From positions 1 through 32,858 of the forward strand of contig MGGH01000016.1 of NCBI GenBank assembly GCA_001792305.1: 32,858 nucleotides of DNA, in the 5' to 3' direction. Under the pieces are notes generated by a model. The model had not been told where the DNA came from. It saw nothing but the letters and a program-made list of their open reading frames with translations, and searched no databases. Source of the DNA: Candidatus Woesebacteria bacterium RIFCSPHIGHO2_01_FULL_39_23 (GTDB lineage: Bacteria > Patescibacteriota > Microgenomatia > UBA8517). This document shows, piece after piece, positions 1 to 32,858 of the stretch. The position numbers and the translations under genes were made by a program. Numbering within the stretch: position 1 is the stretch's first letter; each line of letters starts with the position of its first letter.

Positions 1-1
1 A

Positions 2-583
2 TTGGAACTATTAATCGAAGCAATAAATCTTTCAAAATATAGCTTAGGAAGAGAAGTGTTTTTGGGACTTGATGTTGCTGCATCAGTATTTTTTGAAGGC
101 GGATCATATACAATTCGTGATAAATCGTCCCCTTTAGACGAAAATGCAATGATCGAATATTATAAAAGCATGAACGACCAATATCACCTTGCTATTCTGG
201 AGGATCCTTTAGAACAAGACCAGTGGGAAGGCTGGAAAAAAATAACAGAGATTTTGGGTAAAAGCGTAACGATAGTCGGAGATGATCTTCTTGTTACGAA
301 TACACAAAGAGTCCAAAAAGCCATAAAAGAAAAAGCTTGCAATAGTATTTTGGTTAAGCCTAACCAGGTTGGGACTGTAACAGAAACACTTCAAGTTGTA
401 AAAATGTCTAAGGACGCAGGTTTGAAAATTATAGTTTCCCACAGATCCGGTGAAACCAACGACTGGTTTATAGCTGATTTTGCAGTTGGAATTGGTGCCG
501 ATTATGTAAAGTTTGGTGCGCCTGCCCGAGGTGAAAGAGTTGCTAAGTACAACAGGCTTTCCGCTATAGACTTGGAGCTTTAG
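2..583 (+). CDS. eno: Enolase, C-terminal part (5' end lies outside the window)
   Basis: Enolase interconverts 2-phosphoglycerate and phosphoenolpyruvate in cytoplasmic glycolysis. The visible 193 residues cover the C-terminal barrel, so the gene is cut by the window edge and the TTG at position 2 is not its start. In fragment numbering, the magnesium ligands are Asp24 (GLDVAAS), Glu67 (ILEDPL) and Asp94 (GDDLL). The catalytic lysines are Lys119 (LVKPNQVGT) and Lys170 (VKFGAPARGERVAKYN). The motif SHRSGET of the substrate loop is present at 146-152. The usual KTGAP.RSER is KFGAPARGER here, a mild variant. The next glycolytic gene, gpmI, starts 21 bases downstream in the same direction, so the two are probably co-transcribed. 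Confidence 0.96.
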   Translation: MELLIEAINLSKYSLGREVFLGLDVAASVFFEGGSYTIRDKSSPLDENAMIEYYKSMNDQYHLAILEDPLEQDQWEGWKKITEILGKSVTIVGDDLLVTNTQRVQKAIKEKACNSILVKPNQVGTVTETLQVVKMSKDAGLKIIVSHRSGETNDWFIADFAVGIGADYVKFGAPARGERVAKYNRLSAIDLEL

Positions 584-604
584 TCTTGTGTAAACTTCAA
601 TTAG

Positions 605-2275
605 ATGGAAAATAATCAAGTAATAATGGTAGTTCTTGATGGTTGGGGTATCGCACCACCAGGTCCAGGTAATGCTATATCCCAGGCTCAGCCTCCAAAC
701 TTTACGAGATTTTGGGCTTCTTTCCCACATACACAACTTTTAGCTTCAGGAGAATCTGTTGGACTACCAAAAGGAGAGGATGGTAATACTGAAACTGGAC
801 ACCTCAATTTAGGCGCCGGAAGGATTATTTACCAGAATCTGCAAAGAATTAATATGTCGATTGCAGACGGGAGTTTTTTTGAAAATAAAGTGTTAAAAGA
901 CGCTTTCGTACATGCTAAAAATAACGGTTCGAATGTTCACATGATGGGTCTGGTTGGCGCGGGTGGAGTACATTCAAATATAGAGCACCTTTTCGCATTG
1001 CTAAGATTTGCTAAAAATGAGAATTTTATGAAGGTTTATTTGCATCTTTTTACCGATGGAAGGGACTCGGCACCAACTTCGGCTAGAACATATATAAGCC
1101 AGGTACATGAGGTAATAAAAAGGGAAAACGTTGGTATTATTGCAAGCATTATGGGTAGGTATTGGGCAATGGACAGAGATCTTCGTTGGGATAGGACAGC
1201 GAAAGCATATTTTGCCCTAACTAAAGGAGCAGGCAGCAAAGTTTCAACCCCGGAAGAAGCAATTGAAAGCTCATACAATCAAGGAAAGACAGACGAGTTT
1301 ATTGAACCGTCTCTTATCGTCGACTCTCTAGGGAATCCATTAGCGACAATCAAAAGTAACGACTCCATAATCTTTTTTAACTTCAGAGTTGACAGACCTA
1401 GACAATTGTCGCGTGCCTTTGTCTTAAAAGATTTTGAAAAGCAAACTGCTGCAATGGAGTTTGACCCTTACAGAATAAAATATGAGAAAAGCCATTTGGT
1501 TACAACAGATACAACTCGTCCAACTTTCGAGAGGGGGGCCCCACTTTCAAACCTTTATTTTGTCACAATGACCGAATACGAAAAGATTTTGGTCGAAAAC
1601 GGAGCAAAGGTGGCTTATGCTCCGGAACTTATAAATATGCCTTTAGGAAGAATAATTTCCGAAAATAACCTTAAACAACTACGTGCTGCCGAATCCGAAA
1701 AGGAAAGATTTGTGACTTACTACTTTAACGGCTTACAGGGAGATTTTGCCAAGCAGGAAAATTTAATTGTACCCTCACCTAAAGTACCCACCTACGACTT
1801 AAAACCTGAAATGTCAGCTCATGAACTTACAAAAGAGATTATAGAAAGATTAAAAAATAACGGATATTCTTTTGCTCTTGTTAATTTTGCTAACGCTGAT
1901 ATGGTGGGTCATACAGGCAATATTGGTGCGGCGGTTACTGCGTGTAAGGTTATAGATGATTGCATTGGAGGGCTGGCGAATTTTATATTAGCATACGGTG
2001 GATATCTAATACTTACAGCAGATCATGGTAATGTGGAAGAGATGATAAACTTGGAAACAGGAGCAATCGATACGGAACACTCCACTTTTCCCGTTCCTTT
2101 TGTGGTAATTTCTAAAGAGTTTTTGAATAAACCTTTTACCCTGGAAGTCGGAATACTTGCGGATGTTTCACCCACAATACTTTCTCTTCTAGGGATTACT
2201 CCACCCATTGAAATGACAGGACGAAACTTGTTAGGAAAAATATCAGAAACAGCTAAAAAGAAGCACTTTTTTTAA
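605..2275 (+). CDS. gpmI: 2,3-bisphosphoglycerate-independent phosphoglycerate mutase
   Basis: Interconverts 3- and 2-phosphoglycerate with two metal ions, the step before enolase. The protein has 556 residues, slightly longer than the usual 510 or so. Family motifs appear in order: VVLDGWG (9-15), VGLPKGEDGNTETGHLNLGAG (phosphatase-domain nucleophile region, around 52-72), IMGRYWAMDRDLRWDR, FNFRVDRPRQ, FANADMVGHTG and TADHGNVEEM, followed by HSTFPVPFV. The residue aligned with the catalytic serine of characterised enzymes (Ser62) is Thr62, read from codon ACT in the GNTETGH motif. All other metal- and substrate-binding motifs look intact. No clear ribosome binding site precedes the ATG. The stop lies one base from the stop of convergent lexA. 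Confidence 0.96.
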   Translation: MENNQVIMVVLDGWGIAPPGPGNAISQAQPPNFTRFWASFPHTQLLASGESVGLPKGEDGNTETGHLNLGAGRIIYQNLQRINMSIADGSFFENKVLKDAFVHAKNNGSNVHMMGLVGAGGVHSNIEHLFALLRFAKNENFMKVYLHLFTDGRDSAPTSARTYISQVHEVIKRENVGIIASIMGRYWAMDRDLRWDRTAKAYFALTKGAGSKVSTPEEAIESSYNQGKTDEFIEPSLIVDSLGNPLATIKSNDSIIFFNFRVDRPRQLSRAFVLKDFEKQTAAMEFDPYRIKYEKSHLVTTDTTRPTFERGAPLSNLYFVTMTEYEKILVENGAKVAYAPELINMPLGRIISENNLKQLRAAESEKERFVTYYFNGLQGDFAKQENLIVPSPKVPTYDLKPEMSAHELTKEIIERLKNNGYSFALVNFANADMVGHTGNIGAAVTACKVIDDCIGGLANFILAYGGYLILTADHGNVEEMINLETGAIDTEHSTFPVPFVVISKEFLNKPFTLEVGILADVSPTILSLLGITPPIEMTGRNLLGKISETAKKKHFF

Positions 2276-2276
2276 G

Positions 2277-2906
2277 TTAGTTAATGTACTTTCGTATCAG
2301 TCCAACTACTTTTCCTTGAATTTTGACATTTCTGACAAAAATGGGTTCCATTGTAGAATTTGCCGGCTCTAACCTTACGCGCGTAGCTTCTTTAAAAAAA
2401 CGTTTAAGAGTGGCCATACCATTATCAAGTAGGGCTACTACTATGTCGCCGTCTCTGGCGTTTTCAGTTTGTTCAACAACGACAAAGTCTCCGTCCCTGA
2501 TTTGCTCATCTATCATAGACTCTCCTTTGACTTGGAGTACATAGACTCGCTTTTGACCGGATACGAAAGTGGGATGAATGGAAATGGTAGCGTTGGGGTC
2601 TGTATATGTTTCGATAGGTAAACCCGCTGCAATAAAACCTAGTATTGGAACGGTTAAGCTTTGGCCATCACTACTTTCTTTTATGCTCTTTTTATCAAGC
2701 AAAGTAATTGATTTAACTTTTCCACCAGTCCTTTTAATTAGCCCTTTACTTTCAAGATTGGCAAGGTGTTCGTGAACAGTAGCAAGCGAACCAACTCCTA
2801 TAGAGTCTGCAATTTCACGAAGGGTCGGTGCCGAATTGTTCACTTCAATATATTGTCTAATGAAGTCCATTATCTGTCTTTGCCTTTTGTATACAACGAG
2901 TGTCAT
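2277..2906 (-). CDS. lexA: LexA SOS repressor / self-cleaving peptidase S24
   Basis: LexA represses DNA-damage genes and inactivates itself by RecA-stimulated self-cleavage. The 209 residues give an N-terminal winged helix-turn-helix (about 5-65, with SAPTLREIADSIGVGS), a linker, and an S24 peptidase domain. The cleavage site fits Ala94-Gly95 in FIAAGLPI. The catalytic dyad is Ser130 (KGESMID) and Lys168 (ATLKRF). The length is normal for the family (about 200). It is divergent from uvrB across 91 bases that contain a perfect TGTCA-N3-TGACA inverted repeat over its own -35 element, which suggests autoregulation and joint control of uvrB. Its 3' end is nearly fused to that of gpmI. Confidence 0.95.
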   Translation of the reverse strand: MTLVVYKRQRQIMDFIRQYIEVNNSAPTLREIADSIGVGSLATVHEHLANLESKGLIKRTGGKVKSITLLDKKSIKESSDGQSLTVPILGFIAAGLPIETYTDPNATISIHPTFVSGQKRVYVLQVKGESMIDEQIRDGDFVVVEQTENARDGDIVVALLDNGMATLKRFFKEATRVRLEPANSTMEPIFVRNVKIQGKVVGLIRKYIN

Positions 2907-2941
2907 ATATACTTTTTACAAATAAAACCCGAATATGTCAA
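2907..2941 (-). promoter_or_regulatory. lexA promoter, predicted leaderless
   Basis: Read on the minus strand there is TTGACA (2941-2936), a 17-base spacer and TAAAAA (2918-2913), then six bases before the ATG at 2906. The -35 is a perfect consensus and the -10 matches four of six positions. The predicted transcription start falls on or next to the start codon, leaving no room for a Shine-Dalgarno site. Confidence 0.55.
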
Positions 2942-2948
2942 TATGACA
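2936..2948. promoter_or_regulatory. Inverted repeat TGTCA-N3-TGACA, candidate LexA operator
   Basis: A perfect five-base inverted repeat with spacer ATA sits between divergent lexA and uvrB. It overlaps the lexA -35 element and is centred about 55 bases upstream of the predicted uvrB transcription start. Position and symmetry fit a repressor operator for the lexA/uvrB pair. The motif is not the E. coli CTGT-N8-ACAG or the Bacillus GAAC-N4-GTTC box. A second, imperfect repeat TGAGC-N7-GTTCA (2980-2996) covers the uvrB -10 element and is an alternative operator. Confidence 0.4.
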
Positions 2949-2984
2949 AAATATATCAAAATCGTTGAAAACAAAAGCGTGAGC

Positions 2985-2990
2985 TATAAT
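2985..2990 (+). promoter_or_regulatory. uvrB -10 element TATAAT, predicted leaderless
   Basis: A perfect TATAAT lies seven bases before the uvrB ATG, so transcription should begin at or just before the start codon. No convincing -35 is present at 16-18 bases spacing; TTGAAA at 2965-2970 is only 14 bases away. An activator, or relief of LexA repression, may compensate. Confidence 0.5.
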
Positions 2991-2997
2991 TGTTCAT

Positions 2998-5007
2998 ATG
3001 GGAAAGTTTAAACTTGTGTCTAGCTTTGGACTTACTGGTGACCAGTCTCAAGCTGTTGAAAAAATTACGAAATGGATTAAAGATGGAAATAAATATCAAG
3101 TGCTTTTGGGTGTGACAGGATCTGGAAAAACTTTTTCGGTTGCCAGTAGTATTTATAGACTCCAGCTTCCAACGCTTATCATATCTCACAACAAAACATT
3201 AGCCGCACAACTTTATCAGGAAATGAGGGATTTTTTTCCGGAAAATGCCGTTTCTTTCTTTGTGTCATATTATGATTACTATCAGCCTGAAGCTTATATA
3301 CCATCAACAGATACATATATCGAAAAGGATGCATCAATAAATGAGCTCATTGACAAACTTCGGCTCCAAACAACCACGAATATACTTTCTAGAAAGGATA
3401 CAATAGTGGTCGCTTCGGTAAGCTGTATTTACAATATCGGTTCACCTAAAGATTATGGTAAGTTTACACTTGAAACAAAAATAGGCAGTAATTTAGCAAG
3501 AAATGAAGTAGTAAACCGTCTTGTCGAACTTCAATATGTAAGGTCAGACTTTGGATTCCATCGTGGAACATTTCGAGTATTTGGTGACACAATTGACGTT
3601 TATCCGTCATACCAAGATATAAGTCTTCGGATTGAAATTGAAGAAGAAAAAGTTTCAAAGATTACTACATTTGACCCGATATCTGGAAAGTTGATAACAA
3701 ACTTAATGTCTTTTGTACTTTACCCAGGAAAACATTTTCTCTCTCAAGTGTTTAGACAAAATAATATATTCGAAATAATAAGACAGGATTTGGATAAGCG
3801 CACAACTGAGCTTAAAAATGAAGGTAAAGAATTTGAAGCACGAAGGTTGACTCAGAAAGTTAATTACGACCTTGAGATGATAAAAGAGGTGGGCTATGTC
3901 AAGGGAATCGAAAATTACTCGAGATATTTTGACGGAAGACAACCAGGCGAAGCACCACATAGTCTTTTAGATTATTTTAAACAAGCTTACGGAAAAAACT
4001 GGATGGTTGTTGTCGATGAAAGCCACATAACATTTCCACAGATCCGAGGAATGTACACCGGGGATCTTTCACGCAAAAAAGTATTGGTTGATTATGGTTT
4101 CAGGCTTCCTGCGTCTTTTGACAACAGACCTTTGACTTTCACGGAGTTTATGAAAAGGGTTCCGAATTTTTTGGCTGTTAGTGCCACTCCAGGTGATTGG
4201 GAACTATCGATGTCAAAAGGGTTTGTAGCAGAGCAGCTTGTTCGCCCAACAGGCATAGTAGACCCAATGATAGACGTGCGACAGGTTACGACTCAAGTCC
4301 TAGATATCTTAAAAGAAGTCAAAAACTTGAGACTTAAAGGTCAACGAGCGCTTATTACTACGCTTACTAAAAGAACTGCTGAAGATTTGTCGGAATTTCT
4401 CAAGAAGGAAGGGCTTAAAGTTAATTATCTGCATTCGGATGTAAAGACTTTGGAACGTTCCGATATTTTAGATGAACTGAGAAGCGGTAAATATGATTGT
4501 TTGGTTGGAATTAATTTATTGCGTGAAGGGTTGGATCTTCCTGAGGTGACGTTGGTCGCAATTTTAGATGCCGATAAAGAGGGATTTTTACGTAGTGAGG
4601 TGTCCTTGATTCAGACGATGGGTAGGGCTAGCCGTCACCCTGAAGGCCGGGTTATTTTATATGCACAAAACGTTACCAACTCAATGAAAAAAGCCATTGA
4701 TGAAGTAGAAAGACGTAGGAATTATCAGCTTAAATGGAATGAAAAAAATAATATTGTACCCAAGGCTATAGTAAAGCCTATTCGCGATCGGGTAATAGAA
4801 AGGCAAGAAGGAGAGTTTAGTGAACTTTTTGAGACAAAAAAGACACAAGTTAGTAAAATATTGGATAAACTGGACATAAAATCTCTCACACCGATGGACG
4901 CCAAAAAGATAGCAAAAAAACTAAAAACGGAAATGAGAATAGCTGCCGATAATTTGGATTTTGAGCTTGCCGCCACTATCCGCGACAAAGTAAGAGAGTT
5001 GGAGTAG
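2998..5007 (+). CDS. uvrB: Excinuclease ABC subunit B
   Basis: UvrB is the damage-verifying helicase-like ATPase of nucleotide excision repair; it is loaded by UvrA and recruits UvrC. At 669 residues it is full length. Walker A is GVTGSGKT at 38-45. The damage-gripping beta-hairpin region reads SYYDYYQPEAYIPSTDTYIEK. Walker B is VVDESH. Helicase motifs follow: AVSATPGDWE, LHSDV, GINLLREGLDLPEV and QTMGRASRH. A C-terminal UVR motif (about 635-668, ending DFELAATIRDKVRELE) would contact UvrC. It is divergent from lexA, which suggests SOS control. The ATG follows a TATAAT by seven bases, so translation probably starts on a leaderless message. Confidence 0.97.
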   Translation: MGKFKLVSSFGLTGDQSQAVEKITKWIKDGNKYQVLLGVTGSGKTFSVASSIYRLQLPTLIISHNKTLAAQLYQEMRDFFPENAVSFFVSYYDYYQPEAYIPSTDTYIEKDASINELIDKLRLQTTTNILSRKDTIVVASVSCIYNIGSPKDYGKFTLETKIGSNLARNEVVNRLVELQYVRSDFGFHRGTFRVFGDTIDVYPSYQDISLRIEIEEEKVSKITTFDPISGKLITNLMSFVLYPGKHFLSQVFRQNNIFEIIRQDLDKRTTELKNEGKEFEARRLTQKVNYDLEMIKEVGYVKGIENYSRYFDGRQPGEAPHSLLDYFKQAYGKNWMVVVDESHITFPQIRGMYTGDLSRKKVLVDYGFRLPASFDNRPLTFTEFMKRVPNFLAVSATPGDWELSMSKGFVAEQLVRPTGIVDPMIDVRQVTTQVLDILKEVKNLRLKGQRALITTLTKRTAEDLSEFLKKEGLKVNYLHSDVKTLERSDILDELRSGKYDCLVGINLLREGLDLPEVTLVAILDADKEGFLRSEVSLIQTMGRASRHPEGRVILYAQNVTNSMKKAIDEVERRRNYQLKWNEKNNIVPKAIVKPIRDRVIERQEGEFSELFETKKTQVSKILDKLDIKSLTPMDAKKIAKKLKTEMRIAADNLDFELAATIRDKVRELE

Positions 5008-5105
5008 CATAAATTTTCCGCGATTTTAAGAAATACATCAAAAGCCTCAAGATATAATTTTGTGCTACAATTTGTTGCCACGCGATTTTGGGTGGTTTAA
5101 TTGTT

Positions 5106-8024
5106 ATGGAATATATAAAAGTTAGAGGGGCTAGACAGCACAATTTAAAAAACATTGATATCGACATTCCGAAAAACAAAATGGTCGTTTTTACGGGGGT
5201 ATCGGGATCAGGTAAAAGTTCTCTTGCAATTGATACTATTTATGCTGAAGGTCAAAGGCGCTACGTAGAGTCCTTATCAACATATGCCAGACAATTTTTG
5301 GGCGTAATGGATAAACCAGACGTCGATTCAATCGCTGGCCTATCTCCTTCAATCTCTATTGACCAAAAGAGCACATCACATAACCCCCGCTCGACTGTAG
5401 GCACGATTACTGAAGTTTATGATTACCTAAGGCTTCTTTTTGCCCGAGTTGGTCACCCCCACTGTCCGTTATGCGGAAGGGAAATTGCAAGCCAATCTTT
5501 GGATCAGATAGTAGCCTCCATAAAAGGCCTTATAAAAGAAAATTCCTATAAATCGAAAGTGGTAAGGTTTGCGGTTTTTTCCCCACTTGTCAAAGACAGA
5601 AAGGGAGAATTTTCAAGCCTTTTTGATAACCTCCGTACAAAAGGCCTTAAATACGTCAGGATTGATGATGTTATCAAAAACTTAAGCGAGGATTTCTATC
5701 TGATAAAAACCAACAAACATACCATTGATGTTTTGATCGACAAATTGAGTATTGAATCAAAAAACCTTTCCGACAAGCTTTATCTTGATAATTTACATAG
5801 TCGGTTATCTGAGTCAATATCACAGGCTCTTAAACTCTCGGAGGGACAGGTTGTAGTATCATTGATTAAAGACAAGACACTGATTTTACCAGAGTTTCCA
5901 AAAATACTTGAAGATCATCTTTATTCCGAAAAATTTGCCTGCCCCGTTGACAACGTCAGTTTGCCTCCTCTTGAACCTAGAACTTTTTCATTTAATTCTC
6001 CTCATGGTGCTTGCCCAAAATGTTTGGGGCTAGGAAGTATTTTAAAGGTTGAGCCAAATTTACTATTTGCAGAGGAGCTATCAGTAATCGAGGGTGGAGT
6101 TATTCCTTTCTCTAGTATGTTTGAACACGACACGTGGTTTTCAAGAATTGTTAAGACTTTTTGTAAAAAAGAAAATATAGACATAAAAGCCCCCATTAAT
6201 TCATTAAATAAAGAAAAGAAAGATTTACTTCTTTTTGGTAAAAAGGGAGAGGTTTTTAAAGTGGAAGGTACAAACAGGATGGGGAACCTTACCTACATTT
6301 ATGAATCTTTTGACGGGTTTGTTGGTGAACTAACTTTACGCCACGCAAATACCCAGTCAGATTACGTAAGGTTGGGGACGGAGAAATTTATGCGTGAGAC
6401 ACCCTGCGAAAGCTGCCTTGGGGCAAGACTTAAAAAGGAGTCGTTAAGTATTACTATTGAAAGCAAATCAATCGCAGATATTTCAAAAAAATCGGTTACA
6501 GATTTGACTTTGTGGATAAAAAATCTTGAGTTAAATGTACTGAGTGATAAGGAAAGAACTATAGCAAATCCCATAATTTTCGAAATAGTGTCAAGATTAT
6601 CCTTCTTGTCTTCAGTTGGCCTTGAATATTTGACCTTAGAGAGGAGAGCTGGGACATTAGCCGGTGGAGAACTCCAAAGGATAAGACTCGCATCGCAAAT
6701 AGGTTCCGGACTAACTGGAGTTTTGTATGTATTAGATGAACCAACTATTGGTCTTCATCCCAGAGACAATAAAAAACTTATAAAAACTTTAATAAATTTA
6801 AGGGACATGGGTAACACTGTACTTGTGGTGGAGCATGATAAAGAAATGATGCTCTCAAGTGATTATATTTTCGATTTCGGACCAGGAGCAGGAAGCCTTG
6901 GAGGTAAACTTATTGCATCGGGAACTCCGAAAGAATTGTTAAAAAACAGAAATTCTATTACAGCTAAATATTTATCAGGAAAAGAGAAAATTATTGTTAG
7001 ATCAAATTCTATTAATAACAAAATGGTCAAGGAAGAATTAACCCTCATCGGCGCGTCCCAGTTTAACCTTAAAAACATAAATATTACTATCCCCCTTGGC
7101 AAATTTTTATGTGTAACAGGCGTTTCAGGATCAGGTAAGTCGACTCTCGTTGTAGAAACTCTTTATCATGCCTTAATGGTTTTAAAAAATCCTTTTCACA
7201 AAATAATACCCGGAGCTTATAAAGATATAAAAGGTGAAAATTTTTTGGACAAAGTAATTCTCATTGATCAGTCTCCGATCGGAAGAACTCCAAGAAGTAA
7301 CCCAGCAACTTATACTAAAGTTTTTGACCTTATTCGTGACTTATTTTCTACAACACGAGACGCTAGAGCATTAGGACTTGATAAGGGTAAGTTTTCATTC
7401 AATGTAAAAGGGGGAAGGTGTGAAACATGTGAGGGGCAAGGGCAAATTAAAATCGAAATGCAGTTTATGAGTGACATTTGGATAACATGCGAGGTTTGTA
7501 AAAGAACTCGCTATACCCAAAAAACTTTAGAAGTAAATTACCGTGGGAAAAATATTTCGGACGTTTTAAAGATGCCGGTGTCTGAGGCCTTGGATTTTTT
7601 TCACGCCAATGGAGCGATTATAAACAAGCTTGAAACACTAAAAAATGTTGGTCTTGATTATATCGAGCTGGGTCAGTCCGCAACGACGTTGTCCGGAGGA
7701 GAAGCTCAAAGGGTGAAACTATCAAGTGAACTGTCTAAACGGTCAACAGGCAGAACACTATATATATTAGACGAACCGACCACTGGCCTTCACTTTGCAG
7801 ACCTTGAAAAATTGTTAAGAGTTCTTAGAATTTTGGTTGATAGAGGAAATACTGTTATCGTAATCGAGCACAATTTAGACGTGATTAAAAATTCTGACTG
7901 GATAATTGATCTTGGACCCGAGGGAGGGGACAGGGGCGGCTACGTTATTGCCGAAGGAACACCAGAGCAAGTTGCCCGAAACAAAAATAGTTACACAGGA
8001 GATTTTTTGACAAAAGTGCTTTAA
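5106..8024 (+). CDS. uvrA: Excinuclease ABC subunit A
   Basis: UvrA is the dimeric ABC ATPase that finds DNA lesions and loads UvrB. From the ATG at 5106 it has 972 residues; an in-frame TTG at 5088 would add six, but family members begin close to MEYIKVRGARQHNLKNI. It has two ABC modules: Walker A GVSGSGKSS (from about residue 31) with signature LAGGELQRIRLASQIG and Walker B VLYVLDEPTIGLHP, then Walker A GVSGSGKST with LSGGEAQRVKLSSEL and LYILDEPTTGLHF. CxxC pairs are seen at CPLCG, CPKC, CESC, CETC and CEVC. The zinc module in the first half reads CPVD...CPKC, so the second cysteine is Asp282. A possible SD-like GGGTGG sits ten bases before the ATG. Confidence 0.96.
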   Translation: MEYIKVRGARQHNLKNIDIDIPKNKMVVFTGVSGSGKSSLAIDTIYAEGQRRYVESLSTYARQFLGVMDKPDVDSIAGLSPSISIDQKSTSHNPRSTVGTITEVYDYLRLLFARVGHPHCPLCGREIASQSLDQIVASIKGLIKENSYKSKVVRFAVFSPLVKDRKGEFSSLFDNLRTKGLKYVRIDDVIKNLSEDFYLIKTNKHTIDVLIDKLSIESKNLSDKLYLDNLHSRLSESISQALKLSEGQVVVSLIKDKTLILPEFPKILEDHLYSEKFACPVDNVSLPPLEPRTFSFNSPHGACPKCLGLGSILKVEPNLLFAEELSVIEGGVIPFSSMFEHDTWFSRIVKTFCKKENIDIKAPINSLNKEKKDLLLFGKKGEVFKVEGTNRMGNLTYIYESFDGFVGELTLRHANTQSDYVRLGTEKFMRETPCESCLGARLKKESLSITIESKSIADISKKSVTDLTLWIKNLELNVLSDKERTIANPIIFEIVSRLSFLSSVGLEYLTLERRAGTLAGGELQRIRLASQIGSGLTGVLYVLDEPTIGLHPRDNKKLIKTLINLRDMGNTVLVVEHDKEMMLSSDYIFDFGPGAGSLGGKLIASGTPKELLKNRNSITAKYLSGKEKIIVRSNSINNKMVKEELTLIGASQFNLKNINITIPLGKFLCVTGVSGSGKSTLVVETLYHALMVLKNPFHKIIPGAYKDIKGENFLDKVILIDQSPIGRTPRSNPATYTKVFDLIRDLFSTTRDARALGLDKGKFSFNVKGGRCETCEGQGQIKIEMQFMSDIWITCEVCKRTRYTQKTLEVNYRGKNISDVLKMPVSEALDFFHANGAIINKLETLKNVGLDYIELGQSATTLSGGEAQRVKLSSELSKRSTGRTLYILDEPTTGLHFADLEKLLRVLRILVDRGNTVIVIEHNLDVIKNSDWIIDLGPEGGDRGGYVIAEGTPEQVARNKNSYTGDFLTKVL

Positions 8025-8037
8025 AATTTATTTAAGA

Positions 8038-9861
8038 ATGAAAAAAATATTTCTTGCACACCTTTTTTTATTATTTTTTATTGGCCTAAAATCAGTATTC
8101 GCTACAACTGATAATTTTAAAACGACTGCAAGTATATCGTATCTCGTCGAAGAAAACGAAGTTACAGTTGTAAATCACGAAATAACAATCGAAAATTTAA
8201 CAACAGAATACTACGCAGACAAATTTAGCTTAATTGTTAAAGGAACGAGTCCGCAAAACCCCAAGGCTTTTGAAAACGGCAAATCTTTAATTATACTTAC
8301 ACAAAAAGGGGAAGATTATTGGGTGCTTATCATAGAACTTGATAAGGTTGTAGGTATTGGAAAAAAAAGATCCTTTGAGATATTTTTTGAAACAGACGAT
8401 TTTGTAACTAAAACCGGTTCGGTTTGGGAAATATCAATTCCAAAAGAAGAGGCAAATAATGTTTACGATGTAACAAGCGTAACACTTTTAACCCCCTCTA
8501 TATTCGGCAGGCCAGCTTATATTTCACCAAAGCCGACTACTGAGCAACAAAGAGAAAATTTTTTTGCCTTTTTCTTTAAATCCCAAGATGTACCTTTAAA
8601 CGGAATAACAGCTGCTTTCGGCGATTTTCAAGTCTTTGATTTTGATTTATCTTATCATCTGGAGAATCCTCTAAACAAAGAGTCAAAATTGGATATTGCA
8701 ATACCTCCAGACACAGCTTTTCAAAAGGTAATTCTAAAATCAATCGATCCAAGACCAAAAAACATTTATCCTGACGAAGAAAATAACTGGTTGGCAACTT
8801 TTGTACTCGATCCTCGGGAGAAACTGGATATTAAAGTAGTTGGCGCTGTTGAAATTTACTCGTCAGCAGATTCAAGTTTTCCACTCCCTTCCAAAGAATA
8901 TTTAGAAGAGTCGTTGTTGGAAACAAATCTTTGGCAAGTAAATGACTCCAAAATTCAGGAGTTGGCGGGTAAACTTAAAACTCCAAAAGCTATTTATGAC
9001 TATGTTTCGTCTTTTTTAGTTTATGACTATTCAAAAGTTAGGCCAAATGTAGAAAGATTAGGTGCAGTTGCTGCGTTAGATAATCAACAAAAGGCAATAT
9101 GTACGGAGTTCACAGATCTTTTTATAGCGATCGCACGCGCAGCCGGAATCCCCGCAAGGGAAGTAAACGGATTTGCGTATTCAGAAAATCCTGTTATCCA
9201 ACCCCTTTCTTTGGTCGCTGACGTCTTGCATGCATGGCCTGAGTATTGGGACGAAGAATTAGGTTATTGGAAACCCGTTGATCCTACATGGGGTTCGACA
9301 ACAGGTGGTACTGATTATTTTAGTAAACTTGATCTCAGGCATTTTACTTTTGTAATGCACGGAAAAGATCCTCAAAAACCATATCCTCCAGGTTCTTATA
9401 AACTTGGCCCAAATCCTCAAAAGGATGTCTTTGTGACACTCGCAACTGAAGGGTTAACACATACCCAATCAGTTGATATCGTTCTTGAGCCAATTTCTAC
9501 AAGACCTTGGACCGACTCCAAAATAAAGATAAGTATAACAAACACAGGTAACACAGCTCTTTATAGCGAGAGGTTTCAAGTACTTTTTGACAAGACGACT
9601 GTTAATTTAAACATGATTAAATTTCTTGCCCCTTTTTCGACTTTTGAAAAAATAACAACCGTTCCATATAGCTTTTTGGGTAAAAGTACACCTCGTGTTA
9701 TTACAGTTATTCTAAAGGACCAAAATAAAAGCATAGAAACTTATAAAAACGAGGTTATAGTTTTTAGCCTTGCGTTAATTCTTTTTATAATAATTTTATT
9801 AATTTTTGTATTGTTTTTTTTCGTAAGAAAAACATATGGCAAGAAGAATTCACGAGATTGA
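8038..9861 (+). CDS. Membrane-anchored transglutaminase-like protein
   Basis: This 607-residue protein has a signal peptide or anchor at 1-22, a beta-rich extracellular region (about 25-300), a transglutaminase-like papain-fold domain, a further beta domain, and a C-terminal membrane segment at about 575-598 followed by a basic tail. The catalytic triad is visible as Cys355 (AICTEFTDLF), His398 (VLHAWPEYW) and Asp415 (KPVDPTWG). The active core should lie outside the cytoplasmic membrane. The family includes proteases and peptide N-glycanase-like enzymes as well as crosslinkers, so the reaction is open. It begins 13 bases after uvrA and its last 26 bases overlap uvrC, so it is part of the repair operon, though a repair role is not implied. 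Confidence 0.85.
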   Translation: MKKIFLAHLFLLFFIGLKSVFATTDNFKTTASISYLVEENEVTVVNHEITIENLTTEYYADKFSLIVKGTSPQNPKAFENGKSLIILTQKGEDYWVLIIELDKVVGIGKKRSFEIFFETDDFVTKTGSVWEISIPKEEANNVYDVTSVTLLTPSIFGRPAYISPKPTTEQQRENFFAFFFKSQDVPLNGITAAFGDFQVFDFDLSYHLENPLNKESKLDIAIPPDTAFQKVILKSIDPRPKNIYPDEENNWLATFVLDPREKLDIKVVGAVEIYSSADSSFPLPSKEYLEESLLETNLWQVNDSKIQELAGKLKTPKAIYDYVSSFLVYDYSKVRPNVERLGAVAALDNQQKAICTEFTDLFIAIARAAGIPAREVNGFAYSENPVIQPLSLVADVLHAWPEYWDEELGYWKPVDPTWGSTTGGTDYFSKLDLRHFTFVMHGKDPQKPYPPGSYKLGPNPQKDVFVTLATEGLTHTQSVDIVLEPISTRPWTDSKIKISITNTGNTALYSERFQVLFDKTTVNLNMIKFLAPFSTFEKITTVPYSFLGKSTPRVITVILKDQNKSIETYKNEVIVFSLALILFIIILLIFVLFFFVRKTYGKKNSRD

Positions 9862-11167
9862 GTCGATTTCTCTTCATACTCTCCCCGATGTTAGTGGTAT
9901 ATATATCTTTAAATCCAATAACGGAGAAGTTCTATATGTGGGAAAGGCTAAAAATTTAAATAACCGAGTCAAAAGTTACTTCAACTTGAATCTTGAAACA
10001 AAGACAATGAGAATGGTCAAAGAATCAAAGATTATAGAGACCATTACTGTAAATAGTGAATTTGAAGCAATTCTACTTGAAGCTAAGCTTATAAATAGTC
10101 TCAAACCAAAATATAATATAGAACTTAAAGACGACAAGTCTCCAATTTATATAGGAATTACTAATGATAAATACCCAATTGTTAAAGCTGTGAGAAAAAC
10201 AAATTTGTATGAGGTAAAATTCTATTGGGGCCCATACCTAAGTTTCAAGGAAACAAAGACATTACTAAAAACAATCCGAGAAGTACTTCCCTTTAGCGAC
10301 CACAAAATCAGTAAAACTGCGTGCATTTATAATCAGATTGGATTGTGTAATCCCTGCCCGAATTTAATAGAAAAAACTTTAAATTTAAAGATTAAAAAAG
10401 ATTTAAGTAAGATGTACCTTAAAAATATCAAAAGAGTAAGGGCTACTCTTGACGGAAGACTAAAAAAAGTGAAGAAAGGGTTAATTAGTGAAATGGATAA
10501 ATTTTCAAAAAACCAAGAGTATGAAAAAGCAATAGAGATTAGAAATCAACTTATATTATTTAACAATCTGACAACAAAAAAATTTTTAAATTTTAATTAC
10601 ATTGAAAATCCGAATTTAATGGAAGATATTACAAGAAATGAGCAAAATGAGCTAAAGAGGGTACTAAAAAGTCATGGAATTGTAACTAAAAGGTTAAATC
10701 GGATTGAGTGTTTCGATGTAAGTCATCTAACAGGCACAAGCCCTGCGGCTTCAATGGTGGTATTTACGAAAGGTTTAGCTGATAAATCTAGCTATAAACG
10801 GTTCAAAATTAAGTCCGAAAATAGCAAAAGCGACATTGACTCCATCAAAGAAGTAATTTTAAGAAGAGTAAGTCATATCAGCGACCTTTCAAGAAACTCT
10901 TCCTGGGGAACGCCGGATTTAATTATAGTAGACGGAGGTAAGCCCCAGGTAAAAGCAGCCGTTGACGCTCTAAAGGGGGTTGTGCCGATAATAGGTATAG
11001 CAAAGCGCTACGAAACGTTAGTTTTTATGAATGAGGGAAGATTTAGTGAATATAGACTTACTGGACCCGCCCTCAACTTCGTTCAAAAAATTAGAGATGA
11101 AGCCCACCGATTCGCAAGAGCATATCACCATAAACTTGTAGAACTACTTATTAAAAATGTAAAATAG
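9836..11167 (+). CDS. uvrC: Excinuclease ABC subunit C, short form without HhH domain
   Basis: UvrC makes both incisions in nucleotide excision repair. The N-terminal GIY-YIG nuclease domain shows GIYIF (21-25), YVGKAKNLNNRV (34-45, including the conserved Arg) and a cysteine cluster CIYNQIGLCNPC. A UVR motif for UvrB binding lies near residues 204-235. The RNase H-like endonuclease domain has IECFDVSHLTGTSPA, PDLIIVDGGKPQ and the final DEAHRFARAYHH. The protein stops at residue 443, directly after the RNase H fold, whereas typical UvrC has about 600 residues ending in two helix-hairpin-helix motifs. That tail is absent, and the stop is followed by an unrelated gene. The start overlaps the preceding gene by 26 bases. 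Confidence 0.94.
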   Translation: MARRIHEIESISLHTLPDVSGIYIFKSNNGEVLYVGKAKNLNNRVKSYFNLNLETKTMRMVKESKIIETITVNSEFEAILLEAKLINSLKPKYNIELKDDKSPIYIGITNDKYPIVKAVRKTNLYEVKFYWGPYLSFKETKTLLKTIREVLPFSDHKISKTACIYNQIGLCNPCPNLIEKTLNLKIKKDLSKMYLKNIKRVRATLDGRLKKVKKGLISEMDKFSKNQEYEKAIEIRNQLILFNNLTTKKFLNFNYIENPNLMEDITRNEQNELKRVLKSHGIVTKRLNRIECFDVSHLTGTSPAASMVVFTKGLADKSSYKRFKIKSENSKSDIDSIKEVILRRVSHISDLSRNSSWGTPDLIIVDGGKPQVKAAVDALKGVVPIIGIAKRYETLVFMNEGRFSEYRLTGPALNFVQKIRDEAHRFARAYHHKLVELLIKNVK

Positions 11168-11191
11168 TTCTTAAGTAAAAAAGAAGCTTTT

Positions 11192-11593
11192 ATGAAAAGG
11201 CTAATCCGATCTTTTAGTATACAAGCGTTGTCACTTTATTTTGCGAATATTATTGCAGTAGGATTAGTTTTTAGCCAAGGAGCAAAAAGCTTTTTTATAA
11301 CTGTTGCAGTACTAACAGTTTCAATGTATCTAGTTAAGCCTGTAGTCAATCTACTTCTGCTTCCGTTAAACCTAGTCACATTCGGGGTTTTCAGATGGGT
11401 AGGATTTGCTGTTACTTTATTCATTGTGGATTTGGTTCTAGAAGAGTTTAAGGTGATTTCTTTTAAATTTGCTGGGTTTTCTTCTGAGTTAATTAACATT
11501 CCTCCTACAGAATGGACCGGAGTGCTCTCATACGTAGGTTTTTCATTTTTACTATCTCTTTTTGTCACTCTTAGTTACTGGGTCGCAAAGTAA
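11192..11593 (+). CDS. Small four-helix membrane protein, phage holin family 4-like (PF04020 type)
   Basis: A 133-residue integral membrane protein with about four hydrophobic helices (near 10-28, 33-58, 65-85 and 110-130). The central stretch LVKPVVNLLLLPLNLVTFGVF, with a proline-rich turn then TFGVF, matches the pattern of the PF04020 family of small bacterial membrane proteins, named after a mycobacterial phage holin. There is no evidence of a lysis function and no phage gene nearby; the cellular role is unknown. It starts 24 bases after uvrC behind a weak AAGAAG site and ends 24 bases before secG. Confidence 0.75.
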   Translation: MKRLIRSFSIQALSLYFANIIAVGLVFSQGAKSFFITVAVLTVSMYLVKPVVNLLLLPLNLVTFGVFRWVGFAVTLFIVDLVLEEFKVISFKFAGFSSELINIPPTEWTGVLSYVGFSFLLSLFVTLSYWVAK

Positions 11594-11605
11594 TCCTCAA
11601 TAAGT

Positions 11606-11611
11606 TATAAT
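11606..11611 (+). promoter_or_regulatory. secG -10 element TATAAT
   Basis: A perfect TATAAT ends six bases before the secG ATG, in a 24-base intergenic gap. This predicts a leaderless secG message in addition to any read-through from upstream. No good -35 element is seen 17 bases upstream. Confidence 0.4.
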
Positions 11612-11617
11612 CTTATT

Positions 11618-11833
11618 ATGTCAAAAGAGATTCTTCTTATCAGCCAAATAGTTTCGGGGTTAGTATTAATTGTCCTTATTTCACTCCAAGTTAAAGGAAA
11701 GGGGTTCGGAAGAGTATGGGGAAGTGCAAACTTTTCCTTTACTAGGCGCGGCCTTGAAAATCAAGTGTTTCGTTTTACTTTTGTTATATCTTTTATCTTT
11801 TTACTCGTATCTACGCTCGAGCTTTTAGTGTAG
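11618..11833 (+). CDS. secG: Protein translocase subunit SecG
   Basis: SecG is the small auxiliary subunit of the SecYEG protein-export channel in the cytoplasmic membrane. The 71 residues form two hydrophobic helices (about 5-23 and 50-70) joined by the conserved loop with LQVKGKGFGRVWG and FTRRGLENQVFRFT, which is the family signature of Q.KG.G then RRG.E. The length is normal for a short bacterial SecG. It lies between the four-helix membrane protein and the solute-binding protein, eight bases before the latter, so the latter two are probably co-transcribed. Confidence 0.9.
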   Translation: MSKEILLISQIVSGLVLIVLISLQVKGKGFGRVWGSANFSFTRRGLENQVFRFTFVISFIFLLVSTLELLV

Positions 11834-11841
11834 TACAATTC

Positions 11842-13164
11842 ATGTTTACGATTAGATACCTAACAAGGCTTCTTATCGAATTTATTATTCGTTTTCGATT
11901 AGTTTTTATCCTGAGTATTATAATAGGAACTATTTCATTTTTTTTTGTGCGTGCTATAGCACCTTTAATTTTCGACAACAAAATAGTAAGGATCGGCATT
12001 TCTGGAAGATTTACTGTTGAGGATATTCCATATAATATACAGCGTCAGATATCTCGCGGACTTACAAAAACCGAAGAAAGCGGTAAAGTAGAGCCGGACT
12101 TGGCGCAAAGTTGGGAAACTCCAGATAAGGGAAAGACATGGATCTTTATTCTCAAGAAAGATTTAAAATGGAACGACGGTTCTCCACTTAAGTCAAGAGA
12201 TTTAAACTACAATTTTAGCGATGTAATAAGTGAATTCCCGGATGAAAATACTATCGTCTTTAAACTTTCAACACCTTATAGTCCTTTCCCTGTTGTTGTA
12301 TCAAAACCAGTATTTAAGAAAGGATTACTTGGTGTATCAAGCTGGAAAATAGATAAAATAACTCTGATGGGTAGCTTTGTCCAAACTTTAGCTATATCAG
12401 ATGATAGTGGTACTAAAAAGATTTATAAGTTTTATCCCACAGAAGATCAGACTAAACTGGCTTTTAGAACTGCCGAGGTTGACAAGATAGAAGGCCTTAT
12501 TGACCCGAAACCACTCGACTCATGGAATACGGTCAAAATTGCTAATGAAGTCAATAGAAACAGACTAGTTATAATTTTTATAAATACAGAAGATAATCTT
12601 CTAACAGACAAGACACTTCGCCAGGCTTTTGCCTACGCCATAGACAAAGAAAGCTTGGGGGAGCGGGCAAGCTCTCCTATTTCTATTAACTCCTGGGCCT
12701 ATAATCCTCAAGTCAAATCATACGATTATGATAAAGAGCGTGCAAAAGAGATTATGGATCAATATCTAAAAGATAAAGATAATAAAATATTGGAAGTAAA
12801 AATTGCTTCCTATCCTTCTTTACTTCCGGTAGCTGAAAAAATTGCCCAAAACTTAAAAGAAATTGGGGTTAATACTTCCGTCCAAGTTTCTTCTATTACA
12901 CCTCACGAATACCAACTTTTTCTAGCAATTTACGATATTCCAATTGATCCAGATCAATATTCTGTGTGGCACTCTACACAAATAGAGACTAATATAACAA
13001 AATACAAAAGTCCAAGAATTGATAATTTGCTTGAAGATGGACGCACGGAACTTGACTTCGAATCCAGGAAAAAAATTTATCTTGATTTTCAAAGGTTTTT
13101 ACTCGAAGATTCGCCAGCAATATTTCTTTATTATCCAGAGTATTATAGCGTTGAGAGATTGTAA
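11842..13164 (+). CDS. Membrane-anchored extracellular solute-binding protein, family 5 (OppA/DppA-like)
   Basis: Family 5 solute-binding proteins usually deliver peptides to ABC importers. The 440-residue protein has a basic N-terminus and one membrane anchor (about 17-39), then the SBP_bac_5 fold: KIVRIGISG, GLTKTEESGKVEPDLAQSWETPDKGKTWIFILKKDLKWNDGSPLKSRDLNYNFSDV, then LRQAFAYAIDKESL and AIFLYYPEYY. It lacks the lipobox cysteine used by many Gram-positive relatives and is held by the anchor instead. The end comes about 35 residues earlier than in E. coli OppA. No permease or ATPase is in the window. The stop codon lies inside a 24-base palindrome, after which the gene content changes to glycan synthesis. 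Confidence 0.82.
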   Translation: MFTIRYLTRLLIEFIIRFRLVFILSIIIGTISFFFVRAIAPLIFDNKIVRIGISGRFTVEDIPYNIQRQISRGLTKTEESGKVEPDLAQSWETPDKGKTWIFILKKDLKWNDGSPLKSRDLNYNFSDVISEFPDENTIVFKLSTPYSPFPVVVSKPVFKKGLLGVSSWKIDKITLMGSFVQTLAISDDSGTKKIYKFYPTEDQTKLAFRTAEVDKIEGLIDPKPLDSWNTVKIANEVNRNRLVIIFINTEDNLLTDKTLRQAFAYAIDKESLGERASSPISINSWAYNPQVKSYDYDKERAKEIMDQYLKDKDNKILEVKIASYPSLLPVAEKIAQNLKEIGVNTSVQVSSITPHEYQLFLAIYDIPIDPDQYSVWHSTQIETNITKYKSPRIDNLLEDGRTELDFESRKKIYLDFQRFLLEDSPAIFLYYPEYYSVERL

Positions 13165-13181
13165 TACTATAGTACTACAAT
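13158..13181. repeat. 24-base near-perfect palindrome at the start of the glycan locus
   Basis: The left half ATTGTAATACTA and right half TAGTACTACAAT are reverse complements except for one base pair (A opposite C). There is no loop. It covers the stop codon of the solute-binding protein gene and ends 14 bases before the -35 of the next promoter; its centre is about 61.5 bases upstream of the predicted transcription start. It may be an operator for a dimeric regulator or, as RNA, an imperfect stem at the end of the upstream transcript, although no U-tract follows. Confidence 0.5.
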
Positions 13182-13195
13182 AATAGGCAATATAA

Positions 13196-13224
13196 TTGAC
13201 TTATTAACATATTATAGGTATAAT
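13196..13224 (+). promoter_or_regulatory. Near-consensus sigma70-type promoter of the glycan operon, leaderless
   Basis: TTGACT (13196-13201), a 17-base spacer and TATAAT (13219-13224) are followed by seven bases and the ATG at 13232. This is the best promoter in the window. Transcription should start at about 13231, so the first gene would be translated from a leaderless message. Confidence 0.75.
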
Positions 13225-13231
13225 ACTTCTA

Positions 13232-14677
13232 ATGTCGCGATTTATTTTTATTGCGATTATTTTTTTGGCCTTGCTACTGCGGGCTATTAATCTTAATTAC
13301 AATAGTCCATTTAATGATGAGGCAATTTATGTAGTCGTGGGCACAGAAGGTCTTTTCAAAAAAGACTGGGAAAATCTGGATGCCGTAACTTGGATGGCCG
13401 GTAGTCCTTATACATATCCGGTAGTAACAGCAATTGCCTACAAGATTGGTGGACTTGAGTTCTCAAGATTTATAAACGTACTTTTTGGTATGGGTACAAT
13501 TTATTTGGCCGGTGAGACTGCGGCTCTATTTCAGAAGAAAAGGCAAAAACTTCCAACAGCCCTAGTTACAGTTGCCATAGTGGCTCTTTTACCCATTTCA
13601 TTTTATATCTCAAGGCTAGCAACTTACGATATACCCAGTTTTATGTTCATTTTTTTGGGTCTTTATTTTTTATTTCGGAACATGAAAGATAAAGAACCCA
13701 AAAATGAGCTTTATATGCTTTCAAGTGTTGCCTTTTTCATATCATTTTTATTCAAATATTTAGCAGTAATATATGTACTTTACGCGTGTTTAGTGTCCCT
13801 CCTCTATCTAAAAAAATTGAAGTTCAAGAATCTTTTTAAAAATGGCTGGTTTAGTTACTTTATTATTCCGATACTTTTAATGTTTGGTTTTTATACTGTT
13901 ACAAATTTAAGTAATCTTTATACCTATATTACCACCGAATCCACCTTAGAAATATTAGATATTCCAACAAAAATACAGATGTTCGTAAATGAATATTTGT
14001 TGATAGCACCTTTGGCGTTAATTTCGTTTTTATATTTAATATTTTCAAAAAAAGTAAAGACGGCTGTAAGTTTCATTATGGGTACGCTTTTTGTATTGGT
14101 TTTTCATTTTGTTTACCCGGGTGCACCTTCTTATGATAAACACATTTTCTTATCTGGAGTTTTTATGTCCATCCCAATAGGGATTGCTTTACCTTTAATT
14201 TACGAGAAAATAAATATAGGAAAAAGAGCGAAATCATTCTTAAGAGGCAATTTTATAGGCTTTTTATTATTTATGTTAATTTACCTTTTTTCGGTGATGC
14301 CTACAATAAATAATAAATGGTTAAACTTAGGTCAGTCATTAAATTTTCTTAACGGTAGAGTTAAAAAGGGAGATACAGTTTTAACTGAGTCAGGCGACGC
14401 ATTCGTTTTAGCATTATATGAAAAAATAAATCCTGTATATACCGTTACATTCGACTATATAAATTATTTGGAAAATGAAAAGAGTAATGAAGGTAGTAAT
14501 ATTTACACGCGGGCGGTAGAAGATGGTTATTTTAACTTTATAGAACTTGAAAATCAAAACATTCCCAAACTTGAAAGAAGCAAAGAACTAAATAGTTTAA
14601 TTTCAGAAATAATTGAAGAGAACTATCATGAAATTTATAACGAAAAAGGGGTCAAAATATATGAGAGGAGGTTTTAA
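13232..14677 (+). CDS. GT-C family membrane glycosyltransferase (ArnT/PMT-like, GT39/GT83 type)
   Basis: A 481-residue polytopic membrane protein with roughly ten hydrophobic segments and a soluble C-terminal tail of about 110 residues. The first extracellular loop has NSPFNDEAIYVV, with Asp29-Glu30 in the position of the acidic motif of GT-C enzymes such as ArnT and PMT. These use polyprenyl-phosphate sugars to glycosylate lipids, proteins or polymers on the outer side of the membrane. Family membership is fairly clear; donor and acceptor are not. It opens the glycan locus behind a near-consensus promoter and is followed after three bases by the deacetylase, whose SD lies inside this gene's end. 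A DPM1-like GT2 encoded at 18379 could supply the lipid-linked donor. Confidence 0.75.
   Translation: MSRFIFIAIIFLALLLRAINLNYNSPFNDEAIYVVVGTEGLFKKDWENLDAVTWMAGSPYTYPVVTAIAYKIGGLEFSRFINVLFGMGTIYLAGETAALFQKKRQKLPTALVTVAIVALLPISFYISRLATYDIPSFMFIFLGLYFLFRNMKDKEPKNELYMLSSVAFFISFLFKYLAVIYVLYACLVSLLYLKKLKFKNLFKNGWFSYFIIPILLMFGFYTVTNLSNLYTYITTESTLEILDIPTKIQMFVNEYLLIAPLALISFLYLIFSKKVKTAVSFIMGTLFVLVFHFVYPGAPSYDKHIFLSGVFMSIPIGIALPLIYEKINIGKRAKSFLRGNFIGFLLFMLIYLFSVMPTINNKWLNLGQSLNFLNGRVKKGDTVLTESGDAFVLALYEKINPVYTVTFDYINYLENEKSNEGSNIYTRAVEDGYFNFIELENQNIPKLERSKELNSLISEIIEENYHEIYNEKGVKIYERRF
14665..14671 (+). promoter_or_regulatory. Strong Shine-Dalgarno site for the anchored deacetylase
   Basis: GAGGAGG lies nine bases before the ATG at 14681, within the last codons of the preceding gene. 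It supports this start and shows that the organism also uses SD-led initiation, in contrast to its leaderless genes. Confidence 0.75.
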
Positions 14678-14680
14678 TCC

Positions 14681-15517
14681 ATGAAATTAAAATTAACTAT
14701 GTGGATGATTATACCAGCTATCTTGATATTTTTGATTACAAAATACATAACGTCATCCGAAGCAAATGAGGTAGAACCGCAGAATAATCTTCCAAAATTA
14801 AGCGATGCAACAATTCATAAAGATGAAATAGCCAAGGTAAAACTAGATTTAATTGATTCCTTTGAATGGGAAAAAAGAGGCATTGTAACTTTTTGGTTCG
14901 ACGATGCGTGGATGAGTCAATATACTAACGGTTTCCCCATACTTGAAAAGCATGGCTTTAAAGGCGCTCTAGCTGTCCCAACGGAGCTAATTAAATATGA
15001 AGGTTATATAAAATGGTGGCAAATAAAGAAGTTGCAGTTTAATGGCTGGGAAATCAACTCACATAGCGTAAGTCACGAATGTGACCAAGAAATAATGACG
15101 TACAAGAAACTTGAATTCGAGTTAAGATATTCTAAGATTGAAATAATGTCTCAAGGTCTTTTGGCTGATAACTATGTAGTACCCTGTGGGGTGGTTGATG
15201 ATAAATTAAATGAAATAGCAAAAACGTATTATAAGTCAATGAGAACCTCGGAACCTGGGCTAAATGATATTCCTTTAGAGGATCCCTATTTTATTAAAGC
15301 TGACACTATTATTAACACAACTAAAATTGAGGATATCAAAGGTCTTCTAAACGATGCAAAAGTAAATAGAAAGTGGGTTGTTTTGATGTTTCACCAGATA
15401 GACTATTCAAATGATATTTACGCAATTACTCCGGAGTTTCTTGATGAAATTACTAAGTTAGTCGAGGAATCAAAACTTCAAGTTGCGTTGCCGGAGCAGG
15501 TTTTGTCAATAAAATGA
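14681..15517 (+). CDS. Membrane-anchored polysaccharide deacetylase (NodB-like, CE4)
   Basis: CE4 enzymes remove N- or O-acetyl groups from sugar polymers using a metal held by Asp-His-His. The 278-residue protein has an N-terminal membrane anchor (about 7-23), a linker, and a NodB domain from about 66. Motif 1 is FWFDDAW (catalytic base and metal ligand, Asp74-Asp75), motif 2 is HSVSH (128-132), motif 3 corresponds to VPCGVVDD, and the late histidine is in LMFHQID. The catalytic domain therefore faces outside, as in PgaB or IcaB. A strong SD precedes the start, and the stop overlaps the GT2 synthase start as ATGA, implying translational coupling. No glycosidase domain is fused; a GH18-type gene lies two genes downstream. 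Confidence 0.85.
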   Translation: MKLKLTMWMIIPAILIFLITKYITSSEANEVEPQNNLPKLSDATIHKDEIAKVKLDLIDSFEWEKRGIVTFWFDDAWMSQYTNGFPILEKHGFKGALAVPTELIKYEGYIKWWQIKKLQFNGWEINSHSVSHECDQEIMTYKKLEFELRYSKIEIMSQGLLADNYVVPCGVVDDKLNEIAKTYYKSMRTSEPGLNDIPLEDPYFIKADTIINTTKIEDIKGLLNDAKVNRKWVVLMFHQIDYSNDIYAITPEFLDEITKLVEESKLQVALPEQVLSIK

Positions 15518-16617
15518 AACAAAATAATTCAAAAACGGCAATTATTATCCCAGCCTCAAATGAGGAGTTTGTTATTGAAAAAACTCTAAAAACCATATTG
15601 TCTTATATAAATAAACATGACGTTTACCTAGTCGATGATAATTCAAAGGATAAAACTTTTGAGCTGGCGCTAAAATTCCTTCCGTTAAATAACGTCTTGT
15701 CTTTGCGCAAAAACTCCGGCAAAGCAGGCGCATTAAACATCGGTATAAATAAATTTAAACTAACTGAAAAATACGAATACATAATGCCAATTGACGCAGA
15801 TGCCGTGCCCGCATCTCAATTTTTAGAAAATATCCTCGAATGCTTTATTTTAAATAAAAAAAGGAAATTAATAGCAGTTACGGGCAAGGTTATAGGAAAT
15901 AATTCATCTTGGATTACCGCATACAGGCTTTGGGAATATGAAATTTCGCAAAATATATATAAAAACTCACAAAATGCGACAAGCACAATTGCTGTTTGCC
16001 CAGGCTGCGCCACTGTTTATCGATCGAAGGTGTTTAAAAAGATACACTTTTCAAGGGATACTGTAACAGAAGACATGGATCTTACTTTTGAAATACACAG
16101 GAAAAAACTGGGGAAAATCGGGTATTGCTCGAAAGCTACAGTTAATACCCAAGATCCCGGAACTTTTCGAGACTTTGCTAAACAGGTAGAGAGATGGTAT
16201 AAGGGTTTCTGGCAATGTGTTATAAAACATAATGTTCCCTGGGGAGGACAGAAGTTTGACTTAGAAGTGGCACTACTCGCAACAGAGGGAATTTTTAATG
16301 GTTTTATAGTCTTAGCGCTTCTTCTTCTTTCTCCAGTCATAATAAGGTTTAGGTACGAGCTTATGATTTATCCTTTTATATTTGATTTCTGGTTATTTTT
16401 TTTACCATCGCTTCTTTACACAATACTAAAATACAAAGAATACAGAATGATGCTTTACATCCCTCAGTTTTATTTTATGAGACTTTTTACCGGATTAATT
16501 TTTATTAAGAGTTTTCTCAAGGTCTTATTCGGTCTTGCTCCCTCAGGAGAGTGGCAAAGGACTAGAAGATGGCAGATTTCAGAAAGGAAATTATGGCTCA
16601 GCCCATCCCTGGATTAA
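15514..16617 (+). CDS. Processive-type family 2 glycosyltransferase (PgaC/IcaA-, hyaluronan synthase-like)
   Basis: A 367-residue inner-membrane polysaccharide synthase candidate. The GT-A domain shows IIPASNEE (11-18), VDDNSKDKT (40-48), NSGKAGALNIG, IDADAVP with the metal-binding Asp94-Ala-Asp96, TEDMDLT (185-191) with the putative catalytic Asp, and QVERWYKGFWQ (224-234), the QxxRW signature of processive synthases of poly-GlcNAc, hyaluronan, chitin or cellulose. At least three C-terminal hydrophobic segments follow (about 253-350). It is shorter than PgaC (about 440) and lacks the N-terminal membrane helices. Coupling to the deacetylase by an ATGA overlap favours an N-acetylated polymer as product; the exact sugar is inference. 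Confidence 0.85.
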   Translation: MKQNNSKTAIIIPASNEEFVIEKTLKTILSYINKHDVYLVDDNSKDKTFELALKFLPLNNVLSLRKNSGKAGALNIGINKFKLTEKYEYIMPIDADAVPASQFLENILECFILNKKRKLIAVTGKVIGNNSSWITAYRLWEYEISQNIYKNSQNATSTIAVCPGCATVYRSKVFKKIHFSRDTVTEDMDLTFEIHRKKLGKIGYCSKATVNTQDPGTFRDFAKQVERWYKGFWQCVIKHNVPWGGQKFDLEVALLATEGIFNGFIVLALLLLSPVIIRFRYELMIYPFIFDFWLFFLPSLLYTILKYKEYRMMLYIPQFYFMRLFTGLIFIKSFLKVLFGLAPSGEWQRTRRWQISERKLWLSPSLD

Positions 16618-16715
16618 ATAATATTTCACTAGTTATTCACCTTTTGGTAATTGTTGTGGCAAAAACTTCAACTACAATAAAGAAGCTTCTTGGTAAATTT
16701 ATTAAAAGAAAGTGA
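16593..16715 (+). CDS. Unrecognised 40-residue single-span membrane peptide
   Basis: A short frame fills the gap between the synthase and the GH18-type gene. It begins at ATG 16593, behind AAAGGA (16583-16588), overlaps the last 25 bases of the synthase and ends with a TGA that overlaps the GTG start of the hydrolase (GTGA). The peptide has a polar start, one hydrophobic stretch (about 11-23, ISLVIHLLVIVVA) and a strongly basic tail with KKLLGKFIKRK. The two-sided overlap suggests that it is translated and couples the hydrolase to the operon. Its position is like that of PgaD/IcaD, small membrane partners of poly-GlcNAc synthases, but it is much shorter and I cannot show homology. It could also be a chance frame. 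Confidence 0.45.
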   Translation: MAQPIPGLNNISLVIHLLVIVVAKTSTTIKKLLGKFIKRK

Positions 16716-17761
16716 GAAAGTTTGTACTATTTTCGTTAATCTTTACAATATTTTTGGTGGTAATTTCTTATTTGAGTAATCTTTTTGGCTTTAAACAATT
16801 TATTTCTCCGGTGCCCGAATCTACTTACCTTATTATGGATATGCCACCTGAATTTGGTGCTTGGATTTCCTATTGGGGCGAGGATTTGGCTAACGAAAGC
16901 TTAGACAGAAACACTGTACTTAAAAGTGTTTCACCTGTCTGGTATAAGTTGGATGAATACTCAGATCTCGTCAAAAACGATCAAACCAAGGAGGAAGAAA
17001 TAAGACAGCATACCCAAGACAAAAAAATCTTGATTATTCCTTCGATCTCTAATGACTTGGACGGAACAAGGATATCTAAGCTTTTGGAAAGTAAAGATAA
17101 AATAACAAAGTTTATCCAAACGTTAGGAAAAATAACTGATACAGAAGTTTATGCAGGTGTTGATCTTGATCTCGAAACTATTGAAGAGAACCAAAAGGAC
17201 GCTTTTTCTTTATTTGTAGATCAGGTTGCAAAAGTCGTTCACCAAAAAAATAAAGCTCTCTCGGTCACTGTACACTCAAAAACAGGGAAAAACGACTGGG
17301 AAGGGTCGTTGGGTCAGGATTGGAAAAAACTCGCCGAAAGTGCTGATGAGATACGAATTATGGTTTATGATTATCATAATTCCGCGACTAGCCCAGGATC
17401 AATAACACCCAATAATTATCTTAAAGACGTGGTTGATTATGCCTTGGATCAGATTCCTTTAGAAAAAATTGTTATAGCTCTTCCTCTTTATGGGTATGAT
17501 TGGGGAGGGGAAGAAGTGGTATCGCTCATTTTTGAAGATATTGAATCTCTTGCAAATCAATTTTCTGCGGATATTAAATTAGAACCCAGAACACATTCAA
17601 AATATTTTAAATATGAGATAGATGGTGTAGACCATGAAGTCTGGTTCGAAGACAAAGAAACTCTTGAAAAGAAAATAAATATTGTCCGGTTAAAGGGCAT
17701 AAATAAATTTTATTTTTGGAAGCTCGGCGGCGAAGACAGAAGGGTTTGGGAAATTAATTAA
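16712..17761 (+). CDS. Membrane-anchored GH18-type glycoside hydrolase
   Basis: GH18 enzymes cleave beta-1,4-linked N-acetylglucosamine chains by substrate-assisted catalysis. The 349-residue protein has a membrane anchor at 4-24 and a TIM-barrel domain. The active-site motif is YAGVDLDLE (147-155), a DxDxE with Glu155 as predicted acid. Barrel strands IRIMVYDYHN, KIVIALPLYGYDW and FYFWKLGGED follow the order seen in YaaH/SleL-like and chitinase-like members. The GTG start is chosen because the anchor begins directly after it and because it overlaps the preceding stop as GTGA. Together with the deacetylase and synthase upstream, it may trim the polymer as the PgaB glycosidase domain does; action on peptidoglycan is the alternative. 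Confidence 0.82.
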   Translation: MRKFVLFSLIFTIFLVVISYLSNLFGFKQFISPVPESTYLIMDMPPEFGAWISYWGEDLANESLDRNTVLKSVSPVWYKLDEYSDLVKNDQTKEEEIRQHTQDKKILIIPSISNDLDGTRISKLLESKDKITKFIQTLGKITDTEVYAGVDLDLETIEENQKDAFSLFVDQVAKVVHQKNKALSVTVHSKTGKNDWEGSLGQDWKKLAESADEIRIMVYDYHNSATSPGSITPNNYLKDVVDYALDQIPLEKIVIALPLYGYDWGGEEVVSLIFEDIESLANQFSADIKLEPRTHSKYFKYEIDGVDHEVWFEDKETLEKKINIVRLKGINKFYFWKLGGEDRRVWEIN

Positions 17762-17780
17762 ACATTCGAAATTACCCGGA

Positions 17781-17798
17781 GTATTATTCCTCTAATAC
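17781..17798 (+). terminator. Possible weak terminator hairpin after the GH18-type gene
   Basis: GTATTA and TAATAC form a perfect six-base stem with loop TTCCTC, 20 bases after the stop. The stem is poor in G+C and the following bases, CGTTGTTTATAT, are only partly T-rich. It lies between the two halves of the plus-strand locus, upstream of a second promoter. Confidence 0.25.
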
Positions 17799-17874
17799 CG
17801 TTGTTTATATCTAACTTTGTGTAATCTGGTGCAAAGATAATACTTCACTAATTACTATAGATATAGATATGATG

Positions 17875-17903
17875 TTGACTATCCGCCCCTTTGTCGTTAC
17901 TAT
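17875..17903 (+). promoter_or_regulatory. Internal promoter of the second glycan sub-operon
   Basis: TTGACT (17875-17880), a 17-base spacer and TACTAT (17898-17903) precede the ATG at 17915 by 11 bases. The same TTGACT -35 opens the locus at 13196. The leader would be about five bases long. This is the only gap longer than 100 bases in the plus-strand run from 13232 to 26446. Confidence 0.5.
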
Positions 17904-17914
17904 AAGCCACGAAT

Positions 17915-18382
17915 ATGGGTTTTCGAGATCTTAAAACATCTATAAACCGGCCCAATCTCGCGGGTATATCAAAAACGATAGTTATACTCTTTGTTATTTT
18001 AGTAGGTGCACTTCTATCAATTAAAGCAACAAAAGAGATCCTTATACCTAATTTAAAAAGACAACGTGAACCGCTTACGGAGCTATATTTTTCTAATCAT
18101 TTAAACATACCGAAGCAAATCGAGAAAGGAAAACCTTACTCTTTTGAATTCACAACACGGAATCTTGAGTATAAAGATACAAATTATGTTTATGAGATTT
18201 TAGTTTCTGAAAACGAAGGTATGAGCCTGATTGAGAAAGGAGAATTTATCTTGACTCACGGTGAGACAAAATCGGTTCCTGAAGAGTTTTTAATTCCAGA
18301 ATCCTTTGGGAGAGCAAAAATTACAGTCAGTTTGGTTAATAAAGATCAGGAAATTAGCTTTTGGATTGAGGAGGACATATGA
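17915..18382 (+). CDS. Single-span membrane protein, DUF1616-like extracellular domain
   Basis: A 155-residue protein with a basic N-terminus, one membrane segment (about 20-37) and a small beta-rich outer domain. The stretch LTELYFSNHLNIPKQIEKGKP, followed by FEFTTRNLEYKDTNYVYEILV, is like the C-terminal part of DUF1616 proteins, which are found in archaea and some bacteria beside glycosylation genes. This is recognised by pattern only. There is no catalytic motif. Its stop overlaps the following DPM1-like GT2 (ATGA), so it may be a membrane partner or accessory of that enzyme. Confidence 0.55.
   Translation: MGFRDLKTSINRPNLAGISKTIVILFVILVGALLSIKATKEILIPNLKRQREPLTELYFSNHLNIPKQIEKGKPYSFEFTTRNLEYKDTNYVYEILVSENEGMSLIEKGEFILTHGETKSVPEEFLIPESFGRAKITVSLVNKDQEISFWIEEDI
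18368..18374 (+). promoter_or_regulatory. Shine-Dalgarno site for the DPM1-like GT2
   Basis: GAGGAGG ends four bases before the ATG at 18379, within the end of the preceding gene. The spacing is short, but the match is strong and fixes the start. Confidence 0.65.
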
Positions 18383-19107
18383 AAAAGATATCAATTTTAA
18401 TTCCCTGTCTTAATGAAGAGAAAGGAATTGGTAAGGTAATAGATGGCATTCCAAGAGATTTACTCTTCACTTTGGGTTATCAAACTGAAGTTATAGTAAT
18501 TGATAATAATTCAACTGATGGAACAGTAGAAGTAGCTCTCCAGAGAAATGTACGGATTGTTAGTGAAAAAAATCCCGGGAAAGGAAATGCTATAAAGGCC
18601 GGATTTGAGGCGCTGGACATAGACACAAATTATGTTGTGGTGTTGGATGGGGATAACACATATAAATCAAAAGAGATTTTGCGGATGATCGAGCCTTTAG
18701 TTAGTGATTTTTGCGACGTTGTAGTTGGTTCCAGACTGGGTGGTAAAGTGCTAAAGAATTCGCTGAAATTTGCAAACAGATGTGCAAATTGGGGTTACAC
18801 CTTTTTGGTGAGGCATTTTTATCAAGCCAATATTACCGATGTTTTAAGTGGCTATTTTGCATTTAAGCGTGAAGTGGCAGATAAATTAAAGCTTTACCTT
18901 CAGTCTGACGGATTCACAGTTGAAATGGAAATGATAACAAAGATTGTCAAGATCGGTTATGAAGTTTATTCAGTACCTATTACATATGACGAAAGAGAAG
19001 GCGAAACGAAGATTAAATTGTTTAAGGATGGAATACAGATACTTGCCATGTTTTTTAAAAATTTGTTTTGGTTTCCCAACGAAAGGAAGTCCGAAGTATT
19101 TAAATGA
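18379..19107 (+). CDS. Family 2 glycosyltransferase, dolichol/polyprenyl-phosphate mannose synthase (DPM1)-like
   Basis: A soluble 242-residue GT-A enzyme of DPM1 size. It shows ILIPCLNEEKGIGKVI (6-21), VIDNNSTDGT (40-49), KNPGKGNAIKAGF, VLDGDNTY with Asp90/Asp92 as metal ligands, VVGSRLGG and TDVLSGYFAFKREV. Enzymes of this type transfer a sugar from UDP- or GDP-sugar to polyprenyl phosphate on the inner face of the membrane. Such a product could feed the GT-C enzyme encoded at 13232 or the large membrane protein at 23103. The start is fixed by GAGGAGG and an ATGA overlap. The stop overlaps the following GT4 gene in the same way. Confidence 0.85.
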   Translation: MKKISILIPCLNEEKGIGKVIDGIPRDLLFTLGYQTEVIVIDNNSTDGTVEVALQRNVRIVSEKNPGKGNAIKAGFEALDIDTNYVVVLDGDNTYKSKEILRMIEPLVSDFCDVVVGSRLGGKVLKNSLKFANRCANWGYTFLVRHFYQANITDVLSGYFAFKREVADKLKLYLQSDGFTVEMEMITKIVKIGYEVYSVPITYDEREGETKIKLFKDGIQILAMFFKNLFWFPNERKSEVFK

Positions 19108-20213
19108 ATGTAGTTATCTTAGTCAGTTATACGTATCCTTTTATCGGAAGTGGATTGGGTCAGGTAGCATTAATGCAAGCAGAAGGCTTGACAAAACTGG
19201 GACACCAAGTCGTTCTTGTCAGTAGCAACATACCGGCTACTTGGAAAAGGTTCAAAAGAAACAGGGTTTTACATTTGAAGCAAAACTGCCTGAATTTCAT
19301 GGATAAATTCAGTATTCCAGTACCTTTCTTTTTCTTGAGCCGCGAGGTCATATCTCATATTGAAAACGCAGATGTCGTCCACAGTCACGACATGCTTTAT
19401 CCTCATTCAATGCTGGCTGCTTTGGTTGCAAAAAGATTTGCTAAACCTTTTGTCCTGACTCAGCATGCTGGTTTTATTTCCTATCCAAATCGATTGACTA
19501 ACCTTCTCCAGTTGTTGACTAATAAAACCATGGGAAAGCTAGTTTTAAAGCTTAGCGATCAAATAATAGTAGTAAACGAAGATGTGAAAAATTGGTTAGG
19601 GAAAGACGGGACAAGTGCGGTGACACTTATGAATGGTGTAAATACTTCCCTTTTTCACCCAGTTACCCAAAAAACAAAAATGGAAATACGAAAGAAATAT
19701 GGCTTTCCGCTTAACAAAAAAATAGTCCTTTATGTGGGTAGGTTAGTAAAAAAGAAGGGTTTTCAAAGACTTTTTGAAGTAAAGAGCAGCGATTACTTGA
19801 TAATTATTGTTGGCTTGGGCGAAGTGCCCGAGTACATGACTAATGAGAAAGACAAAGTTTTGTTCTTAGGGGCAATTTCTCAAAAGAAACTAAGCGAAAT
19901 ATACCAAGCTAGTGATGTTTTCGTTTTGCCGTCAGACTGCGAGGGATTTCCGCTGTCTATACAGGAAGCGATGGCTTCTGGTTTACCGATTATAACAAGT
20001 AAGCATCCAGGGTTTGATAAATACTTAGATAGGCACTTCGTGAAATTTATTTCGCCCACCAGTATAGAAACTAAAAGAGCAATTGTTGAAATATTTAAAA
20101 ATAAGAAATTAAGAGATACTATGGTGCATTACTCACTAAAAACAACTATCGCAAAAGCAAGTTGGGAGAACAACGTACAAGAACTTTTAAAGATTTATCA
20201 AAAAGTAATTTAA
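19104..20213 (+). CDS. Family 4 glycosyltransferase (first of four)
   Basis: A 369-residue GT-B enzyme. The N-terminal domain starts VVILVSYTYPFIGSGLGQVALMQ with the glycine-rich acceptor loop. The C-terminal donor domain has VGRLVKKKGFQ (211-221), the basic site for the nucleotide-sugar phosphate, and the EX7E motif as Glu280 and Glu288 in CEGFPLSIQEAMASGLP. It would add one sugar from a nucleotide donor to a lipid-linked chain in the cytoplasm; the sugar cannot be told from sequence. ATGA overlap with the DPM1-like gene and TAATG overlap with the following deacetylase show tight coupling. Confidence 0.85.
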   Translation: MNVVILVSYTYPFIGSGLGQVALMQAEGLTKLGHQVVLVSSNIPATWKRFKRNRVLHLKQNCLNFMDKFSIPVPFFFLSREVISHIENADVVHSHDMLYPHSMLAALVAKRFAKPFVLTQHAGFISYPNRLTNLLQLLTNKTMGKLVLKLSDQIIVVNEDVKNWLGKDGTSAVTLMNGVNTSLFHPVTQKTKMEIRKKYGFPLNKKIVLYVGRLVKKKGFQRLFEVKSSDYLIIIVGLGEVPEYMTNEKDKVLFLGAISQKKLSEIYQASDVFVLPSDCEGFPLSIQEAMASGLPIITSKHPGFDKYLDRHFVKFISPTSIETKRAIVEIFKNKKLRDTMVHYSLKTTIAKASWENNVQELLKIYQKVI

Positions 20214-20917
20214 TGAAAAAAATTGTTGTAACTACAAGCTGGGATGACGGACACATTCTAGATCTTAAACTAGCTAGGTTACTTAAAAAATATTCCATTA
20301 AAGGTACGTTTTATATTCCACCTAGAAACAGAGAGTTTACCCAAAGTGATCTGTTAACCGATAGACAGATAACTAAACTAGGTAAAGATTTTGAAATAGG
20401 AGGACACACACTGACTCATCCTGTATTAACAAAAATTAGTCTGCTCGAAGCAGAAAAAGAAATTGTTGAAGGCAAACGATATCTTGAAAAACTCACAGGG
20501 CAAAAACTAATAAGTTTTAGTTATCCGCGTGGCAAGCATAATTTAGACATCCAAAATTTAGTAAAGAAAAGCGGCTTTTTGTATGCACGCACAGTTGAAA
20601 GATACAAGTTTACTATGCCGAAAAACTTTTATGAAAGTCCTACGAGTTTACATGCTTTCAGGCAGTATCAAGACGTTTTTAAAATTGCTAGGTTTTCCTG
20701 CTTAAATCCAATATCGTTTTTAGAAAATATGAATTGGGAAAATTTAGCTAAAAGGATATTTGACAGTCTTAAAGAGGGAAGTGTTTACCATTTCTGGGGA
20801 CACTCTTGGATTATAGACAGAAAGAAAGAGTGGGGAAAACTTGAAAACGTGCTTGAGTACATCAGCAACAGGCCAAATGTTTTATATGTCGAGAATAGAG
20901 ATTTAGCATATGAATAA
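20213..20917 (+). CDS. Cytoplasmic NodB-like polysaccharide deacetylase (first of two paralogues)
   Basis: A 234-residue CE4-type enzyme with no signal peptide or membrane segment. Motif 1 is TSWDDGHILD (Asp11-Asp12), motif 2 is HTLTH (65-69), motif 3 is SYPRGKHN and the late histidine is in HFWGHSW. The ATG at 20213 is preferred over an upstream in-frame ATG at 20162, because the paralogue starts at the same point and it gives a TAATG overlap with the GT4 stop. Lack of a signal suggests it acts inside the cell on a lipid-linked or nucleotide-linked intermediate, as NodB does. The sister gene on the minus strand at 27648-28370 shares roughly half of its residues by eye. Confidence 0.85.
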   Translation: MKKIVVTTSWDDGHILDLKLARLLKKYSIKGTFYIPPRNREFTQSDLLTDRQITKLGKDFEIGGHTLTHPVLTKISLLEAEKEIVEGKRYLEKLTGQKLISFSYPRGKHNLDIQNLVKKSGFLYARTVERYKFTMPKNFYESPTSLHAFRQYQDVFKIARFSCLNPISFLENMNWENLAKRIFDSLKEGSVYHFWGHSWIIDRKKEWGKLENVLEYISNRPNVLYVENRDLAYE

Positions 20918-22022
20918 AATTTTAGTTGTTACTTCTTATTTTTATCCAGATGTCAGCGGAGTAGGTAAACACATGTATAATTTGTGCAAGTGTCTTGTAT
21001 CTGACTATCATTTTAAAGTAGTTATAATTTCATCCGGAAAAAAATATCAGGAAGAGGAAATCTCGGGAATAAAAGTTTACAGGCTTCCTTTTTGGTTTAA
21101 GTTATCAAATACCCCTATTAACCCCCTTTGGTATTTCCACATAAAAAAGATAATTGCAAGAGAAAAGCCGGACCTTATAAACAGTCGTGCACCTGTCCCG
21201 TTTATGCCAGATTTGGGAGCCCTGGCTGCCGGTAAAATACCGTTCGTATTGGGCTACCATTTCCCCTCCATGATTAAAGGTAAGATACTTCCTGACATAT
21301 TAATTAAAATTTATGAGTCGCTTTTTTTAAGATTCATGCTAAACAAAGCTAAAGTCATTATATGTTCTTCAGAATTTATAGGGAAAAGTTTTCTAAAAAA
21401 CTACTCGCATAAGATAGTAACTATTACCCAAGGGATAGACACAAGACTATTTATACCTAAGGAAACAAATGTCCGAAATGAAATCATTTTTGTAGGAAAT
21501 TTCTATGTCGAATACAAAGGGCTCTTTTACCTGCTTCAAGCTTTAAGGTTTGTAAAAGACCATATAAAAGAGATAAAGCTAAAAATAGTCGGAGAAGGGA
21601 ATTACAAATATTACCATAGCTTGTGTAAGAAGATAGGCATAAACCGGTTTGTTGAGTTTAAAGGAAGACTTTTCGGTAAAAATTTAGTTGGCGAATATCA
21701 AACTTCTAACTTGTTGGTTTTACCTTCAATTTCCGACAATTTTCCGAGTGTTTGTTTGGAAGCTATGGCTTGTAAGATACCTGTGATAGGAACTGCTGTT
21801 GGTGCGGTGAAAGATATAATCGATGACGGCAAGAGTGGTATATTGGTTCCGCCCAGAGATGAAAAGGCTTTGGCAAATGCGATAATAAGGATTCTCAGGG
21901 ATAAAAAGTTGGCAGATAGTCTAGCCCAGAAAGGGTATCGAAAGATACAAGATAATTTTAACTGGGACGATCGAGCCAGAATGACAAAGGAAGTATTTGA
22001 TAAGGTCATACGTTTACAATGA
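20910..22022 (+). CDS. Family 4 glycosyltransferase (second of four)
   Basis: A 370-residue GT-B enzyme. The N-terminus is ILVVTSYFYPDVSGVGKHMYNL; the donor domain has FVGNFYVEYKGLFYLLQAL, VGEGNYKYY and SDNFPSVCLEAMACKIPVIG. In the EX7E motif the first acidic residue is Asp276 rather than Glu, with Glu284 kept. The C-terminus ends with the typical FNWDDRARMTKEVF helix. It overlaps the deacetylase by eight bases and the next GT4 by four. Donor and acceptor are not predictable. Confidence 0.85.
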   Translation: MNKILVVTSYFYPDVSGVGKHMYNLCKCLVSDYHFKVVIISSGKKYQEEEISGIKVYRLPFWFKLSNTPINPLWYFHIKKIIAREKPDLINSRAPVPFMPDLGALAAGKIPFVLGYHFPSMIKGKILPDILIKIYESLFLRFMLNKAKVIICSSEFIGKSFLKNYSHKIVTITQGIDTRLFIPKETNVRNEIIFVGNFYVEYKGLFYLLQALRFVKDHIKEIKLKIVGEGNYKYYHSLCKKIGINRFVEFKGRLFGKNLVGEYQTSNLLVLPSISDNFPSVCLEAMACKIPVIGTAVGAVKDIIDDGKSGILVPPRDEKALANAIIRILRDKKLADSLAQKGYRKIQDNFNWDDRARMTKEVFDKVIRLQ

Positions 22023-23116
22023 AAATAATTCAAGTTACGCCAGGTTATCCGCCCAGTATCGGTGGGGTCCAAAATGTTGCCAAAGAGATTTCCGTCGGTT
22101 TGGCAAATATGGGTCATGAAGTTACCGTCTTCACTTGTACAAACGGTATCAAAGATATTAAGAGACAAACAGAAAAGAATTTGACAGTTTACTACCTTAA
22201 AGATTTTGTATTTGCACATACACCTGTCGTTCCGATGCTTTTTTTTAGACTATTGTTGATTCCCACAGATTCAATAATGCATGTACATATTTCCAAAGCT
22301 TTTATTCCAGAGATAGTTTATTTGATTTCGAAAATAAGAAAAATTCCGTATGTAGCCCATTTTCATTTGGATGTAGAACCGTCGGGTAGGTTAGGGTTTC
22401 TTCTGCCGATTTATAAAATGATCTTTTTAAGACGTGTTTTGAAAAATGCAAATAAAGTGGTAGTTTTGTCAACTCGGTATAAAGATCTAATGAAGAATAA
22501 ATATGGTTTGACAAAGCGGATTTTAGTGATACCCAACGGTGTAGGGGAAGAGTTTTTTTTAGCGAAGAGGAAGACCGCTGTTCGTGACGATTTTAATTTA
22601 CTTTTTGTTGGAAGAGTTTCTATTCAAAAAAATGTTGCTTGTTTGGTTGAAGCAGTTTCTTTGGTTAAAAACAAGACAACCCTGAATATAGTTGGTGAAG
22701 GCGAGCTTTTACTTCAAATAGAAAAAATGATCACTAAAAGGAGACTTATTAATGTGATATTACACGGGGGTAAAACTGGCAAGGAGCTTATTGATTTTTA
22801 CCGTAAAGCCGATATTTTTTTATTAGCCTCAAAACAGGAAGGATTACCCCTTGTCCTTTTAGAAGCCATGGCGGCCAGTGTACCAGTAATTGCATCGGAC
22901 GTTATTGGTAATCATGAATTTATCGAAGACGCCGGCTTATTAGTAGATCCGCCAACCCCAAAAAATTTTGCTTTTATGATTGATAAATTAATCGAAGACC
23001 GAAAATTGGCAGAGAGATTATCCCGCCGTGGCCGCAAAAAAGCTCAAGCATACAGATGGGTAAAAATAGTCAAAAAGTTCGAAGAATTGTATGAAGGGTT
23101 ATATGAAAATAACTAA
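22019..23116 (+). CDS. Family 4 glycosyltransferase (third of four)
   Basis: A 365-residue GT-B enzyme. It begins IIQVTPGYPPSIGGVQNVAKEI, with the glycine-rich loop of GT4 acceptor domains. The donor half shows FVGRVSIQKNVACLVEA, VGEGELLLQ and KQEGLPLVLLEAMAASVPVIASD with both glutamates of EX7E. The tail AYRWVKIVKKFEELYE is typical of the family. The start overlaps the preceding stop as ATGA. Its 3' end overlaps the following membrane-protein gene by 14 bases. Confidence 0.86.
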   Translation: MKIIQVTPGYPPSIGGVQNVAKEISVGLANMGHEVTVFTCTNGIKDIKRQTEKNLTVYYLKDFVFAHTPVVPMLFFRLLLIPTDSIMHVHISKAFIPEIVYLISKIRKIPYVAHFHLDVEPSGRLGFLLPIYKMIFLRRVLKNANKVVVLSTRYKDLMKNKYGLTKRILVIPNGVGEEFFLAKRKTAVRDDFNLLFVGRVSIQKNVACLVEAVSLVKNKTTLNIVGEGELLLQIEKMITKRRLINVILHGGKTGKELIDFYRKADIFLLASKQEGLPLVLLEAMAASVPVIASDVIGNHEFIEDAGLLVDPPTPKNFAFMIDKLIEDRKLAERLSRRGRKKAQAYRWVKIVKKFEELYEGLYENN

Positions 23117-25373
23117 AAATAGAATATTTTTTGGGGTTCTACTAATGCTTCAGGTTTTAAACTTGCTGGTTTCTTTGGACATAAATTATTTTTTTATTCG
23201 ACCCATATTTGGTATGGCCTTTCTTGCTTTTGTTCCAGGCGTGCTATTAATGTTGGCATTAAAAATAAAGAAAAAAATATTTTGGGAAGCAATTGTGTAT
23301 GTGGTAGGTTTAAGTGTTACTTTTTTGATGTTTGCGGGCTTGATAACAAATTGGGTACTGACCAATTGGAAAATAAGTGAACCACTTTCAACTTCTCATT
23401 TAATAGTTGTCTTTAACTTTTTTATAATAATCCTTCTAATTTTAGCAATGGCAAGAAACAAAAGAATCGTCTGGACAATAAAATTGCCTAAACTTAAATT
23501 TATAGACTGGTTATCGTTATCTATCCCTTCAATCTTTCCGGTTCTTGCCATTTTTGGAGCAGTAACTTTAAACAACGACAATTTCAACCCATATACAACT
23601 ACTATGCTAGGATCGATCGCATTATGGGTCGTAATGGTTGCTATATTCGGTAAAAAATTAGATCGGAATATTTATCCAGCATCTTTATTTTTTATATCTC
23701 TAGCACTCCTTTTCATGACCTCTTTACGGGGATGGTATACAACTGGACACGATAACCAGCTTGAGTATTTCGTATTTCAATTAACCAAGTCTGATTACAC
23801 TTGGGACATTTCCGAGTACCGCGATCCGTATAATGCCAGCCTAAGCATCACAATCTTGCCTACCGTATTTTATTCGCTATTGGGAATAAACGACGTGTAT
23901 ATCTACAAGACGATATTCCAAATAATCTTTTCTTTAATCGGAGTAAGTTTATTTTTGTTTTTTGAGAGATATACTTCCAGGTTTGTTGCTTTACTCTCGG
24001 TATTTAGCTTTATTTCATTTCCAACTTTTATAAACGACATGCCAATGTTGAATAGGCAAGAAATTGCAATGTTTTTTTTCTCATTAGTCCTTCTTGAACT
24101 TTTTGCTAAAACTCCCAGGTCGAAAGTAAATAGAATACTTTTTTTAATTTTTGGCTTCAGTATGGTGGTATCTCATTACTCTACAACTTATATAGCAATT
24201 GCTCTATTTGTTTTCGTTTATGTAGCCATTCATGTTCTCAAGAAAAATCCTTTAGGAATTATGAAGAAGTTGAAAATTAGACCGACTAAATCACGGCTAA
24301 GTCTAGGTATGATTCTACTCCTTTTTGCCCTTACTCTTCTATGGAACGTCCAGTTGACAAATACAACTACAGGTTTAACCAGAGTAATTACTGAGACATA
24401 CAAAAACCTTGGAAAAACTTTTAGCCAAGATCTCAAATCAGGTGGAGTCCTTTACAGCTTGTTTAGCTGGCAAAGTCTTGATAAAGAAGAACTTTTGAAA
24501 GATTATGTCAAGACAGGTATCGACGAGGCTAGACTACGGACCAGTAGAGACCGACTATATGATGAAGCAATTTATTCTGAATATGCAATAAATCTAGTTG
24601 ATGATCACAGAAGCCCACCGAGAAATATTGGTCAGTGGCTTATAAATTACCAAATAGACCCTTTTGGAGTGAATTTTTATTTGAGACAAGTAATTGCGAA
24701 GATAATTCAGGTGTTTATGATTATTGGACTTATAGTTATTCTGCTTCGAAAGAGTAAATTTGTCAAAAATCTAGACTTTGAATACTTGGTATTAGTTTTC
24801 GCAAGTTTTGTTACTCTTGCAATTTTTATTGTTTTGCCAGTTCTTTCAATAGAATATGGAACCCAACGCCTTTTCCAGCAGACTCTTATGATTTCTTCAT
24901 TGCCTATGGTAATAGGTTTTTTTGCGTTTTTGGGCAGTCGTATTTCGGTGGCAGTTCTAGTTACCATATTTTTGTCTCTTTCGGGTTTCATACCTTATAT
25001 TACTGGTTTTTATTATCCACAGCTGCATTTGGAAAACGACGGTGTTTATTATGACTCCTATTTACTACATAAGTCAGAGGCAGAATCTATGAAATGGCTG
25101 AGTGAAAATTATAGTACCCTGTATGATATTTACTCCACTTCATCATCTCACTCTAAACTAAAATCCTTGACAGGATTGTTTTCTTACAAAAATGTGCTTC
25201 CGGGAGTTTTGACTAAAGAGGCATACGTGTACCTAGATTACACGAATGTAGACAAACAAGAAGATATAGTAAGCCATAAAGGAGATCTTTTTATCTACAA
25301 ATACCCAATCAAATTCTTGGATCAAAATAAAGATCTTATATATTCAAACGCAGAGACAATAATTTATAAATGA
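23103..25373 (+). CDS. Large polytopic membrane protein, DUF2206-like
   Basis: About 756 residues with some 13-15 hydrophobic segments and a soluble C-terminal end. The signature region is GHDNQLEYFVFQ followed by YNASLSITILPTVFYSLLGI and a conserved LNRQEIAMFFFSLVLLELF. This fits DUF2206, a membrane family of archaea and bacteria that I associate with glycan loci. A GT-C type fold with an acidic residue in the first large loop is possible, which would make it a glycosyltransferase or polymerase, but this is inference. ATG 23103 is preferred over ATG 23091 because AAGGG lies just before it; both are in frame. The stop overlaps the next GT4 (ATGA). Confidence 0.65.
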   Translation: MKITKNRIFFGVLLMLQVLNLLVSLDINYFFIRPIFGMAFLAFVPGVLLMLALKIKKKIFWEAIVYVVGLSVTFLMFAGLITNWVLTNWKISEPLSTSHLIVVFNFFIIILLILAMARNKRIVWTIKLPKLKFIDWLSLSIPSIFPVLAIFGAVTLNNDNFNPYTTTMLGSIALWVVMVAIFGKKLDRNIYPASLFFISLALLFMTSLRGWYTTGHDNQLEYFVFQLTKSDYTWDISEYRDPYNASLSITILPTVFYSLLGINDVYIYKTIFQIIFSLIGVSLFLFFERYTSRFVALLSVFSFISFPTFINDMPMLNRQEIAMFFFSLVLLELFAKTPRSKVNRILFLIFGFSMVVSHYSTTYIAIALFVFVYVAIHVLKKNPLGIMKKLKIRPTKSRLSLGMILLLFALTLLWNVQLTNTTTGLTRVITETYKNLGKTFSQDLKSGGVLYSLFSWQSLDKEELLKDYVKTGIDEARLRTSRDRLYDEAIYSEYAINLVDDHRSPPRNIGQWLINYQIDPFGVNFYLRQVIAKIIQVFMIIGLIVILLRKSKFVKNLDFEYLVLVFASFVTLAIFIVLPVLSIEYGTQRLFQQTLMISSLPMVIGFFAFLGSRISVAVLVTIFLSLSGFIPYITGFYYPQLHLENDGVYYDSYLLHKSEAESMKWLSENYSTLYDIYSTSSSHSKLKSLTGLFSYKNVLPGVLTKEAYVYLDYTNVDKQEDIVSHKGDLFIYKYPIKFLDQNKDLIYSNAETIIYK

Positions 25374-26446
25374 AAAAACTAAGGTTGGGATTACTGGTTT
25401 TGTCAAACAGTTGGGGAGGCGCCGAAGAATCTATTTACAATATGGCAAAAAATATTGACAAGAAGGAGTTTGCAGTAAGTCTTTTGGTGAACGAATTCCT
25501 TTGCGATAGATACAAAGATATCAGGAGTGTAAGTGTTGTAAATCTCGGCCGGCTTGAATCAAACAAAAAGATTCAGAAAGTTTATACTTTAATAAAAATT
25601 CGATCCAGATTATTTGAGTCTGTCAAAAAATACCGCATAGAAATTATTCACGCCCGACTTGAAAACTCATTAATACTACTTGGAACAATGCTTAATAAAC
25701 CCTCTGTCCCTCTGGTTTTTACCCTTTGCGGAGATGAAACAAAAATTTATCATAATCCCAAAACCTTGGAACAAAAATTGATTCGGATGTTTTTAAATAG
25801 GATGCTTAAGGATAATGATGTGACAGTTACTTCGGTCTCAAATTGGCTGGTAAAGGATTTTGATAAAGAAAATAAAACTAAAATAAAAGTTATTTCAAAC
25901 GGTGTAGACATTAATAAATTTCGTCCACTGAAGCTAAGAAGATTTAATAAATCGATACTATTTGTAGGCAGATATGTCGAAGGCAAAGGCATAGAAGATT
26001 TATTGAAAGTGGCAAGACAACTCAAAAACTATAAATTTATATTTGCAGGAAAAGGGCCTTTGGTTAGCTTATTAAAGTTAGAAAACACAAAGGATATAGG
26101 TTTCCAAAGAAGAGAAAGTCTTATTAAGCTTTATTCGCAAGTTACTCTTTGCACTTTTCCATCATATTCAGAGGGTATGCCCATGGTAGGTTTGGAGGCT
26201 ATGGCTTGCGGCACACCAGTGGTCGCGTCGTATGTCGGGTTTGGCGAATACATAGATAATAGAGTTGATGGACTGATTATAGAACCCGGGAATATTATTC
26301 AGCTTAAACGTGCAATTCTTAAGCTTATGGAAAATTCCAACTTACGTAAACGTTTGGGGAAAAACGCTAGAAAAAAGGCACTAAAATATGATATAAAAAG
26401 GGTCGTTCTTAAATATCAAGATTTGTACCGTGAAGTAGCCAAATAG
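25370..26446 (+). CDS. Family 4 glycosyltransferase (fourth of four)
   Basis: A 358-residue GT-B enzyme starting LGLLVLSNSWGGAEESIYNMAKNI. The donor domain shows FVGRYVEGKGIEDLLKVA, FAGKGPLVSLL and YSEGMPMVGLEAMACGTPVVASY with the EX7E glutamates. It is coupled to the DUF2206-like gene by ATGA and is the last gene of the plus-strand run. Its final 31 bases overlap the 3' end of the minus-strand flippase gene, so the two transcripts collide with no terminator between them. Confidence 0.86.
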   Translation: MKKLRLGLLVLSNSWGGAEESIYNMAKNIDKKEFAVSLLVNEFLCDRYKDIRSVSVVNLGRLESNKKIQKVYTLIKIRSRLFESVKKYRIEIIHARLENSLILLGTMLNKPSVPLVFTLCGDETKIYHNPKTLEQKLIRMFLNRMLKDNDVTVTSVSNWLVKDFDKENKTKIKVISNGVDINKFRPLKLRRFNKSILFVGRYVEGKGIEDLLKVARQLKNYKFIFAGKGPLVSLLKLENTKDIGFQRRESLIKLYSQVTLCTFPSYSEGMPMVGLEAMACGTPVVASYVGFGEYIDNRVDGLIIEPGNIIQLKRAILKLMENSNLRKRLGKNARKKALKYDIKRVVLKYQDLYREVAK

Positions 26447-27651
26447 AAAAGGCTCATTAGTGTATTGCCGATCAGCCAGGCCCAACCAATTCCAACAAGA
26501 GAAAGGTTAATTAATATAAGGCTTAAGCCTAATATAGTTACAGCACCCAAAAAATTTATTAAAATTAGTTTTTTTAGTTCACCATTTATTCTTACTATAT
26601 TTGAAAAAAGTGCATTTATGGCAATAAAGACGGTAGATAACGAAAGTAACTTTAAAAGTTCCGATCCTTGAGTGGAATATTCTTTACCAAAGAAAAGAAG
26701 AATGTAGTTCCCTAAAAACATAATACCAATAACTGCTGGTATCAGTACTAAACAAAAGGCTTTGAGAGCCTTTTTTGTGTTCAGGGCTAACTCAGCCTCG
26801 TTTGTAGAAGTTTCTGCAAAAAAAGAGCTTGCAATTGCCTCAGGCAGCATGAAGAGAAATGTTGCAATCGACATATCAATATAATAGTAAGCTGAATTTT
26901 GGGGTCCAGCGATACTTGTTATGATAAGAGGCATTGCAAGTTTCGGGGCTCTTTCTAAAAACTCACTTACATAATTTACGAATGAATACAAAAATATTTT
27001 TTTAGTTACATCAATTTTTATTATTGGCTTAAATTCATAGTTGAATTTTTTTGTTAGAATTATAAGGCTAACAATACAGGATATAACTAGTGAAACTAGC
27101 CATGAGGAGAAAATTCCAAGTGCGCCTAAATTGACAAATATAATGATCAGAATTATTTTTAGGAAGTTAAAAATTGTATTTTTTATCAATACGTATTGAG
27201 ATGATCTGTAAGCTCTGAAAATGCTTTTTATTGATTCAGCGAGACTTAAAAAAACGACAAAAATTATAAACATGACACTGACTAAAAGTGAATCGTGAAT
27301 AATAACTAGCTCTGGAGAAATATATCTTAAACCTAAGACAAAGATTAATGATGCAATCAATGAAGTAATGCTGGTTATTACGAAGACAGAATTTATTTTA
27401 TCATTTTTCCTGTCTGAAGCGGGTAAGTAACGAACAAGTCCCATGTTTAGACCCAGCAATGCGAAAGCTACAACTAAATCTGTGGATGAAATTAGAGTTG
27501 ATCCTAGACCAACATCTTGGGTACTAAATACTCTTGTAGCCAAAGCCCAGAATATAAAACCAAGAGCCGTGGAGAGGATATTACTTGCGATCAAATATGA
27601 TGAATTCCTATATAGTGAATCCCCGATAATATTTTTGTAAATTTTTTTCAT
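26416..27651 (-). CDS. Wzx-type oligosaccharide flippase
   Basis: A 411-residue membrane protein with about 11-12 hydrophobic helices and no large soluble domain. The N-terminus (IIGDSLYRNSSYLIASNILSTALGFIFWALATRVFSTQDVGLGSTL) has the pattern of the polysaccharide biosynthesis / MVF flippase family: a short amphipathic start, then a first helix and an F....VG....S loop. Such proteins move lipid-linked sugar chains to the outer face of the membrane. The ATG at 27651 is preferred over a GTG at 27660 because it overlaps the deacetylase stop as ATGA. It is the last gene of a three-gene minus-strand operon. Confidence 0.85.
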   Translation of the reverse strand: MKKIYKNIIGDSLYRNSSYLIASNILSTALGFIFWALATRVFSTQDVGLGSTLISSTDLVVAFALLGLNMGLVRYLPASDRKNDKINSVFVITSITSLIASLIFVLGLRYISPELVIIHDSLLVSVMFIIFVVFLSLAESIKSIFRAYRSSQYVLIKNTIFNFLKIILIIIFVNLGALGIFSSWLVSLVISCIVSLIILTKKFNYEFKPIIKIDVTKKIFLYSFVNYVSEFLERAPKLAMPLIITSIAGPQNSAYYYIDMSIATFLFMLPEAIASSFFAETSTNEAELALNTKKALKAFCLVLIPAVIGIMFLGNYILLFFGKEYSTQGSELLKLLSLSTVFIAINALFSNIVRINGELKKLILINFLGAVTILGLSLILINLSLVGIGWAWLIGNTLMSLFYLATSRYKS

Positions 27652-28370
27652 TTTAAACACTCTAGGGTCTCGCCATTAGTTAAGTATTTAACTCCCGTTC
27701 TGTTGGCGACATAAGCCAAAACTTCCTCCAGCTTCCCCCACCAGTTATTTTGTTCAATTTGCCATGAGTGTCCCCAGAAGTGCCAAATACCGCCATCTTT
27801 TTGTACAACATCGAATGTTTTGCATGAGACCTTAACCCAGTCTCGGTAAAAAGAAAAGGGGATAAATTTGGGATTATTGGCTAAAGCCAAAGCAAGACTA
27901 TAACCAATACTTCTATTAACTGAATGATTTGTAGTTCCCATTTCGAAAAAATCAGAGGGAGGTCTGGTTCTAAACGTTTTGATTGTCCGTGCTCCCAAAT
28001 AGCCCGCCCGCTTTGTTAATTTTTTAATTTCTTCGTTGTACAAACCTTTTGGATAACAAAACATTGGCACTTTTTTTCCCAGTAAATTTTCTAAATACTC
28101 TTTAGATTCTCTTATTTCTCTAGCAGCTTCCTTCAAACTTATTTTTGTTAAGTCGGGATGTGTAATTGTATGAGCGCCTATTTCAAAATCATTATTTAAT
28201 TTTATTGTCTGTTTACTTGTGAGAATGTCCTTTTTCAACCATTGTCTACCATTGGGGGATACATATAGAGTCGCTGGAATTTGGTACCTTCTAAGTAGAT
28301 CTGCAAGTTTAATGTCTAGTATGTGGCCGTCATCCCAGCTTGTGGTAACAATTTTATAATTATAATTCAC
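27648..28370 (-). CDS. Cytoplasmic NodB-like polysaccharide deacetylase (second paralogue)
   Basis: A 240-residue CE4-type enzyme with no signal peptide. Motif 1 is TSWDDGHILD (Asp13-Asp14), motif 2 is HTITH (67-71), motif 3 is CYPKGLYN and the late histidine lies in HFWGHSW. It is a clear paralogue of the plus-strand gene at 20213-20917. Here it sits between a nucleotide-sugar dehydrogenase-like gene and a flippase, coupled by ATGA overlaps on both sides. This placement suggests it deacetylates a lipid-linked intermediate before the chain is flipped; direct substrate evidence is lacking. Confidence 0.85.
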   Translation of the reverse strand: MNYNYKIVTTSWDDGHILDIKLADLLRRYQIPATLYVSPNGRQWLKKDILTSKQTIKLNNDFEIGAHTITHPDLTKISLKEAAREIRESKEYLENLLGKKVPMFCYPKGLYNEEIKKLTKRAGYLGARTIKTFRTRPPSDFFEMGTTNHSVNRSIGYSLALALANNPKFIPFSFYRDWVKVSCKTFDVVQKDGGIWHFWGHSWQIEQNNWWGKLEEVLAYVANRTGVKYLTNGETLECLK

Positions 28371-29158
28371 TTGATGTTTGAAGCTACAAACTCGTCATTG
28401 CTTTTTAATACTTGCTTGAGAAGTTTAGGTTGATATCCCGCTTTTTTTGAACTTACAACAATTGCCTTTAGATCTTTGGGGAAACATTTACCACCAAACC
28501 CCCGTTTGTTGGCAAATACTGATGTGTGCATTTTGTTAATTCTCGGGTCTAAAAGCCACCCCTCTCGAACCTTATGCCAGTTTGCGCCTACTGCACGACA
28601 TATGTTGTAAAACTCATTTACAAAAGTGACCTTTGTAGCAAAAAAACTGTTTTCCAAATATTTAATTAATTCAGCCTCGATAGTTGTGCAGGTGAAGTAC
28701 GTTTTTGTGGGCCCCATAATTGGCTCCAAAATTTCGATTACCTCATTACAGTCGGCTTCTTCGCCACACACAATTAGGAATGGAGTTTCAACCATATCCG
28801 TCCAGTAAGGATGATAATAACTACTTTCACCTATATATTCCGGAGAAAAGCAAATCCGTTTTCCGGTTTTCTTTTTCAATTTATCCGTAGTTCCCGGTTC
28901 AACAGTTGATTTGATTAATATAAGCGGGGTATTTAATTTTTGTACGGCTTCCGTTACAACCGAGATATCACAGGATCCGTCAGGGTTGGAATTTGTCGGC
29001 ACACAAACAACCCCCATGTAGCATGTGTCAATTTCCTTTTGGGGATATTTACCGTCATGCGCCGGGTCATACGTCACAATCTCATAATGCTTTTCGACAA
29101 GCCTCTTAAATGCATTTCCCACAACTCCTTGGCCAATAATTGCTATTTTATTATTCAT
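28367..29158 (-). CDS. Short UDP-glucose/GDP-mannose dehydrogenase family protein
   Basis: The family oxidises C6 of nucleotide sugars to uronic acids in two NAD-dependent steps. The 263 residues cover the NAD-binding Rossmann domain (IIGQGVVGNA, Gly9/Gly11/Gly14) and the central dimerisation domain. Key motifs are STVEPGTT (84-91), FSPEYIGE (104-111), ELIKYLENSFFATKVTFVNE with Lys166 and Asn170, and GFGGKCFPKDL with the catalytic Cys225. The C-terminal nucleotide-sugar binding domain (about 130 residues) is missing; the frame ends cleanly in an ATGA overlap with the next gene, so this is not an obvious frameshift. It is the first gene of its operon, with its own promoter. Confidence 0.82.
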   Translation of the reverse strand: MNNKIAIIGQGVVGNAFKRLVEKHYEIVTYDPAHDGKYPQKEIDTCYMGVVCVPTNSNPDGSCDISVVTEAVQKLNTPLILIKSTVEPGTTDKLKKKTGKRICFSPEYIGESSYYHPYWTDMVETPFLIVCGEEADCNEVIEILEPIMGPTKTYFTCTTIEAELIKYLENSFFATKVTFVNEFYNICRAVGANWHKVREGWLLDPRINKMHTSVFANKRGFGGKCFPKDLKAIVVSSKKAGYQPKLLKQVLKSNDEFVASNIK

Positions 29159-29176
29159 TTAACAGATTAGATCGAC

Positions 29177-29204
29177 ATTATACACATTATAGGAACGAAA
29201 TCAA
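29177..29204 (-). promoter_or_regulatory. Promoter of the dehydrogenase-deacetylase-flippase operon
   Basis: On the minus strand TTGATT (29204-29199), a 16-base spacer and TATAAT (29182-29177) precede the ATG at 29158 by 18 bases. A second TATAAT lies just upstream (29191-29186) without a well-placed -35. The predicted leader is about 12 bases and has no Shine-Dalgarno site. Confidence 0.5.
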
Positions 29205-29277
29205 CCTTTGGTATAAGTCAAGGACATCTTAATAGTCTCTTGGGTGGCCAACGCGATTTGACTTCAACAGGCAGGGG

Positions 29278-30246
29278 TTATGACACGGTTGACTTAATTC
29301 TTTCTCTTAATGAGCCCTTGACGGGATTGAGCTTGTCAACTAAAACAGCCATCTGCCAGCAACAATTCTGAATTTTTTGTGCAACATCGCGTATTCCCTG
29401 TTCGTCAGCAATTTTTCCCTTAATACGCATGCTTTCTTCAATAGAATAAAACATGTCTATGGCATCGGGATATTCTCGAAAAAACTGCACACCGGACAGA
29501 GAATGCATAAAAGTTTGACTAAATACATCGCTGTAGGTTGAAGGAGGTTTATGGTAGACATAGGACTGGCCATCCTTGACAATACCATAGCCTGATGATC
29601 TAACTAAACTTACGTATGTGAGGAAATTATCCTCTGACATTATGTTTGGGAAGTGATTGATAACAGATTTTCTGAATGCGTACATGCGGCCAACGATGGT
29701 AATATCTTTTTCCAGATAAAGTTGACTAATTTGATTAGCAATACGGACAGCGAGTATTTGTTTGTTTCCAGCAAAATTTGGAAAAGGTCTTGATGGTATA
29801 CCTATTGCACACAATTTTGGATTCTTCTTCATTGCAATGTACAGTGCCGCGAGACTGTATTGACTCGGTTCTACGTCATCATTAATCACGATTATTATCT
29901 CACTAATAGCCTCTTTTAACATCCTATTTAATGCTTGAGCTTCACCTGGTTTAGAGGTCGCAATTAAGGAGCTACTAATATTCTTATTCGTCTTAGAGGC
30001 ATGATTAAGAGCGTTTCTGGCAACGTACACTGTACTATCCTCGCAAGCATTAGCACAAACAACAATTTTAAGCTGAGAGTTTGACGGAAGAATCTGAGAT
30101 TCCAGATTGACAATCACCTTTCCAATGCTTCTAGATGAATTGTGGGCGGGGATTAAAACTTCTATTGATGATTCCGCATATTCCTCGAGGTCTTTTGGGG
30201 ATAAACTTTTTGTAATTTCAATGCGTTGACCTGTGTGTCTATTCAT
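29278..30246 (-). CDS. Family 2 glycosyltransferase
   Basis: A 322-residue GT-A enzyme from the ATG at 30246, which lies one base after the preceding stop; longer in-frame starts would overlap that gene by up to 80 bases. It shows VLIPAHNSSRSIGKVIVNLE, VVCANACEDSTV, TSKPGEAQALNRML and INDDVEPS, where the aspartates are the metal-binding site. A later stretch MSEDNFLTYVSL resembles the ED catalytic motif. There is no membrane span. It is the last gene of a three-gene minus-strand operon of glycosyltransferases. About 119 bases without a gene separate it from the dehydrogenase operon. Confidence 0.8.
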   Translation of the reverse strand: MNRHTGQRIEITKSLSPKDLEEYAESSIEVLIPAHNSSRSIGKVIVNLESQILPSNSQLKIVVCANACEDSTVYVARNALNHASKTNKNISSSLIATSKPGEAQALNRMLKEAISEIIIVINDDVEPSQYSLAALYIAMKKNPKLCAIGIPSRPFPNFAGNKQILAVRIANQISQLYLEKDITIVGRMYAFRKSVINHFPNIMSEDNFLTYVSLVRSSGYGIVKDGQSYVYHKPPSTYSDVFSQTFMHSLSGVQFFREYPDAIDMFYSIEESMRIKGKIADEQGIRDVAQKIQNCCWQMAVLVDKLNPVKGSLRERIKSTVS

Positions 30247-30247
30247 A

Positions 30248-31390
30248 TTAATGAAAACCATTAGTAACCAGTAATTGTGTAATTTTATCAGTAACAGCCT
30301 GTGCGCCATTGCCGCCGAGGGAATCAATGAAATTACGACAATTGTTTATAGATGCTAAAGACCACTTTCGTCGGTTCTTTACTAACTCGTCTATACGGCT
30401 ACCCATGCCAGTTTGGATTTCTGCTGATTGTTCAAGCTCAGACAATTGTCGCAAAACCTGTTTGCTAGTTTCTCGTGGAGGCTTACCGCGCAAATCAAGC
30501 TTGGGTAAAAAATCCGATAGATGCACAGAAGCCCGCGCAAGACCAAGTTCCCGGAACTCGTCCAACTGAAGGTACTGGCTATTATTTGAGGGTGGAAGAA
30601 AAATCGTGGGAGTACCTGACTCAAAGGCAGATTGTGATGTTACTAAACCCGGTGTTATAAGAAGAACTTCAGACTCTGATAATTCTTTAATAAATCCGTC
30701 ATGTGATCCGCATGTACTAAACTCAAATGGTGTTAATGGAAATCTTTTAAATAACTCCCTCAAGATACATTTACTCGTGGTGACTATGGTTCTTTCAAAC
30801 TGCGACCAGTCAACATCTTTAAGTAATATATCAGTCATGACAAACGGATAATTTGAATCAATTCCCGCTTTGTACCAATAAGACGCCTCACCACCCCCGA
30901 AAGAAATAAGAGCTTGCGATTTTCTTTCAGCATGCTTTATTTTTGGAACTATCGGTCCAACGCTAAAAAGGTTTTTGATTTTAGGTCCGTATTTCGATTC
31001 GTTCACGCTGTCTTTTAAAGATCTTTCTCTAACATACAAATCAATATCAAAGAGTGGCTCCGGTATGGATTCCCAAAACCAAAATAAACAATCGACCCAC
31101 ACCACAGGCTTTCCCAAACATTTTGCAATAATTACACTGGGAAGATCCATGGAACTGATCAATATATCGGCTTGGGTGATTACCTTTTCAAGCGCATCTT
31201 TTGACGCAGGATTGTCTGTATCAATCTTGTATATCTCGGTAAATGGAAAACTCTCAGCAAGCTGCAACGCCGTGCCGAATCCCACAAAAACCAATTCATG
31301 ACCTTGATCTTTAAGTAAGTCGGCTATATCGAGTAATTTCCCAATCGGACCGAAAGCAAAATTTTCTGCTGTTAAAACTAGTTTTGCCAT
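30248..31390 (-). CDS. GT-B glycosyltransferase, MurG/UGT-like
   Basis: A 380-residue protein of GT-B type. The N-terminus LVLTAENFAFGPIGKLLDIADLL has the glycine loop of an acceptor domain. The second domain starts ALISFGGGEAS, and the donor-binding region is LLITPGLVTSQSAFESGTPTIFLPP followed by NNSQYLQLDEF, matching the G...E...G.P...P....Q pattern of MurG and UDP-glycosyltransferases. The pattern SxGKLL with a following glycine-rich strand also recalls cytosylglucuronate synthases of nucleoside-antibiotic pathways, a loose resemblance only. Its start codon directly follows the stop of the upstream gene. Two hand-counted lines (30481-30600) are 50% G+C, above the 33-38% of sampled plus-strand lines. 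Confidence 0.7.
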   Translation of the reverse strand: MAKLVLTAENFAFGPIGKLLDIADLLKDQGHELVFVGFGTALQLAESFPFTEIYKIDTDNPASKDALEKVITQADILISSMDLPSVIIAKCLGKPVVWVDCLFWFWESIPEPLFDIDLYVRERSLKDSVNESKYGPKIKNLFSVGPIVPKIKHAERKSQALISFGGGEASYWYKAGIDSNYPFVMTDILLKDVDWSQFERTIVTTSKCILRELFKRFPLTPFEFSTCGSHDGFIKELSESEVLLITPGLVTSQSAFESGTPTIFLPPSNNSQYLQLDEFRELGLARASVHLSDFLPKLDLRGKPPRETSKQVLRQLSELEQSAEIQTGMGSRIDELVKNRRKWSLASINNCRNFIDSLGGNGAQAVTDKITQLLVTNGFH

Positions 31391-32437
31391 TTATATATAT
31401 TGCAGTAATTGTTTTAATCTTTGTTCATAAGAATGTTTTTTCATAAATACTCTCCTAATATTTCTGACTATATTTCTATTTTGATCATAATTATCTAGTA
31501 TTCGTAAAATGTCACCTGAGGCATGTTCGCAACTAAGAATTAACTTCTTTATTTCATCGCCAAATAAGTTTTTGGCATAGTTGAAATAATAAGGGATTAA
31601 AGGAACAGAATCAGCCATGATGGTTTCAAACATTCGAGGTGTAACAAATTCTAATTTATTTAGTATTGGTCGAATAAAAATAGGGTTTAATAAACCACTA
31701 CCCATAGCCTCCTCGACTTGGCCGTATGGAGCAGGTTCAAACACTTCTATTTTATTCCTACGTAAAAAATCTGGATCAGAATAAGTAGCTTCTTTAAATT
31801 CATCCATAACATCACCTAACCAATATTGCCCGATTAATGCAACTTTCTTTAGCCGAGATCTGATGGAGGCAACTACCTCAACAATCCATTTAATATCATG
31901 CCAACGATACCAATTATTGCCAACATATAATAAATCAAAGTTCTTTTGACGTTCAGGAAAGTCAGAAACACTGTTATCAACGCCGAAATAAAGGAACTGA
32001 TAAACTTTTTTGGTCTTATTCTCGCCTAAAAACGGTTGCAGAATTGTATCCGATAGCAAATCATATAAATCCTTCCAATATTTGTAAGATTCGTTAGTTG
32101 AATGGTTTGTGTCTCCCGAATGGGAAATCGGCTGACAATATTTACCGTCTGGATCTATTAAAATACGTTTAGATCTAGGAGTAGATGAGCATATCCGACC
32201 AATTTCAGCTTCGGAGAGAAAGGGGTATGATTCATAAACAATCACCAACAAATCCGGGCGCCAAGTTTTATCGGCAACTGGAATTGTTTTCCTGATAATT
32301 TTATCAACATGCCCGAAATCTGAGACTCGAACATCACAATTAATAGCCTTTCCTGCCCTCACATAACCTAGAAGTGCATTACTTGACCCGCAATTGTACT
32401 GATAATTTCCAACAAAAGCTATTTTAATTTCACTCAT
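31391..32437 (-). CDS. CgeB-like glycosyltransferase
   Basis: A 348-residue protein that reads as a GT-B enzyme of the CgeB / glycosyltransferase family 1-like group. The N-terminal half starts IKIAFVGNYQYNCGSSNALLGYVRA. The second half has FDLLYVGNNWYRW, KVALIGQYW and the donor-site stretch VTPRMFETIMADSVPLIPYY, where a conserved R.FE and a proline-rich strand are usual. Sugar donor and acceptor are unknown. The start is backed by AAGAGGAG (32456-32449) at eleven bases. It is the first gene of a three-gene operon and is divergent from the methyltransferase at the window's right edge. Confidence 0.7.
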   Translation of the reverse strand: MSEIKIAFVGNYQYNCGSSNALLGYVRAGKAINCDVRVSDFGHVDKIIRKTIPVADKTWRPDLLVIVYESYPFLSEAEIGRICSSTPRSKRILIDPDGKYCQPISHSGDTNHSTNESYKYWKDLYDLLSDTILQPFLGENKTKKVYQFLYFGVDNSVSDFPERQKNFDLLYVGNNWYRWHDIKWIVEVVASIRSRLKKVALIGQYWLGDVMDEFKEATYSDPDFLRRNKIEVFEPAPYGQVEEAMGSGLLNPIFIRPILNKLEFVTPRMFETIMADSVPLIPYYFNYAKNLFGDEIKKLILSCEHASGDILRILDNYDQNRNIVRNIRRVFMKKHSYEQRLKQLLQYI

Positions 32438-32448
32438 TTAAATGTATA

Positions 32449-32456
32449 CTCCTCTT
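32449..32456 (-). promoter_or_regulatory. Shine-Dalgarno site for the CgeB-like gene
   Basis: AAGAGGAG on the minus strand lies eleven bases before the ATG at 32437. It supports this start. A CATAAT further upstream (32480-32475) could be the -10 element, but no -35 is evident. Confidence 0.55.
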
Positions 32457-32551
32457 ACGACTTCGTCGAAAGAGATTATGATCCCCAATTTTGCTATTTA
32501 TGGATGCTAATTAAAGTAAAATTGGTATAAAATCTTAACGCGATTATATAC

Positions 32552-32858
32552 ATGCTTAATACTGATGTCTATTTTAAAAAAACTGTTCAATATGCTTATA
32601 GAGGTTATAACCTGCAATTTCTGATTTCGCAAGACCTTTTTAGTTCTTATGGGATAGATATTGGTACACAACGACTTCTCAGGACACTTACCTCTGAAGA
32701 TGTAAGTGTTTTTAACAAAGTTTTAGACCTTGGGTGCGGTTATGGCCCTATTGGTATAGCCTTAAAAACTACTTGTCAATCTTCAGTTGTCCATATGGTT
32801 GACAGCGATGCTCTAGCAATAAGCTATAGCCAACAAAATGCTAAATTGAATAATATAA
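32552..32858 (+). CDS. Class I SAM-dependent methyltransferase, RsmC-like, N-terminal part
   Basis: The first 102 codons of a methyltransferase run off the right edge. They begin MLNTDVYFKKTVQYAYRG and contain the SAM-binding motif I, VLDLGCGYGPIGIALK (about 67-82), followed by VHMVDSDALAISYSQQN with the acidic ribose-binding position. The GCGYGPIG form with a downstream D.D..A is typical of the small-rRNA guanine N2 methyltransferase RsmC/RlmG group (MTS domain), whose usual targets are 16S or 23S rRNA. The catalytic NPP motif lies beyond the window, so the subgroup is a guess. It is divergent from the CgeB-like gene; TATAAA (32526-32531) may be its -10 element. Confidence 0.8.
   Translation, partial: MLNTDVYFKKTVQYAYRGYNLQFLISQDLFSSYGIDIGTQRLLRTLTSEDVSVFNKVLDLGCGYGPIGIALKTTCQSSVVHMVDSDALAISYSQQNAKLNNI

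Follow-up and report, generated by a model that had tools for sequence, protein, structure and literature searches.

A five-gene cassette in the genome of a Candidatus Woesebacteria bacterium (Microgenomates) most likely makes a chitin-like sugar polymer of the cell surface, cuts it and removes some of its acetyl groups, as judged from the sequences of its genes. We read it as a synthase-dependent exopolysaccharide system for an amino-sugar chain, with a tiny membrane peptide completing the synthase, and put the probability of this reading at roughly 0.55. To our knowledge, little is known about how the ultra-small, host-dependent Patescibacteria make their surface polymers; our literature search turned up no poly-aminosugar synthase system reported from this group, and nothing on Woesebacteria polysaccharides, GH18 trifunctional proteins or IcaD/PgaD topology. 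The conserved cassette is a concrete candidate for making a chitin/chitosan-like surface polymer, with defined genes. Its most novel and informative part is the tiny peptide: if the role proposed here is true, it represents a natural split of a synthase membrane channel and lets the helix needed for polymer translocation be tested directly. Small ORFs such as this one are readily overlooked in annotation. In the window, by which we mean the whole 32,858-nt stretch of DNA analysed, the cassette is laid out as follows:

13196..13224, + strand: sigma70-type promoter TTGACT-N17-TATAAT (11/12 match, the top promoter-like site within 5 kb)
13232..14677, + strand: GT-C membrane glycosyltransferase, PMT_2/ArnT-like (481 aa, ~9 TM)
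14681..15517, + strand: NodB/CE4 polysaccharide deacetylase, membrane-anchored (278 aa; D-D / HSxxH / H motifs intact)
15514..16617, + strand: GT2 synthase (367 aa; DD, DxD, TED, QxxRW; 3 C-terminal TM helices)
16593..16715, + strand: one-TM peptide MAQPIPGLNNISLVIHLLVIVVAKTSTTIKKLLGKFIKRK (40 aa; overlaps the 3' end of GT2 and the 5' end of GH18)
16712..17761, + strand: GH18 glycoside hydrolase, chitinase/YaaH/YdhD type, membrane-anchored (349 aa, GTG start, DxDxE intact)

The five ORFs are co-stranded, with 7 nt from the -10 box to the GT-C start codon and 3 nt separating GT-C from NodB; NodB and GT2, like the peptide and GH18, overlap by 4 nt. The original prediction had placed these coupled ORFs, with GT-C in front, behind a single promoter within 13232-17761, and Pfam domains and motifs agree with it. 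The five genes are one real conserved unit behind the TTGACT-17-TATAAT promoter, which has a counterpart (TTGACA..TATAGT) in the relative G001. GT2, peptide and GH18 occur together in all ten orthologous loci, whose genomes span several families and at least two classes of Patescibacteria; NodB adjoins the GT2 in nine of the ten, and a GT-C homolog occupies the same place in eight. Conservation of gene order in relatives, which the prediction had made a test of itself, was borne out by the neighbourhood search, the order being kept across families. The GH18 is found in 10/10 cassettes, the G364 copy having a broken frame.

The peptide had no match in the libraries searched. Its ORF probably starts at ATG 16593 rather than at the upstream ATG 16569, because G001 has two in-frame stops before the equivalent ATG. 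Past the GT2 overlap, the peptide frame scores 79 (BLOSUM62) between the window and G001, against 30 and 9 for the other frames. An ortholog is present in all ten class-A loci (the orthologous cassettes), and at the sequence level these peptides are one coherent family, with 10/10 recovered by a leave-one-out HMM, each above all 117 controls. When 7018 ORFs were searched with the peptide HMM, new members appeared beside other GT2s. They lie directly after a helix-less GT2 in G197 and G065 (E 2.6e-6), neither of which has a GH18 following, and also in G421 (E 0.005) and G060 (E 0.05); in G403 (E 0.014), as well as in G600 and G639, the peptide precedes the GT2.

An adjacent peptide accompanies about 22 of the 28 GT2s without an N-terminal TM helix and none of the 18 with a built-in one, an association that does not amount to many independent events, since the tree requires only two changes between the built-in and free states. 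Helix-less GT2s without a clear peptide occur in G002, G375, G478, G540 and G671. We infer that the peptide, whose topology is probably N-out/C-in, provides the TM helix missing from the synthase. Neither reciprocal HMM searches nor hhalign showed significant similarity between free peptides and built-in helices, and the peptide profiles matched built-in helices no better than control TM segments. The motif G-h-[ST]-x3-[HNW], picked after viewing both sets, occurs in 11/17 peptides, 9/17 built-in helices and 0/117 controls. We see about an even chance that Patescibacteria possess a family of short (~26-74 aa) one-helix membrane peptides that serve GT2 polysaccharide synthases as a TM-helix subunit encoded separately, that is, a split membrane channel, in which most helix-less GT2s have such a peptide adjoining (after, before, or fused to the start of the next gene) and relatives with a built-in helix have none.

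The synthase itself scores 76.4 bits against Pfam Glycos_transf_2 and 57.8 bits against Glyco_trans_2_3. Its motifs (VDD...DAD...TEDMD...QVERW) are conserved among orthologs, with K for the R of QxxRW in G001, and its hydrophobic segments are three at the C-terminus and zero at the N-terminus. DxD, ED and QxxRW together with C-terminal TM helices make it a processive-type enzyme. The best named family is PgaC/IcaA (TIGR03937) at 99.6 bits, far under the equivalog cut-off of 422.3. Non-processive single-sugar transferases as closest homologs, which would have spoken against the original prediction, were not found; all eight orthologs tested match the PgaC/IcaA, XrtG-type, NodC and CelA models. 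In the GT2 tree, the ten cassette orthologs form their own clade (support 100/98), and PgaC and IcaA group separately (100/100). AlphaFold2 models of the GT2 and NodB, built from two-sequence alignments, had a pLDDT of 45 and were excluded from fold searches.

The hydrolase scores 86.4 bits against Pfam Glyco_hydro_18 (cut-off 29.6), is the sole match in its own genome at E<=0.001, and gave no match to a GH153-type model in a profile scan. Its motifs DLDLE...YDYH (the latter within MVYDYH in the window copy), including the DxDxE with the catalytic Glu, are conserved among orthologs, and the catalytic residues are intact in all nine complete copies. The best of its PDB matches (5jh8, 3cz8, 4s3k) is 5jh8, annotated as a chitinase, and the spore cortex-lytic YaaH and YdhD are among the nearest GH18s of known structure. 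GH18 catalysis normally requires an N-acetyl group beside the cleavage site, and thus a chitin/chitosan-like polymer is likelier than beta-1,6 PNAG. A canonical DxDxE enzyme, in place of the GH153 of PgaB, which lacks the GH18 consensus (PMC5933820), likewise favours a chitin-like product.

NodB, which like the GH18 has one N-terminal hydrophobic segment, scores 36.2 bits against Pfam Polysacc_deac_1 (cut-off 23.1). Its motifs (FDD...HSVSH...FHQ) are conserved among orthologs, the metal triad D-H-H and the catalytic Asp are present, and the catalytic residues are intact in 8/9 aligned loci. Deacetylation is not a constant feature of the system: G156 has no NodB, and in G301 the metal ligands of the enzyme are gone. 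Likeness to HfsH, PgaB and IcaB is weak: among the reference deacetylases tested, IcaB comes closest, at 31 bits, and matches to the PgaB deacetylase model TIGR03938 did not include the window NodB and comprised 3/7 orthologs, weakly (best E 7.6e-5). NodB profile matches include BpsB/PgaB and IcaB-type chains, and some others are PdaA/PdaB. GT-C (Pfam PMT_2 32.7 bits, cut-off 26.1; PMT also over its cut-off) is probably an enzyme that uses a lipid-linked sugar donor to decorate either the polymer or a lipid.

The original prediction had seen a candidate poly-GlcNAc-like operon in which the activities of PgaB were divided between two genes, and had noted the tiny membrane peptide without assigning it a function. 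The evidence supports a conserved operon that encodes a processive-type GT2 along with a deacetylase and a hydrolase, both secreted; the split-PgaB identity is not supported, as the hydrolase is a chitinase/YaaH-type GH18 rather than a GH153, NodB is weakly like PgaB and the GT2 falls outside the PgaC/IcaA clade. E. coli pgaABCD resembles the cassette in its PgaC-type GT2, its deacetylase and hydrolase activities and its small membrane partner of the synthase. The cassette differs in having GH18, a separate CE4 gene instead of the fused PgaB, and a GT2 without N-terminal helices, and in lacking the two-TM PgaD; no PgaA-like porin gene was found among its genes. Staphylococcus icaADBC likewise unites a synthase, a small membrane protein and an anchored deacetylase in one operon. 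However, IcaD is 108 aa with two TM helices against 40 aa with one, IcaA has its own N-terminal helix, ica has no hydrolase and the cassette no IcaC.

Fused GH18-CE4-GT2 proteins are a closer precedent than PgaB. We take Prevotella nigrescens WP_004367853.1 and Sphingobium BDX60028.1 to be such proteins (CDD GH18_trifunctional / CE4_GT2-like), with GH18 and CE4 followed by one TM helix into the GT2. They share the three enzyme types with the cassette, and its GH18 and GT2 profiles both match the Prevotella protein. In contrast, they are one chain of ~1100 aa rather than three separate ORFs, and GT-C and the peptide are extra in the cassette. We no longer regard the cassette as merely such a protein divided into separate genes, because their GT2 belongs to another clade and the cassette NodB profile finds no match in the fused CE4. 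Class-B Microgenomates loci (e.g. L106, L107) have a related GT2 adjoining a GH18, with GT-C too in those two, but this GT2 carries a built-in N-terminal TM helix without a free peptide, and PIG-L deacetylase, WbqC, UDP-sugar dehydrogenase and epimerase take the place of NodB.

With a synthase adjoined by an external hydrolase and a modifying enzyme, linked in 10 loci, the cassette fits the synthase-dependent exopolysaccharide pattern; in other such systems, too, the synthase has an external hydrolase or lyase as its partner (PMC9384988, PMC5933820). The genes, their motifs, their conserved linkage, the peptide family and its complementarity with the N-terminal helix are directly observed. The polymer's identity, the helix-complementing role, the part played by GT-C and any use in attachment are what we infer. 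The GT2 would polymerise an amino-sugar chain at the inner membrane face, presumably from UDP-GlcNAc or a related UDP-HexNAc. The chain would exit via the C-terminal helices of the GT2, completed by the peptide, which (N-out/C-in) would replace the N-terminal TM helix seen in PgaC, IcaA and class-B GT2s. Outside the cell, the two anchored enzymes would act on the chain: NodB would strip some of its N-acetyl groups, and GH18 would cleave it to control its length or to clear it away. GT-C may attach side sugars from a polyprenyl-phosphate donor. PgaB, PelA, BcsZ and AlgL are the chain-cutting counterparts in other systems.

Junction ORFs can act in translational coupling, and the overlap of the peptide ORF with both GT2 and GH18 would suit a leader coupling GH18 translation, or a regulator, rather than a GT2 subunit. 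We consider this unlikely: the TM sequence is conserved, with His in 9/10 peptides, and the peptide is kept where the GH18 is inverted yet still adjacent (G013, G364, G552, G640), where it does not follow (G065, G197), and ahead of the GT2 (G403, G600, G639). Rather less probable is a peptidoglycan-modifying set, with a PgdA/PdaA-like NodB, a YaaH/YdhD-like lytic GH18 and a GT2 making a wall-linked glycan. YaaH and YdhD among the closest solved GH18s, PdaA/PdaB among the NodB matches and a MurA-like gene in the genome agree with it. Yet the top GH18 match is a chitinase, a Pfam scan of the window GH18 saw no LysM or SH3 domain, and the invariant partner is a processive-type GT2 with its peptide, unneeded for peptidoglycan maturation.

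The genomic surroundings of the cassette vary between relatives. In the window, which holds a flippase and many GT4/GT2 genes, a large glycosylation cluster lies downstream (17915-32437). These genes, and the GT-C heading the cassette, would suit a non-processive GT2 that belongs to that cluster and transfers just one sugar onto a lipid or a glycoprotein glycan. This is more doubtful still, given QxxRW, the synthase-like C-terminal TM helices and a GH18 partner in every ortholog, which fits a polymer; moreover, no neighbour of the cassette in G001 and G013 matches the cluster, and G334 and G185 have yet other flanks. Membership of the cassette in the cluster was dropped, since relatives have the one without the other. 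We regard as least probable a genuine PNAG (beta-1,6-GlcNAc) system, in which a split PgaB would be part of an ica/pga operon of the monoderm type. PgaC/IcaA as the best named family and the BpsB/PgaB and IcaB-type matches of NodB point that way, but the GT2 lies far under the equivalog cut-off and outside that clade, the peptide has one TM against two in PgaD/IcaD, and the hydrolase is GH18 instead of GH153 (PMC5933820). For the amino-sugar polymer that we prefer, supply of UDP-GlcNAc is plausible, as MurA-like and GlmU-uridyltransferase-like genes are present in the genome.

All five open reading frames of the original prediction are present in the window as it described them, in a genome of 850 kb that is 92% complete:

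13232-14677, plus strand, GT-C enzyme
14681-15517, plus strand, NodB-type deacetylase
15514-16617, plus strand, GT2 synthase
16593-16715, plus strand, peptide of 40 aa
16712-17761, plus strand, GH18 hydrolase

The tiny peptide probably starts at ATG 16593, since G001, the closest relative among the genomes compared (GT2 71% identical), has two in-frame stops just 5' of the equivalent ATG. The GT2 of MGGS01000001.1 (Candidatus Woesebacteria bacterium RIFCSPHIGHO2_02_FULL_42_20) is also 71% identical to that of the window, which places the genome among the Microgenomates (Patescibacteria). A TTGACT-17-TATAAT promoter upstream of GT-C is kept in G001, and because its -10 box is only 7 nt from the GT-C ATG (13220-13232; 6 nt in G001), transcripts of the cassette probably lack a leader at this first gene.

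Profile searches over 56, 374 and 380 genomes, followed by reading of the surroundings, yielded ten orthologous loci. The conserved order sought among relatives was found, with the full one-direction set in four of the ten loci; G001 repeats the window's order of GT-C, NodB, GT2, peptide and GH18.

Gene content of the ten orthologous loci
Full set, one direction: G000, G001, G334, G185
Full set, GH18 inverted: G013, G552, G640
Set with GH18 inverted, GT-C and GH18 frames broken: G364
No GT-C match, NodB metal ligands lost: G301
GT2, peptide and GH18 only: G156

The invariant core is therefore GT2, peptide and GH18. Moreover, flanking genes are unlike one another in G001, G013, G334 and G185; thus, the cassette is a unit and not leftover synteny. 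The G301 NodB reads FDS and FNQ, with H128 and H132 replaced; this protein (L087:2657-3505), without HxxxH, is an apparent pseudoenzyme retained in the operon. No description of the cassette was found in the literature searched, and an activated-sludge study assigned PgaC to Chitinophagales and other bacteria, reporting none in Patescibacteria (PMC9530719).

The best NCBIfam match of the window GT2 is PgaC/IcaA (99.6 bits; cut-off, 422), followed by XrtG-type and CelA, with NodC too in 8 of 8 orthologs tested; profile comparison with solved structures places chondroitin, cellulose, hyaluronan and heparosan synthases among its nearest matches. In the tree, the cassette GT2s form one clade (support 100/98), near a Mesorhizobium GT2 and related Microgenomates GT2s (class B), and apart from both PgaC/IcaA and proteins carrying GH18, CE4 and GT2 on one chain. 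An N-terminal TM helix is missing from the cassette-type (class-A) GT2s but present in PgaC, IcaA, the Mesorhizobium GT2, the class-B GT2s and the fused proteins.

Immediately 3' of every class-A GT2 lies a peptide 32-74 aa long; it has a single clear TM segment and a basic tail, and nine of the ten peptides share a His at a fixed position. When each was left out of the HMM in turn (leave-one-out test), all ten scored higher than every one of 117 control N-terminal TM segments and, for each peptide, 100 zone-preserving shuffles. When 7018 ORFs in 55 loci were searched, the hits ranking next were ORFs outside the training set, lying beside GT2s.

Further peptides beside GT2s
Untrained, immediately 3' of a helix-less GT2: G197 and G065 (HMM E 2.6e-6 each), G421 (0.005), G060 (0.05)
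Untrained, upstream of GT2: G403 (HMM E 0.014)
Upstream of GT2, by position and motif only: G639, G600
Fused to the front of the following gene, by position and motif only: G383
Three-TM protein with peptide-like first helix, by position and motif only: G022/G366/G361/G101 group

Of the helix-less GT2s whose flanks could be read, about 22 of 28 have a peptide-like neighbour (16 with some HMM support), against none of the 18 Patescibacteria GT2s whose N-terminal helix is built in. Three points limit this association: just two changes on the tree explain the built-in and free states, inspection of flanks revealed no clear peptide for five helix-less GT2s, and profile comparison of peptide and built-in helix gave no significant match. 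Several GT2-linked membrane peptides (L117-L119, L056, L144) start with LPxTG (MNTGLPGTGIGG.., LPTTG, LPSTG) immediately before the TM helix and basic tail, resembling a bare sortase signal, possibly by coincidence.

The structures nearest to the GH18 are the Chromobacterium chitinase 5jh8, YdhD and YaaH, and DxDxE is intact in all nine complete copies. GH18 catalysis normally uses the N-acetyl group of the substrate itself, so our best guess for the product is a chitin-like, partly deacetylated polymer. The PgaB hydrolase defines GH153, without the GH18 consensus (PMC5933820); therefore, the cassette GH18 is a different enzyme. In an operon survey, the hydrolase domain was restricted to Gram-negative PgaB and missing from IcaB (PMC7112194). 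The best NodB matches, all weak, are HfsH, BpsB/PgaB, IcaB and PdaA.

In synthase-dependent systems, a membrane GT2 is accompanied by an external hydrolase or lyase (PgaB, PelA, BcsZ, AlgL; PMC9384988). From gene anatomy, we infer that the cassette follows the same logic: GH18 would be the matched hydrolase and NodB the modifier, and the free helix of the peptide, probably N-out/C-in, would complete the synthase channel.

The same domain trio is fused in Prevotella nigrescens WP_004367853.1, read as TM, GH18, CE4, TM, GT2. A 1103-aa protein of the Patescibacteria genome G668 (L157:6142-9453), whose TM segments at 21 and 713 precede its GT2, groups in the tree with the GT2 of this Prevotella fusion. 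Class-B loci (L106, L107 and relatives in L102-L115), whose GT2 has its helix built in, are a second polymer system with a deacetylase of another type: GH18 adjoins in at least 8 of 14, GT-C occurs in L106 and L107, and PIG-L deacetylase, WbqC, UDP-sugar dehydrogenase and epimerase are found.

Downstream of the cassette, a large separate glycan cluster (17915-32437) holds an AglJ-like GT2, several GT4s, DUF2206, a flippase, a UDP-sugar dehydrogenase and two further NodB proteins (20162-20917, 27648-28370); it does not adjoin the cassette in G001. At 8038-9861, a membrane-anchored transglutaminase-core protein is flanked by uvrA and uvrC, likewise in G001.
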